Origin: Methanoregula boonei 6A8
GTDB taxonomy: Archaea; Halobacteriota; Methanomicrobia; Methanomicrobiales; Methanospirillaceae
NCBI RefSeq assembly: GCF_000017625.1
Contig: NC_009712.1
Location: forward strand, 1,798,001-1,862,000
Direction: 5' to 3'
Length of the DNA stretch: 64,000 bases
Positions 1 to 64,000 of the stretch are shown here, in pieces. The notes under the pieces are model-generated. The model made no database searches, was not told the DNA's origin, and saw only the letters and a program-made list of their open reading frames with translations. The position numbers were made by a program, and so were the translations under genes. How positions within the stretch are numbered: position 1 is the first letter of the stretch; each line of letters opens with the position of its first letter.

Positions 1-276
1 CATGACGGGTGGTCCATTGTCCCGGACAAGACCTTCCTTCTTGCCATCCCGATCGATGACGCGCTCGCCCGGCTCTCGAAAAAGAGCGGGCGGGAACACT
101 TCGAGCGGCGCGACGTGCTGGAGAAAGTCCAGAACCGGTACATGGAGTTTGCCCGGGCGGAACCGGATCGGTTTGTGATTGTAGATTCCATGCTGGACAA
201 GGATGCAGTCGCGGAATTTGTCGCGGGTGCGATCCGGCAGGTTGTGGCGGAGGGGAAGAAGAGGAGGAGGAAATAA
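1..276 (+). CDS. tmk: Thymidylate kinase, C-terminal fragment (cut by window edge)
   Basis: The open frame enters from the left edge and ends at TAA 274-276, giving the last 91 residues. The text around FERRDVLEKVQNRYME matches the lid/helix region of dTMP kinases, where an Arg-rich ERRD segment closes over ATP, and is followed by the usual 'D-R-F-V-I-V-D' strand and C-terminal helix. dTMP kinase phosphorylates dTMP to dTDP in the cytoplasm. The protein ends in a basic tail (GKKRRRK). The P-loop and the thymidine-binding half lie outside the window, so the assignment rests on this C-terminal pattern only. Confidence 0.8.
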   Translation, partial: HDGWSIVPDKTFLLAIPIDDALARLSKKSGREHFERRDVLEKVQNRYMEFARAEPDRFVIVDSMLDKDAVAEFVAGAIRQVVAEGKKRRRK

Positions 277-1240
277 CCGGGGCACGGTTTGGTTAACATT
301 GTAATGGCATACTTTTCTCAGACATTTTATGAGGGACCCCACCCCCTTCGGGGGTCGCTCGGGCGCCTCATCGGGCCCTCGCTGGGCAAGGACGCTTTCA
401 AAAAATACATTGCAAGCTTGTGAATTCCGGAAAATGGACCGGTCAGCAGTTGAATATTTCAAAATCCCCGGCTGCCGGATCGATCTTTTTTTTTAAATTC
501 TCAGATCGTGGACCGGACTTTTCCGGAAATCTATGAATTGAGTCGAACAATTTGGAATCAGAGGGGAAGACGAAAACTGGGGGACACCACCCCCAAAAAT
601 ACGCCCGTAAAACCGTCCGTTTCGGTTCGCGTGGAAATAAAGCCATTAAATTGATTTATTTGCCAAAACACGCCCAAATTAAGCCCCATATAATGCCCAT
701 TGCCGGGCAATAGCGGCCTTTTTTCGGCCTCTTTTTCCGGGAATGAACAAATGCCCGTTTGAGGTGAGAACAGGGCAGGAAAGGGCCGTTATGAGGCTCA
801 TTAAAATCGTCCGTTTGTAAAAATAAGGCTTATTTGGGCTCTGATTTAAACGGAGCCCAAATTGGGCTTATCCGGATCTGGAAATGAACCATCCGGGCTC
901 AATACGGGCCCGGATTAGGGTATCTCAGATCGTGGGATCCGGGGGTTTTGTCCCCATATACCCCCCAGGGAGGGGAGCTACCACATCCGACAGGAGTTCC
1001 CGTGCCGGACGATGAAAAATGATCTGATCACGCGACAGGAAAACGAATGAACCAATTTTGAAATGAGAGAGAAAGAATTTCACAGAAGTTTTCCAGGCCG
1101 CTGAAACGATGCGAGGCTCTACGCGCAAAACGCCTCGTCAGGTTTTGCGCTACGCACTTACCGGGATCCCAACGCGTAATCGAATTGGGTTGAAGGGATT
1201 GTGTGAGCAAAAAGGTGACGAAATAATTCTACGATTAAAA
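277..1240. other. Long non-coding spacer with several inverted repeats
   Basis: No convincing gene is visible in 964 bases. It contains a GC hairpin just after the tmk stop (CCCCC-TTC-GGGGG at 342-354, a possible terminator), a perfect 10-bp inverted repeat ATTTGGGCTC/GAGCCCAAAT with an 11-nt loop (832-862), a perfect 9-bp inverted repeat GCGCAAAAC/GTTTTGCGC with a 10-nt loop (1123-1150), and the palindrome ATTGCCGGGCAAT near 699-711. The 12-mer TCTCAGATCGTG appears twice (about 500 and 923). The stretch 563-720 resembles the ~300 bp dispersed element found later in the window. Confidence 0.6.
563..720. repeat. Diverged relative of the ~300 bp dispersed element
   Basis: The string GGCAATAGCGGCC (706-718) recurs exactly in the dispersed element at about 46,035 and 56,008. 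The preceding ACACCACCCCCAAAAA and CCGTAAAACCGTCCG stretches resemble the element's ACACC-CCCCAAAAACAGGGGC and AAAACGGCCCGG parts. The match is patchy and was found by eye, so it could be a decayed copy or a coincidence of GC-rich composition. Confidence 0.35.
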
Positions 1241-2041
1241 TTAAGATTTTACAATTTTTTTCAACTCTTCGATGCTTAACATTTTTTCAGGTTTATGTAT
1301 TATCCGATGACAATTTGAGCAAAGTGGGATAAGGTCTGTTTCAGGATTGATTTCAGATTCTCCTTTAATTTTATGCTCTGAATGAGGAACAAGGTGATGA
1401 ATTTCGATGTAACCCTCACTTAATATCCCATATTTTTTAGCGAAATTAAAACCACACACTGAACACGTAGTTCCGTGCATTTTTATGGCCATCTCTCTTA
1501 GTTTTGAATTTCTTTCATAAATTGTTTGGATTATTTCTCTCTCTTTTCCTTCGGTAAAATATTCCGGACAAGTGAATATTTCCTCATATTTTGTTAAAGT
1601 TCTTTTTTCAATCTCTTTGGAAAGTATATCCCATTCGGATTCTGTAACGGGGAAATTTGTTCCATTATGTTGTCGCATAATAGAGAGTGAAAACAATTCA
1701 CGAATTTGTTTAAGTTCCGATTCAAGCAATGGCGGCTTTAAAATCGTCATAGGTCCTAATTCGACCATTAATTCCTCAGTTTTTCCATCTGCGGATCTTT
1801 TAGGATTAACCCAAGAATCTGTGAAGTCAACTTTTTCCATTTTAGGTTTAGAAATAATATCCGCAGTCGCGTAAATTCCTCGATTCTCACCAGATACCCA
1901 CAATAAAGCCAAATCTCCTTTCTCGATTTTATTTTTCTGCTGTCTTATAGGCCAGCCAGATTCCATCCTTGTCAGTTCACCTAAATCACGAATGAGATCA
2001 TAGTATTTAGGATTCGATTGAAAAATCCAGACATTCGACAT
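1241..2041 (-). CDS. EVE-HNH modification-dependent endonuclease
   Basis: 266 residues with two parts. Residues 1-135 look like an EVE/PUA-like domain: it opens VWIFQSNPKYYD, has the W-P-I (30-32) region, then KGDLALLWVSGENRGIYATADI, the GD...W.(S/A)G...GIYA pattern of base-reading EVE folds. Residues 190-250 form an HNH nuclease with zinc-binding C193-C196 and C241-C244, the catalytic IEIHH (H215/H216) and the terminal N243-C-H245. EVE-HNH fusions are known as type IV-like restriction enzymes that cut DNA carrying modified cytosine. The gene is much richer in A+T than valS next door, which suggests horizontal acquisition. It stands alone with no methyltransferase beside it, as expected for a modification-dependent enzyme. 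Function is inferred from domain order. Confidence 0.85.
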   Translation of the reverse strand: MSNVWIFQSNPKYYDLIRDLGELTRMESGWPIRQQKNKIEKGDLALLWVSGENRGIYATADIISKPKMEKVDFTDSWVNPKRSADGKTEELMVELGPMTILKPPLLESELKQIRELFSLSIMRQHNGTNFPVTESEWDILSKEIEKRTLTKYEEIFTCPEYFTEGKEREIIQTIYERNSKLREMAIKMHGTTCSVCGFNFAKKYGILSEGYIEIHHLVPHSEHKIKGESEINPETDLIPLCSNCHRIIHKPEKMLSIEELKKIVKS

Positions 2042-2083
2042 TCAACAGAGCCCCCAAGATTGTTTGAAAGTTTTAATATTACT

Positions 2084-2245
2084 AACATATATTAAAATAT
2101 GATATTAGCTCGTCGTGCTGCGATGCCTCTAGCCACCCCGCATGGGATGGCCCACAAAGCGGTAATTACTAGAAAAATGCTGGTAATCTGCCCCGCCGTG
2201 CCCCGCTAGGGGCCCTGAGGCGGGGAGCCATCACTACCGTTGAGT
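2084..2245 (+). ncRNA. Candidate structured small RNA (three hairpins behind a TATA-like box)
   Basis: Between the EVE-HNH and valS starts/stops lies a GC-rich island preceded by an AT-rich TATA-like box (about 2085-2103). Three consecutive hairpins can be drawn: 2132-2151 (GCCA-C-CCC / GGG-A-TGGC with one C·A mismatch), 2166-2186 (TTACTAG / CTGGTAA, one G·T pair, 7-nt loop) and 2191-2225 (CCCCGCC / GGCGGGG enclosing GCCCC-GCTA-GGGGC, with an asymmetric GT / CCTGA internal loop). No reading frame of note covers it. It matches no RNA class I can name; tRNA, SRP RNA and RNase P motifs were not found. The orientation is inferred from the TATA-like box only. Confidence 0.4.
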
Positions 2246-2284
2246 GCAAACCGTACGATCTAAAACTTAAAAATCAAAAAAAAC

Positions 2285-4879
2285 TTATTCCTTCCCCGCC
2301 ACCGTCACGATCACATCGCCGACCGTGATCACATCAACTTTCGCACCTTCTTCCACATAGGAATACTTCGGCGTAAATGCATTTTCGGGAATCGCGAGAT
2401 CTTTCCCGTTCACCGTGATCGTTTTTGGCGGATTGGCGAGTTCTTCGGGCGAAAGAGCCTTGACTGCTTCCATGAACGCGCCCGCATCTTTCCTTAATGC
2501 CGGGCCGACCACAGATCGGTTGAAGTCGATCCCCGAAACCACCTTGTCAAGATGGGCCTTGTCGGTCCGCCAATGGACGTCCGCATTCAGGGTCCGGCCT
2601 GTGTCGTTCTCATCGTTTGTGGTGTGCGGGGCATAGACCGTGACCTTCCCGAGCGGTGCGTTGAGCGCCAGGCCCTTGTCATGCTTGTACTTGCGTACCT
2701 CAGCAACCACTTTCACGAGCAGATCGCCTTCGGCCCGGGCTGCGGGGTCATCGAAGGTGAAATCAACCCACGACTGATTGTGCACGCTCCCCTTGTGGAG
2801 GTACGAGTAGCACTCCTCGGCAAAGTACGGGACAAATGGCGCGAGCATCCGGCAGAGTGCGTCGTACGCGGTGTAGAGCACCCGGCAGGCGCTCTTGCGC
2901 GATGCGTCACCGGCATAGAGCCGGCCTTTGGCCAGTTCGATGTAGTTATCGGCGAGTACGTCCCATGCGAATTCCCGGATCTCTTTGAGGGCTTCGTCGA
3001 ACTCGTAGTTCTCCATCCTCGCGCTGACCGTTGCCACCGTGTCCGAGAGCCGGGCAAGGAGCCAGCGGTCGGCAAGCGCGGTTATGGGGGCATTCTCATC
3101 AATGCCTTCCTTTTCGAGCTGGATGAGCGCGAAGCGGGCGATGTTCCACATCTTGGTCTGGAACCGTGACGCGGCGATCACATCGTTCCATGAGAACATG
3201 ATATCGGAGCCGAGCGCTGCCCCGGTCGCCGCCCACTGCCGGAGCGCATCGGCGCCGTACCGACCTACGAGATCCTCGGGAACGATCACGTTCCCCCGGC
3301 TCTTGCTCATCTTGAAGCCGTCCTCGCCGAGCACCATGCCGTTGACGAGGATCTGGTCCCAGGGTTTGCTTCCCGTGAGCGCGACCGAGCGCAGGATCGA
3401 GTAGAACGCCCAGGTCCGGATGATATCGTGGCCCTGCGGGCGGATCTGCGCCGGGAAGATCTTCGGCTTCCCCGAGCCGTCCCAGCCGGTCACGTTTAAG
3501 ACCGAGATGGACGAGTCCATCCAGGTATCAAGGACATCCTCTTCACCTACAAAGTCGTTCCCACCGCATTTCGGGCAGGGGTGTTTGGGCTTGGTGAGCG
3601 TGGGGTCGCAGGGAAGATCCTTATCGTCAGGCACCACGATCTCGCCGCACTTTGCGCAGGTCCAGACCGGGATCGGGGTTGCAAAGATCCGCTGCCGGGA
3701 GATGCACCAGTCCCATTCCATCTGGTCGATCCAGTTCTCCATCCGGCGCAGCATGTGTTCGGGGTACCATGCAATCTGGTGGGCGGCATCCCGGATCTCC
3801 TTTTGTTTGATCCGGATGAACCACTGCCGGTTCGAGAGGATCTCGATCGGGGTCTTGCACCGCCAGCAGGTGCCCACGCGCTGCTGGAGTTTCTCCTGTT
3901 TTTTAAGGATGCCGGCAGCATTCATGTCCGCAAGGATCGCTTTCCTGCATTCCGTGGTAGACAGGCCGGTATACTTCCCGCAGATCTCTGTCATCTTTCC
4001 TGTACGGTCGATGGCTTTACGGAGCGGCAGGTTGTGCTGCTTCCACCAGTGGACATCCTGCTTGTCACCAAACGTACAGATCATCACCGCGCCAGACCCA
4101 AATGACGGATCAACGGCCTCATCCTGGACCACGGGAACCGCGTGGCCAAAGAGCGGCACCTTGAGGGATTTTCCTTTGAGCTTGTGGTATCGGTCATCGT
4201 CCGGGTGGACTGCAACGGCAACGCAGGCGGCAAGGAGCTCCGGCCGGGTGGTCGCGATCTCCACACCATCGAAATTAAAGAAATTGAGCTGCGTCTCGCG
4301 GTCCTCGTACGAAACCTCGGCAAACGCGATTGCGGTCTCGCACCGGGTGCAATAGTTGACCGGGTGTTCGTCCTGGTAGATATAGCCGGATTGGTACATC
4401 CTCAAAAACGAGAGCTGGGTCTTTGAGTAGTACTTCGGCATCATCGTGATGTATTCATTCGACCAGTCCGTGGAGAACGCCATGCGCCGCAGGGTCAGGC
4501 GCATCTGCTCGATATTTTTGAGCGTGAGCTCCCGGCACATCTTCCGGAACTCTTCGCGGGACACATCGTTTTTCGTGATATGGTTGAGTTCCTCGACTTT
4601 TACTTCGGTGGGGAGACCGTGGCAGTCCCAGCCCTGCGGGAACATCACGTTGTAGCCTTTCATCCGCTTGTACCGGGCGAAGAAATCGATATAACACCAG
4701 TTGAGCGCGTTTCCGATATGGAAATTTCCCGTAGGGTAGGGCGGGGGCGTATCGATCACGAACTGCGGTTTTTTCGAGTTGTGGTCAAAATAGTGGTCCT
4801 CGTCGCGCCAGCTCTTCCGCCAGCGCTCCTCCACCTCGGCAAAATCGTAATTTTTGGGAAGTTCGTCAGAGGAAGCCAT
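2285..4879 (-). CDS. valS: Valyl-tRNA synthetase
   Basis: 864 residues. Class I aminoacyl-tRNA synthetase with the HIGH-type motif FHIGNALN near residue 55 and the KMSKS loop FKMSKSRGN near residue 520, a large editing domain between them, and zinc-ribbon cysteine pairs (CTRC/CWRC and CAKC/CPKC). It charges tRNA-Val. The ATG at 4879 (MASSDELP) is preferred over an in-frame GTG at 4903: a TATA box (TATATTTT, 4911-4904) lies 25 bases upstream, placing transcription start at or next to that ATG, i.e. a leaderless mRNA. The protein lacks the long coiled-coil C-terminal arm of bacterial ValRS, as is usual in archaea. Confidence 0.97.
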
Positions 4880-4903
4880 TCCGTACCGGATTGGTTGTTG
4901 CAC

Positions 4904-4911
4904 AAAATATA
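4904..4911 (-). promoter_or_regulatory. TATA box of valS
   Basis: TATATTTT on the minus strand ends 25 bases before the valS ATG at 4879, the canonical archaeal TATA-to-start distance for a leaderless transcript. No Shine-Dalgarno sequence precedes that ATG. Confidence 0.6.
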
Positions 4912-4998
4912 GTGATCGTCACCTGCCCGCGGGAAAGGAAATGCATTGCAGGGGAAAAACGATAAGGCTCTTCTTATCCGGGATCACATATCTTGACA

Positions 4999-6225
4999 AT
5001 GGCAAAGCAGCGGGGACTGGGATACGCAGCGGCGCTTACCGGTGGTGCCATCCTTGCCGGCCCGTACGTGCAGTCGCTGTGGTCCCCGTGGCTCATGGCC
5101 CTTATTATCATTCTTTTCTCCCTTATCCTCTGGCGGTTCTTTGATCTGAAATATTTCGCGTACGTCTTTTGCATTCTCTCTGGCCTGTACGCGGTCAACC
5201 TCCTGCCTTTTCTCGTCCTTGCAACAACAATGGCCATGATAGCGCTTGGCGAACTGGTCTTCCAGTCGGGGACCGATGATCTCAACACCTACTTTTACTA
5301 CATCGTATCCACGGCCTGGGCCGGCGTGCTTGTCATGGTCTATCTCCATGAAAATGCAATCCTCATGATTATCTTTGGGATCATCGCCGCCGTGCTCCTC
5401 AAGGTGATCCTGCTGAAGTACGAGGATTCGCTGGTGCTTGAGGGTGTGGGTATTGCAATGACAATGTACCTGATAAAGGAGCTCAACTACACGGCCAACA
5501 TTGAGATCGTGCTCGTTGCTGTGGTCATTGCCTTTGTCTTTGGATATTTTGCATTCCGGGCAAAGACCGCAGATCTCTCGGGGCTTTTTTCCATCGCACT
5601 TGTGGGCGTCATCCTCCTTGTCTTTGCCGATGCAACATGGCTCCTTGTCATGCTCACCTTCTTTATCCTCGGTTCGGTCTGCACCCGGTACAAATTCGAG
5701 TACAAGAAGCAGATCGGGGTTGAGCAGGGTAAGAGCGGGGCCCGGGGCTACCGCAATGTCTTTGCAAACGGGATCGTTGCCTGTGCTGCTGCGGTGCTGT
5801 ACGGCGTCTTTGTCCAGCCGGTTTTTATCGTAATGTACGTCGGGTGCGTGGCAACCGCGGCCGCGGATACGATGGCAAGCGAGATTGGTGTTACCGGTGG
5901 GATACCCTACATGATAACAACGCTGCGCAAGGTGCCGATCGGGACAAACGGCGGCGTCTCGGTGAAGGGGGAAGCCGTCTGCGTGCTGGGCAGTCTTGTG
6001 GTGTCGCTGGTTGCACTCGGATTCCATCTCATCACGCCGTCAATGGCGGTCATCTGCACGATTACGGGCTTTGTGGGTACAAATCTTGACAGCCTGGTAG
6101 GAGCACTTCTCGAAAACAAGGGCTTTTTGGGAAATGCAGGGACAAATTTCCTTGCCACACTGGGCGGCGGCCTCTTTGCGGTGGCCCTGTACTGGATCTT
6201 TATCACGCACGGCATTGTCTGGTAA
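4999..6225 (+). CDS. DUF92 family multi-spanning membrane protein
   Basis: 408 residues. The N-terminal half carries about six hydrophobic segments. The C-terminal half is the DUF92 domain, recognised by GARGYRNVFANG, TAAADTMASEIG and the G-T-N-G-G-V-S-V-K-G and F-V-G-T-N-L-D-S-L patterns. DUF92 proteins are related to plant VTE6 phytyl-phosphate kinase; a polyprenyl-phosphate role in archaeal lipid or carrier metabolism is plausible but not shown. ATG 4999 is chosen over TTG 4993. A strong hairpin follows the stop. The gene is divergent from valS and they share a ~120 bp promoter region. Confidence 0.85.
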   Translation: MAKQRGLGYAAALTGGAILAGPYVQSLWSPWLMALIIILFSLILWRFFDLKYFAYVFCILSGLYAVNLLPFLVLATTMAMIALGELVFQSGTDDLNTYFYYIVSTAWAGVLVMVYLHENAILMIIFGIIAAVLLKVILLKYEDSLVLEGVGIAMTMYLIKELNYTANIEIVLVAVVIAFVFGYFAFRAKTADLSGLFSIALVGVILLVFADATWLLVMLTFFILGSVCTRYKFEYKKQIGVEQGKSGARGYRNVFANGIVACAAAVLYGVFVQPVFIVMYVGCVATAAADTMASEIGVTGGIPYMITTLRKVPIGTNGGVSVKGEAVCVLGSLVVSLVALGFHLITPSMAVICTITGFVGTNLDSLVGALLENKGFLGNAGTNFLATLGGGLFAVALYWIFITHGIVW

Positions 6226-6226
6226 G

Positions 6227-6252
6227 GGCCGGTGTTTTTTACAAAACCGGCC
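6227..6252 (+). terminator. Hairpin terminator after the DUF92 gene
   Basis: Perfect 7-bp stem GGCCGGT / ACCGGCC enclosing a loop that contains TTTTTT, starting 1 base after the stop codon at 6225. Confidence 0.55.
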
Positions 6253-6270
6253 GGGCCGGATTACTTAACC

Positions 6271-6287
6271 TTACAGTTGAGCTGTAA
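6271..6287. promoter_or_regulatory. Short inverted repeat between convergent genes
   Basis: TTACAG-TTGAG-CTGTAA, a perfect 6-bp inverted repeat with a 5-nt spacer, followed by a related half (TTACAAACTGT). It lies between the ends of two convergent genes, so it is more likely part of a termination region than an operator. Confidence 0.3.
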
Positions 6288-6480
6288 TATTACAAACTGT
6301 CTCACGCTGGAGAGGGATCCAAAAAATGACCGGATGCGGGCCCGGGCTTCTAAAAAAATTACCGGCCCCCGGCCCCGGGATCCACTCCGGAAATCACAAA
6401 GGCCGGGGTCTTCCTGATACGGCTTCGTATGCACGGGTAAGAACCGGGCAGTAAGAGTTTCGCAAAAATCAAAAAAAAGA

Positions 6481-7335
6481 TCAGTATTTGTACCAGCGGC
6501 CCTTGCTGTCGTATTCGCCGGTCAGTGGTTTCTCAACACCCGGTGCAACTCCCGCAACTCCTGCAATGGACCGGTAAAAGCAGGCCTTGTAGGCGAGCAG
6601 GAGCGGTACGATAAAGAGGAGCGCAAGACAGATGACCGCGGCAGTAATCCAGATTCCATCCGGACCAATCATGGTGATGAGCAGTTGAGGGGTAACAGAG
6701 GCAAACTGCGTCTCATTGTACTGCGCAAGCGGTGCCAGTTTCTCGTAGAGCAGTCCTTCCCAGATAATGGCAAAGATAAAGAAGTCCGCAAACACGAGCG
6801 CGGCACACACAACAAAGAAACTGAACACTGCACCCGCATGGGCTGCTGCAACCCCGATGCTGCGGCGCAGGGAAGTAAAGACCCTGAGGTCCTCAAAGAC
6901 TGCAGCCGTATCGCAAAAGAAGGTCAGGAAGAGCGTAGGGATCATCACAATCACGGCAAGGATCCCCATTGCTTCATAATCCACCGTGCTGCCCTGGGTA
7001 AAAACGGTAACAATGGTGATCACGACAAAGACCAGAAGGAGCACGGCGGAGATGACAAGCCACGGGAGCAGTACCCGGAAATAATACTGCACTCCTTCGC
7101 GCACCAGTTCTCCGGCATCAGTACTATTCTTCTTTACTAAGGCAAAGGTCCCGGCAATAAAGAGGACCATCACGAGCGCGGCAAGAATGACCAGACGTCC
7201 GGCAAAGAAAGCACCGGAGATATTATACACAATCCAGAGTGCCGCGCAGAGCAGCCCGGCTGCAGCCCCTGAAACCCAGTACACCGGGGCCTGGCCAACG
7301 GACCGGACGGCCTCCTGCAACTCAGCAAGCACCAT
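6481..7335 (-). CDS. Polytopic membrane protein (DUF4013/DUF7847-like)
   Basis: 284 residues with about six long hydrophobic helices (around 20-45, 45-65, 90-115, 125-145, 168-195 and 235-260). The repeated arrangement of paired helices and the soluble FEDLRVFTSLRRSIGVAA segment after the fourth helix resemble DUF4013/DUF7847 membrane proteins, common in methanogens and of unknown function. It starts 4 bases after the stop of the pyruvate-kinase-like gene upstream, so the two are probably co-transcribed. Family assignment is by overall look, not by a decisive motif. Confidence 0.55.
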   Translation of the reverse strand: MVLAELQEAVRSVGQAPVYWVSGAAAGLLCAALWIVYNISGAFFAGRLVILAALVMVLFIAGTFALVKKNSTDAGELVREGVQYYFRVLLPWLVISAVLLLVFVVITIVTVFTQGSTVDYEAMGILAVIVMIPTLFLTFFCDTAAVFEDLRVFTSLRRSIGVAAAHAGAVFSFFVVCAALVFADFFIFAIIWEGLLYEKLAPLAQYNETQFASVTPQLLITMIGPDGIWITAAVICLALLFIVPLLLAYKACFYRSIAGVAGVAPGVEKPLTGEYDSKGRWYKY

Positions 7336-7339
7336 GGTT

Positions 7340-7930
7340 TTACCGGTTCCTTGGCATGGCCACGATCTCCCGCACCTGGAGATCGAAGAAGCTTGAGGTG
7401 TTTGCCGGGCGGATCACACACACCGTGTCAGCACCGGTCGCAGTTCCCCCGACAGCAATAACCTCTTCATCAATTCCTATGGCGCCCTGGTCTGCAGCGA
7501 TAAGGACACATTCAACTGCGACCTTGAGGCCTATCGCGATCACCCGGCGCAACGCCTCGGCAATCGCCTCGGACCGGGATGCGCCACCCAGATTCTTTGA
7601 CCGGGAGATGGCGCGCTCGAGTCCCGAGAGGACATGGGTGCCGGTCACAATGATAACACCCTGCCTGCGGAGGTCTTCGGCAGCCTTTTTGTCAAACTCC
7701 CATTCACCGGGTTTTGAAAAGCCCATGACATGGGTCACGACAACAAGGGTGAGCCCTGTTCCTTTCATTGCATCAAAAAAGACGTTCGCAGTCTCACCGG
7801 AGCTGCTCGCGACCACGATCTTTTTTAGGTGTAGTTCCTTTGCCCGTTCGACCGCAAAGCGCGCTGCATCCTTTGTGTTGGCAGCGCCCGGTGCATCGAA
7901 ATAATACGTGGTTTTTGCAGTAAACGCCAT
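7340..7930 (-). CDS. Stand-alone pyruvate kinase C-terminal (alpha/beta) domain protein
   Basis: 196 residues from ATG 7930 (MAFTAKTTYYF). It contains only the C-terminal domain of pyruvate kinase: a Rossmann-like fold with IVVASSSGETANVFFDA near residues 35-50 and TGADTVCVIRPANTSSFFDL near the end. The barrel and catalytic residues are absent, so it cannot be a pyruvate kinase itself. Such free-standing proteins are widespread in methanogens and may bind a nucleotide or sugar phosphate as a regulator. The reading frame continues upstream to 8089, but that extension has no domain character. Confidence 0.75.
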   Translation of the reverse strand: MAFTAKTTYYFDAPGAANTKDAARFAVERAKELHLKKIVVASSSGETANVFFDAMKGTGLTLVVVTHVMGFSKPGEWEFDKKAAEDLRRQGVIIVTGTHVLSGLERAISRSKNLGGASRSEAIAEALRRVIAIGLKVAVECVLIAADQGAIGIDEEVIAVGGTATGADTVCVIRPANTSSFFDLQVREIVAMPRNR

Positions 7931-8130
7931 AACTATCATGTACATCTCGCGTGCCAGCACATGAGTATTTTGACGCGGGAATCCTCTGGTAGAAGTACCT
8001 TTTAATAACCAGCCATGAAAAACTTTGTCAGATTCTAAAAATAACCATAAAAAAAGAGAACTGCACACCTGTGCCGTTTTATCCCCCACAGATATCTCTT
8101 CCCTTCACCGGGAAATTATGAGGAGTAAGT

Positions 8131-9300
8131 ATGATCACTCTTGCGCTTGCAGGCAAACCAAACTGCGGAAAGTCCACCTTTTTTAAGGCGGCCACCATGG
8201 CGAACGCTGAGATCGCCAATTACCCGTTCACGACCATCAATCCCAACTTCGGCGTCGCCTATGTACGGACGACCTGCCCCTGTAAGGGTCTCGACCTCAC
8301 ATGCGGCCATTGCATTGACGGTGTGCGCTTCGTGGCGGTCAACCTGATCGATGTTGCCGGGCTCGTTCCCGATGCGCACAAGGGTAAAGGTTTGGGTAAC
8401 CAGTTCCTTGACAACCTCCGGCAGGCCGATGCGATCCTGCACGTGATCGATGCAAGCGGCGGAACCGACAGCGAGGGGAACCCTGTGGGCGCCGGCAACC
8501 ACGACCCATCCGAAGACGTGAAGTTCCTTACCTATGAGATGACCATGTGGGTTTATGGGATCCTCGACAAGCACTGGTCCCGTCTCTCACGGCAGGCCTC
8601 GGTCAAGACATTCTCTATCCACCAGGGCATTGCCGAGGTCTTTACGGGCCTTGGGATCACGGCCGATGAAGTGCGTGAGGTGGAACTCAAGCTCAAACTC
8701 GACCTTGTCCACGCGCAGATGGAGGAACTTGTGCAGTTCAGCGCGGAGATGGTAAAGATCTCAAAGCCGATGCTTGTGGTAGGAAACAAGATCGATGAGA
8801 CGCCCGAACCACTGAAAGAAAAACTTGCCGCTGAGAAAGTCGCGTTTGCAAGCGCAGCATCCGAACTTGCGCTCCGGAATGCCGCGGCTGCAAAAGTGAT
8901 CAAATATCTGCCGGGCGACAAGCAGTTCTCTGTTGCTGATGGCATCACGCTCTCCGCCCCGCAGAAAGCGGGCCTTGTGAAGATCGCCGAGGTCATGAAG
9001 AAGAACAATGGGACGGGTGTTCAGGACGCGATTAACCGGGCGGTTTTTGAACTTCTCGACCGGATTGTCGTATACCCGGTCGAAGACGAGAACAAGCTCT
9101 GCAACAAGCAGGGCGACGTGCTGCCGGATGCATTTTTAATGAAGCGTGGATCGACTCCGCACGATCTCGCGTTCCAGGTTCACACTGATATCGGCAAGGG
9201 ATTTTTGTACGCAATCGATGCCCGCACCAAGATGCGGATCAAGGAGACCCATATCCTCAAGGATGGGGATATTATCAAGATCGTAAGTGCCGCGAAGTAG
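8131..9300 (+). CDS. ychF: YchF-type GTP/ATP-binding protein of the Obg family
   Basis: 389 residues. Walker A GKPNCGKST at 8-16, the G3 region DVAGLVPDAHKGKGLGNQFL near 73-92, G4 NKID near 213, and a C-terminal TGS domain ending KDGDIIKIV. It is a ribosome-associated translation factor NTPase of the archaeal branch, with an inserted cysteine-containing loop (TTCPCKGLDLTCGHC) at about 50-65 that may bind metal. A Shine-Dalgarno-like GAGGAG stands 7 bases before the ATG. It diverges from the pyruvate-kinase-like gene. Confidence 0.93.
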   Translation: MITLALAGKPNCGKSTFFKAATMANAEIANYPFTTINPNFGVAYVRTTCPCKGLDLTCGHCIDGVRFVAVNLIDVAGLVPDAHKGKGLGNQFLDNLRQADAILHVIDASGGTDSEGNPVGAGNHDPSEDVKFLTYEMTMWVYGILDKHWSRLSRQASVKTFSIHQGIAEVFTGLGITADEVREVELKLKLDLVHAQMEELVQFSAEMVKISKPMLVVGNKIDETPEPLKEKLAAEKVAFASAASELALRNAAAAKVIKYLPGDKQFSVADGITLSAPQKAGLVKIAEVMKKNNGTGVQDAINRAVFELLDRIVVYPVEDENKLCNKQGDVLPDAFLMKRGSTPHDLAFQVHTDIGKGFLYAIDARTKMRIKETHILKDGDIIKIVSAAK

Positions 9301-9422
9301 GCGGCGCCGGGCCGCGTTGTGTGACGCTTGTCATACGATTGTCTGACAACCGCGCCGCTCCTGCGGCAGATTTGCCCTTTTTTTCGCGATTTAAGGCAGG
9401 ATTTTGCTCGGTTTACCACAAT

Positions 9423-9478
9423 CTTTATAACATGACGCAGAGTATAGGGGAAATATCCTAACAGCAGGAAGGAGGTGA
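9423..9478 (+). promoter_or_regulatory. TATA box and strong ribosome-binding site of the 9483 gene
   Basis: CTTTATAAC (9422-9430) is a TATA-like element about 55 bases before the start. AAGGAGGTGA (9469-9478) is a near-perfect Shine-Dalgarno sequence 4 bases before ATG 9483, the strongest in the window, suggesting a well-translated leadered mRNA. Confidence 0.55.
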
Positions 9479-9482
9479 ATCC

Positions 9483-9803
9483 ATGGGAGGAGAAATCTAC
9501 CAGGCACAGGTGATCCGGAACTTCTTTGACACCATCACCGGCACGGACAGAAACCTGACACGCATCTACATGTGTGTTATGAGCCTTGCAAAGCTCCGCA
9601 TGGAGTCCCCCGAAAAGATGGCGACCCTGCTCGACCAGCTCAAAAAGAGCAAGATCAAAAAGGAGCTCTCGGTCGATCTGCTGGACTATGTCTGTGACGC
9701 GGCAAACGAACTCGAGCTTGCAAGCGTCCAGACTGCATTCGGTGTCAAGGACATCAAGGATGTGGCACAGGACTTTAACGCTGTCAGCCTTGACAGCCTG
9801 TAA
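9483..9803 (+). CDS. Small conserved-looking helical protein, function unknown
   Basis: 106 residues, predicted all-helical and highly charged (KMATLLDQLKKSKIKKELS). No signal peptide, membrane segment or metal motif. I do not recognise the family. It is monocistronic, with its own TATA box and an unusually good Shine-Dalgarno sequence, so it is probably abundantly expressed. Confidence 0.75.
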   Translation: MGGEIYQAQVIRNFFDTITGTDRNLTRIYMCVMSLAKLRMESPEKMATLLDQLKKSKIKKELSVDLLDYVCDAANELELASVQTAFGVKDIKDVAQDFNAVSLDSL

Positions 9804-9995
9804 CCTTTTTTTGTTATTAGCTCATTTCCCGGCTTAAGAAAAGCCGGATATGCTGTGCCCGATCCGGATGATTTTCAGGCAGCCCCGGGCTCCATGAAAA
9901 TCCTTTGAGGATATTATCGAACAGTGATACCAAAGAATCCGCAAATGGCGATCTGCGAAAAATAGGATATGTCGTGAGAAACCCTAAAAGGAACG

Positions 9996-10469
9996 TTATG
10001 CAAGCCCGAGCGCAGTTTTGTATGCCTCAAGCATGATGACAACGAATTTCCGGTGCTCTTCCAGTGCGTCCTCATCATCCGGGGATGATATCATGGCTGC
10101 AGCATAAACAAGAATAAGGGCATTGTCCAGTTCCAGGGTCTCAGGGTCCTCAACGCTTTCCCGGGGCAGGTTGACCGCAAGAAAAGATCGCTCCTCCGGT
10201 GCAAACGAGAGCGGCTGATCCGGCTTTACCTGCGAATCCGCAAAAGCCTGGGCATAGGCACCGGTTATCGCGATCGCTTTTTTCAGTGCGGCACTGCCGC
10301 TGCCCTCCGGCACCTGCGGGAGCACGGCAGCACATTCCCTGACTGCTTTTGGGTACAGGCCAAACCGGTATGCGAGGAAAACTGAGGCTATGCCATGGCC
10401 CGTTTTTTCCGGGAACCGTTCAAACACTGGCATCATCCGTTCCAGATACGCGTCGAGAAACTTCTCCAT
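9996..10469 (-). CDS. Helical hypothetical protein
   Basis: 157 residues, mostly helical with Ala/Leu-rich amphipathic repeats and an acidic stretch (SSPDDEDALEEHRKF). The pattern of helices suggests a soluble repeat-like protein; no catalytic motif is visible and I cannot name a family. It is divergent from the metallophosphoesterase at 10669, sharing a 199-base promoter region. Confidence 0.6.
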   Translation of the reverse strand: MEKFLDAYLERMMPVFERFPEKTGHGIASVFLAYRFGLYPKAVRECAAVLPQVPEGSGSAALKKAIAITGAYAQAFADSQVKPDQPLSFAPEERSFLAVNLPRESVEDPETLELDNALILVYAAAMISSPDDEDALEEHRKFVVIMLEAYKTALGLA

Positions 10470-10628
10470 GGGGATCGTGTCCTTTCTCTTTTTTGGGCGC
10501 GTACCCCTGCCTCACGGGCAGGATGAGTACTACCCTCTTCCTTAACCATGTACCATGTGCGGAAATCAGACATAACCGTATCCGTTAATAAGCGCGCAAT
10601 TTATTGATCGAACCCGGGATATCACGGG

Positions 10629-10635
10629 TATATAT
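10629..10635 (+). promoter_or_regulatory. TATA box of the metallophosphoesterase gene
   Basis: TATATAT centred 37 bases before ATG 10669, which would give a leader of about 10 bases. Confidence 0.5.
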
Positions 10636-10668
10636 GAGGATAAACGATCAATATCCATCCACGGATCT

Positions 10669-11448
10669 ATGGGCACGGTTGTCTTCTCCGATGTACATGC
10701 CGACGCAGATGCGCTGGGCATGATTTCAGATCTCCTCAGGGACAACGCGTTTGCCCGGCGCTTTGGCCCGGTCGATACCCTGGTAAACCTGGGAGATCTC
10801 CTGCACCGGGGAAACTGCCCTGAGCCCACGCTCGAACTTATCCGGGATCTCTCAAAAGAGTACCGGCTCATCTCTGTGCTTGGCAATCACGATCATGCGT
10901 ACCTCAACGGTGTCCCGGTCTCAGGAAGCGATGAGATAAGTACCCGCCGTCACGAGAAGTTGCGCGGTTCCCCGCTCCTTGAGATCTTTTCCGGTATGCC
11001 CATGGAGTGGGTGGACCGGGGCATGCTCTTTGTCCATGGCGGGCCGCTGGATCTTGGTACCCAGACGCTCCGGCTCAAGTGCTGGCAGCGGCTCTCGCGC
11101 ACGGCAGGTGACTCCTTTACCGGATACCACTACACTGCACAGATGGCTTTTGAGGCGCTCGAACGGCGCGGGCTCTCGTTCCTGGTCTGCGGCCACCAGC
11201 ATACCCATATCTGCTGCCGCAAGACCACCAGCGGGATTAACGAACACCGGATCCGTTATGTCCCGGAAAAAGAGCCTCTTCTTTACGGCTGTGCGATGGA
11301 ATCGGCCCGCATCCTCCTTGATATGCCAACACTTTTCAGGATTGGCGGGTGCCATGGGGACGAGCCGGAATTCGGTTACCTTGACTCAACCTCGTTTACG
11401 TATATCCGGCTCAAGTGCCCGGGCAGATGCGGTACGTCGTTTTCATAA
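10669..11448 (+). CDS. Calcineurin-like metallophosphoesterase
   Basis: 259 residues with the full set of dinuclear-metal motifs in order: FSDVHAD (D8, H10), LGDLLHRG, LGNHDHAY, FVHGG and CGHQHTH. This is the calcineurin-like/YfcE-type phosphoesterase fold, a soluble enzyme that hydrolyses phosphomonoesters or diesters. The substrate cannot be read from the sequence. Cysteines in the last third (CC..., CHG, CPGRCG) are unusual for the fold. The gene stands alone. Confidence 0.85.
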   Translation: MGTVVFSDVHADADALGMISDLLRDNAFARRFGPVDTLVNLGDLLHRGNCPEPTLELIRDLSKEYRLISVLGNHDHAYLNGVPVSGSDEISTRRHEKLRGSPLLEIFSGMPMEWVDRGMLFVHGGPLDLGTQTLRLKCWQRLSRTAGDSFTGYHYTAQMAFEALERRGLSFLVCGHQHTHICCRKTTSGINEHRIRYVPEKEPLLYGCAMESARILLDMPTLFRIGGCHGDEPEFGYLDSTSFTYIRLKCPGRCGTSFS

Positions 11449-11552
11449 TGTGCAGGCCGGGCGGGACCGCATGCCCGTTCCGGGTGTATAAAAAATCCCC
11501 AATTTAATGAGATTTTAGCGGTTGTTTAAAAACCCGGTCGCGATTTTTAGGA

Positions 11553-11584
11553 TATATTTATATAGTGTTACCACAGAGTGGTAA
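11553..11584 (+). promoter_or_regulatory. TATA box with an overlapping palindromic operator before the VapB-like gene
   Basis: TATATTTATATA at 11553-11564 lies 23 bases before ATG 11587. A perfect 7-bp palindrome TTACCAC-AGA-GTGGTAA occupies 11568-11584, ending 2 bases before the ATG, so it would cover the transcription start of a leaderless mRNA. This is the expected place for an operator bound by an autoregulating antitoxin. Confidence 0.6.
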
Positions 11585-11586
11585 TT

Positions 11587-11784
11587 ATGCCTCGTGCAGG
11601 CGAGGGACGGTCGATCCGGATTGATCCCGAGGTGTATGAGGCTTTGCTCGCGCTCAAGCGCGGCAACATGACCTTCAGCGATGTGATTGCACAGATGCTC
11701 CATGAGTGCTATGGCTGGTCGGATGCCTTCCCGGCCGGCCAGAGCGAACTTGCGGATTTTGCCAAAGAAGAGGACCGCACATGA
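11587..11784 (+). CDS. VapB-family antitoxin / small DNA-binding protein
   Basis: 65 residues. The start RSIRIDPEVYEALLALKRGNMTFSDVI is the ribbon-helix-helix pattern of VapB-type antitoxins (a short beta strand, then two helices with the conserved TFSDVI at the second helix). Such proteins bind palindromic operators as dimers and neutralise a PIN toxin through the C-terminal tail. Here no PIN toxin follows: the stop overlaps the next ATG (ATGA), but that gene encodes only 49 residues. It may therefore be an orphan regulator or half of a reduced toxin-antitoxin pair. Confidence 0.75.
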   Translation: MPRAGEGRSIRIDPEVYEALLALKRGNMTFSDVIAQMLHECYGWSDAFPAGQSELADFAKEEDRT

Positions 11785-11930
11785 GGGAACCCGGCGGGAA
11801 TTCCCCAAGCGAACGGGCGCTTCTTTTGCGGCTGCAGGGTGCAGACACAAGCAGCTGGAGTATCAAAAACGACATTACCCAGGACAGCCTCGAATCGATA
11901 TTCGAGGATGCAGAGGACTTGTTCACATAA
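11781..11930 (+). CDS. 49-residue protein coupled to the VapB-like gene
   Basis: The ATG overlaps the antitoxin stop by 4 bases (ATGA), which argues that it is translated. The product is small, acidic at its end (DSLESIFEDAEDLFT) and has no PIN, RelE or HEPN motif. It is too short to be a classical toxin and could be a small effector, a co-repressor, or the remainder of a lost toxin gene. Confidence 0.45.
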   Translation: MREPGGNSPSERALLLRLQGADTSSWSIKNDITQDSLESIFEDAEDLFT

Positions 11931-11975
11931 AACGGAAAAACGACCTGCTCTCGGCCATGTACCGGTGCATTACCC

Positions 11976-13259
11976 TCACACCGGTTCATCCTCCACCAGT
12001 TGCACGGTCTCCCCTTTCATCTCCCCCAGTTTTTTTGCCAGTTCTTCGTACAGGTGGGGAATTGTTTCTTCACGCTCCTTTTGCGCAGACAAAAGATCGT
12101 GGTGCTCCTGTTCTTCGCGGGCCTGCATGTGATCCAGCTGCTCTTTTTCCCGAACAAGCGATCGCAGCCGTGAAGGGATCGGGTGGGACGCGAGAAGGTC
12201 TTCCTCTTCTTTAAACTGCCCTGTAACTGCGCAGTGCCGGGTGCAGAGATCACCCACCTCACGGGAAAATGCGGCAGTATCGGAGAAGACCGTGCGCTCA
12301 TCGCGGTTTTTCAGAATAATCTCCCCGTCATCAACCATCTTCTGTACCACCGGGCATGCAGCCTCAAGCGCACCAGTGACTTCCCGGGCAGTTGCCACAT
12401 CGTGGTGGGAGAGGATCTCCATTGCACTCTTGAGGATATGCACCTCCTTTGAAAGTTTCTTTTTTGCCGCGATCTTCTCTGCCTTCCGGAAAACATGCGA
12501 GGCGGTCATGGTCAGCGCGGCATAGTGGCGCAGGAGATTGTCGCGCTCTGCTGCCAGTTCCGCACAACGGGCCCGGTCATTTTCGAGCGCCAGGTACGCG
12601 GGATCATTGTTGAGACGGGCAGTTTCCGTTTCGATGGAGGAGAGACGCTCTGTGATCTCACAAAGACGTTCTTTGAGCCGCTTTTCCTTTGCAAGCGAAT
12701 GCACCCGATCGTTGCGTGCAGCAGAAAGAGAGCCGGCTGCCGCCCGTGCAGCAGCAATCCGGGCAGACTCTTCCTTGAAACGGCCAATGGCTTTGGTCAT
12801 GGTATTGATCTCCCGGCCTATCGCATCAATGCCTGCCCTGATGTCCTTCATCTCATCCGGGAATGCCACGTTCAGGTACCGGCCCTGACCTCGTGCTGCG
12901 TTTAAGGCACCCTTGACGCACTCGACAGCTGCTGCATAGAATTCCTCCGGATCCTCAGGCAGCTCACGCGCCAGCGAAGTGTTCATTGCCTTGAGAAAAA
13001 GGGGCAGTGAATTCTTCGCTATGCTTTTTATCCGCGGATGGGCTTCAGGATCCTGGTCGGCACCCTGGAGATTATTTACCGTCAGCTGAAGCTGGGCTTT
13101 TGCAGTCTGGATAGCCTGTACCGGCTCTGCCACTTCTGCTCTGAGCACCTCCCTTGCCGCCTTCTCCCGTTCATCAAGCCATGCAGGTACATCGTGTTCC
13201 GCAAGGGTGATTGTATTCCCGGTTGACGGCAAAAGAAGCGATTTGAGAAATTTCAGCAT
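11976..13259 (-). CDS. Large coiled-coil protein
   Basis: 427 residues from ATG 13259 (MLKFLKSLL). The middle and C-terminal thirds (about 140-270 and 340-425) are long heptad-like stretches rich in Ala, Glu, Lys and Arg, so coiled coils are likely. No ATPase, hinge or membrane motif. I do not recognise a family; a structural or scaffold role is possible. The stop is about 45 bases from the preceding small gene's stop (convergent). Confidence 0.65.
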   Translation of the reverse strand: MLKFLKSLLLPSTGNTITLAEHDVPAWLDEREKAAREVLRAEVAEPVQAIQTAKAQLQLTVNNLQGADQDPEAHPRIKSIAKNSLPLFLKAMNTSLARELPEDPEEFYAAAVECVKGALNAARGQGRYLNVAFPDEMKDIRAGIDAIGREINTMTKAIGRFKEESARIAAARAAAGSLSAARNDRVHSLAKEKRLKERLCEITERLSSIETETARLNNDPAYLALENDRARCAELAAERDNLLRHYAALTMTASHVFRKAEKIAAKKKLSKEVHILKSAMEILSHHDVATAREVTGALEAACPVVQKMVDDGEIILKNRDERTVFSDTAAFSREVGDLCTRHCAVTGQFKEEEDLLASHPIPSRLRSLVREKEQLDHMQAREEQEHHDLLSAQKEREETIPHLYEELAKKLGEMKGETVQLVEDEPV

Positions 13260-13331
13260 GGAATCCTCCAGTCGGTACATGAAAGTTTCTGGTACTTTTG
13301 TCTGTACAAAGAGAAATGGTTCGTGGTTGCT

Positions 13332-14611
<1,280 letters not shown>

Positions 14612-14661
14612 GATGTGATAATACAGATATGGAGAGGCGTATTATAAGTTAGTTCATTGCC

Positions 14662-14985
14662 ATGTCGTACCTGCTCTATGTGGCTTATTTTGGCGGCGCA
14701 GTGGTGATCCTGCTCTGGCTGCGCGATGCGCGGATCTTCTTCAGGACCGGCCTTCCCGGGTACCGGAAAGCAGCGTACCACGGTGTGCTCTATGGGGCCC
14801 TTGGAACCTTCGGTGTCCTGTGCGCGATTGCGGGAAACACTTTTGAGCTCCTGGGCCTGGGCATCATCCTTGCAGCGCTGTACCTGCAGGGCAGGATAGG
14901 AAAAGAGAAAATCTGGAAGGGAGACGAGAGCACGCTTGTGCGTCTCCTGGGCAGCGCACCGCGCCGGGCCCCGGACAAAAAATAA
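14662..14985 (+). CDS. Small membrane protein, function unknown
   Basis: 107 residues with three probable membrane helices (about 3-20, 40-58 and 62-80) and a basic C-terminal tail (GSAPRRAPDKK). No recognised domain. It faces away from larB across a 50-base divergent promoter containing a TTATAAG TATA-like box, and lies 40 bases upstream of hisS, so it may head the hisS-top6 operon. Confidence 0.6.
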   Translation: MSYLLYVAYFGGAVVILLWLRDARIFFRTGLPGYRKAAYHGVLYGALGTFGVLCAIAGNTFELLGLGIILAALYLQGRIGKEKIWKGDESTLVRLLGSAPRRAPDKK

Positions 14986-15025
14986 GGCTGCGGCATGAGA
15001 ACAAACTATCAGGGATTTTAGAGGC

Positions 15026-16258
15026 ATGATCCAGAAACCACGAGGCACACGGGATTTCCTTCCCGATGAGATGGAAGCACGGCGCAGTATAGAGGCAAAG
15101 ATGCGTGAGGCAGTGCGCCGCTTCGGGTACCGGGAGGTCTGCACCCCCGAATTCGAGGAACTCGAACTTTTCACGCTCCGGTCGGGCGAGGGGATCATGC
15201 AGGAGATGTATGTCTTTGAGGACAAGGGTGGCCGCAAGCTTGCCCTGCGCCCGGAGATCACCGCTGCTGTGATCCGGATGTACATCAATGAGGCAAAGGT
15301 AGCGCCAAAACCGCTGCGCTGGTGCTACTTTGCGGACTGCTTCCGGTACGAGCGCCCGCAGAAAGGGAGGTACCGCCAGTTCTGGCAGTTTGGGGCCGAA
15401 CTGATCGGGGCCGACACCGCGCTTGCCGATGCGGAAGTGATCATGCTTGCTGCAGAGGCCCTCAACGCAACCGGCGTCACATGGGAACTTAAGGTAGGCC
15501 ATCTCGCGTTTATGAAAAATCTTCTCGCCGACCTTGACCCGGCAGCCCAGCGCCGGGTGATGGCGCATCTCGACAAGAAAGATTTCGAAGGGCTTGCAGA
15601 AACGCTGGCAGGGATGAGAAAATCCGGCTTGAACGACTCTCTTACAGCGCTCGTGGAGTGCCGCACGCTCGCGGAGGCTTTTGAGATCGCCGGGACTATT
15701 CCAGAAAAGGAGCGCGTGGAGCAAACGATGGGCATCCTCGATGCTTCCGGTGTCAGATATTCGCTTAACTTCGGGATTGCCCGGGGGCTGGACTACTACA
15801 CCGGCATGGTCTTTGAGGGGTTTGCAGAGAACCTCGGTGCCGAGAACCAGATCCTGGGCGGCGGGGCATACCGGCTCGCACACCTGTTCGGAGGGGACGA
15901 TGTTGCTTCCTGCGGGTTTGCTATCGGCTTTGACCGGGTGATGGTCTCCCTTGGAGAGGTGTTTGCTGCAAAAGATACCATTGCCGGGATTGTCTGCACG
16001 GATGAGGGCCGCAGCTTCGCGCTCTCGGTGGCCCGCGAATTCCGGGCCGCCGGGATCCGGGCGGAGATGGACCTTATGGGACGCGGGCTTGGGGCACAGC
16101 TTGCCCATGCGTCAAAGACTGCTGACTTTGCGGTCGTGATTGGCAAACGCGAGGCGGATGCCGGCCAGGTCACGCTCAAAAATCTTCATTCGGGCGAGCA
16201 GAAAACACTTGACCCGGCCGCGGCGATTGCCGAGGTGAAAGCGCATGGTGCTCGCTGA
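15026..16258 (+). CDS. hisS: Histidyl-tRNA synthetase
   Basis: 410 residues. Class II synthetase with RGTRDFLPDEM at the start, motif 2 FRYERPQKGRYRQFWQFG near 110-127, the histidine-specific GLDYYTGMVFEGF near 255, motif 3 CGFAIGFDRVM, and a C-terminal anticodon domain. It charges tRNA-His. The gene end overlaps the top6B start by 14 bases, so the two are coupled. An in-frame AGAGG sequence just before the ATG serves as ribosome-binding site. Confidence 0.97.
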   Translation: MIQKPRGTRDFLPDEMEARRSIEAKMREAVRRFGYREVCTPEFEELELFTLRSGEGIMQEMYVFEDKGGRKLALRPEITAAVIRMYINEAKVAPKPLRWCYFADCFRYERPQKGRYRQFWQFGAELIGADTALADAEVIMLAAEALNATGVTWELKVGHLAFMKNLLADLDPAAQRRVMAHLDKKDFEGLAETLAGMRKSGLNDSLTALVECRTLAEAFEIAGTIPEKERVEQTMGILDASGVRYSLNFGIARGLDYYTGMVFEGFAENLGAENQILGGGAYRLAHLFGGDDVASCGFAIGFDRVMVSLGEVFAAKDTIAGIVCTDEGRSFALSVAREFRAAGIRAEMDLMGRGLGAQLAHASKTADFAVVIGKREADAGQVTLKNLHSGEQKTLDPAAAIAEVKAHGAR

Positions 16259-18047
16259 GGAGCTTGCAAAGCAGCAGCGCAGCATCAGCGTAGCGGAATT
16301 TTTCGAGAAGAACAAGCACCTGCTGGGCTTTGACTCCCCTACCCGGGGCGTGATCACCACTATTAAAGAGGCAGTGGATAACGCCCTAGACGCCTGCGAG
16401 GAAGCGCAGGTGCTGCCCGATATCTACATCAGCATCAAAAAAACAGGCCCGGAGATTTTCCGGATCATTGTGGAGGACAACGGCCCCGGCATTGTCCCGG
16501 CGCAGGTCCCGTTCGTGTTCGGGAAGCTCCTGTACGGCTCCCGGTTCCACCAGATCCGGCAGACCCGGGGCCAGCAGGGGATTGGGATCTCGGCGGCGGT
16601 ACTCTATGCGCAGCTGACAAGCGGCCTGCCAACGGTTGTCATCTCACGCACCGGGGTAAAAGAACAGGCGCACAAATTCGGGATCCAGATAAAAATTGAG
16701 ACCAACGAACCCGATGTGATCTCCGAGCAGCCTTTTGAATGGGACCGGATCCACGGCACCCGGGTCCAGATCGAGTTCAAGAGTACGATGTCGGCCAAGA
16801 AGAAGCTGCTCGAATACCTCAGGTACACTTCGATCGTTAACCCCCATGCCCGGTTCCGGGTGGAGCTGGACGATGAGGCGTTCACGTTCGAGCGGGTGAG
16901 CCAGGAGGTGATCGCGTGCCCGGTGGCGATCCAGCCCCACCCGCACGGGATCGAGTTCGGGCAGCTCAAACGGATGGCCGCCGCAAGTGACGAGAAACTG
17001 ATCGACTTTCTCGTAAACGGCTTTTCCCGGGTGGGTAAGAAGACCGCGCAGGAGATGTGCGACCGCGCCGGCCTCAAAGTTACCGCAAAAGTGGCCGGCC
17101 TCTCTGCTGACGAACTCAAAAACCTGCTTGCCGCCATGCAGGCGGTGGCCGTGCCTGCCCCTCCAACCAGCCAGTGCCTGTCACCCATTGGTGAAGACTT
17201 AATCCGGCGCGGGCTTGACAAGGAATTCCAGATGGACTTTGTCGCGGCACGGACGCGGCCCAGTTCGGTCTACTCCGGCCACCCGTTTGTGGTCGAGGCA
17301 GCGATCGGATACGGCGGCCGGCTCGAAGCCGAAGGCAATGCAACGATCCTGCGCTTTGCAAACCGGGTCCCGCTCATGTACCAGCAGGGTGCCTGCGCAA
17401 TCACTGAATGCATTGCAAACGTCAACTGGAAATCGTACAACATCTCCCAGCAGGGCCTCCCCCTTGGGCCGGTGTTGATCCTCGTCCATGTCGCGTCCAC
17501 GAACGTGCCCTTCACAAGCGAGAGTAAGGACGCAATTGCAGACATCCCGGAGATCGAAAAGGAGATCGTGCTCGCGCTCCAGGATCTTGGCCGTGAGCTT
17601 AAGACATTCCTCTCGCGCAGGGACCGTAACAAGCTTGCCGAGGACCGGGCCCGGGCCGTCTGTGCAGTTATCCCCGAGATCGCGGCAAAAGTGAGCGAGA
17701 TCGTGGAAAAGCCGGTGGTCGACACGACCCCGATCGAGGGCCGGCTGATGCGCAAGCTGATTGCAAAGAAATGGACCCGGGACGGGAAGGTTACGATCGA
17801 AGCGAACAACTATACCGCAAGCGATGTCGAGATCTCGGTCTACGATATTTCCGCGGATAATGCTGCCGATGCCGATATGCCGCCCGCATTCTCGACCGAG
17901 ATGGACGGACAGTTCACGAAAGTCTGGAAGATGGCAATCCCCAAACAGACCGTGTGGCGCGTTACGTACACCGGCAAAGGCGGCGGCATGCTTGACATCC
18001 GCGGGATAGAGGACAACAAGAAGATGGTGGTGGATCTCGATGTCTAA
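16245..18047 (+). CDS. top6B: DNA topoisomerase VI subunit B
   Basis: 600 residues. GHKL ATPase with the N box VDNALDACEEAQ, VEDNGPGI, and the ATP lid RGQQGIGISAAVLYAQL near 110-125; a H2TH-type segment (NGFSRVGKKTAQEMCDRAG) in the middle; a transducer domain with the switch lysine region; and a C-terminal immunoglobulin-like end. The A2B2 enzyme relaxes supercoils and decatenates by double-strand passage. Overlaps hisS by 14 bases and top6A by 8 bases. Confidence 0.97.
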   Translation: MVLAEELAKQQRSISVAEFFEKNKHLLGFDSPTRGVITTIKEAVDNALDACEEAQVLPDIYISIKKTGPEIFRIIVEDNGPGIVPAQVPFVFGKLLYGSRFHQIRQTRGQQGIGISAAVLYAQLTSGLPTVVISRTGVKEQAHKFGIQIKIETNEPDVISEQPFEWDRIHGTRVQIEFKSTMSAKKKLLEYLRYTSIVNPHARFRVELDDEAFTFERVSQEVIACPVAIQPHPHGIEFGQLKRMAAASDEKLIDFLVNGFSRVGKKTAQEMCDRAGLKVTAKVAGLSADELKNLLAAMQAVAVPAPPTSQCLSPIGEDLIRRGLDKEFQMDFVAARTRPSSVYSGHPFVVEAAIGYGGRLEAEGNATILRFANRVPLMYQQGACAITECIANVNWKSYNISQQGLPLGPVLILVHVASTNVPFTSESKDAIADIPEIEKEIVLALQDLGRELKTFLSRRDRNKLAEDRARAVCAVIPEIAAKVSEIVEKPVVDTTPIEGRLMRKLIAKKWTRDGKVTIEANNYTASDVEISVYDISADNAADADMPPAFSTEMDGQFTKVWKMAIPKQTVWRVTYTGKGGGMLDIRGIEDNKKMVVDLDV

Positions 18048-19128
18048 AGAGGAACTCGATGCGCGGTCGATGAAGGCACTCATGACGATCGCGTCGGCCT
18101 GGTACGACCAGATGAAGGCCGGGGATATCCCATCCATCTCGCTTCCCACCCGTACAAAATACAACATCGAGTACGACGATGCAAGTGAGGTCTGGAAGTA
18201 CGGGGACAAGGAGAGCCTCCGGACCGCGGCAACCGCAAAGAGCGCGACACACCTTCTGAAAATGGCCTATGTGATCGGTTTTGTCAAGCAGCAGCTCATC
18301 GAGAACCGCTCCTCAACATTGAGAGAAATGTATTACATCTCTGAAGGCTGGAAGCGGGCGAAGTTTGGCGCGCAGGACGAGAGCAACTTCCTTGTAGAAG
18401 ACCTCGAGATCATCTCCGATGTGCCGCGCGAAGGTTTCCACCTCCGCCCCGAGGAAAATGGTGCAAGCATCTACGGCCCGATGCGGATCCGGGAGCCGAC
18501 CCGGCGGGGCTTAAAAATGATCCACTGCCAGGATGACGTAGGATCGGCCGGGTATTCCATCCCGAACAATGTTGAAAACCTCGAACTGGTGGATCACGAT
18601 GCGAAATTCGTCATCGCCATGGAAACAGGTGGTATGTACGACCGGCTGATCGAGAACGGGTTTGACGAGGAGCACAACGCGATCCTCCTCCATCTTAAGG
18701 GCCAGCCGGCCCGGTCAACACGCAGGCTGCTTAACCGGATAAGCCAGACCTGGAACCTGCCGATCCTTGTCTTTACCGATGGCGACCCATGGTCGTACCG
18801 GATCTATGCGTCGGTTGCGTACGGGGCTATCAAAAGCGCCCATATGTCCGAACTGCTGGCTACGCCGAAAGCGCAGTTCCTCGGGTTGCAGCCCAGCGAT
18901 ATCCGGGATTACAATCTGCCATCAGACAAACTATCTGACAAAGATGTCGAGGCCCTGAATGCCGAGCTGACCGATCCCCGGTTTGCAACAGATTACTGGA
19001 AGAAGCAGATCAATTTGCAGCTCGAACTGGGGCTGAAGTCAGAACAGCAGGCGTTTGCGGCCCGGGGGCTGGACTTTGTAACAAAAAAGTACCTGCCGGC
19101 CCGGTTATCTGAAATGGGCGTGATCTAG
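18040..19128 (+). CDS. top6A: DNA topoisomerase VI subunit A (Spo11-like)
   Basis: 362 residues. The winged-helix domain carries the catalytic tyrosine in LREMYYISEGW (Y98/Y99); the Toprim domain shows E195 in VIAMETGGMYDRL and D247/D249 in FTDGDPWSYRIY. Spo11-homologous subunit that cuts DNA. The next gene, a polysaccharide deacetylase, begins only 7 bases after its stop, so the surface-glycan operon reads straight on from a housekeeping operon. Confidence 0.97.
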   Translation: MSKEELDARSMKALMTIASAWYDQMKAGDIPSISLPTRTKYNIEYDDASEVWKYGDKESLRTAATAKSATHLLKMAYVIGFVKQQLIENRSSTLREMYYISEGWKRAKFGAQDESNFLVEDLEIISDVPREGFHLRPEENGASIYGPMRIREPTRRGLKMIHCQDDVGSAGYSIPNNVENLELVDHDAKFVIAMETGGMYDRLIENGFDEEHNAILLHLKGQPARSTRRLLNRISQTWNLPILVFTDGDPWSYRIYASVAYGAIKSAHMSELLATPKAQFLGLQPSDIRDYNLPSDKLSDKDVEALNAELTDPRFATDYWKKQINLQLELGLKSEQQAFAARGLDFVTKKYLPARLSEMGVI

Positions 19129-19135
19129 GAGTGCC

Positions 19136-20545
19136 ATGAGCATTGGTGTCTGCTACCCGGACAAGTATGCCGTTGAAGAAACCTTCCAGCTTCTCAAAGT
19201 ACCCTGGGAATGGTACGCGCCCGGCCGGCAGTACGATATTGTCATTTCCCGCAAAGCTGATGTGCCGGAATGGACCGGCAGTCTTGTTGATCTTACCGGC
19301 AACGATGTCTTCAGCAAAGTGGCCGGGCTGCTCAACACCGGCGCGGAACACCTGCACGAACCAACGTGCGATATCCTGCTCGATGCTCTCCGGCAGGAAC
19401 TCAAAAAACATACTCTGCTTGTGGAGATCCCGCCCACCCCGTGGGGACATCCCTACATGGTCGCGCTGACCCACGATGTGGATCTCACCTCAGTCCGGGA
19501 GTGCCGGTGGACTACCGTGGGATATGCAGCATACCAGTGCTTTACGCAGGGGAGCTGGTCAGCGGGATTACATCTCCTCCTTGCGCGCTGCGGATTTTGT
19601 TCCGATCCATGGGTGCTCTTTTCCCGCTGGAAAGAGTTTGAGGACTCTCTTGGGGTCCACTCTACCTTCTTTTTTGTCCCAAAACCGGGGAAGCCAGGCA
19701 TCAGGGCACACCCGTACCGGGCCATCAGTTATAATGTAACCCAGAAATCAGAAGTGCTGCGTGACCTGGAAAACGGCGGATGGGAGACCGGCGTCCACGG
19801 CCTTGACAACTGGGCTGATGCTGGTTCCGGCGAACAGGAGAGAGTATTTCTAGAGCCGGTGACGGCACATCCTGGCAACCGGACGCACTGGCTCCTCTTT
19901 GATACAAACAGCTGGAAATTTCTCGATGCTGCGGGATATGTATACGATACGACCTTCGGGTACAACGACGATGCCGGGTTCCGTGCCGGCACCCTGCAGG
20001 CATATCGGCCGCGCGATGTAAAAAATCTGCTGGAACTCCCGCTCCATATCCAGGATCTCGGGCTCTTTGGGAAATTCTGCTGGGCACCTACAGAGAACGG
20101 TTGGGAAAAAACACCGTGCCTGCATCTCGATGAACCAACGGCACGTGCGTGGTGCGACCGCATCTTTGCGTACGCACGTACTTATGGAGGAGCAGTAACG
20201 GTACTCTGGCACTACGAGAATCTTATGCCGCCCAAGGGCTGGTCCGGGTTTTACGCGGACATGGTCAGGCAGGCGAAGGTGGACGGGGCGTGGGTGACGA
20301 CAGCGGGGGAAGTGGCGAAGTGGTTCAGGAAACGGAGGGAGATCTACTTTACGGCGTTACAGTTCCAGAATGAAATTATTATTACTGCTGATGGAATTCT
20401 CCCGGAACAAGATACACACGCCCTACAAGCGCGAGTACATATCCCGCCGGATCAAATTGTATCGATAGACGCGGAGTATTCCCCAGCTTGTGGATATATT
20501 GACATAAAGATGGACAAACGGTGCATAACGGTGCGCATAGCATGA
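19136..20545 (+). CDS. Polysaccharide deacetylase family protein
   Basis: 469 residues. A NodB-like fold is suggested by the metal-binding strand VALTHDVDLTS near 105-115, the strand-loop HSTFFFVPK, ETGVHGLDNWADAG (the His metal ligand), and the GYVYDTTFGYNDDAGFRAGT loop near 275-295. The N-terminal ~100 residues are a separate unassigned domain. It would remove N-acyl groups from sugars in a glycan. Its TGA overlaps the ATG of the next gene (ATGA), coupling it to the acyltransferase, so deacylation and re-acylation may act on the same sugar. Confidence 0.75.
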   Translation: MSIGVCYPDKYAVEETFQLLKVPWEWYAPGRQYDIVISRKADVPEWTGSLVDLTGNDVFSKVAGLLNTGAEHLHEPTCDILLDALRQELKKHTLLVEIPPTPWGHPYMVALTHDVDLTSVRECRWTTVGYAAYQCFTQGSWSAGLHLLLARCGFCSDPWVLFSRWKEFEDSLGVHSTFFFVPKPGKPGIRAHPYRAISYNVTQKSEVLRDLENGGWETGVHGLDNWADAGSGEQERVFLEPVTAHPGNRTHWLLFDTNSWKFLDAAGYVYDTTFGYNDDAGFRAGTLQAYRPRDVKNLLELPLHIQDLGLFGKFCWAPTENGWEKTPCLHLDEPTARAWCDRIFAYARTYGGAVTVLWHYENLMPPKGWSGFYADMVRQAKVDGAWVTTAGEVAKWFRKRREIYFTALQFQNEIIITADGILPEQDTHALQARVHIPPDQIVSIDAEYSPACGYIDIKMDKRCITVRIA

Positions 20546-21261
20546 TCACAGAAAAAATATTTAAAAAGATTAAAAGTCCGCAGATTGCCAATTCCAGGAT
20601 TGCGCATTCGAAGATCATGCAGTTTTTTTTTAAGTATTCCCTGAAATCGTATAATTTTCTGGTCAGCCGGACTTCTTTTTTCCAGCATGGGCTTAACGGT
20701 TCCTGCGGGACAGGAAATAGTATTCATCCGACTGCGATCATCGAAAGAAAAAATGTAGTGATGGGAAATTTGTGCACGATCGGGAAAAACGTGATAATAG
20801 AAAAAAATACCATAATTGGCAACAACGTCACTATAGAAGAGGGAGCCGTGATTGGTTCGGAGGGTTTTGAATTCCGCAGAATTGCCGGAGAACTCGTGCC
20901 AATCGTCCATACAGGAGGTGTGATTATTCACGATAATGTGAGAATTGGCCGATCCGTCTGCATAGACAAAAGCTCTCTGGGTACCTATACCGAGATTGGT
21001 GATTCATCATATATTCATACCTGTACGCATATTGGACACGGTGTTAAGATCGGGCAGGGTACAACGCTTGCACAGGGTACGATGGTAGGGGGTTATGCGG
21101 ATATCGGGAGCCGGGTGCGGATTGGCAGGGACTCTTCACTGGCTGATGCAATAGCCCTCGAAGATGAGGTACGTGTACCTGATTGTACCATCGTAACCCG
21201 TTCCATAAAAAAGATAAGCGGTGATGAGATGAGAGGCGCCGATCACGATGGAATGGCCTGA
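20542..21261 (+). CDS. LpxD-like left-handed beta-helix acyltransferase
   Basis: 239 residues. Hexapeptide repeats from about residue 55 to 220 ([LIV]-G-x4 units such as VIGSEGFEF, VRIGRSVCIDK, HIGHGVKIGQG, YADIGSRVRIG). The pattern GSEGFEFRR...IVHTGGVIIHDNVRIG and HTCTHIGHGVKIG closely follows LpxD, including the catalytic-type His in the HIGHGVKIG turn. LpxD transfers a 3-hydroxyacyl chain from acyl-ACP to an amino sugar. The short N-terminus lacks the LpxD uridine-binding domain. The start ATG 20542 overlaps the deacetylase stop. Confidence 0.8.
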   Translation: MITEKIFKKIKSPQIANSRIAHSKIMQFFFKYSLKSYNFLVSRTSFFQHGLNGSCGTGNSIHPTAIIERKNVVMGNLCTIGKNVIIEKNTIIGNNVTIEEGAVIGSEGFEFRRIAGELVPIVHTGGVIIHDNVRIGRSVCIDKSSLGTYTEIGDSSYIHTCTHIGHGVKIGQGTTLAQGTMVGGYADIGSRVRIGRDSSLADAIALEDEVRVPDCTIVTRSIKKISGDEMRGADHDGMA

Positions 21262-21294
21262 CATTTGGGAAATCATGTGAAATGTGGGGTTGTG

Positions 21295-22164
21295 ATGGAG
21301 CTCGCAGATTACCAGTCAGACGATTGCACCCTAGTTCGTAACGGCGGATTTGAATCACTTGGGTCCGTTTTTACGCATTATCCCCAGCAACTGGTGTTTG
21401 CCCTGCGGGAACAGGATATTGACAAGATCCAGCACAATCCTTCTGTATCCTGCGTAATCACCACGGATACGCTCGTCCCAAAAGTTCCCGGATATCCCGG
21501 TCTTATCTCTGCAGACAATCCAAAGGAAATATTCTATGAAATCCATGCGTCATTGTCCCGGCAGACAGGAGGCGCCTTTGAACGGTTGGAGAATACGATT
21601 CATTCATCCTCAACCATACATCCGAGTGCAACCATTGCTTCCCGCGGTGTCCGTATCGGGAGGAACGTGGAGATCGGAAAAAATGTCGTGATCCATGAAC
21701 AGACCATTATTGACGATGGAGTTATTATCCGTTCCGGGAGTGTGGTTGGAAATACCTGCACGCTGAAGGGAAAACAGGATTGTATTGATATGCATCCCTC
21801 CGGGGGTGTCCATATCCACCGTGACGTTGACATCCACGCAAATACGATCATTGACCGGGCGGTCTTCAAAGGATACACCGTAATTGGCCGGCAGACCAAG
21901 GTGGACAACCTGGTACACATCGGCCCCGGGGTGAGGATTGGGGAGAGATGCCTTGTCGTTGCGTGTGCAAATATTGGCGACTGTGTTGTTATAGGGAACG
22001 ACAGTTGGATCGGACCAAATTCCACGCTTGCCGAACAGATCCTGATCGGGAACCAGGCATACATCACCCTTGGCTCCCATGTATCCCGTGATGTCGGAGA
22101 TAATATGCTGGTAAAAGACAAGTATGTAATTGACCGGCAGCGATTCAAAAAAGTGATACGGTAA
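21295..22164 (+). CDS. LpxD-like acyltransferase with an N-terminal nucleotide-sugar domain
   Basis: 289 residues from ATG 21295. Residues 1-95 resemble the LpxD uridine-binding domain (SCVITTDTL...YPGLISADNPKEIFYEIHA). Residues 100-280 are hexapeptide repeats (ATIASRGVRIGRNVEIGKNV, HIGPGVRIGERCLVV, IGNDSWIGPNSTLAEQ). It is a paralogue of the preceding gene, and the two may acylate different positions or act as a hetero-oligomer. Archaea have no lipid A, so the acceptor must be another amino sugar. In-frame TTG and GTG codons lie a little upstream, so the start is uncertain by up to 30 bases. Confidence 0.8.
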   Translation: MELADYQSDDCTLVRNGGFESLGSVFTHYPQQLVFALREQDIDKIQHNPSVSCVITTDTLVPKVPGYPGLISADNPKEIFYEIHASLSRQTGGAFERLENTIHSSSTIHPSATIASRGVRIGRNVEIGKNVVIHEQTIIDDGVIIRSGSVVGNTCTLKGKQDCIDMHPSGGVHIHRDVDIHANTIIDRAVFKGYTVIGRQTKVDNLVHIGPGVRIGERCLVVACANIGDCVVIGNDSWIGPNSTLAEQILIGNQAYITLGSHVSRDVGDNMLVKDKYVIDRQRFKKVIR

Positions 22165-22268
22165 CCATTTCGCATGGATGCATGCAGATTATGCAATTCA
22201 TGGGGGCCGGAATCGATAACTATCTTTACCGGTTGCAGGGAGCCACCGGTCAGATACTGGAGAATCTC

Positions 22269-22637
22269 ATGCAGGACATTGGCATAGGCACAGACATAGA
22301 AGAGATCCGCCGGTTCGAAAATTTTCGTGACCGGGCAGTTGCAGCATTTCTCGAAAAGAATTTCACACGAGAGGAGAGGGAGTACTGCCTGTCAAAAGAT
22401 GCACCGGCACCGCATCTTGCTGCACGGTTCGCAGGCAAAGAAGCCATAATAAAAGCGATCTCCAGCCTGAACATCCCCCGTATTTTCTATCCCGATATCG
22501 AAATACTCAACAATGAGCGGGGCGTTCCCTGCGTCAGGATTAATACCGAACACTGCGAAAAATTGTGTATAAAACTTAGTTTGTCGCACAGTTCAGGTAT
22601 GGCGCTGGCGTTTTGTATTATTATTCGAGAGGTCTGA
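22269..22637 (+). CDS. acpS: Holo-[acyl-carrier-protein] synthase
   Basis: 122 residues. AcpS-type phosphopantetheinyl transferase: IGIGTDIEEIRRF (Mg-binding Asp), then RFAGKEAIIKAIS (the conserved F-[AS]-x-K-E-A) and SLSHSSGMALAF near the end. It moves 4'-phosphopantetheine from CoA to the serine of the ACP. The ACP starts 1 base after its stop. The frame is open back to 22182, but the AcpS fold begins at this ATG. Confidence 0.92.
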   Translation: MQDIGIGTDIEEIRRFENFRDRAVAAFLEKNFTREEREYCLSKDAPAPHLAARFAGKEAIIKAISSLNIPRIFYPDIEILNNERGVPCVRINTEHCEKLCIKLSLSHSSGMALAFCIIIREV

Positions 22638-22638
22638 C

Positions 22639-22878
22639 ATGGCATCCTTTAATGAGAATGCGATAAAAAATATTTTTTGTGAAGTCCTTGGAATCCCGGC
22701 AGATGAGGTAACAGATACGCTCGCGTATAACTCCTGCGCGCAATGGGATTCCCTCAAACATCTCCAGCTGGTGGCCATGTTCGAAGAAAAATTTGAAATT
22801 GAGATCGATATGGATGATATCATCGCGATGGAAAATTACGGGAAGATCAAGGAAATTCTCCACAAGTATCTCACGTAG
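22639..22878 (+). CDS. Acyl carrier protein
   Basis: 79 residues, acidic and helical, with the phosphopantetheine attachment site WDSLKHL (Ser38). It matches stand-alone ACPs in length, and the flanking acpS supplies its maturation enzyme. Archaea generally lack fatty acid synthase ACPs, so this is a specialised carrier, probably handling an acyl chain for the ligase, LuxE/LuxC or acyltransferase genes in the same operon. Confidence 0.93.
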   Translation: MASFNENAIKNIFCEVLGIPADEVTDTLAYNSCAQWDSLKHLQLVAMFEEKFEIEIDMDDIIAMENYGKIKEILHKYLT

Positions 22879-22884
22879 CCGGTT

Positions 22885-24378
22885 ATGAATTTCGTCGATT
22901 ACCTCTTTGAACATGTTCCGGACCCCCAAAAGGAGTGCATCCTGTCCCGCGGAGGCACCCTTACCTACCGGGATCTTATCTCACAGGTTGACGGTCTTGC
23001 AGGTTACCTCGCGGGCATTTTAGGCACGGGGAAAGAATGCCTATTACTCTCTGAAAACATCCCTTTTTTTGTCATCGCTTATCTTGCCATTATAAAGAGC
23101 GGGAATACGGCCCTGCTTGTTGAGACACAGATTGCGGACAAACAACTGGTCTCCCTCTTTCATGAATGCCATATCGGGGCGGTATTGGTCCAGAAAAAAT
23201 ACCTGGCAAAGATCCCGGACCACGTTACTGCCATTACAGAGGATATCCTCCCGGTTCTCACTTCGGTAAAAAAGTACGAAAGTTCTGCGGTCAATGATGA
23301 TGATGTTGCCGTTGTTATCTTTACTTCCGGAAGTACTGGCGCAAAGAAAGGGGTCATGCTGACGCACCGGAACCTGCGTGCCAACACCGGATCAATCGTG
23401 GAGTATCTGGGCCTCACCCCGGACGACCGGATCTGCGCCACTCTACCGTTCTTTTACTGTTACGGGGCATCCCTGTTGCACACGCATCTCAGGGCCGGGG
23501 GGAGCATAGTCCTTTCCAACAACATTTTTCTCGGAGGCGCTCTCCGGGATATCAAGACCTTCTCCTGCACCGGTTTTGCCGGTGTTCCCAGTACCTACCA
23601 GATTCTGGTAACAAAAACCCCCTTTCTCAGGGAAGAACTCCCGTCCCTCCGGTATATGCAACAGGCCGGCGGGCAGCTGCCAAACAAGTACATCCGGCAG
23701 ATCGCAGAGGCATTCCCGGAGAAACAATTCTTCGTGATGTACGGGGCAACGGAAGCCACGGCACGGATGTCGTACCTCCCACCGGCACTGGTGCTTACAA
23801 AACTTGGCTCTGTCGGAAAGGGCATCCCCGGGGTTACTCTCGAAGTGCTCAACGAGAAAGGAGATCCGGTAAAACCCGGAGAAGCCGGTGAGATCATTGC
23901 ACGCGGCGACAATATCATGAAGGGGTATTATGGGGATCCTGAAGAGACACAGAGCGTTATAAAAGACCACAGGCTCTTTACCGGGGATATTGCAACAGTG
24001 GATGAAGACGGGTATATTTTTATTGTCGGTCGGGCAAAGAACATCATTAAATCCGGCGGGTACCGTATCTCTCCAAACGAGATAGAGGAGTTTATCTGCT
24101 CCCTTGATAACGTCGCCGGTTGTGTGGTGCTGGGCCTGCCGGACGAGATTATGGGAGAGGCCGTTGTGGCCGTGGTCCAGCCGGGGGATATCCCGGAAGC
24201 GTCACTCAGGGAAGAGATCCTCACGCAATGCAGGCAGCATCTGCCATCATATAAGGTCCCACGATCACTATACTTCGTAAAGGAGTTCCCGCTCAATGCT
24301 TCCAATAAAGTGGACAGGCAGGTCATTGCTGCATCCCTGCGTTCTGGGCTGAAGGAGAAAGGGGTGCATGAGAAATGA
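22885..24378 (+). CDS. Acyl-AMP ligase (ANL superfamily)
   Basis: 497 residues. Adenylate-forming enzyme with A3 IFTSGSTGAKKGVMLTHRNL near 145-165, A5 YGATEATARMS, the A7 loop FTGDIATVDEDGYIFIVGRAKN, A8 SGGYRISPNEIE and the A10 lysine in LNASNKVDRQ. It activates a carboxylic acid as acyl-AMP and passes it to a thiol. The adjacent ACP is the likely acceptor, although CoA cannot be excluded. It ends 4 bases into the LuxE gene (ATGA). Confidence 0.88.
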   Translation: MNFVDYLFEHVPDPQKECILSRGGTLTYRDLISQVDGLAGYLAGILGTGKECLLLSENIPFFVIAYLAIIKSGNTALLVETQIADKQLVSLFHECHIGAVLVQKKYLAKIPDHVTAITEDILPVLTSVKKYESSAVNDDDVAVVIFTSGSTGAKKGVMLTHRNLRANTGSIVEYLGLTPDDRICATLPFFYCYGASLLHTHLRAGGSIVLSNNIFLGGALRDIKTFSCTGFAGVPSTYQILVTKTPFLREELPSLRYMQQAGGQLPNKYIRQIAEAFPEKQFFVMYGATEATARMSYLPPALVLTKLGSVGKGIPGVTLEVLNEKGDPVKPGEAGEIIARGDNIMKGYYGDPEETQSVIKDHRLFTGDIATVDEDGYIFIVGRAKNIIKSGGYRISPNEIEEFICSLDNVAGCVVLGLPDEIMGEAVVAVVQPGDIPEASLREEILTQCRQHLPSYKVPRSLYFVKEFPLNASNKVDRQVIAASLRSGLKEKGVHEK

Positions 24379-25505
24379 CGACGACCGCCCGGGCCGGGGC
24401 ACAGGAGACTAACGAGAGAGAGGTCCTCCTCACACTTGACCCGTACAGCCTTGACGACCGGGAGAAAAATAAACGACTCATGCCTATTATTCGGGAACAG
24501 CTGAAAGGTGCCCGTGGCAATAACCGGCATATAGAACATTATTTTTCAAAGCTGCAGATTGATATCGATACCCTTCTGCAACCGGAAGATGTACCGTTTA
24601 TCCCGGTCCAGATGTTCAAGCACTTCGATCTCAGGACCTGCCCGGAAAATGCCGTCGCAAAAATCCTCCAGTCCAGCGGGACTACCGGCGGTACTCCCAG
24701 CAGAATTCCGCTGGATAAATTAACCACCTTAAACCAGATAAAGGCCCTCAAGGCAATTCTCTCCGATTATCTCGGAAAAAACAGGAAGATCTTCCTCGTT
24801 ATCGATCATGAAGGGATCAATAAACCGGAGATGGCTTTTTCCGCACGCACCGCCGGGGTCCGGGGCCTGAGCATCTATGCGAAAAAAACATTTTACCTGC
24901 TTAAGGAAGAAGATGGGCACCTTTCCCTGAACCTGCCGGTCATCCGGGATATTATGGAGAATTATTCGCATGAAGAGATGTACGCGTTCGGATTCACGTA
25001 CATTATCTGGACGGTCTTTTACGAACAGCTCAAAAAAGAGGGGATCCGGTTCTCTTTTGACAGGATCACGCTGTTCCATGGGGGCGGATGGAAAAAAATG
25101 AAAGATCTCGCAGTCTCTAAAGAGACTTTTTCCGGGACAATCGCCGGGGTCTTTGGCACCGGAGTGGAAAACATCCTCGATTTTTATGGGATGGCTGAAC
25201 AGACCGGCATAATATTTGTTGATTGTAAATGTGGTAACAAACACGTGCCGGCATTCTCTCAGGTCATTATCCGGGATCCGTTCACACTGGAACCTTGCGC
25301 TCCCGGGAAGCCCGGTCTTATCGAGGTAATGAGTATCCTTGCCGACAGTTACTACGATCAGGCTGTGCTGACCGAGGATCTTGGCATGCTTGTTGGCGTG
25401 GATGACTGTCCGTGTGGAAGAAAGGGAAGATATTTCCGTTTTGTCTCACGGGTGGAAAAAGCCGAGATACGCGGATGCGGGGATACTTTCCGGGAGTCTG
25501 GCTGA
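24375..25505 (+). CDS. LuxE-family acyl-protein synthetase
   Basis: 376 residues. Hallmarks of LuxE: PFIPVQMFKHFDL, SSGTTGGTPSRIPLDK, TLFHGGGWKKMK, VFGTGVENILDFYGMAEQ and a C-terminal Cys-rich VDCKCGNKH. LuxE activates a fatty acid to acyl-AMP and hands it to a cysteine of LuxC. It has the full usual length. The neighbouring LuxC-like gene starts 1 base after its stop, reproducing the order of bacterial acyl-reductase complexes (luxC/luxE) in a sugar-modification setting. Substrate chain length is unknown. Confidence 0.85.
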   Translation: MTTTARAGAQETNEREVLLTLDPYSLDDREKNKRLMPIIREQLKGARGNNRHIEHYFSKLQIDIDTLLQPEDVPFIPVQMFKHFDLRTCPENAVAKILQSSGTTGGTPSRIPLDKLTTLNQIKALKAILSDYLGKNRKIFLVIDHEGINKPEMAFSARTAGVRGLSIYAKKTFYLLKEEDGHLSLNLPVIRDIMENYSHEEMYAFGFTYIIWTVFYEQLKKEGIRFSFDRITLFHGGGWKKMKDLAVSKETFSGTIAGVFGTGVENILDFYGMAEQTGIIFVDCKCGNKHVPAFSQVIIRDPFTLEPCAPGKPGLIEVMSILADSYYDQAVLTEDLGMLVGVDDCPCGRKGRYFRFVSRVEKAEIRGCGDTFRESG

Positions 25506-25506
25506 T

Positions 25507-26799
25507 ATGATCACCTGTTACCTGGTAAACGGGAAGTTCGAAACTTGTACTTGTCAGGATTTCGAAGATATAGCGGGTAGCGTCAATTCCGGGAGGATTA
25601 ATCTTGCCGCGATGCCACTCGAAGGTATCATAAGAATCCTTGATGCGCTGGGAAAAAAGATCCTGAAAAATCCTGAGGTAAATTCCGTGCCCGGTGTCAG
25701 TTACATCTCGCTCTGGTTGCGCCGTGAAAATCTCGACCGTATCTGCCAGGTCAACTATACTGACAACCGGTTCGCGGATCGGTTCTGCCAGCAGGCCGGT
25801 TCCCATTCCCGGATGATGGCACAACCCCGGGGGATTGTCTGCCACTGGATCGCAGCAAATATGCCGACACTGGGATTCTTCTCCATTGTCCAGGCGTTCC
25901 TCTCCAAAAACGGCAGCATGGCAAAAATTCCAAAAGAATATGTGCCGCTGATCCTCTCGCTCCTCCGCGAATTGCAGGGTATCATAGTAGAGGTGGAAAA
26001 CACAAAATGCACCGGCGAAACCCTTCTTAAAGCGATCGCTATTGTGGTCTTTGAAGGGAGATCCGCAGACATTAGCGAAAAATTTTCCCGTTCTGCCGAT
26101 TGCCGCATCGTCTTTGGGGGGAGTGAAGCAATCCACGCTATTACCCGCCTGCCCTGTCGGGACCACTGCGAGACCATTGTCTTTGGGCCGAAATACTCCT
26201 TTGCGGCATTTGACCGGGAATACACAGAATCGGAGGGCTTCAAAAAATCCCTTGACCTTTTCGCCCGTGACATCGCTGTCTTTAACCAGATGGCCTGTTC
26301 TTCGCCCCATGTCCTGTTCCTGGAGAAAAGCAGGTTCTCTATGGAAACGATTGCGGCACTGCTTGCAGAAGCTTTCGAGCGCCTGCCACCTGCATTGCGT
26401 CTCCAGAATATACCTGTCAGCCTTTCAGCAAAAATTATCAATGAACGGGCGATCTACCGCCTTGCAGAGGATAAAAACTGCGTAGCCCCTGCCGATCTGG
26501 GCTGGACAATTCTCATTGGCGGGAGGCCCGGCCTTGAAGAACCTGTCCAGGGAAAATGCATCTTTATAAAAGAGGTGAAAGCATTGGACGATGTCATCCC
26601 CCAGGTGAATCACAAGATCCAGGCAATCGCTATCGGAATTTCTGACCCGGAGAAGAGAAAGGTATTTGCGCAGCAGGTCACTGCACGCGGTGCAGACCGC
26701 ATTGTAATCCCCGGGACAATGCATGATTTTATCCTGCCATGGGACGGGATTATGACCCTGAACCGGCTGGTCAGATGGGTTGTACTGAGAGATGCGTGA
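25507..26799 (+). CDS. LuxC-family acyl-CoA/acyl-protein reductase
   Basis: 430 residues from ATG 25507. The fold of LuxC-type NADPH-dependent reductases is suggested by the N-terminal cap, the substrate segment FGGSEAIHAI and the R-D-H-C-E-T-I-V-F-G-P-K-Y-S-F-A pattern near 215-235, and FNQMACSSPHVLFLE, the nucleophile-region cysteine (C in MACSSP). It reduces an acyl thioester to an aldehyde. Upstream extension to 25381 overlaps LuxE and was not used. With LuxE it forms a fatty aldehyde pathway. Confidence 0.85.
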   Translation: MITCYLVNGKFETCTCQDFEDIAGSVNSGRINLAAMPLEGIIRILDALGKKILKNPEVNSVPGVSYISLWLRRENLDRICQVNYTDNRFADRFCQQAGSHSRMMAQPRGIVCHWIAANMPTLGFFSIVQAFLSKNGSMAKIPKEYVPLILSLLRELQGIIVEVENTKCTGETLLKAIAIVVFEGRSADISEKFSRSADCRIVFGGSEAIHAITRLPCRDHCETIVFGPKYSFAAFDREYTESEGFKKSLDLFARDIAVFNQMACSSPHVLFLEKSRFSMETIAALLAEAFERLPPALRLQNIPVSLSAKIINERAIYRLAEDKNCVAPADLGWTILIGGRPGLEEPVQGKCIFIKEVKALDDVIPQVNHKIQAIAIGISDPEKRKVFAQQVTARGADRIVIPGTMHDFILPWDGIMTLNRLVRWVVLRDA

Positions 26800-26812
26800 T
26801 GAGGTGATCCTT

Positions 26813-27553
26813 ATGCTTAACGGTAAAGTGATACTTGTTACCGGCGCAAGCCGGGGAATAGGACGGGCCACAGCCTTTCTTGCTGCAAAAAACCACGCGC
26901 AGGTTATTGTGAATTATCAGAAACACGCAGATCAGGCAGAATCCCTGGTCAGTGAAATAACTGCTCTTGGTCATTCTGCCATGGCAATCCGTGCCGATGT
27001 GACCTGTGAAGAGGAGGTCAAAGAGATGTTCCGGCAGATCCGGGAACAGTACGGGCGCCTTGATATCCTGGTAAACAATGCGGGCATCATGAAGAACAAT
27101 CTCCTGATGATGACAAAAATCCAGGAATACCAGGACGTGATGGACGTAAACTGCAAGGGAACGTTCCTGTGCACCCAGCATGCGGCAAAAATAATGGTAC
27201 GACAAAAGGCCGGAACGATTATCAACCTTGCTTCTGTCGTCGGGGTTTATGGGAACAGGGGCCAGTCAGCATATGCCTCCAGCAAATCTTTTGTAATCGG
27301 GTTTACCAAATGCGCTGCTAAAGAGCTGGGGGCGTTCAATATCACGGTCAATGCCGTTGCACCGGGATTTATCGATACGGACCTGACTGCAGATACCAGA
27401 TCTCAGGTAAAAGAGGATATCCTTAAAAATATTGCACTCGGCCGAATCGGGACACCTGATGATGTGGCTAAGGTAATCGTATTTCTTGGATCGGATCTCG
27501 CCGGGTATGTCAGCGGGCAGGTAATCGGGGTGGACGGCTGCGAGATTATGTAA
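26813..27553 (+). CDS. FabG-like short-chain dehydrogenase/reductase
   Basis: 246 residues. SDR fold with the cofactor motif VTGASRGIG near 8-16, NNAG near 85, the catalytic Ser/Tyr/Lys set in LASVVGVYGNRGQSAYASSKSF (S140 region, Y and K) and the PGFIDTDLT segment. FabG-type enzymes reduce 3-oxoacyl-ACP with NADPH. The ATG at 26813 follows a good Shine-Dalgarno sequence (GAGGTGAT), favouring it over the ATG at 26792, which overlaps the LuxC stop region. It closes the ACP operon; no ketosynthase is present. Confidence 0.88.
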   Translation: MLNGKVILVTGASRGIGRATAFLAAKNHAQVIVNYQKHADQAESLVSEITALGHSAMAIRADVTCEEEVKEMFRQIREQYGRLDILVNNAGIMKNNLLMMTKIQEYQDVMDVNCKGTFLCTQHAAKIMVRQKAGTIINLASVVGVYGNRGQSAYASSKSFVIGFTKCAAKELGAFNITVNAVAPGFIDTDLTADTRSQVKEDILKNIALGRIGTPDDVAKVIVFLGSDLAGYVSGQVIGVDGCEIM

Positions 27554-27653
27554 ACACCAGGTACCGGCACATTGGAATTAGAGTGAGTGAAAGTGGGATC
27601 CCGGATCTCCTAAAAAAAAGTAAATGCCTTTATTTCGACTAAGGTAACGCAAA

Positions 27654-28919
27654 ATGGATGAAAATTTATTGACTACAATACCAGATCGACTTTTTGCCGA
27701 TCTCAAGGATAAAACACTTCTTGTTATCACGCCGGATTTTCCTGATAGGGATCACCACTATATTGGTTCAATTTTTGTGAAAAACCAGATTGAACCACTA
27801 AAAAAAATTTTCAGACAAATTATTGTCATCTGCCCGGTCCTGTTCAGTTTCCGGCTGCTGCCCAATGACCGGTACTGCAAAAATTACACATACGGGAATG
27901 TCCGGGTCTTTTACCCGCGCTGTTTCTTTCTTCCCCGCAGCCTTCCGCTTCCGTTTGTAAGCAATAAACAAAAAATGTCATTTGATTTCCGGTATTCTGC
28001 AGTGAGACAGATTATCCGGAAAGAAAACACGCAGTTTGATCTTATCCATGCCCATTTCACCTGGCCCTCCGCAGCAATTGCCGCGCAGATCAGGGAAGAG
28101 TTCCATGTCCCAGTTGTTACAACAATCCATGAGGATTCAGGGTGGCTTGAGGAAGAGATCCGTATGGAGCAGCCACTCCTCGTCAGGGCATGGAGAGAAT
28201 GCGACAGGTTAATCAGAGTAAATAAGAAAGACGTCCCACTCCTCCTCCGCTACAATACCCGGATTATCTCGATTCCCAATGGCTTTGGGCCGGAATTTCA
28301 TCCGATGGACAAGCAGGAGTCACGGCGCGTCCTTTGTATTCCGGCGGAGAATAAGATTGTTTTCAGTCTCGCTCCCCTGATCGAGCGCAAGGGTTTTTCC
28401 TATCTTATCGATGCCATGGAACAGGTGATAAAAAAAGATCCTTCGACCCTCTGTTATATCGGGGGTGAAGGCCCGGAAAAGAAGAACCTTACAGAAAAGA
28501 TTCGGAAAAAGGGGCTGCAAAAAAATATTTTTCTTCTCGGGTTTGTCCCGGACAAACAGGTTGTCCGCTGGATGAACAGTGCAGATCTCTTTGTCCTGCC
28601 AAGCCTCAAGGAAGGAAATCCGACCGTCATGTTTGAATGCCTCGGATGCGGGACCCCGTTTATCGGGACGGATGCCGGGGGGATCCCGGAAATAATTCAG
28701 TCGGACGATTACGGGTACGTATGTGAACCTGCAAATCCGCAAGCCCTGGCACAGGTCCTTACCGCGGCCCTGGGAAGAGCATGGGACCGTGAACGGATCT
28801 CTCAATACGCACAACAATTCAGCTGGGAAGCAATCGGACGCGAATTGAACGAGGTGTACAGACAGTTAATTGAATCATTTCCCGCAGATCTTTATGAATT
28901 TAAGGCAGATAAACCCTGA
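27654..28919 (+). CDS. GT4 family glycosyltransferase
   Basis: 421 residues. GT-B fold: N-terminal half with VITPDFPDRD and a H-x-H-F-x-W-P acceptor segment (LIHAHFTWPS), C-terminal half with SLAPLIERKGFSYLIDA and LPSLKEGNPTVMFECLGCGTPFIG, the EX7E-type donor site of GT4 enzymes. It is cytoplasmic and adds a sugar from a nucleotide donor to a growing glycan. A TATA-like TTTATTT lies upstream, so it is a separate transcription unit from the ACP operon. Confidence 0.88.
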   Translation: MDENLLTTIPDRLFADLKDKTLLVITPDFPDRDHHYIGSIFVKNQIEPLKKIFRQIIVICPVLFSFRLLPNDRYCKNYTYGNVRVFYPRCFFLPRSLPLPFVSNKQKMSFDFRYSAVRQIIRKENTQFDLIHAHFTWPSAAIAAQIREEFHVPVVTTIHEDSGWLEEEIRMEQPLLVRAWRECDRLIRVNKKDVPLLLRYNTRIISIPNGFGPEFHPMDKQESRRVLCIPAENKIVFSLAPLIERKGFSYLIDAMEQVIKKDPSTLCYIGGEGPEKKNLTEKIRKKGLQKNIFLLGFVPDKQVVRWMNSADLFVLPSLKEGNPTVMFECLGCGTPFIGTDAGGIPEIIQSDDYGYVCEPANPQALAQVLTAALGRAWDRERISQYAQQFSWEAIGRELNEVYRQLIESFPADLYEFKADKP

Positions 28920-29147
28920 AAATCATGGTGGTCATTATAAGGGAATGCATTGTCGGTGCAGGATTCGCACGGACTGATCTTTCGGGAAATCCTGCCCAGG
29001 CCACATCGCACAGATAAATTCGATGTCAGGCGAAAACCAGATTATTTCGCAGATGCTAATATAGCGTACAATTAACCTGCACAAAAACATGAATACGATA
29101 TTTTCGATGTAAGATATGACACGAAAAAATTAAGGAGCCGCTGAATA
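28920..29147. other. Spacer with an 8-bp inverted repeat
   Basis: No gene. GCAGGATT (28958-28965) and AATCCTGC (28988-28995) form a perfect 8-bp stem with a 22-base loop, a possible terminator or RNA structure after the GT4 gene. An AT-rich region with a TATA-like element precedes the GT2 gene, and GAGCCGCTG replaces a good Shine-Dalgarno sequence. Confidence 0.4.
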
Positions 29148-29960
29148 ATGGAAACCAATCCGCTCGTCTCAATTATCATCCCGGTTTACAATGCCGAACC
29201 CTATATCGATGAATGTATTAGATCGGCACAAAAACAAGACTACCCGAATACAGAGATAATCATAATAGACGATGCAAGCACTGACGAAAGCGTACAGCAT
29301 ATCATTCAATATTCAGGTATAACTGTTTTAAAAAATGAAAACAATCTTGGAGAGTGTAAAACCTGCAGTATTGGATATGCACATGCGAAGGGGACGTATC
29401 TTTGCCGGTTGACCGGGGATGATGCGTTTGTTAATTCCAATCACATATCCATTCAGGTCGCCGAAATGGAAAAAAAGAATCTGGACTGGTGTTACAACAA
29501 CATCAGTCTTATTGGCGACACAACAACGGATGCGGTCGAAACATATACTTCATGGGTTCCCCTGCCCCTAAAATATTCTCCACGATGGTTCTGGATTTTT
29601 GATAATCTTTTTCTGAAATTCCCCAATATCTGCTACCTTATCCTGGGGTTACGCGGTCCAATGAATACCAACGCAGTCATGATCCGGGCATCATCATATC
29701 ACAAATATCTTACCTGGTATAATCAGTACGGGACCTATTGCGATCACATCATCTACGAGGGACTTTTCCTTCATAAATTAAAAGGGCGGGCAATTCATTC
29801 CATGGGGGCGTTCTGGCGTGTTCACCCAAACCAGAATACCCAAAGTTCCCGGGGCAAGGAAGTCCTCAAAAAACTGAGGCTGGAGATGTATTCAGAAAAT
29901 AAGAATTTCCCGTTCTGGATGCGAATTGCATGCAGGTTTTTGAAAAGGAGAGTACAATAG
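29148..29960 (+). CDS. GT2 family glycosyltransferase
   Basis: 270 residues. The GT-A nucleotide-binding start VSIIIPVYNAEPYIDECIRS and IIIIDDASTDES, followed by the DxD-like LTGDDAF near 87. The C-terminal half is unlike bacterial GT2 in having FDNLFLKFPNICYLIL, a possible membrane-attachment stretch. It transfers a sugar in surface-glycan synthesis. Confidence 0.85.
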   Translation: METNPLVSIIIPVYNAEPYIDECIRSAQKQDYPNTEIIIIDDASTDESVQHIIQYSGITVLKNENNLGECKTCSIGYAHAKGTYLCRLTGDDAFVNSNHISIQVAEMEKKNLDWCYNNISLIGDTTTDAVETYTSWVPLPLKYSPRWFWIFDNLFLKFPNICYLILGLRGPMNTNAVMIRASSYHKYLTWYNQYGTYCDHIIYEGLFLHKLKGRAIHSMGAFWRVHPNQNTQSSRGKEVLKKLRLEMYSENKNFPFWMRIACRFLKRRVQ

Positions 29961-30008
29961 AAAAAATATTTCAGGCTACGTAATATTTGCCCGTAAAAAG
30001 TTATGCAT

Positions 30009-30911
30009 TTATTTCTGCCTAATATCGCGTTTCAGCATTTCCCTGAGGGCAATGATATAGGGATGGGCGCCCACGTTATTCCTTCCCATCCATTTACCAA
30101 CCCCGCTCTTCACGATACTGCATAAAATGTTTATTGTTAACTGGATCTTCTGCACACTTGTCCCATGCATTTTACAGGGACGGACATAATTGCGCCAGGT
30201 AGATTGAAAAAAAAGTGGATCCACGTCAGATCTTTTAATAACCGAGATACTCCTTTTATGGTAAATGATGGCGGCGGGAGAATACGCCGTTTTCCATCCA
30301 GTCTTGTATGCCCGCCACGAATACTCGCTATCCTCGAATCCGGAATCAAATGATTCATCGAACATCCCCATCTGCCGGATCATCTCAGACCGATATAATG
30401 CAGCTGCTCCGGACACTCCGATAAGATTTCGATTGTCAGTATATTGGCCGGAATTAATTTCCCTGTTGCCCCGGTCCTCTACCTGCCCCCACACAAGGAT
30501 ATGGCCGGTACTATCGATAATCGTATGATCCCATTGTTTGAGCATCAACGCCTGAACCATACCTGCTCCAGATGTTTGCGCTGCTTTAACCATTTTATCC
30601 AGGAAATCAGGTTCTACCTCGGTATCATTATTCAGGAGCAGGATGTACTGCGGATTTAATGAGTCCAGTGCGTACTTCATGCCAAAGTTGCATCCCTTCG
30701 CAAACCCGAGATTCTCCCTGAGGGGGAAAAAGGTAATACCGGGGTCAAGATGCAAGGCAAATTCGTTGAGGGAATTATCTGAGGAGTTATTATCGATAAG
30801 AATGATGCGATAGTCAGAATAGGTGATATTTTTAAGAGAACGCAGACAGGCAAGAGTATCCTGACAGCCATTCCAGTTCAGGATGATAATACAGACAAGA
30901 GGGGATTCCAT
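30009..30911 (-). CDS. GT2 glycosyltransferase, rhamnosyltransferase-like
   Basis: 300 residues from ATG 30911. IIILNWNGCQDTLACLRSL and ILIDNNSSDNS, then LLLNNDTEVEPDFL (the D-x-D) and a W-R-A-Y-K-T-G-W acceptor region, typical of the rhamnosyltransferase-like branch of GT2. It lies at the downstream end of the rml operon and is a close paralogue of the gene at the upstream end (34698-35585). Both may transfer rhamnose. Confidence 0.85.
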   Translation of the reverse strand: MESPLVCIIILNWNGCQDTLACLRSLKNITYSDYRIILIDNNSSDNSLNEFALHLDPGITFFPLRENLGFAKGCNFGMKYALDSLNPQYILLLNNDTEVEPDFLDKMVKAAQTSGAGMVQALMLKQWDHTIIDSTGHILVWGQVEDRGNREINSGQYTDNRNLIGVSGAAALYRSEMIRQMGMFDESFDSGFEDSEYSWRAYKTGWKTAYSPAAIIYHKRSISVIKRSDVDPLFFQSTWRNYVRPCKMHGTSVQKIQLTINILCSIVKSGVGKWMGRNNVGAHPYIIALREMLKRDIRQK

Positions 30912-31200
30912 CAACAGCACGCCCCATCCGGCCCTGTTCTCCAGATTGTCGTCACACCATGCAGGGATTTGAAGGAGATCGCTATGAGCGCCATAAATTC
31001 CTTACGATACGCTGGAAAGGATACGGGTTCCCTGAGCCTATCGGGAGAGGAGCGATGGCGTTTGAGCTGTATTGAGATTCCTTGGAATTTCGTCATGGAT
31101 GCGTGTATTCCGGTTGACCTGCGGGTACATTAAAAATATCGGAGTGGGAAAACGAGTGTAATGGTGAATTTTCCCTCTGTAAATGATAGGGAGGCGAATA
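30912..31200 (-). repeat. Duplicated flank upstream of the first GT2 gene (pairs with 35586-35880)
   Basis: The region before GT2 30911 and the region before GT2 35585 share partial similarity: each begins with a GCGGGGCGTG-type stretch and contains TGCGGGTACATTAAAAATAT / TGCGGGGCATTAAAAATATT (about 31119 and 35788) plus GAATTTTCC(C/G)(T/C)(T/C)TGTA (about 31166 and 35847). This suggests the GT2 gene was duplicated with its promoter. Confidence 0.4.
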
Positions 31201-31256
31201 TTCATCCGCCGGTCAGAGTTGATGAGGGTTGAACCGGGTTCGTTACTTTTGCCTAG

Positions 31257-32321
31257 TTAACGATCCTCATAATTTTTCTCATAAAATTTCGTGTATTCCC
31301 CGGAGATGACATTGGCCATCCATTCCCGGTGATCAAGATACCACCGGACCGTTCGCTCGATCCCCTCATCGAAGGGAACCTTATGCTCCCAGTGAAGATC
31401 CCTTTTGATTTTCGAAGCGTCAATCGCGTATCTCCGGTCATGTCCCAGCCGATCTTTCACATAAGAAATCAAGTTATCATTAATGTGCGGGTCTCCGGTC
31501 ATATCCTGTAACAGGACAAGAATCTTTTTTATAATGACAATATTTTCCCGTTCGTTATTGCCCCCGATATTATAGGTCTCCCCGGTCTTACCGGACTCGT
31601 ATACCAGATCAATTGCCCGGCAGTGATCTCCGACATAGAGCCAGTCACGGATCTGTTTTCCATCGCCATAAACGGGAATTTCCCGGTGCAAAAGGGCGTT
31701 CTGTATCAGGAGAGGGATTAATTTCTCGGGGAACTGCCAGGGCCCGTAATTATTGGAACACCGGGTAATATTCACCGGCATTCCATAGGTGTCGTGATAC
31801 GCTTTTACCACGAGGTCGGCAGAGGCTTTACTCGCGGAATAGGGACTGTGAGGGTCCAGGGGCGTTGTTTCGGTAAAGTACCCCGATGGCCCAAGTGTCC
31901 CGTACACTTCATCCGTGGACACCTGCAGGAATTTTTTCCCGTCTTCCCAGCCGCCTTCTTTTGTGTGCCAGATAGTTTTTGCTGCATCCAGGAGAACATG
32001 AGTGCCAAGGATGTTTGTTTTCAGGAACACCTGCGGGTCATGAATTGACCTGTCCACATGGGTCTCAGCAGCGAAATTTATGATACCGTCAACAGGGTAT
32101 TTTGAAAGGATCTTTTTTATCTGAACGGTGTCGGTAATATCGGCCTTCTCAAAGACGAATCTCGCCTTTTGATCAGGGGATAACAAAGAAAGGTTTTCCA
32201 GATTTCCCGCATACGAAAGATTATCAAGACCGATTATCGTTCTCTCCGGATAGCGGGAAAGATAATAATAAACAAAATTGCTCCCGATAAACCCGGCCGC
32301 GCCGGTCACAAGGATTTTCAT
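31257..32321 (-). CDS. rfbB: dTDP-glucose 4,6-dehydratase
   Basis: 354 residues. Extended SDR: TGAAGFIGSNFVYYYL at the start, STDEVYG near 130, YSASKASADL (Tyr/Lys catalytic pair) and RCSNNYGPWQFPEKLIPL, the signature of RmlB. Second enzyme of dTDP-L-rhamnose synthesis. Its ATG overlaps the rfbD stop by 4 bases. Confidence 0.96.
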   Translation of the reverse strand: MKILVTGAAGFIGSNFVYYYLSRYPERTIIGLDNLSYAGNLENLSLLSPDQKARFVFEKADITDTVQIKKILSKYPVDGIINFAAETHVDRSIHDPQVFLKTNILGTHVLLDAAKTIWHTKEGGWEDGKKFLQVSTDEVYGTLGPSGYFTETTPLDPHSPYSASKASADLVVKAYHDTYGMPVNITRCSNNYGPWQFPEKLIPLLIQNALLHREIPVYGDGKQIRDWLYVGDHCRAIDLVYESGKTGETYNIGGNNERENIVIIKKILVLLQDMTGDPHINDNLISYVKDRLGHDRRYAIDASKIKRDLHWEHKVPFDEGIERTVRWYLDHREWMANVISGEYTKFYEKNYEDR

Positions 32322-33169
32322 GATACTGCCTCAAGATCTTGTAAGAACCGCTCTGTTGCATCCTTCCAGTCAGGAAGGGAATACCCAAGACACTCCGGTG
32401 TTCCAAAGTTATCGAGAACAGAGTATGCCGGCCTTTGTGCTGCACTCATGAATTCATCTGATGAACCCCGGACAAGATTTCCTTTCCAACCAACCTTTGC
32501 CAGGAGGAACTCTGCCCACTCATACCGGGAACAGTAGCCGGAATTTGTGATATGGTACATTCCCCTTGCATTTTTCAGGATCAAATCCAGTGTCGCTTTG
32601 GCGAGATCCGCGGTATAGGTCGGTGATGCAACCTGATCGTCAACAACCTTAAGTTCCGTCTTGTTTTTACTCCAGCCCATAATTTTTTTGGGGAAATTAT
32701 CGTTTCCTTTTCCAAATACCCAGCTGGTCCTGATAAGGATAAATGTATCAGCAATATCCCGGGTCATCGTCTCCCCAAGAAGTTTACTCATTCCATACCT
32801 GCTTATCGGCCTTGGGAGGTCAGCAATGGTATACGGGAGACGGGATTTCCCGTCAAAGACGTAATCGGTTGAAAAATGAACAAATACTGCACCCAGAGAA
32901 TTTGCGGCTGTTGCAAGGTTTCGCACCCCCAGCCCGTTTACCCTATACGCTTTTTTCCATTCGGTTTCTGCGAGGTCGACCGCATTATAAGCCGCACAAT
33001 TGATAATAACATCCACGGGATTCTTTTTCACAAAGTGCTGTACTTCGGACACATTGGAGATATTAAGTTCTTTTGAGCCGGTTGCGATATGGTCGATGGA
33101 ATTTTGTTCGCAGACTTTCCGGATATCCTGCCCAAGCTGGCCATTAACACCCGTTATAAGGACTCTCAT
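32318..33169 (-). CDS. rfbD: dTDP-4-dehydrorhamnose reductase
   Basis: 283 residues. Reductase/epimerase SDR: ITGVNGQLGQDIRKV, INCAAYNAVDLAETEW, FVHFSTDYVFDGKS and the YGMSKLLGET catalytic pair of RmlD. It makes dTDP-L-rhamnose. Sits between rfbC (6-base gap) and rfbB (ATGA overlap). Confidence 0.95.
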   Translation of the reverse strand: MRVLITGVNGQLGQDIRKVCEQNSIDHIATGSKELNISNVSEVQHFVKKNPVDVIINCAAYNAVDLAETEWKKAYRVNGLGVRNLATAANSLGAVFVHFSTDYVFDGKSRLPYTIADLPRPISRYGMSKLLGETMTRDIADTFILIRTSWVFGKGNDNFPKKIMGWSKNKTELKVVDDQVASPTYTADLAKATLDLILKNARGMYHITNSGYCSRYEWAEFLLAKVGWKGNLVRGSSDEFMSAAQRPAYSVLDNFGTPECLGYSLPDWKDATERFLQDLEAVS

Positions 33170-33175
33170 GATCTC

Positions 33176-33751
33176 TTACCCGGCATAGTTAAACGGTGAT
33201 ATAATGTCCCTGAGGAAAGGAAGCACTGCATCTTTTGGAGAGACAACCGGCCTGCTGATTTCCTGTGCCTTCATCGGCCAGGGAATCCGGAGATCGGGAT
33301 CATCCCAGCGAATACCTGCATCATACTGCGGGGAATAAAAATCTGTCACCTTGTACATGACTTCGGTAGCGTCTTTTAAGGCCATGAATCCATGGGCAAA
33401 ACCAACCGGGACAAATAACATCCCGGCATCCTGTGCATCAAGCTCGATACCGAGATGATGCCCATAGGTTGGAGAGCCATTGCGGATATCGACCACAACA
33501 TCGAAGATTTTTCCCCTCAACACCCGTACCAGTTTACCCTGCGCATTTTTTGACTGGTAATGGAGACCCCGTACAACTCCTTTTGCCGAGTGCGATACAT
33601 TATCCTGAACAAATTCATCAGTGATACCCACTTCTGCAAATTCTTCCCGGTTATAGGTCTCAAGGAAAAAACCGCGATCATCTTTGAAGACGGTGGGCCG
33701 GATTATTGTTATGTCGTTGAGTTTTGTTTTAACTCTCTCAAATTTCCCCAC
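33176..33751 (-). CDS. rfbC: dTDP-4-dehydrorhamnose 3,5-epimerase
   Basis: 191 residues, cupin fold. FKDDRGFFLETYN, GVVRGLHYQSK and the IELDAQDAGMLFVPVGFAHGF segment carry the catalytic His and the substrate pocket of RmlC. Third rml enzyme; rfbA ends 2 bases before its start. Confidence 0.95.
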   Translation of the reverse strand: MGKFERVKTKLNDITIIRPTVFKDDRGFFLETYNREEFAEVGITDEFVQDNVSHSAKGVVRGLHYQSKNAQGKLVRVLRGKIFDVVVDIRNGSPTYGHHLGIELDAQDAGMLFVPVGFAHGFMALKDATEVMYKVTDFYSPQYDAGIRWDDPDLRIPWPMKAQEISRPVVSPKDAVLPFLRDIISPFNYAG

Positions 33752-33753
33752 GG

Positions 33754-34647
33754 TTATCTCTCCGGGATGGGTTCCTGTACGAAATCATCGGCAACTAATA
33801 CCAGGTAACGGCCATAATCCGTGTTGCCAAGCGACTTTGCCAAATCCCTGATTTGCTCACGGTTTATATATCCAAGACGATAGGCAATCTCTTCGAGACA
33901 GGCAACATACATTCCCTGTCTCTTCTGAATGGTCTCAATAAAATTCGCCGATTCAAGGAGAGATTCGTGGGTTCCTGCATCCATCCAGGCCATACCGCGT
34001 CCAAAAACCTGAACTTTTAATTTACCCATACGCAGGTATTCCCGGTTTACATCGGTAATTTCAAGCTCGCCTCTTCCGGAGGGTTTTAAGGTTTTTGCGA
34101 TCCGGATGACATTATTGTCAAAGAAGTACAGGCCGGGGACAGCATAATTTGACTTAGGGCTGGACGGTTTTTCCTCGATTGAGATCACGTTGCCGTCTTT
34201 GTCAAACTCCACAACGCCATATGCCCGGGGATCCCGGACATAGTAGCCAAATATCACGGCCCCGTCGTGGATTTTCCGTGCATTCCGGAGTAACTCTGAA
34301 AAGTGCTGCCCGTAAAAGATATTGTCCCCAAGAATCAGCGCAACCTGATCCTTCCCGATAAAGTTTTCACCGACAATAAATGCCTCGGCGAGCCCCCCAG
34401 GTTTTTCCTGTACTGCATACGAGAAAGACAGGCCAAGTTGTTTTCCACTCCCGAGAAGATCCTTATACAAGGGGATGTCCCGCTCAGTGGAAATAATAAG
34501 GATATCCCGGATCCCCGCAAGCATAAGGATTGACAGGGGATAATAAATCATGGGTTTATCGTACACCGGCAGAAGGTGTTTTGACACGGCTTTTGTGATC
34601 GGATAGAGACGGGTGCCAAATCCACCAGCGAGTATTATGCCTTTCAT
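33754..34647 (-). CDS. rfbA: Glucose-1-phosphate thymidylyltransferase
   Basis: 297 residues from ATG 34647 ([16 protein letters not shown]). The [20 protein letters not shown] nucleotide loop, LGDNIFYG (Mg-binding Asp) and [21 protein letters not shown] are those of RmlA. It makes dTDP-glucose from dTTP and glucose-1-phosphate. First enzyme of the rml pathway, and the first rml gene of the operon after the flanking GT2. Confidence 0.95.
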
Positions 34648-34697
34648 GAGTGTTCCATTATCCAATGGACTTTAGAAATTTTTAATGATATGGGACT

Positions 34698-35585
34698 TCA
34701 ACCGAAAATCATTTCTCTGATCGCAATAATATGGGGTCCGCATCCAAATTCATGCCGCCCCAGGTACTTCCCGATTACGCTTCTGGTTCCCTGGTACAGC
34801 ATTAAAAAAACAAACTGTATTTTCTGGAGTCTAGTTCCGTGAGTCTTGCAGGGTCTGGCAGAATCTTTGTATATGGCATTAATCAATTGGGGATTAATTT
34901 TCAGCATTTTTTTTCCTGATACCTGACCTCTATGGTAGACAATTGCTGATGGAATAAATGCAGTTTTCCACCCGGCTTTCGTTGCGCGCCACCCATACTC
35001 GGTGTCCTCGGAACCATGGGAATAGGATTCATCCAATATTCCGATCTGTCGGATCATTTCAGTTTTATACAGTGCACACGCACCGGATACTCCCATGAGC
35101 CCCGAGCTGTCTTTGTACTGCCCTTTGTTTGGTTCCCCTGCACCTCGGGCGAACATGAGTCCCCAGTAGAGTTTGTGGCCGCTGACATCGATTATATTGT
35201 GATCTGCCATTCTCAACAGCAATGGCTGAGCCATCCCGGCACCGGATGCCTCGGCTTCCTGAACAACCTTGCTTAAGAAATCCGGTTCGACAACCGTGTC
35301 ATTGTTCAGCAGCAGGATATAATCGGGATTCATGTTCTCCAAGGCGTATTTCATGCCAAAATTGCATCCCTTCGCAAACCCGAGATTCTCTTTGAGGGGG
35401 ATAAAACAAATGCCGGCATCGAGATGCGAGGCAAAGACGTCACAGGAGTTATCGTTGGAGCCATTATCGATAAGAATGATGCGATAGTTGGGATAGGTGA
35501 TCCGGCGTAGAGAACTGATACACGCAAGCGTATCCTGCCAGCCATTCCAATTCAGGAGGATAATGCAAACGCGTGGGGATTCCAT
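34698..35585 (-). CDS. GT2 glycosyltransferase, rhamnosyltransferase-like
   Basis: 295 residues from ATG 35585. Same motifs as the gene at 30009-30911: LLNWNGWQDTLACISSL, LIDNGSNDNSCDV, LLLNNDTVVEPDFL, and EDTEYGWRATKAGWK. The two are paralogues that bracket rmlACDB. It is the first gene of the operon, so rhamnose synthesis and transfer are probably co-expressed. Confidence 0.85.
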   Translation of the reverse strand: MESPRVCIILLNWNGWQDTLACISSLRRITYPNYRIILIDNGSNDNSCDVFASHLDAGICFIPLKENLGFAKGCNFGMKYALENMNPDYILLLNNDTVVEPDFLSKVVQEAEASGAGMAQPLLLRMADHNIIDVSGHKLYWGLMFARGAGEPNKGQYKDSSGLMGVSGACALYKTEMIRQIGILDESYSHGSEDTEYGWRATKAGWKTAFIPSAIVYHRGQVSGKKMLKINPQLINAIYKDSARPCKTHGTRLQKIQFVFLMLYQGTRSVIGKYLGRHEFGCGPHIIAIREMIFG

Positions 35586-35962
35586 CAGCATTCCGCCCCA
35601 CACGGTCTCGCGGGCATCTCACCATTGCGGATTTCAAATGAGATATTGTCGAGAGGCAGCCCATCCTCCTGAAACCATTTGTGAGCCCAAATCTCCCTGA
35701 ACCGAATAGCCAGCGTGAGGTAAAGTTTGAAATGGCCTGATTTCCCTTCGTTCTTTATCATGGTGAATGAATAGTGGTTAATTTGCGGGGCATTAAAAAT
35801 ATTGGAGGAAATTACGGGAGGAAAAACGGAGCATTGTAACGCAGGAAAATTTTCCGCTGTAGAAAATGATTATTTCTTCTTTCCAAGATATTATTTCCAG
35901 ATATCCAATAGAGCAGTGTCACTATAAAGATGTAATATCAGCACCTCCAGTATCCCAAAAGA
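35586..35962. other. Spacer between the rml operon and the transposase remnant
   Basis: No gene. It holds the promoter side of the GT2/rml operon, with the TGCGGGGCATTAAAAATATT stretch at 35788, and from about 35,880 the downstream flank of the transposase remnant. An AT-rich segment near 35,905-35,945 would be the boundary. Confidence 0.4.
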
Positions 35963-36466
35963 TCATTTCACTTTAGACAGATAAATACCGGTTACCCGTG
36001 ATCCACTCCTCGTTAATATCGATAAGGATTGAACGGCAAGTCTTAACAACGAAGCGTTATTTGGGAAGGCCCCGATCTTTTTGCTCCATCGATTAAGTTC
36101 TTTGTTAACACGTTCCAGGATATTTGTAGTTCGGATCTTTTTCAAGAACTCAGGGGGAAATGCCGGGCAATTCGTCACCCCTTGGGGGAACCGGTGAATC
36201 GTATCAGAAGTACGAGTAAGAACATGGGAATTGAGTGGGTCTGAGTATTCTGGCAATCTCCCGGAATAACTCAGGCATTCTTTGAGGGACCTGGATCGGT
36301 AACCCATTCCTTTGAGATCTTCTCGAACTCGATCTCGCGTGTTTCGGTACTCCGCTGGTTGTGCCACTACCTCGTTCATCACATCGTTCAGGAACCATGT
36401 GATGAGCTGTTGCATTCCCTACTCGTTATCGGTAAGGTAATTCAGTACGATGTTATTTAGATTCAT
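35963..36466 (-). pseudogene. IS256/Mutator-type transposase remnant
   Basis: The N-terminal start (NLNNIVLNYLTDNE) reads from ATG 36466 to a TAG at 36421-36419, after which the frame continues as GMQQLITWFLNDVMNEVV, the family's usual N-terminus. The C-terminal NILERVNKELNRWSKKIGAFPN and SLLRLA text is the conserved end of IS256 transposases. The central catalytic region with the DDE residues is missing, so ~150 of about 400 residues remain, with a stop codon inside. It is inactive and marks a former insertion at the edge of the AT-rich glycan block. Terminal inverted repeats were not located. Confidence 0.8.
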
Positions 36467-36764
36467 TGCCTCTGATTCTCCTTGTTGCAATATGATGTTG
36501 GATACAGGGCATCTTCACTTTTTACAGCAATTCGTTATACTACCTAATAGATTCACGAAAATTGTTTAGGTTTTAATTTCTGATAAGGAAAGAGAACACG
36601 ACCTCTGCGTCTCCCGCCATTTATGGCACATAATAAAGGTAAGAATCTCTGCATCCTTGATCTTTTAGTAAATCGGGGGGGTTTCCCTCGGATAAATGAA
36701 CCCTACGGAAACAAATTGTATATTGTTGTTATTTTGACGAAAATGAGGGCCCACCGTTAAATAA
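36467..36764. other. AT-rich spacer
   Basis: No gene seen. It would contain the left end of the IS256 remnant and the downstream end of the GT9 gene (stop at 36765). No clear inverted repeat was found. Confidence 0.4.
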
Positions 36765-37886
36765 TCATAATTTCTTAATAATGTTCAATAAATAGCCGAT
36801 AAAAACTTTAGCAGTCACATACGGGATTATAAGTATCATTAACGGATCTTTATTTCGATTATAGAAATTACGTAATATTTTAATAATGTTTTTAAATTTT
36901 TCTTCATAGGGGAGGGATTTTATTATTTCATCGAGAGATAAAATATCTGGTTTTAATACTTGATTATACTTATTTCGGGCGTTTTCCACCCCACATTCCA
37001 AGGTCATTTTAATGCAGTTAAAAATGTACTGATCTTCGGATTTAGTGATTTCAATTATATGTTCGGTTGATTGCCCCCAGTAACTCAAATCATAACTTAC
37101 CGATGCAAATGAAAAACCCAGAGATCTGGTGTTCAAAATTTGTATTGTGGGTATTTTTTTTGCCCATTCTGAAGTTAATAACCAGGTTATGCCACTTGAA
37201 CAACCGATTAATAAATTGCAATATTTCGATAATTCTGCATTTTCTCTAAAAGTTATTTCAGAAGCATCAATAATTCGATTATGACCGGTATTTATTTTTT
37301 GATTACTCGTCAGCAAAATTACACAATCTTCAAATCCATCCACAATTTTTCTGGATAATTCCAGGGCAAAATTCACATTAACCGGCGATTGTTTACTTTG
37401 GGGGGAGCACTCAAAGAGGATCACCTTGTCAAATTCCTGCAGATTATATCGCATCGCGAAAATTCTAACGTTTTCAATCTCTTTTTCGGTCAGACATATT
37501 ATAGGGGATACCGGGACAGTTATTGGATTTGGATAGTTACGGAATGTGGATGAGCGGATAGTTCCATCATAATTGGATAAATTATCCGGGATTATTTGGG
37601 TAAAAAATATAATATCATATAAGCCTTTTTCTTTTCTTGCCAGGGCCTCCTTTTTGGTTTGCTCCCATACAAATCCAAAATTATCTCTCATCTTTTCAGA
37701 AAAAATTTCCCAGATTTCATCGATGTACGGATTATGCAGGATAACCGGTGAGCAACGATCGCTGATAGCCCATGTCAGATGGCAACCAGGATAATCCTGT
37801 TTTATCTGTCGGGCTAATGCGGTAACAAAGAGACAGTCCCCCATTGATACCAGATGTACTAATAATATCCTTATTTGTTGTTTCAT
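36765..37886 (-). CDS. GT9-like glycosyltransferase
   Basis: 373 residues from ATG 37886. The start IRILLVHLVSMGDCLFVTALARQIKQ resembles the heptosyltransferase (GT9) N-terminus, where GD-x-L is followed by T-A-L, and TWAISDRCSPVILHNPYIDEIWE is the usual early segment. The region is very A+T rich compared with the flanking operons, pointing to transfer from another lineage. The ATG overlaps the stop of the epimerase gene (ATGA). A glycan sugar transferase is likely; the sugar is not predictable. Confidence 0.7.
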   Translation of the reverse strand: MKQQIRILLVHLVSMGDCLFVTALARQIKQDYPGCHLTWAISDRCSPVILHNPYIDEIWEIFSEKMRDNFGFVWEQTKKEALARKEKGLYDIIFFTQIIPDNLSNYDGTIRSSTFRNYPNPITVPVSPIICLTEKEIENVRIFAMRYNLQEFDKVILFECSPQSKQSPVNVNFALELSRKIVDGFEDCVILLTSNQKINTGHNRIIDASEITFRENAELSKYCNLLIGCSSGITWLLTSEWAKKIPTIQILNTRSLGFSFASVSYDLSYWGQSTEHIIEITKSEDQYIFNCIKMTLECGVENARNKYNQVLKPDILSLDEIIKSLPYEEKFKNIIKILRNFYNRNKDPLMILIIPYVTAKVFIGYLLNIIKKL

Positions 37887-38752
37887 TTCAGCATCAGTGT
37901 GCATAAATCCTCAAAAGAAGTCCGGGGCAGCCACCCTAACGAATGAATAGTCGATGGATCGGAAACCAGGATTTTATACTCTGGTAAAAATGATTCCTTT
38001 AAAACTACATATTCCGCCCAATCTTTATTGATAGTATTAAAACAAATTTCCAGCCAATCCTGGATAGAATACGCTTTTCCAGTCCCGATACATGCTTCAA
38101 ATATTTTGTCCTGACTTATCAGTGTAAACATTCCTTCCGCAATATCTCCCGCAAATGCCCATTCTTTTCTGACCGACACATCACCAAGTGTAATTTTCTC
38201 GCTGCTGCCTTGCACAATCCGTTTAACCGCCATGGCAATCATCTGGCTTACATGGGTTGGCTTCCGAAGCGGGCTTTCATGGTGGAATAAATAACCCACA
38301 TACACTTTTAACCCCAACCTCCGGAAATATCGCGCAGCATATACAGATTGTATGCGGGCAATTGAGTATGGACTGGTCGCTTCAAATTCATCTGTTTCTT
38401 TTACAGGCAAGCCATTATTTTTAAACTGTATACCGCTGCCGGCAAGAAAAACACGGCTCTTCGGACTGTGGCGCCTGACAGATTCCAGAATATTTAAGGT
38501 ACCTGTTGAAATAGTTTCATGGTTTTCGAAAAGTGCATCGTGCCGGGTAGAGGAATTTGCAGCTAAATGAAAGATATAGTCCGGCTGTTCTTTTTTTATG
38601 AGATTTTCGACAAAATTAAAATCACTTACGTTACCTTGTACCCAATTGCCGGGTGACCTTGATACTCCAATGACGTGTATTTTCTTTCTCACGCAGAGTT
38701 GGTTCAAATAGAACCCATCCTGACCATTGGCGCCGAATATAAATGCTTTCAA
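37883..38752 (-). CDS. NAD-dependent epimerase/dehydratase, GMD-like
   Basis: 289 residues. Rossmann start FIFGANGQDGFYLNQLC, then FHLAANSSTRHDA, FLAGSGIQF and a SPYSIARIQSVYAAR catalytic region resembling GDP-mannose 4,6-dehydratase relatives. The expected T-D-E-x-Y triad order is only partly visible, so the exact reaction is unknown. It works on a nucleotide sugar for the same glycan. It overlaps both neighbours by 4 bases. Confidence 0.75.
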   Translation of the reverse strand: MKAFIFGANGQDGFYLNQLCVRKKIHVIGVSRSPGNWVQGNVSDFNFVENLIKKEQPDYIFHLAANSSTRHDALFENHETISTGTLNILESVRRHSPKSRVFLAGSGIQFKNNGLPVKETDEFEATSPYSIARIQSVYAARYFRRLGLKVYVGYLFHHESPLRKPTHVSQMIAMAVKRIVQGSSEKITLGDVSVRKEWAFAGDIAEGMFTLISQDKIFEACIGTGKAYSIQDWLEICFNTINKDWAEYVVLKESFLPEYKILVSDPSTIHSLGWLPRTSFEDLCTLMLK

Positions 38753-40533
38753 GGTTCCACCTTTTTGAATACTAATGAGGCGAAGGAGTAATGGCAGTTA
38801 TCATAAATAAAATCCGGATTCTGATATATCCAATTAGGGGTATCTACCAATTTACAATTGGGAATCGAAGGGAGAAGTCGCTCAAGAAAATCTTTCTGGG
38901 TATACAGCCGACAATCAACTTTGGGAAGGGAATCGCCAATTTTATAAGAGTTATTAAAATCACAAGTGAGTATCCCCCAACCCCCCACTTTAAGTAAATA
39001 TGCAATATCCTTGATAAACCGTTCGTCATCTTTAACGTGTTCAATGACGGATGTAGAAATAATTACATCAAAATTTTGGCTTTTAACGCTAGGTTTTGTA
39101 ATATATGTCTCCAAATCGTAATTGATAATAGGATCAATAAATTCTATAGAAAAACCAAGTTTTTTTAAGGCCAATGCAGCGGTATCTTCAAATGCCCCTA
39201 TCGCAAGAATTTTCATTGAATCTTTCTGGGAAGCGATACGATATGCCGTATCAAATACAAAACCCTGTTGAATATTGGCCTTCAAAATTTTTTTGGCATA
39301 CAGGTCAGGAGATACAGCCTTAATAAAGTCCAATGTCCGCTTATATTTTTCTCGTAGGGGGTCATCTAAAATTATATTGTACGAAAGATCATTATCATTG
39401 AGGGGGATGTAGGATTTGTCAACGAATCCATCAAATAAATTTGAATCATCAATCTTTAACCATGGAGAGATTGAATGTGGAGGGCGAATTCGTTTTAAAT
39501 GAAACTTGTTAAGGACATACATAATTTTTTTCTGTAGTCTAGAGGGGGTTGGACGAGTTTTGCTTTTATTAAGGATATCGGTCACAATTCTTTCGTAATC
39601 CCAAAGTAAATTGTCAGGACTCCATTCTTCATATAACCATTCTATTGGCTTTATCCCATTTTTTAAAATTGTTTTTATGGAATTATCCTCGATGCATATA
39701 CTTGGATAACATTCAAAGAGATGTCTAAACATTTTACTTTTGGTAATAACAAGAGGTTTTTTAACCGAAACCGCCCAATCTGTGACACTCGAAATCCCAC
39801 GGTTTTCTTGATATTCATAAAGAAACATATTAAGATCATTTTTAGAGAGAAATTTCAATAAATCATCTGTAGATAAATGTTCATGCGATATATTCAAAAA
39901 TATGCCCTTTTTTGTAACAAATTTTTGGGCTTCCTTTGCGATTTTTTTAGCATTATCACCATTTTCATCGGCATATTTTGCAAATGAGATATTCAAATTT
40001 ATCATTGCTTCATCAAATTCTTCCTGAACCTTTTCAATAATTTTGATAAATCCCTTCCCTTGAGTCGCAAATCCAAAACTACCAATATTTATTATTTTAT
40101 TAGATTGCAATTTTCCTTCAAAACGCGGAATAAGTCGACCGGTTTTGTAAACGATCGGATTTTTTAATAAGAGAGTCGGATCTGCAGCAATATAATAATC
40201 AAACAACAAATCAGTCGTTCTATCGGATATTTCCTGAGTTACCTCGTGAATGATACCTATTTGAATTGCATTCACTTTATGGGAATTAATACTCATTCCA
40301 TTCCATTCACTAATCCACCCCATTGTCGAGGGATAATAATTATACAAAACAATTGAAGGTTTCAATTGATCAAAAATTTCCTTAAATTCAAGCCAATTAT
40401 CAATCTCCCGATAAATAAAGTTATATTTTCTCGATTTTGTCAATGTATTTCCAATGGCTAGACCAAATTCGTATACACCGCATTTTTGGGGTCTGTGATT
40501 TACGAAGAGAATAGGATTTTTATTTAGATCCAT
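38749..40533 (-). CDS. Two-domain protein: glycosyltransferase-like N-terminus and SAM methyltransferase C-terminus
   Basis: 594 residues. Residues 1-340 resemble a GT-B glycosyltransferase (PILFVNHRPQKCGVYEFGLAI, VLYNYYPSTMGWI, LLWDYERIVTDIL). Residues 430-590 are a class I methyltransferase: MKILAIGAFEDTAALALKKLG with the glycine loop replaced by AIGAFEDT, IIEH... and VISTSVIEHVKDDERFI, the acidic post-motif. A fusion that would glycosylate and methylate the same chain is plausible. ATG 40533 follows AGGAAAG, and was preferred over 40554. Confidence 0.65.
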   Translation of the reverse strand: MDLNKNPILFVNHRPQKCGVYEFGLAIGNTLTKSRKYNFIYREIDNWLEFKEIFDQLKPSIVLYNYYPSTMGWISEWNGMSINSHKVNAIQIGIIHEVTQEISDRTTDLLFDYYIAADPTLLLKNPIVYKTGRLIPRFEGKLQSNKIINIGSFGFATQGKGFIKIIEKVQEEFDEAMINLNISFAKYADENGDNAKKIAKEAQKFVTKKGIFLNISHEHLSTDDLLKFLSKNDLNMFLYEYQENRGISSVTDWAVSVKKPLVITKSKMFRHLFECYPSICIEDNSIKTILKNGIKPIEWLYEEWSPDNLLWDYERIVTDILNKSKTRPTPSRLQKKIMYVLNKFHLKRIRPPHSISPWLKIDDSNLFDGFVDKSYIPLNDNDLSYNIILDDPLREKYKRTLDFIKAVSPDLYAKKILKANIQQGFVFDTAYRIASQKDSMKILAIGAFEDTAALALKKLGFSIEFIDPIINYDLETYITKPSVKSQNFDVIISTSVIEHVKDDERFIKDIAYLLKVGGWGILTCDFNNSYKIGDSLPKVDCRLYTQKDFLERLLPSIPNCKLVDTPNWIYQNPDFIYDNCHYSFASLVFKKVEP

Positions 40534-40570
40534 AGTTTCTTTCCTAAATATCATTATTTATCTTTAATTA

Positions 40571-41800
40571 TTACACAATCTCAATTTCCGGCATGGGAAA
40601 AATAAATTTCCCGCCATTCTCAATAAACTCATGTTCACGTTCCAGTATGGAATATTTGAAATGCCATGGCAGAACAAGGAAATAATCCGGTTTCATGGCT
40701 CGCGCTTCTTTCTCGGAAAGAATAGGGATATGCGTTCCCGGTGTAAAGCACCCGAACTTGTCCGGATTTACATCAGCAATATAGGGGATCTGTTTGCTGG
40801 TAATCCCACAGAACTGGAGAAGTACATTTCCTTTTGTTGATGCACCGTAGCCAAATATTTTTTTACCATCTCTGGTCAGGGCATCTATGAGTTCAAGCAA
40901 ACTTTTCCGGTGACGATAAACACGTTCTTCGAAATTCCGGTACGGTCGCGGAGTGTCCAGTCCAAGATCCTCTTCCTGCCGGAGAACCCAATCGATAATG
41001 GGCTGATTGGATCGAAATGCCGCATTTTTCTTGCATGCAGTTACTGCGAAGCTTCCTCCGTTAATCGCGTTCATCTGGACATCGATGATGCGAAGTCCGC
41101 AGGATTCCAAGAGATTTTTTACAACTTTAAACGAATAGAACTCAATATGTTCGTGGCAGACCGTATCGTAGGCATTCGAACGGAGCATCGAAGGCATATA
41201 ACTCTGCTCAAAATGCCATATGCCATCATCCGCCAGAACAGATTCGATATCTTTTACAAAGGCCGTCGGATCTTCGAGATCGTAAAACATGGCTATAGAA
41301 GTTACAATCTTTGCTTTTTTATCAGGGTATTTTTGAGTGAAAACCTTCGAGGAAAAGAAATCAGGGATCAGATCAATATCTTCGGTATAATACTCTCTGA
41401 ATTTAATCCCGGTAGGATCAATTCCCAGTTTTTTGCACTTGACAGTGTACGCCTTTAAAGAAGTGGCATCATTGCTTCCGATATCCACAACCAGATCGCT
41501 TTCGGATAATTTCACTAAATTTTCCAGTGTTCTGATTTTATTCGTGAGATGGCGTACCATAGAGATATTTAACCCGGAACGATATCCATAATTGTCGCCA
41601 TACATTTCATCCAGATTGTAGGATTGTTTTAACTGGAGCAATCCGCAATGAGAACACCAGACAAGGTCCAGCGGGCCACTTGAGACGAAATCAGAAGCAT
41701 GCCCGGGAAAAACACCTGTCAGTGATTGTTCACCCAAAGATAGTACCGTTACAAGAGTGGAATTATGGCAGATACGACACTGCTTTATCTCAGAATACAT
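40571..41800 (-). CDS. SAM-dependent C-methyltransferase of nucleotide sugars
   Basis: 409 residues. The N-terminal zinc-binding segment CRICHNST...CSHCGLLQL (C9, C12 and two distal Cys) and the central DIGSNDATSLKAY methyltransferase loop are followed by a C-terminal domain with DALTRDGKKIFGYGASTKGN. This arrangement is that of the sugar C-methyltransferase family (TylC3/NovU-like), which methylates keto-sugars on a carbon. It implies a branched deoxysugar in the exported glycan. Confidence 0.82.
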   Translation of the reverse strand: MYSEIKQCRICHNSTLVTVLSLGEQSLTGVFPGHASDFVSSGPLDLVWCSHCGLLQLKQSYNLDEMYGDNYGYRSGLNISMVRHLTNKIRTLENLVKLSESDLVVDIGSNDATSLKAYTVKCKKLGIDPTGIKFREYYTEDIDLIPDFFSSKVFTQKYPDKKAKIVTSIAMFYDLEDPTAFVKDIESVLADDGIWHFEQSYMPSMLRSNAYDTVCHEHIEFYSFKVVKNLLESCGLRIIDVQMNAINGGSFAVTACKKNAAFRSNQPIIDWVLRQEEDLGLDTPRPYRNFEERVYRHRKSLLELIDALTRDGKKIFGYGASTKGNVLLQFCGITSKQIPYIADVNPDKFGCFTPGTHIPILSEKEARAMKPDYFLVLPWHFKYSILEREHEFIENGGKFIFPMPEIEIV

Positions 41801-41843
41801 TATATATCCCCATCTACTGATATTTCCCTAAATTTTCGCTGCT

Positions 41844-42284
41844 TTAATGAGTGCCTTCTATTATTTGCTGGAATTTTTTATCAATCTTGTCTATACACTG
41901 GTTCCGCTGCAAATTGAGGATCGCAAGTTGTTTGACAACAACATTTTTTTCATCAGGGGCCACTTTTTCGAAATCATAGACCTTTTCCTGTTCATGCCAC
42001 AATTCACAGTTAACTCTCGCAAGTTCGGAAAAAACCTCGCTGATTGAACCAGATATTTCAGCGATCTCGTTTCCTTCTTTTTTATAGACTTTGTTAGAAG
42101 AGAAAACAAGCCTTTCCGAAGGGATCTCCCCGGTTACAGCATCACGAATAAACCAGTCTATCTCTTCACAGAGCTGCTTTTCCTGAGTTGCGAGACTGCT
42201 TAGGCGATATGAGTCCTCCGAATGGAACTGCTTCAGTTTTACGATGGTTAGTTTGTCGCAAAGTGATCCTAGTGTTTCAGCCAT
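41844..42284 (-). CDS. DUF4254-like small protein
   Basis: 146 residues, helical. The C-terminal part (VNCELWHEQEKVYDFE... and LNLQRNQCIDKID) resembles DUF4254 proteins that occur in glycan gene clusters, where a WH-x-E pair and an N-x-x-R-N...ID motif are conserved. Function unknown. It sits between the methyltransferase and the ABC exporter genes on the same strand. Confidence 0.6.
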   Translation of the reverse strand: MAETLGSLCDKLTIVKLKQFHSEDSYRLSSLATQEKQLCEEIDWFIRDAVTGEIPSERLVFSSNKVYKKEGNEIAEISGSISEVFSELARVNCELWHEQEKVYDFEKVAPDEKNVVVKQLAILNLQRNQCIDKIDKKFQQIIEGTH

Positions 42285-42296
42285 AAATTCTCCCCT

Positions 42297-43544
42297 TTAT
42301 CTGTTTATTGCCGGTTCTATTGTCCAGAAACAATCTACAAACACACATCCATAATCTAGCCCCGCACTTGCAGCGTATTTGGATCCGCCGTCAATAACAG
42401 TTATAGAGATTGCATCGTCTATACGATCGATTACCAGTTGATTAGGAATAAATATTGCCAGCGTCAGAAAATAAGTTTCCGGCCTCAGCAAATTTCCCGG
42501 GATGACGGCTTTTGCAACAATAATTTCCGGCATGCAATTAGTGTCCACAACAATCCCGGTATCTGTTGTGAAAACATTCCTGCGGGAATCCCGCACAGCG
42601 ATTCTTATCTCGGCGCCACGAATCCATTTATTGATCCGGCAGGTAATCGCAATAGTAATCGATTGCATATGGGTAAATGTGGCTGTTGGATTACCAGCGT
42701 CATCCATTACCACCGCACGGATTATTGCGATATCCCTGTCGCCCATAGTGGGGGCTTCAAAATTCATGGAGCCTTGGCCCAACTGATTCATGTAACCGGC
42801 AATAACTTCGGAAACAGGGCCCCTTTGAGAAATCTTACCATTTTCAAGAAGGATCGCAGTCTTACAGAGCTGTGCTATTGATCCCATCTGATGGCTGACG
42901 AACAGCACAGTCCTCCCTTCTTTTGCCACATCGCTCATTTTCCCGAGGCACTTTTTCTGGAATGCCGCATCCCCAACCGCAAGAACTTCATCAACCAGCA
43001 GGATCTCCGGTTCTAAATGCGCCGCCACCGCAAAAGCTAGACGGACATACATTCCGCTCGAATATCTTTTTACCGGCGTATCAAGGAACTTTTCAATCTC
43101 CGAGAATTTTACGATCTCATCAAGTTTCGCATCAATCTCTTTTCGTTTCATCCCGAGAATAGAACCGGACAGGTAGATATTCTCACGGCCGGTCAGCTCC
43201 GGATGAAACCCGGTTCCTACTTCCAACAACGAACCTACCCGCCCATGCAGTTCAACGGTACCTTCCGTGGGCGAAGTAATCCGTGAAAGAATCTTTAAAA
43301 GAGTGCTCTTCCCGGCACCGTTCCGGCCAATGATCCCGACAACCTCCCCCTGTTCCACATCAAACGAGACGTCCTTCAAAGCCCAGAACCCTTCGACCGG
43401 AGGGGCCTTGTTGAACACTTTCAGTGGCACCTTAAGGGAATTGATAATAGCATCGCGGAACGTATGGTAAGGCTCCTGCGGTCCGCCAAGAGTATACTGC
43501 TTGCTTAAGTGACTTATACGGATGGCAATGCGATCATCGGACAT
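42297..43544 (-). CDS. Wzt-like ABC transporter ATP-binding protein with C-terminal carbohydrate-binding domain
   Basis: 415 residues. ATPase domain: GRNGAGKSTLLKIL (Walker A), YSSGMYVRLAFAVA (signature), EILLVDEVLAVGD (Walker B) and LFVSHQMGSI (H loop). Residues about 255-410 form a separate beta-sandwich domain (MQSITIAITCRINKW... and IVAKAVIPGNLLRPE), the Wzt extension that recognises the end of the finished chain. This architecture is the ABC-dependent O-antigen export system, carried here by an archaeon. Pairs with the permease at 43704. Confidence 0.9.
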   Translation of the reverse strand: MSDDRIAIRISHLSKQYTLGGPQEPYHTFRDAIINSLKVPLKVFNKAPPVEGFWALKDVSFDVEQGEVVGIIGRNGAGKSTLLKILSRITSPTEGTVELHGRVGSLLEVGTGFHPELTGRENIYLSGSILGMKRKEIDAKLDEIVKFSEIEKFLDTPVKRYSSGMYVRLAFAVAAHLEPEILLVDEVLAVGDAAFQKKCLGKMSDVAKEGRTVLFVSHQMGSIAQLCKTAILLENGKISQRGPVSEVIAGYMNQLGQGSMNFEAPTMGDRDIAIIRAVVMDDAGNPTATFTHMQSITIAITCRINKWIRGAEIRIAVRDSRRNVFTTDTGIVVDTNCMPEIIVAKAVIPGNLLRPETYFLTLAIFIPNQLVIDRIDDAISITVIDGGSKYAASAGLDYGCVFVDCFWTIEPAINR

Positions 43545-43703
43545 AGGGGATTGGTTCCTGAATAACGGAGGATATCGTTAAAGTATTTGTACCCGGAATA
43601 ATTGAATCAAACGGTAGGGGAGATTGTCTGAAAATTTTCTATGATAACGGATAGACACATTCCCATTGAAAGATATGAATTCAATATATTCTCACGGTGT
43701 ACA

Positions 43704-44552
43704 TCACACAATGTCCGCATAGTACTGCTCCATTCTCCGGAAATAAAACATACCGGAGACAAGAAGCAGGATAACCATCCCAACTGAAACAAGTATCATC
43801 GCACTGGGTGTCCCGGAACCGAGCAATGCCCAGCGGAATCCTTCAATTACCCCCGCCATCGGATTGAGACCGTACCAGACACGCAGCGATTCAGGAACAA
43901 GGCTTGAGGCGTACACGACGGGCGAAGCAAACATCCAGATCTGGATAAGGAAGGGAACAGTGTACTGGAAATCACGGTACCTGACGTTAAGTGCCGATAA
44001 CCAGAGGCCGACCCCAAGCGAGGTTGCAAGAGCAAGCAGAACAAAGAGCGGCAGGAATACAATGTTAAAAGTTGGCACAAATCCGTAATAGACCATCATT
44101 GCAATGAGGATGATAAATGAGACGCCAAAGTCAACGAGAGGCGAGAGAATACTCGAAAGGGGCATAATCAGGCGGGGAAAGTACACTTTGGTCATAATGC
44201 TGGAGTTGGTCACCATTGTCGTTGTGGATCGTGTCAACCCTTCGGCAAAGAGCATCCATGGGAGTAGCGCCGCCAGGACAAAGAGCGGGTACGGCACACC
44301 ATCTGAAGGGAGATGTGCAAGGCCTCCGAAAACGACCGTAAAAATAATCATTGTCAGGAGCGGCTGCAGGACTGCCCAAGCAATCCCGAGGCCGGTTTGC
44401 TTGTACCGGAGCTTCACATCGCGCATGGTGAACGCAGCGATCAATTCACGGTAGGCCCAGAGTTCCTTGAGATCAACCGGCACCCATTTCCTGGGCGGGC
44501 GAATAACAAGGGTTGGCAGGGTGACTTCCGGGGCAGGTGAGGTCTCGGTCAT
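43704..44552 (-). CDS. Wzm-like ABC-2 type polysaccharide exporter permease
   Basis: 282 residues. About six membrane helices after a cytoplasmic N-terminus. The E-L-W-A-Y-R-E-L segment and RDVKLRYKQTGLGIAWAVLQP match the amphipathic start of Wzm permeases, and LSALNVRYRDFQYTVPFLIQIW the coupling region. Exports an undecaprenol- or dolichol-linked polysaccharide together with the Wzt-like ATPase. It is upstream of the ATPase, separated by 159 bases. Confidence 0.9.
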   Translation of the reverse strand: MTETSPAPEVTLPTLVIRPPRKWVPVDLKELWAYRELIAAFTMRDVKLRYKQTGLGIAWAVLQPLLTMIIFTVVFGGLAHLPSDGVPYPLFVLAALLPWMLFAEGLTRSTTTMVTNSSIMTKVYFPRLIMPLSSILSPLVDFGVSFIILIAMMVYYGFVPTFNIVFLPLFVLLALATSLGVGLWLSALNVRYRDFQYTVPFLIQIWMFASPVVYASSLVPESLRVWYGLNPMAGVIEGFRWALLGSGTPSAMILVSVGMVILLLVSGMFYFRRMEQYYADIV

Positions 44553-44678
44553 GAAAGTTGATCAGGATTTTTGTTGTGGCATTACTTATAGTACCGTGAA
44601 ATTGTCTTCACACGGCAAGATAAAATGGAGTTTTTTACCTCTGGGATCCTCCCCGGGAATCCCATTGATGAAACAGGA

Positions 44679-45728
44679 TTAGTCAGAAGTCCAGTAACGA
44701 TGAGGGAATTTTTTCTGCAGGATCTCATCGCCGTCCCCAAGGGGTTCAAGTCCGGCAGCCCGCATATCTGCATCGATCATGATCTTAACCAGTTCATTGA
44801 ATTTGATCTTAGGTTTCCATCCAAGTTTCTTCTCAGACTTTTTCGTATCCGCGATGAGAACTTCAACTTCTGTTGGCCGGAAATATGACGGATCAATCTT
44901 TACATACTCGCCAACATCAAGATCCGCGTAAGCAAATGCCTGGTCGAGGAACTCCTGGACAGAATGGGACTCCCCGGTACCGATAACAAAATCATCTGCC
45001 GATTCCTGCTGGAGCATCTTCCACATTGCCTCAACATATTCTGGTGCATACCCCCAGTCCCGTTTCGATTCCAGATTGCCAAGATACAGGTGTCGGTCCT
45101 TTTTGGTGAGCAGGCGAGCAATGCTGTAAGTGATTTTACGGGTAACAAATGTCTCCCCTCTCCGCGGGGATTCATGGTTAAACAGGATCCCGTTGGAGGC
45201 AAACAACTTATATCCCTCGCGGTAATTTTTCACCATCCAGTAGGCATAGAGTTTTGAACAGGCATACGGGCTTCTCGGGCAAAAGGGAGTCTCTTCTCCC
45301 TGGGGCGGGGTAGCAGAACCAAACATTTCGCTGGAGGAGGCCTGATATATTCTGACATTGTGGTTGGATCTCCGTACAATTTCCAACAATCGTGTTACTC
45401 CCAAGGCGGTAACGTTTGTTGTATATTCAGGCATATCGAAGCTGACCCGAACATGGCTCTGGGCCCCCAGGTTATACACTTCATCCGGCCGGATATTGTA
45501 TATAATATGAGAAAGGGCTTCAGCATCAGATAGATCCCCATAATGTAGGAAAAGTTTCGCCCCGGATTCCCGTGGATCTATATAGAGATGTTCGAGTCTT
45601 TGGCGATTAAATGAGGAGGATCTCCGTATGATGCCGTGAACCTCGTACCCGCGATCCAGCAAAAAATCCGCAAGGTAGGATCCATCCTGTCCGGTAATCC
45701 CGGTAATCAGTGCTTTTTTATCTGCCAT
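44679..45728 (-). CDS. gmd: GDP-mannose 4,6-dehydratase
   Basis: 349 residues. GDP-mannose dehydratase signature: [75 protein letters not shown] (catalytic Tyr/Lys) and [16 protein letters not shown]. It makes GDP-4-keto-6-deoxymannose, a precursor of GDP-fucose, GDP-rhamnose or GDP-perosamine. It probably heads the minus-strand operon running down to 36765, because no other large gene separates them. Confidence 0.95.
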
Positions 45729-45954
45729 GGAATACTCACCATCGTAAGATTTTGGAGTTGGACTCGTCTTAGGTTATTCCCCGCAGGGCATTATAATGAT
45801 TGGTGGAACAGGGATCTAATATATATCAATACAACCCGAAATCGCAGAGAAATTCACCTAGTGGTGTCTTCCTGGTTCTTTGAATCGTGAAGTTATCCAA
45901 TAAACGTTTGAGCCCATTTTAAGAAGGGGAAATACCGGACTTTGTTGCCCAAAG

Positions 45955-46251
45955 TATCAAGCCGGGTCTTGGGGTCACAAAAACCCCATCTATATTACGG
46001 ACACGATAAAAAAATATCCCCTCTCCGTAAAACGGCAATAGCGGCCATCCGGCGGCCCCGGGAGAAATATATGACCGAAACACCATCCCCAAAAACAGGG
46101 GCGAAAAAACGGCCCGGTATTGCAGGTTTGAACGCCCCAAAAAAACCTCCTTTTCCGAAAATACCCGAATAAAACAGGATTTTTCATGGGCGTGGACACC
46201 ATTTCCACTCCAGCCGGAAAACGGGATCGCCCGATTGTCAATCCGGGCATT
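45955..46251 (-). repeat. Dispersed ~300 bp element, copy 1
   Basis: It shares long blocks with 55917-56224 and 57917-58224, for example AACGGCAATAGCGGCCATCC (about 46031), AACGGCCCGGTATTGCAGG (about 46109), AATAAAACAGGATTTTTCA and GTGGACACCATTTCCACTCC (about 46193). Read on the minus strand, the element is always downstream of gene family A. GTGGA/TCCAC and CGGG/CCCG hairpins occur within it. Confidence 0.8.
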
Positions 46252-46300
46252 TTACGGGGTTTTTTGGGTGTCGCTCTTTCCCTCCCCTCTTTGAATCCCT
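46252..46300 (-). pseudogene. 3' remnant of the 153-residue family A gene
   Basis: Reading the minus strand, the frame IQRGEGKSDTQKTP then TAA (46254-46252) aligns with the family's C-terminus EKEGKGESNSQKTP at 56225. The rest of the gene is absent here, so this is the end of a deleted copy, with its downstream element still attached. Confidence 0.65.
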
Positions 46301-46539
46301 TCCCGGGAGGGAGAGAGTCACGGTTATGAGTTGGTACCGGGAATTCCATTTTCGCGTTACTTATTGTCAGATTGCAGGTGACACGAAAAGTACCGTTAAT
46401 AAAGAGATAATCTCTCTCCCGACTCCGTATGATCTATATAAAGACGAATGGTTGGATCGGATTACCCGGCCACCACTAATGCCTCCGCGTTTTTTAAATG
46501 CCGGCAGGTATTGGGTAGTGTCTGGATTACTCACCTTCA

Positions 46540-48189
46540 TTATCGAAGTAACCAGTCTGATCCTGTTTCCGCAGTATAATCTGAAAGAAGATTTGACGAA
46601 TTTCCTTCATAATAATCGGACGGGTTAACCGTGTAATAGATGCCTGTTTTAGAGTCCTGACAGGTAAGTGTCCCATTTTCCGAAGATACAAAAACGTTCC
46701 CCGTCGTCCCGTAGATCAACTTGGTTGATGTCAGATTGATATGTGCCCCATAAGTGAGCATAAATACCAGGGCGGACTGGGACAGGCCCTGGCTGTTCAG
46801 GTAAGGATCATAGATCTGATATGAGAACTGGTTGCGATGCAGCGAAAACCCCGGTCCAACAGTAAAAATGATATCAGGCCGGACCCGGGAAAAATCAGAT
46901 GCATTAACATAAAAATAAGGTTTTCCCATGATCTCCCCGGAGTGGGCTGCAAGATCCTTATTTACACTATCCTGAATATTTCCGGAAATTACCCAGTTTA
47001 CATATAATCCCTGATTCACTAAAAGACAGAGCATAAAAATCACAGCGAAAATGGCCATATTTTTCTGTATCAGAGAGATCAGCAGAAGGACAAACGCCAA
47101 GAGAAGGAAAAAATCAACAAATATCAGGTACCTGGATTCAACAAACCCATTCGCGCTGATTAATATGTAGGAAAAAAATGCACCGATAATACAAAAAATA
47201 ATGAATCTGGTGACTTGTTCCTTATAGCCGGCGGAAACATACCCGGGATCTTTTTTCAGCAAATTTGCAATATAATGGCAGATGAGCCATGAAATAATCA
47301 CATCAAGGACAATAAGCAGGCATACGGCCGGAACGGTCAGATTCATTAAACCCAATACACCGTATACTACATTGACAACCGTCACACCAATTGAGGTAAT
47401 GACATCATGAACAAGATTAGTAATAAAATTGGTCAGAAAATGTGCTGAGAGATAATTATAATTAAAATTCATATACACCCAGCCGAACCCGAACCAATCG
47501 GTGATACGGATAAGCATATACGCAAATGGAGGAAGAACGAACCATATTGCCTGTTTAAAGGTTCTCTTTTGCAAGATATCATAAAAGATATAAACAATCG
47601 GCAGAAATGCCCCAATCTGGTAAATAAAAACTGCCCCGGCATAAAAAATCCATGCCAAAAAGAAATACGATCGTTTTTCTCTTGACTGCATGTAACAATA
47701 AAATGAACCAAAATACAGGATATACGCAATATTGTCATAAAACAGGTCTGCCCAGGGGTATAATTGATCTTTATTAAACAGCAGGCAAAAACAAGCGGCA
47801 AAAAGGAGCGCACAAGGAGCCGGATTCTGGAAAAAAAGTTTAAATAACGATTTTGCTGTTATATATACTACAAGAAGGAGAATTGTCGACAATACAAAAT
47901 TCAAGACATGGTACCAGAGGGCAACACTACCAAACGCATCAACAGCAATTTTTATGAGGATATATTGACCGGGTCGTTGGGATTCAAACAGGAGATGGAG
48001 AAACGAATATTGATTGAAGTCAGAATATACCACCTGAACCCAGTCATCTGAAACAAATTTAAAAGACCCGATGAACAGGTAATGGGTGAGGATATTCAGG
48101 CAGATAAGCACAATATAGTCCAAATATCCGTAAACCCGGGAAAATAGGGGATTATTTTCGATAGGAAATAAAAATTTATCAAAATTCAT
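46540..48189 (-). CDS. Multi-spanning membrane protein, GT-C-like
   Basis: 549 residues with at least ten hydrophobic segments in the first 400, and a C-terminal soluble domain. After the first helix comes SFKFVSDDWVQVVYSD, reminiscent of the acidic loop of GT-C glycosyltransferases, which use a lipid-linked sugar on the outer face. Low G+C. Dolichyl-phosphate-dependent transfer of the exported sugar is a reasonable guess; no family-defining motif was found. Confidence 0.5.
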   Translation of the reverse strand: MNFDKFLFPIENNPLFSRVYGYLDYIVLICLNILTHYLFIGSFKFVSDDWVQVVYSDFNQYSFLHLLFESQRPGQYILIKIAVDAFGSVALWYHVLNFVLSTILLLVVYITAKSLFKLFFQNPAPCALLFAACFCLLFNKDQLYPWADLFYDNIAYILYFGSFYCYMQSREKRSYFFLAWIFYAGAVFIYQIGAFLPIVYIFYDILQKRTFKQAIWFVLPPFAYMLIRITDWFGFGWVYMNFNYNYLSAHFLTNFITNLVHDVITSIGVTVVNVVYGVLGLMNLTVPAVCLLIVLDVIISWLICHYIANLLKKDPGYVSAGYKEQVTRFIIFCIIGAFFSYILISANGFVESRYLIFVDFFLLLAFVLLLISLIQKNMAIFAVIFMLCLLVNQGLYVNWVISGNIQDSVNKDLAAHSGEIMGKPYFYVNASDFSRVRPDIIFTVGPGFSLHRNQFSYQIYDPYLNSQGLSQSALVFMLTYGAHINLTSTKLIYGTTGNVFVSSENGTLTCQDSKTGIYYTVNPSDYYEGNSSNLLSDYTAETGSDWLLR

Positions 48190-48272
48190 CGGATATCCTC
48201 GATAACAGGTTTCGCTGAATACTTAACCAGTTTATTATATGTTTCAACCACCTATTAGTTCATTACGGAACT

Positions 48273-49550
48273 ATGTCCCTGAAAATATCCATTGTCGGTG
48301 GAGGGTATGTTGGTCTCGTAACCGGGACATGCTTTGCAGAGCTTGGACACGAGGTTACAATTATCGAGATCGATCCGGAGAAAGTCCGGGCAATAAATGA
48401 CGGGAAACCGCCGATCTTTGAAAACGGGCTTGGAGATCTGCTGAAAAAAAATGCCGGAAAAAGACTCCGGGCCCGCACAGATTACGACTCCGTTGCATCT
48501 GCAGATATCGTCTTTATTTCAGTGGGAACTCCGCCAAAACCGGATGGCAGCGCAAATCTTTCGTATATAGAATCCGCAAGTACCTCAATCGGGAAAGTGT
48601 TAAAGAATAACCGGTCTTATTGCGTTATAACCGTCAAGAGTACGGTTCCCCCGGGCACTACGGAAAAGATCGTATGGCCCGCAGTTATTCAGGCATCCGG
48701 TAAAACCGAAAATGAGATCGGTTTTGCCATGAATCCTGAATTTCTCCGTGAGGGACGCGCCGTGGAAGATTTCCTGCACCCGGATCGTATCGTCATAGGA
48801 TGCAGCGATCCACGCGCCGGAAACCGGGTCGCAGACGTGTACCAAAACATTCAGGCACCGATTATACATACGGGACTCACCGCTGCGGAAATGATCAAGT
48901 ATGCCTCGAATTCCTTTCTTGCCACAAAAATTTCATTTTCAAATGAGATCGGAAACCTCTGCAAAGTGCTGGGCATTGACGTCTACGAAGTGATGAAAGG
49001 GGTGGGTCTCGATGCCCGTATTGGGCCGCTCTTTCTCAATGCAGGCGCAGGATTCGGGGGAAGCTGTTTTCCCAAGGATGTTTCTGCGCTGGTCTCCCTT
49101 GCAAAAGAGAACGGTGAAGATCCGGTTCTGCTGGAATCCGTTCTTACGGTCAACGAGCACCAGCCACACCGGATGATCTCGATCGTGGAAAAAAGGGTAG
49201 GTGTCATTAAAGGCAAGCGTATCGCAATCCTCGGCCTTGCGTTCAAGGATAATACCGATGATATCCGTGATTCCCGGGCGATCCCGGTGATTCAGGAACT
49301 GGTTGAAAAAGGCGCCTGTGTCACCGCATATGATCCGTTGGCGATCCCGAATATGCAGAAGATCTTTCCTGCAATCGAGTACTGTTCTACGGCAGCCGGT
49401 GCTCTTACCGGTGCCGATGCATGCCTGGTGATGACCGAGTGGCCGGAATTTTCGAAGATTGACAAGGAGTTTGGCCTGATGGCTCATAAGATCGTCATTG
49501 AAGGCAGGCGGATTTTGACATGGAAAGGCGGAGAGGGAATATGCTGGTAA
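48273..49550 (+). CDS. UDP-glucose 6-dehydrogenase
   Basis: 425 residues. SIVGGGYVGLVTGTCFAELG (NAD loop), EFLREGRAVEDFLHPDRIVIG, KYASNSFLATKISFSNEIGN and GFGGSCFPKDV with the catalytic cysteine. It oxidises UDP-glucose to UDP-glucuronate and is the first gene of a plus-strand UDP-sugar operon; galU follows after 34 bases. Confidence 0.95.
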   Translation: MSLKISIVGGGYVGLVTGTCFAELGHEVTIIEIDPEKVRAINDGKPPIFENGLGDLLKKNAGKRLRARTDYDSVASADIVFISVGTPPKPDGSANLSYIESASTSIGKVLKNNRSYCVITVKSTVPPGTTEKIVWPAVIQASGKTENEIGFAMNPEFLREGRAVEDFLHPDRIVIGCSDPRAGNRVADVYQNIQAPIIHTGLTAAEMIKYASNSFLATKISFSNEIGNLCKVLGIDVYEVMKGVGLDARIGPLFLNAGAGFGGSCFPKDVSALVSLAKENGEDPVLLESVLTVNEHQPHRMISIVEKRVGVIKGKRIAILGLAFKDNTDDIRDSRAIPVIQELVEKGACVTAYDPLAIPNMQKIFPAIEYCSTAAGALTGADACLVMTEWPEFSKIDKEFGLMAHKIVIEGRRILTWKGGEGICW

Positions 49551-49584
49551 GACCAAAACCGTCGAATCAGAGAGGAGGGATGGG

Positions 49585-50472
49585 ATGAAGGGGGGCCAGC
49601 ATGTGCGCAAGGCGGTGATTCCCGCAGCCGGCCTTGGCACGAGATTTCTCCCAATAACAAAAGCCCAACCTAAAGAGATGCTACCGGTTGTCGACAAGCC
49701 GGTGATCCAATACGTAGTAGAAGAGGCGATCCAGTCCGGGATTGACGATATCCTGATCATAACGGGCAGGAACAAACGGGCCATTGAGGATCACTTTGAC
49801 CGGTGTTTTGAGCTGGAGGTAAAGTTTTCCCATCGTAAAAAAGATCCATTCACGGAATCTTTACAGGCCCTTGCGGATTTCCCGGATCTCCATTTCATCC
49901 GTCAGCGGGAACAAAAGGGGCTTGGGGATGCAGTAAACCTCGCCGGGCGACACTGCGATAACGAACCATTTGCCGTACTGCTGGGCGATACCATCTGCAT
50001 CTCTCCTGCAAAGGAAAAACCCTGTACCCGCCAGATGATGGATGCATTCGAACGCCACCGGCGATCGATCATAGCAGTTGAACCCGTAGCAGGGAACAAG
50101 ATACAGGATTACGGCATTATTGACGGCAGGGAGATCGAAAAGGGCGTCTACGAGATAGATGATATTGTGGAAAAACCTGCCCCGGAGCATGCACCCTCAA
50201 ATCTTGGGGCGATCGGGCGCTATGTCCTTACCCCGGAGATCTTTTTCCTGCTTGCCGATGCAACACCCGGGGTTGGCGGCGAGATCCAGCTTACCGATGC
50301 ACTCCGCCGGCTGGACAGGCCCTTAGGCCTTGTCACCAACTGCCGCCGTTACGATATCGGAGACAAACTGGGCTGGATGAAATCCAGCATCGAGCTCACG
50401 CTCGAACGCGAGGAGTTTGCCGGGGAGATTCGTCCGTTTTTGTCAAAACTCCTGAAAGGTGAAGGTTCATGA
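49585..50472 (+). CDS. galU: UTP-glucose-1-phosphate uridylyltransferase
   Basis: 295 residues. KAVIPAAGLGTRFLPITKAQ, KEMLPVVDKPVIQYVVEEA, LLGDTICIS and VGGEIQLTDALRRL are the GalU motifs. It makes UDP-glucose, the substrate of the preceding dehydrogenase. The stop overlaps the next ATG (ATGA). Confidence 0.95.
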   Translation: MKGGQHVRKAVIPAAGLGTRFLPITKAQPKEMLPVVDKPVIQYVVEEAIQSGIDDILIITGRNKRAIEDHFDRCFELEVKFSHRKKDPFTESLQALADFPDLHFIRQREQKGLGDAVNLAGRHCDNEPFAVLLGDTICISPAKEKPCTRQMMDAFERHRRSIIAVEPVAGNKIQDYGIIDGREIEKGVYEIDDIVEKPAPEHAPSNLGAIGRYVLTPEIFFLLADATPGVGGEIQLTDALRRLDRPLGLVTNCRRYDIGDKLGWMKSSIELTLEREEFAGEIRPFLSKLLKGEGS

Positions 50473-51479
50473 CGTTTGATTCCCGCGAAGAACTTGATAC
50501 GATACGTAAAAACCTTGGTGAGCTCTCCTTTGAAGACCGGAGGGTGCTGGTGACCGGGGGTGCCGGTTTTCTCGGTTCGTGGATGTGTGAATTCCTGATA
50601 GATTCTGGGGCATCAGTTACCTGTGTTGACAACTTTGCAAGCGGCCGAAAAGAAAACATTCATGCCCTTATGGCAAACGAACGGTTCCGGTTTATCGAGC
50701 ACGATATTTCCCGGTCGCTTCCCGTTGAGACACCTGTAGATTATGTTTTCCACATGGCCAGCCGGGCTTCCCCGTTCGAGTTCGAGCGTTACCCCATTGA
50801 GATCTTAAGGGCAAACACGCAGGGCGTGATGATTGCGCTTGAGATCGCAAAAAAGCACAACGCACGATTTGTCTTTACCTCCACAAGCGAGGTGTACGGG
50901 AACCCGGATATCGTCCCTACACCAGAAACTTACCACGGGAATGTAAACCCGGTCGGGTTACGCGGGTGCTATGACGAGGCAAAACGCTGTGGTGAAGCCT
51001 ACGTGATCGCCTACCGCCGGGAGCACCGGCTCAACACCCGCATCGCCCGGATCTTCAACACCTACGGCCCCCGCATACGGATGGACGGTATCTACGGCAG
51101 GGTTATTCCCCGGTTCATCGACCAGGCCCTGACCGGTAAACCCATCACGGTATTTGGCGATGGATCCCAGACCCGGAGTTTTACTTATGTGACAGACCAG
51201 ATTGAAGGGCTTCTCCGGCTGGCGGCACTGGATGATGCGGAGGGACAGGTAATCAATATCGGGAATGTGAATGAGATCACGGTTCTTGAACTGGCACGAA
51301 AGGTCATCGCCCTTACCGGGTCGAAATCGGCCCTGACATTCCATCCGCTCCCGGAGGATGACCCGCTTCGGAGAAGGCCGGATGTGACAAAGGCAAAGAA
51401 GATCCTCGATTGGCAGCCGAAGGTGCCGCTGGAAAAAGGGCTGGGGCGGATGATTGAATGGATAAAACCACATAATTGA
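50469..51479 (+). CDS. UDP-glucuronate decarboxylase-like epimerase
   Basis: 336 residues. Extended SDR: VLVTGGAGFLGSWMCEFL, HMASRASPFEFERYPIEIL, STSEVYGNPDIVPTPE and RGCYDEAKRCGEAY, the UDP-xylose synthase pattern (SRASP and CYDEAKR). It would turn UDP-glucuronate into UDP-xylose, and lies directly after ugd and galU. A general epimerase cannot be fully excluded. Confidence 0.82.
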   Translation: MTFDSREELDTIRKNLGELSFEDRRVLVTGGAGFLGSWMCEFLIDSGASVTCVDNFASGRKENIHALMANERFRFIEHDISRSLPVETPVDYVFHMASRASPFEFERYPIEILRANTQGVMIALEIAKKHNARFVFTSTSEVYGNPDIVPTPETYHGNVNPVGLRGCYDEAKRCGEAYVIAYRREHRLNTRIARIFNTYGPRIRMDGIYGRVIPRFIDQALTGKPITVFGDGSQTRSFTYVTDQIEGLLRLAALDDAEGQVINIGNVNEITVLELARKVIALTGSKSALTFHPLPEDDPLRRRPDVTKAKKILDWQPKVPLEKGLGRMIEWIKPHN

Positions 51480-51614
51480 CTGCCTGGATAAAGCCCCGGA
51501 CACCATCGTTGAGAACAACTCTGTTCCCGAAAACTATACACTTTTATTGTATTCATGACGATTATTATGCTATAAATCCAAGAATATTATTGCCGTTTCA
51601 GAAGTGAGCGATCG

Positions 51615-52724
51615 ATGAAAAACGTCATAATAACCGGATCGAGCGGGTTAATCGGCAGCGCATGTGTGGAAAAATTTCTGCACGAAGGCTGGCATGTAAC
51701 CGGCGTGGATAATTTCACGCGGGAGAAATTATTTGGCAAAGAGGCCGACACGCACAGCAATCTCGATCCTCTGAAAAAAGAGAGGAATTTCACCAATATC
51801 GAATCAGATATCCGGAACAACGAGGTTGTTACACCGCTGATCAAGGATGCGGATGCGATAGTGCACCTTGCAGCGCAGCCGTCGCATCCACGATCCCTGG
51901 AGATCCCAATGGAGGATTTCCAGATCAATGCGTTTGGGACTCTCAACCTTCTTGAACTAACGAGGAAATATAATCCGGATATTCCGTTTGCGTATATGTC
52001 CTCAAATAAAGTATACGGGGACTATCCCAATTATTACAATTATACCACCATTGAAAACGGGGTCTATAAACGGTATGAGAACACCGCACTGGAATCCTTT
52101 GACGAGTACCTGCCAATAGACGGGTGCGGCCATACACCGTTTGGGGTATCGAAAGCTGCGGCCGATATGTACTGTCAGGAATATGCGATCAATTATGGCA
52201 TGACCACGGCAACATTCCGGGGCGGGTGCCTGATCGGGTCGCACCAGAAAGCAGTTGAGATGCACGGGTTCCTGGGATTTTTCACCAAACAGATCCTGCA
52301 GCAGAACAAATTGTTTGTGTATGGCGGGGGATACCGGGTCCGGGACAACATCCATTCCAGCGATGTGGCGGATGTTCTGTACAGGTGGATAACCAAACCT
52401 GTACCGTCCCAAACGGGGAAATTCGGGAAACCGTACAACCTCGGCGGCATGCGGGCCAATTCAGTCTCAATCTACGAGACCATTGCGGCCATCGAGGCAA
52501 AAACAGGGTTAAAGGCCAATTTCGAAGAAGCACCCGAACGGGAAAGCGATCATCTCTGGTGGATCAGCAACATGTCCAGATTCAAGAATGATTACCCGGA
52601 CTGGAAAGGCCCAAAGAAAGATCTGGACTATATCTTTAATGAACTCCTCCACAACTGGATCGATATATTCCATCTGGATCTCGATCTTAAAGAGCCGCAT
52701 TATTTCCGGGAGCTCCGTACATGA
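51615..52724 (+). CDS. NAD-dependent sugar epimerase, CDP-paratose 2-epimerase-like
   Basis: 369 residues. Rossmann start IITGSSGLIGSACVEKFL, HLAAQPSHPRSLEIPMEDF, SSNKVYGDYPN, PFGVSKAAADMYCQEYA (Tyr replaced in the YxxxK position by F-G-V-S-K, which is odd) and VRDNIHSSDVADVL. The general layout is that of CDP-paratose/tyvelose epimerases. The downstream gene overlaps by 4 bases and has a similar domain set. Confidence 0.7.
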   Translation: MKNVIITGSSGLIGSACVEKFLHEGWHVTGVDNFTREKLFGKEADTHSNLDPLKKERNFTNIESDIRNNEVVTPLIKDADAIVHLAAQPSHPRSLEIPMEDFQINAFGTLNLLELTRKYNPDIPFAYMSSNKVYGDYPNYYNYTTIENGVYKRYENTALESFDEYLPIDGCGHTPFGVSKAAADMYCQEYAINYGMTTATFRGGCLIGSHQKAVEMHGFLGFFTKQILQQNKLFVYGGGYRVRDNIHSSDVADVLYRWITKPVPSQTGKFGKPYNLGGMRANSVSIYETIAAIEAKTGLKANFEEAPERESDHLWWISNMSRFKNDYPDWKGPKKDLDYIFNELLHNWIDIFHLDLDLKEPHYFRELRT

Positions 52725-53779
52725 GAGTGCTGATAACCGGGGGTGCCGGGTTTGTCGGGTCAAATCTTGCGATTTTCCTGAAAAACCGCCTGCCTGCCAC
52801 CACGGTTATCTGTTTTGATAACCTGAAACGAAGAGGTTCCGAACTGAATCTTACCCGGTTGAAAGTGGCCGGGATCCAATTTACCCATGGGGATGTCCGG
52901 AATGAGGAAGATTTCGAGGCGCTTCCTCCTTTTGACCTGATGATCGAATGCTCAGCTGAACCTTCGGTTCTTGCGGGGGTCGGATCGTCACCATCGTATG
53001 TCATGAACACGAACCTGCTGGGCACGATTAACTGCCTTGAAGCAGTCAGGAAAAACCATGCGGCCATCCTCTTTCTCTCCACGAGCCGGGTGTATCCCAT
53101 CCGACCGATCAATGCTCTTCCGTTCCGCGAGGAGGCCACCCGGTTCTCGCTGGGAGATACCACGGGAATTCCCGGGGTGAGCTCTCGGGGGATTGCCGAA
53201 GAGTTCCCCCTCGCCGGCCCCCGGTCGATCTATGGGGCGACCAAGTTATGCTCTGAGTATCTCATCCAGGAGTACTGCGCATCATATGGTATCCATGCAA
53301 TCATCAACCGGTGCGGGCTTATCGCCGGGCCGTGGCAGATGGGCAAAGTCGATCAGGGTGTGGTGATGCTCTGGGCGGCATGTCACCGGTTCAGAAAAGA
53401 TCTAGCCTATATCGGGTACTACGGTACAGGAAAACAGGTCCGGGATGTGCTGCATATCGATGATCTCTGTGATCTGGTCCTTGCGCAGATGAAACGTCTT
53501 GATGAATTTTCCGGGGAGATATTCAACGCTGGCGGCGGACTGAACAACAGCATCTCGCTCCAGGAGATGACCGCGATATGCCGGGAAGTTACCGGAGAAA
53601 CAATTCCTGTACGTTCTGTTCCGGAGACCCGGCCAAACGACCTCATCTGGTATGTTACCGATAATTCCCGAGTCTCCCGCACCTTTGGCTGGAAACCACA
53701 ACGATCGGTTAAGGATACCGTCACGGATATTACGCGGTGGATTGATTCCAGCAGGGCATTACTCTCCAATATTTTATAG
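52721..53779 (+). CDS. NAD-dependent sugar epimerase, CDP-tyvelose epimerase-like
   Basis: 352 residues. ITGGAGFVGSNLAIFLK, IECSAEPSVLAG, STSRVYPIRP, YGATKLCSEYLIQEY and KQVRDVLHIDDLCDLVL resemble CDP-paratose 2-epimerase. Paired with the previous gene through an ATGA overlap. Neither the CDP-ascarylose/tyvelose upstream enzymes nor their usual dehydratase is present, so the nucleotide of the substrate is uncertain. Confidence 0.72.
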   Translation: MRVLITGGAGFVGSNLAIFLKNRLPATTVICFDNLKRRGSELNLTRLKVAGIQFTHGDVRNEEDFEALPPFDLMIECSAEPSVLAGVGSSPSYVMNTNLLGTINCLEAVRKNHAAILFLSTSRVYPIRPINALPFREEATRFSLGDTTGIPGVSSRGIAEEFPLAGPRSIYGATKLCSEYLIQEYCASYGIHAIINRCGLIAGPWQMGKVDQGVVMLWAACHRFRKDLAYIGYYGTGKQVRDVLHIDDLCDLVLAQMKRLDEFSGEIFNAGGGLNNSISLQEMTAICREVTGETIPVRSVPETRPNDLIWYVTDNSRVSRTFGWKPQRSVKDTVTDITRWIDSSRALLSNIL

Positions 53780-53791
53780 GGGCTTTTTGAC

Positions 53792-55552
53792 GTGACAAGC
53801 GGGAATACCTATTTTGTTTCATGTATCGTCCCTGCCCGAAACGAAGAGGGGAACATTACTTCCGTGATCGCTGCATTGACGCCGGTCCTGCAAAGTGTCC
53901 CCATCATCAGGGACTATGAGATCGTTGTGGTAGATGACAACAGCACCGATTCCACCGGGAGATTGATCGATACCCTTGCGCAGAACGACCCGCATGTCCG
54001 GCCGGTCCACCGGACCACCTCGCCCGGGTTTGGCAATGCCATTAAAGCCGGCATGAAAGAAGCCCGTGGGGATATTCTCATCCCGTTTATGGGCGATCTC
54101 TCGGATAATCCTCACGACATTCCCCGGCTCGTGGAACGAATTGACGAAGGATACGATGTAGCTTACGGTTCCCGTTTCGTGGAGGGAGGAGCGCTCAACG
54201 GATACCCTAAAGCAAAGATGATCGCCAACCGTGCCTTCAATAACCTGGTCCGGCTGGCGTTCGGGATACCCTTCCGAGATGTGACCAACGCATTCAAAGC
54301 GTACCGTAGAGAAGTTATCGATGAGATTGGGACAGATACCTTGGAATCCATTGGGTTCGATCTCACGGTCGAAATCCCGATCAAGGCACATATCCTGGGA
54401 TTCCGGAGTTCCGAGGTCCCGGTCCAGTGGACGGACCGGACTGCTGGCGAGGCAAAGCTGAAGCTGTCCCGGAACGGCTCGGTCTATGGCAAACGGTTCC
54501 TGAATCTGTTCATCCACGGGAACCTCGTGGCTCTCAAAGACCTCTTCCGGTATTTTGTGAAAGGTTCCTGGCTGGGAATTATCCTCGCACTGGTCTTTGG
54601 TCTCCTTATCCTTGCGTTCCTCTTTACCCTGACCGGATTTTCCACGATCTTCTCAATCCTGGCAACAGTGTCCTGGCCCTGGATCGCCGCCAGCTGCATT
54701 GCGATTCTTTTCTCCTTTGTGGTCCGGACCTGGCGGTGGAGTGTTCTGTTACGGAGCGCCGGCTATGTCTATCCCCGGGACATCCTGTTCAAATGCCTTA
54801 TGTTTAGCTGGTTCCTGAACTATATCCTGCCGGCCCGCCTGGGAGATATTGCCCGGGCCGCAGCCCTCAAGACAACCTCTGACGCCCCGTTCGGTATGAC
54901 CCTCTCAACAATCGTAATCGAACGGATCCTCGATATGATTACCCTCGCGCTCTTCCTGGGCGTTGCCTCGATGTTCGTTTACAAGGCCTCCTTTGTCTAC
55001 ATCGAGGCCGGATCCTTTGTGATTATTGCTGCCATGGTTCTGGTCCTGCTGATGATCTACAAATATGAGGAGACAATCATCCGGCTCTTCGAACGTCGCA
55101 TTCCCTCTATCCGCCAGTCCCTCGTCCTGCTCAAGAAAGGACTTGATGAGATCGCAACGAACCCCGAAGCCATGGTGCTCTGTTTCATCCTTTCCATCCC
55201 GGTCTGGCTCCTCGAAGTCTCCAGCATCTTCTTTGCAGCACGGAGCGTCGGCTACAACCTCTCCTTTGTTTACGCCGCTACCGCCGGAGTTGTGGCGTTC
55301 ATCGTCCAAGCACTCCCCCTCACCCCCGCAGGTCTTGGTGTCCAGGAAGCATCGATAACCGGCGTCCTGATGCTCTTCTCCGTCCCCAGTGCTCTCGGTA
55401 TGTCCATAGCCCTCGTCGACCACTTCGCACGGGGCCTGGTAATTTATATCGTTGGCCTGATCGCAACGATTCATATCGCCTTTGCTTCGCGGTGGTTCTT
55501 CAGGAAAAATGGGAAGTCCGACAAAGAATTGGATAAAACGCATGAGAGTTGA
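53792..55552 (+). CDS. GT2 glycosyltransferase fused to an AglD-like membrane domain
   Basis: 586 residues from GTG 53792. N-terminal GT2 domain: CIVPARNEEGNITSVIAAL, VVVDDNSTDSTGRL, PFMGDLSDNPHD and GYPKAKMIANRAFNN, the dolichyl-phosphate-sugar synthase type. From about residue 255 it has 7-8 membrane helices ending in IVQALPLTPAGLGVQE, the flippase-like domain of lysylphosphatidylglycerol synthase and of haloarchaeal AglD. It probably makes a polyprenyl-phosphate-linked sugar and moves or presents it across the membrane. Confidence 0.88.
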   Translation: MTSGNTYFVSCIVPARNEEGNITSVIAALTPVLQSVPIIRDYEIVVVDDNSTDSTGRLIDTLAQNDPHVRPVHRTTSPGFGNAIKAGMKEARGDILIPFMGDLSDNPHDIPRLVERIDEGYDVAYGSRFVEGGALNGYPKAKMIANRAFNNLVRLAFGIPFRDVTNAFKAYRREVIDEIGTDTLESIGFDLTVEIPIKAHILGFRSSEVPVQWTDRTAGEAKLKLSRNGSVYGKRFLNLFIHGNLVALKDLFRYFVKGSWLGIILALVFGLLILAFLFTLTGFSTIFSILATVSWPWIAASCIAILFSFVVRTWRWSVLLRSAGYVYPRDILFKCLMFSWFLNYILPARLGDIARAAALKTTSDAPFGMTLSTIVIERILDMITLALFLGVASMFVYKASFVYIEAGSFVIIAAMVLVLLMIYKYEETIIRLFERRIPSIRQSLVLLKKGLDEIATNPEAMVLCFILSIPVWLLEVSSIFFAARSVGYNLSFVYAATAGVVAFIVQALPLTPAGLGVQEASITGVLMLFSVPSALGMSIALVDHFARGLVIYIVGLIATIHIAFASRWFFRKNGKSDKELDKTHES

Positions 55553-55916
55553 GATTTCAACAAAGATTTTAATATTTTTATCCCAAAAAATGAGATTTGC
55601 CGTTCAGGAAATACGTGATTCGAATGATATAATATTTTCAGTGCCCGAAGATCACCCGCAAAAAGTATCTACAATTTATGCGGATCGAGAAGTATCCTGA
55701 ACTGCACCCCTTCTTATGAATACTGGAGGACGACACTAACTTTGGTATTTCCCATCCCGGCGAGTTTACTGAAGGACATTTTGCAATCCCGGAGACTGCG
55801 GACAGTTCACGCAGCGCCGATGGAATTTCATTAATAAACCCATAAATCACTCTATGAAATACCAGCAGGACTGCTTTTTTTAGACGTCTGGCCAGAAAAT
55901 CTATTCCGGCCGTTGA
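55553..55916. other. Spacer after the UDP-sugar operon
   Basis: No gene recognised. A short open stretch on each strand has no domain character. The left end is AT-rich and may hold the terminator of the UDP-sugar operon. Confidence 0.4.
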
Positions 55917-56224
55917 TCCGGATCATAGCTGTCCGGTGTCAGGACCACAAAAATCACGGCTTGTCATCCCATAATCCGTCATAAAACTGCCCCTTTCCCG
56001 GAAAACGGCAATAGCGGCCATCCGGCGGTCCCGGGAGAAATATATGACCCCAATACCCTCTCAAAAAACAGGGGCGAAAAAACGGCCCGGTATTGCAGGT
56101 TTGAACGCCCCAAAAAGACCTCCTTTTCCGAAAATACCCGAATAAAACAGGATTTTTCAGGGGCGTGGACACCATTTCCACTCCAACCGGAAAACGGGAT
56201 CGCCCTTTTGGCAATCCGGGCGTT
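55917..56224 (-). repeat. Dispersed ~300 bp element, copy 2
   Basis: It is the full-length version, starting TCCGGATCATAGC at about 55917 and ending at the family A stop codon (56225). Copies 1 and 3 match it across nearly the whole length. It contains AACGGCAATAGCGGCCATCC and GTGGACACCATTTCCACTCC. Open frames of 70-136 codons run through it, but their translations show no recognisable domain. Confidence 0.8.
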
Positions 56225-56686
56225 TTACGGGGTTTTCTGAGAGTTGCTCTCTCCCTTCCCCTCTTTTTCAAACAGGATCTCCACCCGGTACGGTGCTTTC
56301 TCCCAGTACTCCTTCCGGTAATGGGGGTTCCGGTACCCGTCCCGGGCAACCTCCTCGATCTCAACCGTGGTCGTACCCGGGATTACCCAGAACCGCCGGA
56401 ACGCCCGTTCGTTCTGGGTGCGGAGCCAGAGCTCGCGGGACACGGTCGGAGGGAGGGGAAGGGTACGGAGTGCCTCCACTTCGTCCGGGAACTTCTTGTC
56501 CAAAAGGAAATCCTCACCCGGGCTGTACCGGATTTTTTTTAGTTTTACCGCCACGACCATTGCTTCGCGGTACATCAGCCCATCGAACGGCAACGCAGTC
56601 TCGGTGTTTTCTGCGCAGAAGTAGCCCATCCGGTGGGCGCAATCGATCCAGGCGGTGCGGAGGTCCCCGGGGGCTTTTCCTTTCAT
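56225..56686 (-). CDS. Family A protein, copy 1 (unknown, possibly nuclease-like)
   Basis: 153 residues, intact. Opens MKGKAPGDLRTAWIDCAHRM and contains LPFDGLMYREAMVVAVKLKK and LPLPPTVSRELWLRTQNERA. The arrangement FDGLMYR-(5)-VVAVKLKK loosely resembles a PD-(D/E)xK core in which the Glu is replaced by Ala, so an inactive or altered nuclease is a low-confidence suggestion. The same family recurs at 58225 and 59492. The upstream 70 bases are also conserved between copies 1 and 3. Confidence 0.6.
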   Translation of the reverse strand: MKGKAPGDLRTAWIDCAHRMGYFCAENTETALPFDGLMYREAMVVAVKLKKIRYSPGEDFLLDKKFPDEVEALRTLPLPPTVSRELWLRTQNERAFRRFWVIPGTTTVEIEEVARDGYRNPHYRKEYWEKAPYRVEILFEKEGKGESNSQKTP

Positions 56687-56833
56687 GCGGGTTCACCCGG
56701 GTTATGGAGCCCGGGAATTTTTCTTTTTATTGAGAACGACCGGGTGGGCAAAATGCTTTTTTGTCCGGATCTTTCCCGGACCGGAGAATCCGTTGAATTA
56801 CTCAAAAGCGAATAAAACGTCCGATGGATTTTA

Positions 56834-57193
56834 TTACGGTGGGGGAAGTGGCCGCATCCGGATTCTCTCCTTTTCGATTACGGAAAAATGTCCGTCCCAG
56901 TCATCGCGGGAGGTGAGAATCTGCGTGATGAATCCCGCAAGCTGATCCGGTTTCATTCCCGGGAGCCTCAAGAGGATAACACCGGGAACCGGGCAGATCG
57001 TATCTTTTATTGCGAGTTCCCCGAAATCCTTGTCAAAGGTAAGAATGATCCGCTCTTCTTCCAAAGCATACTTCATTACATCCCGGTCTGAAATACCAGG
57101 AGTATCCGCCCCGATCGAGCGGATGTGCACTCCCGCATTTTCAAGCATCCTGACGACAGATGCCGGAACATTTTCATCGGCAAGGAATTTCAT
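56834..57193 (-). CDS. DUF5615 PIN-like toxin
   Basis: 119 residues from ATG 57193 (MKFLADENVPASVV). The acidic FLADENVP start, SDRDVMKYA and LTFDKDFGEL are the DUF5615 PIN-like pattern, a nuclease fold whose acidic residues bind metal. Its ATG overlaps the stop of the DUF433 gene (ATGA), as in known DUF433/DUF5615 pairs. The pair is a toxin-antitoxin module: DUF433 is the antitoxin and DUF5615 the RNase-like toxin. Confidence 0.85.
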   Translation of the reverse strand: MKFLADENVPASVVRMLENAGVHIRSIGADTPGISDRDVMKYALEEERIILTFDKDFGELAIKDTICPVPGVILLRLPGMKPDQLAGFITQILTSRDDWDGHFSVIEKERIRMRPLPPP

Positions 57194-57438
57194 CCGGTAA
57201 TCCGGCCCCGGGGTGTTGTGGAATAAACCCGCTCCGAATGGATGATCTCCTGAGCATACCTGATGCATGCAAGGATGTCTTCACGGGAAAGATCCGGGTA
57301 TTCCTGAAGTACTTCGGACTCACTCCATCCCGAGGCCAGGAGATCCAGGATGTGATCTACAGAGATCCGTGTACCTTTTATCACCGGTTTGCCGGCCAGG
57401 ATGGATGGATCAAGGATAATCCGGGATGCAGTGTCCAT
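57190..57438 (-). CDS. DUF433 antitoxin
   Basis: 82 residues. RIILDPSILAGKPVIKGTRI, then VDHILDLLASGWSESEVLQEYPDL, is the DUF433 winged-helix-like DNA-binding fold. It precedes and overlaps the DUF5615 gene on the same strand, as an antitoxin gene does. It probably represses its own promoter. Confidence 0.87.
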   Translation of the reverse strand: MDTASRIILDPSILAGKPVIKGTRISVDHILDLLASGWSESEVLQEYPDLSREDILACIRYAQEIIHSERVYSTTPRGRITG

Positions 57439-57479
57439 GGAAAACCATGGTGTCCCGGAAATAATATACTTATTCTGCC

Positions 57480-57554
57480 GGAAAACGAAAAAGTGGAGAG
57501 TGCCTTACGGGATTTTGTTTTTGTTAAACGTGCACGTTCGCGATCGTTTCTCAT
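57480..57554 (-). pseudogene. HEPN (HepT-like) gene remnant
   Basis: From CAT 57554 the minus strand reads MRNDRERARLTKTKSRK. MRNDRER- is the usual start of HEPN RNases paired with MNT antitoxins, but the text diverges at once and no HEPN Rx4-6H motif follows. It lies directly after the MNT remnant. The toxin is lost. Confidence 0.55.
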
Positions 57555-57570
57555 AGTGGCCGGGCATCCT

Positions 57571-57840
57571 TTAACACGCTGGCACGGATCCGGGGGCGGA
57601 GACCGCTTGGGTAACGATATCGACAGGGCAGTGGAGAAGGGCCTGCAGATCCATGGCAAGACCACCGACATCCAGAAGGCTGTCATCCCGGTTCTGAGAT
57701 CGATGAGGAGATCGATATCGCTGTCCGGGCGGGCTTCGTGCCTGCTTACCGATCCAAAAATCCGTATATTCTTTGCCCCTCGTTTCCGTGCGAGAGCAAG
57801 GATAGCCTGGCGGTTCTTTTATGATCCGTTATTTTTCCGG
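57571..57840 (-). pseudogene. MNT-type nucleotidyltransferase antitoxin, frameshifted
   Basis: On the minus strand the sequence reads ILALARKRGAKNIRIFGS, SVSRHEARPDSDIDLLIDL, the GS-x10-D-x-D core of MNT nucleotidyltransferases. It then continues in a different frame as SLLDVGGLAMDLQALLHCP and VDIVTQAV to the stop at 57571. A second break is likely at the N-terminus, where a TAA interrupts the frame about 20 bases before ILALAR. With the truncated HEPN gene beside it, this is a decayed MntA/HepT module. Confidence 0.7.
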
Positions 57841-57916
57841 AACCTTTCCGTACCTATCTTCTGCCTGCACCATCTGAAAGCATGACAACGCTCCTCCACC
57901 GGAAGGATACTCGTCA

Positions 57917-58224
57917 GTCCGGATCATAGCCGCCCGGTGACAGACCCACAAAAACTCCTGCTATCTTCGCAGATTCCGTCGTAAAAATGTGTATCCCCGG
58001 AAAAAGGCCATAGCGGCTATCCGGTGGGCGACAGCAGAAAGGACAGGCCAAAACACCCTCTCCAAAAACAGGGGCAAATAAACGGCCCGGTAGTGCAGGT
58101 TTGAACCCCCCGATAATGCCGTATTTTCAAAAAACAACTCAATAAAACAGGATTTTTCACGGGCGTGGACACCATTTCCACTCCAGCCGAAAAACGGGAT
58201 CGCCCGTTTGCCAATCCGGACATT
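57917..58224 (-). repeat. Dispersed ~300 bp element, copy 3
   Basis: It begins TCCGGATCATAGCCGCCCGG (57917), carries a variant GGCCATAGCGGCTATCC (about 58007) and the conserved AATAAAACAGGATTTTTCA and GTGGACACCATTTCCACTCC (about 58164), and ends at the family A stop (58225). It is more diverged from copies 1 and 2 than they are from each other. Confidence 0.8.
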
Positions 58225-58669
58225 TTACGGGGTTTTCCGGTCGTCGCTTTCCCTGCCCGCCTCCGCCTCCAACCCTTTTCCCCGGTCAGCGAAGTAAAGG
58301 GTAGCCTTGTACGGTGCGTTCTCCCAGTACCCCTTCTGGTAATGGGGGTTCCGGTACCCGTCCCGGGTGATCTCCTGGATCTCGACTGTGGTCGTACCCG
58401 GGATTACCCAAAACCGCCGGAACGCCCGTTCGTTCTGGGTACGGAGCCAGAACTCGTGGTGCACGGTCGGCGGGAGGGGAAGAGTACGAAGGGAGGTAAC
58501 CTCGTCCGGGAACTTCTTGTCCAAAAGGAAATCCTCACCCGGGCTGTACCGGACTTTTTTTAGTTTTACCGCCACGACCTCTTTGCGGCACATCAGGCCA
58601 TCAAAAGATAACAAGGTCTCATTGTTTTCCGCGCAGTCGATCCATCCGGTACGGTGGTTCTCCTCTCAT
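58225..58669 (-). pseudogene. Family A protein, copy 2 (damaged)
   Basis: The frame from about 58605 (SFDGLMCRKEVVAVKLKKV) to the stop matches copy 1, with LRTLPLPPTVHHEFWLRT. The N-terminal part reads as HRTGWIDCAENNETLLSFDG, lacking the HRMGYFCA segment between the two CA pairs. ATG 58669 reads MRGE- and then shifts out of frame. It is an in-frame deletion plus a 5' frameshift, so it is probably not functional. Confidence 0.7.
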
Positions 58670-58713
58670 GAAAGACATATTAACCATAATACTCCAATAT
58701 CCCATCAGGATGG

Positions 58714-58905
58714 ATGGGTATGCCGGTTGAGGTAGAAGGCCGATTGCTCAATACTACTACAATACAGCTTGATCAGCCGTTGCAAAACGGCGAGGACCAG
58801 GTAGTGGTCAGGTTGAAAAAAAGATCTCCTGTCCCGACCAAGATGTACGCTCCTCAGGATTTTGTCATGGAGATCGCAGAGAAAGATCTTGAAGAGCTGT
58901 ATTGA
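58714..58905 (+). CDS. Small antitoxin-like protein upstream of a PIN toxin
   Basis: 63 residues. PVEVEGRLLNTTTIQLDQPL looks like two short beta strands and a turn, as in AbrB/DUF104-type antitoxins, followed by an acidic C-terminal tail (EIAEKDLEELY) that could mask the toxin active site. The stop (58903-58905) overlaps the toxin ATG by 1 base. ATG 58720 is an alternative start, better placed behind an AGGATGG ribosome site. Confidence 0.75.
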   Translation: MGMPVEVEGRLLNTTTIQLDQPLQNGEDQVVVRLKKRSPVPTKMYAPQDFVMEIAEKDLEELY

Positions 58906-59396
58906 TGAAGATCGCGGATATCCCCGGGGGATCTGCGTTTGTCGATACAAACATTCTCCTGTATGCATATACTTCGACACCGTTCTCCCCGTCCTGTGAG
59001 GCATTTCTTGAGCGGGTGCAGTCAGGAAAAATCCGGGGATTTGTAAACCCCACAGTTATTGACGAATTTTTTCATAAACTTCTTCTCACAAATCTCTTCA
59101 TGGAGAGACATCTTGTCCCTAAAGATGCGATTGCATATATCAAACAAAACCCGGATAGGCTTCACGAATTTCACCAGCCCTTCGAGATGACAAAAGAATT
59201 GCTGGGGAATTTTGGGCTGGTCGTTCTCGATACATCCGGGGTTCTCACTGATGCCCTGGATATATCGCAAAAGTTCGGCCTGTTATTTTCCGATGCGCTC
59301 CATGCAGCCTGCGCACGCAGGAACTGCATAGATTACTTCGTAACCAACGATCACGATTTCGATCGGGTGGATTTTTTGACCGTTGTAAGACCATAA
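58905..59396 (+). CDS. VapC-family PIN-domain toxin
   Basis: 163 residues from ATG 58905. The four acidic positions of a PIN nuclease are seen as VDTN (start of the fold), VIDEF, FSDALHAA and TNDHDFDRV. It cuts RNA, commonly initiator tRNA or 23S rRNA. A TTG at 58902 gives one extra residue. The paired antitoxin is directly upstream on the same strand. Confidence 0.92.
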   Translation: MKIADIPGGSAFVDTNILLYAYTSTPFSPSCEAFLERVQSGKIRGFVNPTVIDEFFHKLLLTNLFMERHLVPKDAIAYIKQNPDRLHEFHQPFEMTKELLGNFGLVVLDTSGVLTDALDISQKFGLLFSDALHAACARRNCIDYFVTNDHDFDRVDFLTVVRP

Positions 59397-59491
59397 GACA
59401 ATTCCAGATGATGGATCCGTTTGGACTCCTGTCTGTGTAATCTGATTACCCCGGCACTGGCGTATGAGGCTCCCGCCGGCGACGGGTCATT

Positions 59492-59953
59492 TTACGGGGT
59501 TTTTGGAGAACTTCCCTCTCCTCCCCCATCCTTCCCGAACAGGATATCCACCCGGTACGGTGCGTTCTCCCAGTACCCATTCTGGTAATGGGGATTTCGG
59601 TAGCCGTCCCGGGTGATCTCCTGGATCTCGACCGTGGTGGATCCCGGCACGATCCAGAATCTTCGGAACGCCCGTTCGTTCTGGGTACGGAGCCAGAGCT
59701 CGCGGTGCACGGTCGGCGGGAGGGGAAGGGTACGGAGTGCCTCCACTTCGTCCGGGAACTTCTTATCCAAAAGGAAATCCTCACCCGGGCTGTACCGGAC
59801 TTTTTTGAGTTTGACTGCCACCACATTTGTGTCGCGGTACATGAGGCCGTCAAAGGGCAACGCGGCCTCATTGTTTTCCGCGCAGAAATATCCCATCCGG
59901 TGGGCGCAGTCGATCCAGGCGGTGCGGAGGTTCTCCGGTTGTTTTCCTTTCAT
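59492..59953 (-). CDS. Family A protein, copy 3
   Basis: 153 residues, the same length as copy 1, and reading MKGKQPENLRTAWIDCAHRM with ALPFDGLMYRDTNVVAVKLK and LPLPPTVHRELWLRTQNERA. ATG 59953 is used because it aligns with copy 1; the frame is open further upstream to 60049. The upstream promoter-like 70 bases resemble copy 1, but the downstream ~300 bp element is missing, replaced by the end of the VapC gene. Confidence 0.6.
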   Translation of the reverse strand: MKGKQPENLRTAWIDCAHRMGYFCAENNEAALPFDGLMYRDTNVVAVKLKKVRYSPGEDFLLDKKFPDEVEALRTLPLPPTVHRELWLRTQNERAFRRFWIVPGSTTVEIQEITRDGYRNPHYQNGYWENAPYRVDILFGKDGGGEGSSPKTP

Positions 59954-60215
59954 GCAAGTTCTCCGGGGGCACAGGTTCCGAACATTTTTCTTTTCATTAA
60001 GAACTACCGAGGGGGTAAAATGCTTTTCTGAAAGGCCAGCTCTTCCCAAGAGCGGAAAATAATGCGTCTACAAATGTGTGGCGTACCACAACTCATCATC
60101 GTACCGAATCTTTAAAGCAGGATAAACATCGGAACGGATATTTCCGGCTGAAGAAGGAATTCAAATATAGGGTCAAATGAAACCTAGCGTGAAATCGCAA
60201 ATATTAAAAAAATGA

Positions 60216-60665
60216 TTAGATGGTGGTATCAACGATGACTTGTGTTGACCCGTCCGTAAATTGACCCACTCCAACTACATGCGAAGTGGTTGGCGCATTT
60301 GTAATAACGCATGTTGCTCCAACGGGCAATATACTTCCTGAAGTGGGCATAAGAGTTTCAGTACCCTGTCCGCCAGCTTTATATGTACCACCGCTCGGAA
60401 CGGTCATTGTTGCGTTTGCACCGCCAACGGTAAAGAAAATTGAGCCTAATGTTCCTGCATCCTGTCCACCCTGATAGGTGATAGTCACGTTGTTCGAGTT
60501 GGTACGGGACTCAGTAGCTGCAACAACCTTGGTCTTCTGGATGTTACCGGCCATGCCAAATACAAACGCTGCAATAACAGCCGCGAGGATTACAGTGATC
60601 GCGACCATCAGGATGACACCGATGACCGGTGACACGGCTTCTTCATTCTTTCTGGTAAATACCAT
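60216..60665 (-). CDS. Type IV pilin with class III signal peptide, copy 1
   Basis: 149 residues. N-terminus MVFTRKNEEAVSPVIGVILM followed by a hydrophobic helix, the archaeal Pilin_N (DUF1628-type) domain cut by EppA-like peptidases just before AVSPV. The remaining ~110 residues are Thr/Gly/Val rich and beta-like. It builds a surface pilus-like filament. The start follows GGAGTG, a ribosome site, and the upstream TATA-like ATTTATATG. It is nearly identical to the next gene. Confidence 0.93.
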   Translation of the reverse strand: MVFTRKNEEAVSPVIGVILMVAITVILAAVIAAFVFGMAGNIQKTKVVAATESRTNSNNVTITYQGGQDAGTLGSIFFTVGGANATMTVPSGGTYKAGGQGTETLMPTSGSILPVGATCVITNAPTTSHVVGVGQFTDGSTQVIVDTTI

Positions 60666-61209
60666 ATAAATACACTCCAATATCCATATCCCATTCTGGA
60701 TATGATACTTTATGATCTGATTATTTCCCTTTTCCACATATAAATATTATTATTGGAATTACGAGAAAACAAGAACAGTTCTCTGGAAATTATGGGATCT
60801 TTTCAGGGGAGTAAATCCATTTTAGCAGAGACGTGAGAAACCGATGTCAGCGGGGTACTGCTGAGCAGAGACAGTAGCCTTATATTATGAATGAAGAAGG
60901 GCTGACAAAAGGAAATTCTGTGAACTGCGGGAAAATCTGAAGGCAAGAGTTTATAAATATCAGAGGATCTCATAACATTTCACGAATAAATATTTTTTTT
61001 ATTCAAGTTCCACGGTTAATTTGCGGCCTTATTATCGGACATATACGCAATTTATAATTGCATATAGGTATTTCGACGTCATCATCAGATATTATTCTTG
61101 ATAATTAATTTAGGATAACAAATATTGAATAAAGCGCTCGCTCATCAAAGTTCTCTTAACGTAAAGAAAGAAATTTACCCATCGAATAAAACTATCCTGA
61201 ATAAAAAAA
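60666..61209. other. Spacer between the two pilin genes
   Basis: No gene. It contains the promoter of copy 1 on its left side and, on the right side, the 3' end of the copy 2 transcript. It is AT-rich and has no strong repeat. Confidence 0.5.
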
Positions 61210-61659
61210 TTAGATGGTGGTATCAACAATGACTTGTGTTGACCCGTCCGTAAACTGACCCACTCCAACTACATGTGAAGTGGTTGGCGCATTTGTAATA
61301 ATGCATGTTGCTCCAACGGGCAATACACTTCCTGAAGTGGGCATAAGAGTTTCAGTACCCTGTCCACCAGCTTTATAAGTACCACCGCTCGGAACAGTCA
61401 TTGTTGCGTTTGCACCGCCAACGGTAAAGAAAATTGAGCCTAATGTTCCTGCATCCTGTCCACCCTGATAGGTGATAGTCACGTTATTCGAATTGGTACG
61501 ATGCTCAGTCGCCGCAACCACCTTGGTCTTCTGGATGTTACCGGCCATGCCAAATACGAACGCTGCAATAACAGCCGCGAGGATTACAGTGATCGCGACC
61601 ATCAGGATGACACCTATGACCGGTGACACTGCTTCTTCATTCTTTCTGGTAAATACCAT
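61210..61659 (-). CDS. Type IV pilin with class III signal peptide, copy 2
   Basis: 149 residues, differing from copy 1 at about three positions (EHRTNS for ESRTNS, GSVLP for GSILP, CIIT for CVIT). Most nucleotide differences are synonymous or in the spacer. The same ribosome site (GGAGTG) precedes the start. A recent duplication, probably maintained by gene conversion. Confidence 0.93.
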   Translation of the reverse strand: MVFTRKNEEAVSPVIGVILMVAITVILAAVIAAFVFGMAGNIQKTKVVAATEHRTNSNNVTITYQGGQDAGTLGSIFFTVGGANATMTVPSGGTYKAGGQGTETLMPTSGSVLPVGATCIITNAPTTSHVVGVGQFTDGSTQVIVDTTI

Positions 61660-62151
61660 ACAAATACACTCCAATAACTATATCCTTTAAAAGATAGACA
61701 CAGTATAATCAGATTATTTCCATCTTACACTATATAGATATTTTTATCCGAATTCTCATAGAAATTGGAACCTGATCGGGAAATCACCAAATAATGTAAA
61801 GATTACAGTACAAAGATACAATGCTGGTTGAAAGAGGATAACCATAATCGCAAAGATGAGCGGGAAAATCCGGCTTCATTGAATCCTTGAAGAAAATGAT
61901 ATCCGCTGGATCCAATCTTCTCTTTTATTTCACAGATATTTTAATGAAGAGAAATTATTCCAGGTTTTTACACAGGGAATAGTACGTTCCATTCCCGTAT
62001 ACGGTTAGATACCGAAAACCAACCCACCCACACATTCCAAAAAAATACCAGGGGATTCCCAAAAAGGGAAAAAACCGGAAAAGAAACTGTCATCAACCGC
62101 AATTAATCTTTTTTGTTCCATACCTTTCATCGCAACCATATACTCGGCACC
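61660..62151. other. Spacer between the pilins and the ABC exporter
   Basis: No gene seen. The left part holds the promoter of pilin copy 2 (AT-rich, with a TATATAGATAT stretch) and the right end is the 3' side of the ABC permease gene. Confidence 0.5.
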
Positions 62152-62925
62152 CTAAACCTCCCTCCATCGCGCCTTGTTCCGGGCCAGAACAAACAAGGCA
62201 ACCGTGACAGAGATCAGAACGGCCCAGTCGATTATGACCGTAGTCAAAGAAAGGGACAGGTACCCGCCAATCCCCTGGACCAGCTCAGCCGCATAGGTAG
62301 TAGGGGAGAGGTAGGCCAGATAGCGGAAAGGAAGGGGGATGTAGGTAATTGGATAATACACGGGAGGGATGGTGGAGAAAAAAGTCGAGATCAGCCTTGT
62401 AAAGGCAAAGCTCTGCACGATGTCGCTGGAGAAGGTAGCGAGCGTATAGCCAATGGAGATCGAAGTGATAAAAATAAGCAGCAGTACTGCCACGAATTCA
62501 AGGACTCCCACCAGGGTCAGGGACAGCCCGAATGAGGCAAGAACGGTGAGCACTATAAGGGCAGGGATAGCGTACACAATCTCAGCAAAGGAAAGCCCGA
62601 GCATATAGGCGAGCCAGCCAGTGGGGGAGCTCACGATCATATCCTGAAGCTTAAAATCGTTCTTTAAGTGGGAAAGATCGGCGGAAAGGGCCATGCCTGC
62701 GGAGAACATGGCCATGATGAATCCACCCATGATGCCCACTCCGAAAAGGCTGCCGTGGCTGACGAACACAATCACCACTAATATTGAGAGAGGCGAGACT
62801 ACCGTATTCAGGAGTACGATGGGGTAGTTTTGCATCTCGTACACGGAGTTTACAAGAATCCCCGCGAAAACCTGACTGAACAGGTTTCGCTTCCGGGTCA
62901 GGTTCTTATCTGCCACCGGTGTCAC
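62152..62925 (-). CDS. ABC-2 type transporter permease
   Basis: 257 residues with six membrane helices typical of ABC-2 exporters, the second half ending VYYPITYIPLPFRYLAYLSPTTY, the E-loop-like segment near the C-terminus of drug/polysaccharide exporters. It overlaps the ATPase gene by 20 bases. Confidence 0.85.
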   Translation of the reverse strand: MTPVADKNLTRKRNLFSQVFAGILVNSVYEMQNYPIVLLNTVVSPLSILVVIVFVSHGSLFGVGIMGGFIMAMFSAGMALSADLSHLKNDFKLQDMIVSSPTGWLAYMLGLSFAEIVYAIPALIVLTVLASFGLSLTLVGVLEFVAVLLLIFITSISIGYTLATFSSDIVQSFAFTRLISTFFSTIPPVYYPITYIPLPFRYLAYLSPTTYAAELVQGIGGYLSLSLTTVIIDWAVLISVTVALFVLARNKARWREV

Positions 62926-63814
62926 CCCCGGGGTGAAGATAGAAGAAAATATCCTCCAGCCCTACAGGATTGATGGTAAACTTAATCCCCTCCCGGGACA
63001 GTTCCTGAGCGATACGGAAGGCCTCACCCTCGGTCGTCAGGATCACCGGGAGATCGTGGTTTCCCTTCACCATCTCCCCCTCAGTAAGGATAACAGGTGC
63101 TTCCGGGATGGAGAGCAGCTTCACACTGTAGTTGTACCGCAATCGTTTTCTCAGTTCGTCCAGCGTACCGAGGGCGATCAGCTTCCCCTCCTCCAGTACA
63201 CCGATCGTATCTGCCAGTTGTTCTGCCTCCTCCATGTAATGAGTGGTTAGTACCACGAAACGGTCCTTGCGGACCTCCTGAAGCACCTCCCAGAACTCAC
63301 GCCGGGCAAGAGGATCAAGCCCGGTGGTAGGTTCGTCCAGGAAGATTACATCTGCTTCCGTGGCAAGGATCATAGCCATCAGCACCTTTCGCTTCATGCC
63401 ACCGGAAAGCGTGCGATTAAGGACCCGCGCCTTCCTGCCGAACTTAAGCTTTTCCAGCACCTCGCCAGCCTTTTGTTTTGCTTCGCCATAGCCCAGACCC
63501 CGCCAGAGAAGATAGGAAAGCACCGACTGCAGGGGAGTCATCCAGGGAACCGGCCGGGCCTCCTGGGGCACGATGGCAATTCGTTCCCGGATCTGATCCG
63601 GTTCCGACATCACATCGATCCCGTTGAGCGTGGCGGTTCCTGAGGTAGCCTCGAGGTTGGTTGCAAGGATGCGGACCAGCGTAGTCTTTCCCGAACCATT
63701 CCGCCCGATGAGTACGAATACTCCCCGGGCGGGAAGAGTGAAGCTGACGGAGTTCAAGGCCGGGACGGGACTCCCCGCATAGATCTTGGTCAACCCTTCA
63801 CATACCAGTGACAA
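62906..63814 (-). CDS. ABC transporter ATP-binding protein
   Basis: 302 residues. LIGRNGSGKTTLVRIL (Walker A), LSGGMKRKVLMAMILA (signature), ADVIFLDEPTTGLDPLARRE (Walker B) and LTTHYMEEAEQL (H loop), the CcmA/DrrA type. With the permease it forms an ABC-2 exporter of unknown substrate (drugs, lipids or multi-sugar chains). Confidence 0.9.
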   Translation of the reverse strand: MSLVCEGLTKIYAGSPVPALNSVSFTLPARGVFVLIGRNGSGKTTLVRILATNLEATSGTATLNGIDVMSEPDQIRERIAIVPQEARPVPWMTPLQSVLSYLLWRGLGYGEAKQKAGEVLEKLKFGRKARVLNRTLSGGMKRKVLMAMILATEADVIFLDEPTTGLDPLARREFWEVLQEVRKDRFVVLTTHYMEEAEQLADTIGVLEEGKLIALGTLDELRKRLRYNYSVKLLSIPEAPVILTEGEMVKGNHDLPVILTTEGEAFRIAQELSREGIKFTINPVGLEDIFFYLHPGGDTGGR

Positions 63815-64000
63815 TGCATCTGCCGGGATGCTCTATCCTCCTGAACTGATCCTGTTGTCCCTTACGATGCTTTGTCGGAAATGAGATCATCTCTGCTCCG
63901 GAACTGATTTTTGGCAGCATGGGGTTTATAGGTAGTTTTTGCTCCGGCGTCAGATAAAGTAAAGGGCCCAGGCAATGCCCCTTTTTAGCTTGTCCATTTT
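63815..64000. other. Terminal spacer with a possible hairpin
   Basis: It holds the promoter region of the ABC operon, on the minus strand. At 63961-63984 AAAGGGC and GCCCCTTT form a hairpin with one bulged base, followed by a T-run (63982-63986), a possible plus-strand terminator of a gene outside the window. No gene is seen. Confidence 0.4.

Follow-up and report, generated by a model that had tools for sequence, protein, structure and literature searches.

What does the archaeon Methanoregula boonei 6A8 do with an ACP, a holo-ACP synthase (AcpS) and relatives of the bioluminescence proteins LuxE and LuxC, in a domain of life generally regarded as managing without ACP? The genes lie in our window, that is, the whole 64-kb stretch of DNA analysed (assembly GCF_000017625.1, NC_009712.1, positions 1,798,001-1,862,000 of the forward strand), among neighbours whose Pfam matches mark them as rml, GT, Wzm/Wzt and epimerase genes. 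They belong to an operon of ten genes in the order of Table 1, all located on the plus strand at 19136-28919 in a complete genome of 2.54 Mb, with intergenic gaps of -4 to +13 bp except for ~104 bp before acpS and 100 bp before the GT4 gene. A sequence-only reading had named eight gene types in this order; all eight were found on the plus strand, and the operon is confirmed as real. Its gene set is not due to chance, since the contiguous block acpS-acp-ligase-luxE-luxC recurs in 13 further Methanomicrobiales loci. Building on gene content and order, catalytic residues, conservation and linkage, we suggest, with about even confidence, that this gene set serves to produce a short acyl group, probably with a hydroxyl, which is then attached to an amino group on a nucleotide sugar or on a precursor of a glycan, the final sugar probably being exposed at the cell surface.

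Table 1. Genes of the M. boonei operon (coordinates refer to the window).
Feature	Coordinates	Strand	Assignment details
VimE-like (NodB superfamily) deacetylase	19136..20545	+	distant VimE similarity
HexA, LpxD-like left-handed beta-helix acyltransferase	20542..21261	+	LpxD subfamily model, E 1.8e-34
HexB, LpxD-like beta-helix protein without catalytic His	21295..22164	+	longest frame begins TTG 21265
AcpS, holo-ACP synthase	22269..22637	+	more likely start ATG 22269; PF01648, 57.5 bits
Stand-alone ACP	22639..22878	+	PF00550 (PP-binding), 37.2 bits; Ser in DSL, residue 37
AMP-forming acyl ligase, candidate acyl-ACP synthetase	22885..24378	+	PF00501, 231 bits
LuxE-family acyl-protein synthetase	24375..25505	+	PF04443, 194.6 bits
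LuxC-family acyl reductase	25507..26799	+	more likely start ATG 25507; PF05893, 206 bits
FabG-like SDR (SDR-A type)	26813..27553	+	more likely start ATG 26813; PF13561, 214.8 bits
GT4 glycosyltransferase	27654..28919	+	PF00534, 129 bits; downstream bookend of cassette

ACP, AcpS and the Lux-like enzymes

AcpS passes the cut-off of TIGR00516 (63.3 versus 59.8 bits), exhibits the IGxD and FxxKEAxxK motifs and is the only PPTase detected in the complete genome; likewise, the ACP is the only PP-binding domain detected. Both findings support the earlier proposal that acyl groups are activated on the ACP, which is served here by an AcpS of its own. An AcpS is encoded in 14 of 14 genomes with the module and in 32 of 218 without it (Fisher 2e-11; related genomes are not independent), and acpS is located in or beside the operon in all 13 Methanomicrobiales loci, in Methanomassiliicoccus and in one nanohaloarchaeon, as compared with one of ~76 bacterial loci. 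The absence of a ketosynthase, noted previously for the operon, holds genome-wide: the sole match comprises 42 residues, scores 22.5 bits and is not convincing, and an ACP-dependent fatty acid synthase (FAS II) was rejected for this reason.

The ligase contains both the A3 and the A5 motif, and its best NCBIfam match (TIGR03098, exosortase-associated ligase, 315.6 bits) stays below the cut-off. LuxE and LuxC match their bioluminescence counterparts in PDB 7xc6 with E-values of 9.8e-23 and 8.9e-10, respectively, the acyl-accepting Cys368 of LuxE being conserved and the catalytic Cys264 of LuxC invariant in 14 proteins. Fold families, both cysteines and the adjoining position of the genes are thus common to the two systems, but the sequences are distant, the M. 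boonei operon contains neither luciferase nor LuxD, and the NCBIfam cut-offs for long-chain equivalogs are far off (79.6 of 550 for LuxE, 71.9 of 750 for LuxC).

The SDR, which exhibits the catalytic S/Y/K, occupies a slot after luxC in which SDR-A (8 loci) and a split transketolase (6 loci) are mutually exclusive; in the sister loci L043 and L044, whose ACP, ligase, LuxE and LuxC are 94-97% identical, solely this slot differs. Fe-ADH (alcohol dehydrogenase) as a general third alternative was rejected, being fused or nearby in only three loci. The exchange between SDR-A and transketolase suggests that the SDR acts on the aldehyde released by LuxC, and leaves the suggested reduction of a 3-oxoacyl-ACP by FabG unsupported. 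Promiscuity is a general trait of the FabG-like SDR family, which counts against the model that we prefer.

Could the aldehyde itself be the end product? Ligase and ACP would then prepare the acid, with the SDR acting on an ACP-bound intermediate, and LuxE and LuxC would release an aldehyde that is either condensed with sugar precursors (by the transketolase in relatives) or amine-linked, yielding a branched or N-alkyl sugar. The split transketolase, present in 6 of 13 Methanomicrobiales loci and in ~30 of 79 others, speaks for this alternative, as does a type II thioesterase, for which 13 of 93 loci have a gene close to those of ligase and LuxE: its location also fits the reverse direction from ACP via free acid to aldehyde, and is reminiscent of lux operons, where LuxD precedes LuxE. 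However, M. boonei lacks both transketolase and thioesterase at this locus and possesses instead a module-linked acyltransferase, and in the Lokiarchaeote locus L055 LuxE is fused with Fe-ADH, so that we regard an aldehyde end product as rather unlikely.

Bacterial counterparts and origin of the module

Although the set had been taken for an archaeal module, ACP-ligase-LuxE-LuxC is found in most of 79 other loci, mainly bacterial; it is widespread in bacteria, has been described in flagellin islands and matches the V. cholerae O1 tetronate genes. Its archaeal traits are the AcpS linked to it and the surroundings in which it lies. The module is laterally acquired and of the glycan-island type. 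Locus L045 and the Salmonella plasmid locus L128 were rejected as members, as they belong to a different LuxE/LuxC-PaaK system.

The order of functions in the V. cholerae O1 tetronate pathway was reportedly set out by Morona in 1995. This pathway employs a carrier (RfbK), a ligase (RfbL), an Fe-ADH, a fused LuxE-LuxC (RfbN) and an acetyltransferase (PMC4772473, PMC9201469, PMC12208996). Shared with M. boonei are (i) a carrier next to an AMP ligase, (ii) LuxE and LuxC, and (iii) a dehydrogenase; a candidate acyltransferase may likewise serve an amino sugar in a surface-polysaccharide cluster. The homology to RfbN is drawn from these papers and from the LuxE-LuxC fusion encountered also in L052, which together with the Fe-ADH-LuxE fusion of L055 represents the enzyme set of tetronate synthesis in V. 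cholerae. In M. boonei, however, LuxE and LuxC are separate, the SDR replaces Fe-ADH, the LpxD-like pair replaces the acetyltransferase, AcpS is supplied by the operon itself and perosamine genes are absent from it. As for acyltransferase and amino sugar, HexA is present and the operon contains no DegT gene, that is, no amino-sugar-forming aminotransferase; in relatives, DegT adjoins the module.

The Group II flagellin glycosylation islands of Aeromonas and the FGIs of Enterobacteriaceae encode ACP, a 3-oxoacyl-ACP reductase, an AMP-dependent synthetase, LuxE and LuxC (PMC7874193, PMC4875605), five functions that are all represented in the M. boonei operon. The islands lie in a bacterial flagellin context with pse genes, and AcpS is not named in their descriptions, whereas deacetylase and LpxD-like pair belong to the M. 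boonei locus. A search of the papers available for an archaeal version of the module yielded no description. Related bacterial gene sets modify flagella and the O1 antigen of V. cholerae, and the operon therefore represents a known kind of pathway in an unusual archaeal form.

Hexapeptide pair and bookends of the cassette

The sequence-only reading had also proposed two LpxD-like enzymes, of which only the first keeps the active-site residue: HexA yields PDB matches to LpxD and retains the catalytic His of LpxD, as do 5 of 5 relatives, whereas in HexB (0 of 5) the position is occupied by P/Q/Q/Q/A. HexB, whose start is more likely ATG 21295 as judged from alignment to orthologs, is probably a non-catalytic partner of HexA, with which it is fused in L033 (452 aa). 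HexA thus shares beta-helix and catalytic His with LpxD, but has no match to its N-terminal domain (PF04613) and does not reach the LpxD equivalog cut-off; moreover, lipid A production is not known from archaea. A hexapeptide acyltransferase is located inside the module operon in three archaeal lineages (M. boonei, L049 and L052), that of L049 exhibiting both catalytic His and LpxD domain.

The first gene had been read as a polysaccharide deacetylase, of which a remote VimE/NodB-superfamily likeness stands. The NCBIfam VimE model matches 15 of 15 orthologs, yet for the M. boonei protein it scores 39.5 bits (E 2.5e-10), below the equivalog cut-off of 440 bits; searches of Pfam, and of PDB with the deacetylase profile, returned no match, and the profile of an authentic polysaccharide deacetylase gave a weak result when set against it (55.7%). 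Invariant residues comprise THDVD, H221 and LWH359. A single-sequence structure prediction was discarded (pLDDT 35). The gene, with a GC content of 55% at backbone level, is linked to Top6A and occurs for the most part where the module is absent; hence, the deacetylase is an older neighbour of Top6A outside the transferred unit. As a separate observation, another deacetylase type, 'pda3473', is found only in L035 and L036 (PF01522 shown for L036; L035 is 78% identical); L033 was rejected as a further bearer, as NCBIfam makes the gene a glycosyltransferase.

At six loci that lack the module, GT4 orthologs (184-236 bits) form the downstream bookend of the cassette with the deacetylase. Between the orthologous bookends, these relatives encode either an ATP-grasp ligase and a PHP phosphatase, or FemAB; in other Methanomicrobiales an amide would be formed by the ATP-grasp ligase, where M. 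boonei has the ACP module instead. Such interchangeable amide-forming cassettes lend indirect support to the earlier suggestion of acyl exchange on a surface glycan by deacetylase and acyltransferase.

That the deacetylase occurs mostly without the module, that a 104-bp gap separates hexB and acpS, and that the orientation of hexA/hexB is reversed in L040 would also agree with two unrelated units lying side by side, with deacetylase, HexA and HexB using acetyl-CoA on one sugar and the ACP-LuxEC module serving another glycan. We consider this improbable: HexA is encoded almost only with, and beside, the module (6 of 232 genomes, 5 of which also have the module; Fisher 2e-6), and in Methanomassiliicoccus an LpxD-like gene abuts acpS.

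A proposed route to an acylated sugar

That an amino sugar receives the acyl group, as had been envisaged, agrees with the gene content of this glycan cluster. We infer individual reactions, their order, the acid and the acceptor as follows. AcpS would convert apo-ACP into holo-ACP; LuxE would adenylate the carboxylate of a small acid and hand the thioester to LuxC for reduction to the aldehyde, which the FabG-like SDR would convert to an alcohol or which, in relatives, the split transketolase and another SDR would extend. The AMP ligase would then load the resulting (hydroxy)acid on holo-ACP, HexA, with HexB as structural partner, would move the acyl group to an amino group bared by the VimE-like deacetylase, and the modified sugar would be used by GT4. 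On this reading the operon would operate along the lines of the V. cholerae O1 tetronate pathway. This model is supported because SDR-A and split transketolase exclude each other, the Lokiarchaeote encodes LuxE and an alcohol dehydrogenase as one fusion protein, and other amide-forming genes are present between the same bookends. Counting against it are the thioesterase of other loci, the lack of an aminotransferase gene in the operon, the absence of a nearby hexapeptide transferase in most bacterial module loci and the deacetylase, which resembles VimE remotely, matches no Pfam family and is mostly found without the module.

A version of the original idea, in which a longer fatty acyl group on ACP, after 3-oxo reduction by FabG, is joined to an amino sugar much as in lipid A and LuxEC forms a side branch to fatty aldehyde, draws on family resemblance to LpxD and FabG and on the 'liposugar' proposed also for Aeromonas and Enterobacteriaceae (PMC7874193, PMC4875605), but is quite improbable in view of the lack of a convincing ketosynthase genome-wide, the exchange of SDR for transketolase, the scores of LuxE and LuxC far under the long-chain cut-offs and the parallel V. 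cholerae product, the C4 acid tetronate with its 2,4-dihydroxybutyryl group. The sequence-only reading as a whole is borne out in part.

Returning to the short-acyl model, it is tempting to speculate, more tentatively, that the operon represents self-contained ACP-dependent sugar N-acylation in archaea devoid of an ACP-based fatty acid synthase. It would have come from bacteria, together with its own AcpS, on two or more occasions and be inserted into an interchangeable acylation slot between deacetylase and GT4, with the transketolase variant giving rise to longer hydroxyacyl groups so far not reported from glycans. The location of the genome's only detected ACP and PPTase in a single glycan operon makes the cargo of an archaeal ACP directly testable. 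The comparison likewise offers a mechanism for the enigmatic module of hundreds of bacteria, to which flagellin islands have lent the names 'fatty acid synthesis' and 'liposugar': it may be a hydroxyacyl-group factory in which the SDR reduces the LuxEC aldehyde or the transketolase extends it. For Aeromonas AH-3, whose flagellin glycan contains an unexplained moiety of 102 Da, this predicts a dihydroxybutyryl residue (C4H6O3, 102.03 Da).

Gene content and origin of the module

The genome is a single contig of 2,542,943 bases, and in the window the genes for Top6B and Top6A are followed by ten genes on the same strand, spaced by -4 to +13 bases except for gaps of 104 bases before acpS and 100 before the glycosyltransferase gene GT4. 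On the 3' side of the ten genes come rml genes and further genes for glycosyltransferases, with those for Wzm/Wzt-type transport and nucleotide sugars farther along; three large frames in this glycan region are without any Pfam match. Active-site residues are kept in ACP, the ligase, LuxE (Cys368), LuxC (Cys264) and the SDR. The GC content of the deacetylase gene (55%) is backbone-like, and that of the subsequent genes is 42-53%.

Features of the window, in gene order for the operon, and of loci elsewhere
Feature	Source	Coordinates	Strand
Top6B-Top6A-deacetylase	window	16245-20545	
VimE-like deacetylase	window	19136-20545	+
HexA	window	20542-21261	+
HexB	window	21295-22164	+
AcpS	window		+
ACP	window		+
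AMP ligase	window		+
LuxE	window		+
LuxC	window		+
FabG-like SDR	window	26813-27553	+
GT4	window	27654-28919	+
Frame, no Pfam match	window	36768-37904	-
Frame, no Pfam match	window	46543-48189	-
Frame, no Pfam match	window	57160-57882	+
SDR with insertion	L041	11799-16009	
Core module with sigma-54 activator	L051	12447-15990	
Type II thioesterase	L065	9300-9992	
LuxE system	L128, CP053580	62-68 kb	
Module on plasmid	L129, NZ_CP098804	182-203 kb	

The gene set recognized by the sequence-only reading is real and conserved: LuxE of the window kind is found in 14 of 232 Methanomicrobiales genomes, and acpS-acp-ligase-luxE-luxC is contiguous in all 13 loci examined from such genomes. Across 393 genomes of the phylum, the strong LuxE matches belong to the order Methanomicrobiales, beyond which there are two matches, both weak (149 and 155 bits). 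Among species genomes at least 500 relatives were found, mostly from bacteria (Lachnospiraceae, Bacteroidales, Enterobacteriaceae, Planctomycetes), and of 79 such loci 75 have the ligase near LuxE, 72 have LuxC and 66 have ACP. In the tree, most archaeal sequences form one clade with Methanomassiliicoccus (100/100) and three loci (L039, L043, L044) a second one beside a planctomycete. Since both clades are nested within bacterial diversity, the widespread module is likely bacterial in origin and was likely acquired by archaea at least twice.

Several loci exhibit variant arrangements. In G197, the window-type SDR of a second module copy is interrupted by an insertion of ~3.4 kb (L041). A large clover-symbiont plasmid of Rhizobium anhuiense T24 (L129) carries the module with a split transketolase, an acyl-ACP-UDP-GlcNAc acyltransferase, an ACP-sized protein, ligase, DegT, LuxE, LuxC, SDR and FabZ, and ten Rhizobium plasmids have similar LuxE matches. 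A different LuxE system occurs in G196 (L045; LuxE, and a fusion of LuxC with a PaaK-like AMP-binding domain, with MFS and HATPase/GNAT genes nearby) and on a Salmonella plasmid (L128; LuxE, AMP-binding protein and PaaK).

Within the genome, PF01648 and PF00550 match nothing but the AcpS and ACP of the window. AcpS is present in 14 of 14 module genomes versus 32 of 218 others, a difference whose significance is inflated by kinship among genomes. Its gene is part of the operon or adjacent to it in all 13 Methanomicrobiales loci, in L049 and in L052, yet in only one bacterial locus; bacteria possess a housekeeping AcpS. That the archaeal module comes with an AcpS of its own is the best evidence that the ACP functions in holo form.

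An exchangeable slot between deacetylase and GT4

The LpxD-like proteins HexA and HexB (ACYLTRANSFERASE) are fused in L033. The LpxD catalytic His is kept in HexA of 5/5 relatives, and the residue at the corresponding position of HexB is P, Q, Q, Q or A. HexA is found in 6 of 232 genomes, with the module nearby in five; the remaining copy sits at one end of the stretch examined around it.

The deacetylase has strong orthologs in 23 genomes, only 4 of which contain the module, and often adjoins Top6A; the order Top6B-Top6A-deacetylase is kept across several Methanomicrobiales families, while the functions look unrelated. Among ten module-less deacetylase loci, eight encode an ATP-grasp ligase (mutual identity 60-87%), accompanied by a PHP phosphatase where scanned, one a divergent ATP-grasp protein with a methyltransferase, and one FemAB/GNAT. 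In six of the ten there follows a GT4 gene that, of all those in the window, matches the GT4 at 27654 best (184-236 bits). What lies between the same deacetylase and GT4 is thus interchangeable, and always includes an amide-forming enzyme class.

VimE, which deacetylates UDP-GlcNAc3NAcA, is matched by all 15 orthologs of the deacetylase, at scores far under cut-off. One module-less locus (L168) belongs to what we take to be Methanoculleus marisnigri JR1, whose N-glycan reportedly carries a 3-N-glyceryl amino sugar (Kelly 2022). Such a sugar fits deacetylation followed by formation of a new amide, and on this basis we propose acyl exchange at the window operon, as the sequence-only reading had envisaged for a surface glycan. 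The conserved Methanomicrobiales cassette of deacetylase, ATP-grasp, PHP phosphatase and GT4 (L160-L169) is a candidate exchange unit for N-glyceryl (or other amide) groups on N-glycan sugars.

Proposed fate of the aldehyde and order of steps

Orthologs of the window-type SDR (56-63% identical) occur in 8 of 14 Methanomicrobiales loci, none with a transketolase; the remaining six carry a split transketolase, alongside a different SDR (35-41% identical) in four and no SDR in two. L043 and L044 share 94-97% identity across ACP, ligase, LuxE and LuxC but differ thereafter, one proceeding with SDR and transketolase, the other with the window-type SDR. On the simplest reading of this gene content, the LuxC aldehyde would have two alternative fates, reduction or two-carbon extension. 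This alternation argues against the 3-oxoacyl reduction that the sequence-only reading had suggested, and so does the fact that no convincing ketosynthase was found genome-wide.

Judged by family and context, the acid would pass from LuxEC to the SDR, then via the ligase to ACP, and finally to HexA. The order of these steps is the weakest point of the mechanism: 13 of 93 loci have a thioesterase gene close to those for the ligase and LuxE, which would fit flow from ACP to LuxE. At L065 and 12 other loci, from gut Firmicutes, this is a type II thioesterase, in an arrangement resembling LuxD ahead of LuxE.

Known parallels and the acyl group

Five functions of the module (ACP, FabG-like reductase, AMP ligase, LuxE, LuxC) are also found together in Aeromonas Group II flagellin islands (98 strains; PMC7874193) and likewise in Enterobacteriaceae islands (PMC4875605), for which the authors could suggest only a liposugar. 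In Vibrio cholerae, WbeL/RfbL is predicted to be necessary for tetronate synthesis, and its deletion abolishes O1 antigen (PMC3441752). Window-type and tetronate-type architectures are linked by a nanohaloarchaeal locus (L052: DegT, ACP, ligase, fused LuxE-LuxC, SDR, hexapeptide acyltransferase, AcpS), a Lokiarchaeote locus with Fe-ADH fused to LuxE (L055) and a Methanomassiliicoccus locus where a true LpxD-like gene abuts acpS (L049).

Regarding the acyl group, analogy makes a C4 hydroxy acid plausible. In Clostridium (L051) the core module adjoins genes for a sigma-54 activator and an HpaB-family protein, and L053 and L056 have genes of similar size. In anaerobes an HpaB-family protein may be 4-hydroxybutyryl-CoA dehydratase-like, which hints at C4 acid substrates. 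The Aeromonas AH-3 glycan, of the type corresponding to islands with the module, contains a 102 Da moiety (PMC7874193); the residue mass of dihydroxybutyryl, 102.03 Da, equals that of this unexplained moiety, a match that constitutes a prediction rather than evidence. Overall, the operon is real and conserved and can be explained as a glycan-acylation module of a known type that was gained by lateral transfer, with a dedicated AcpS, the LpxD-like pair and the exchangeable slot as its archaeal features.
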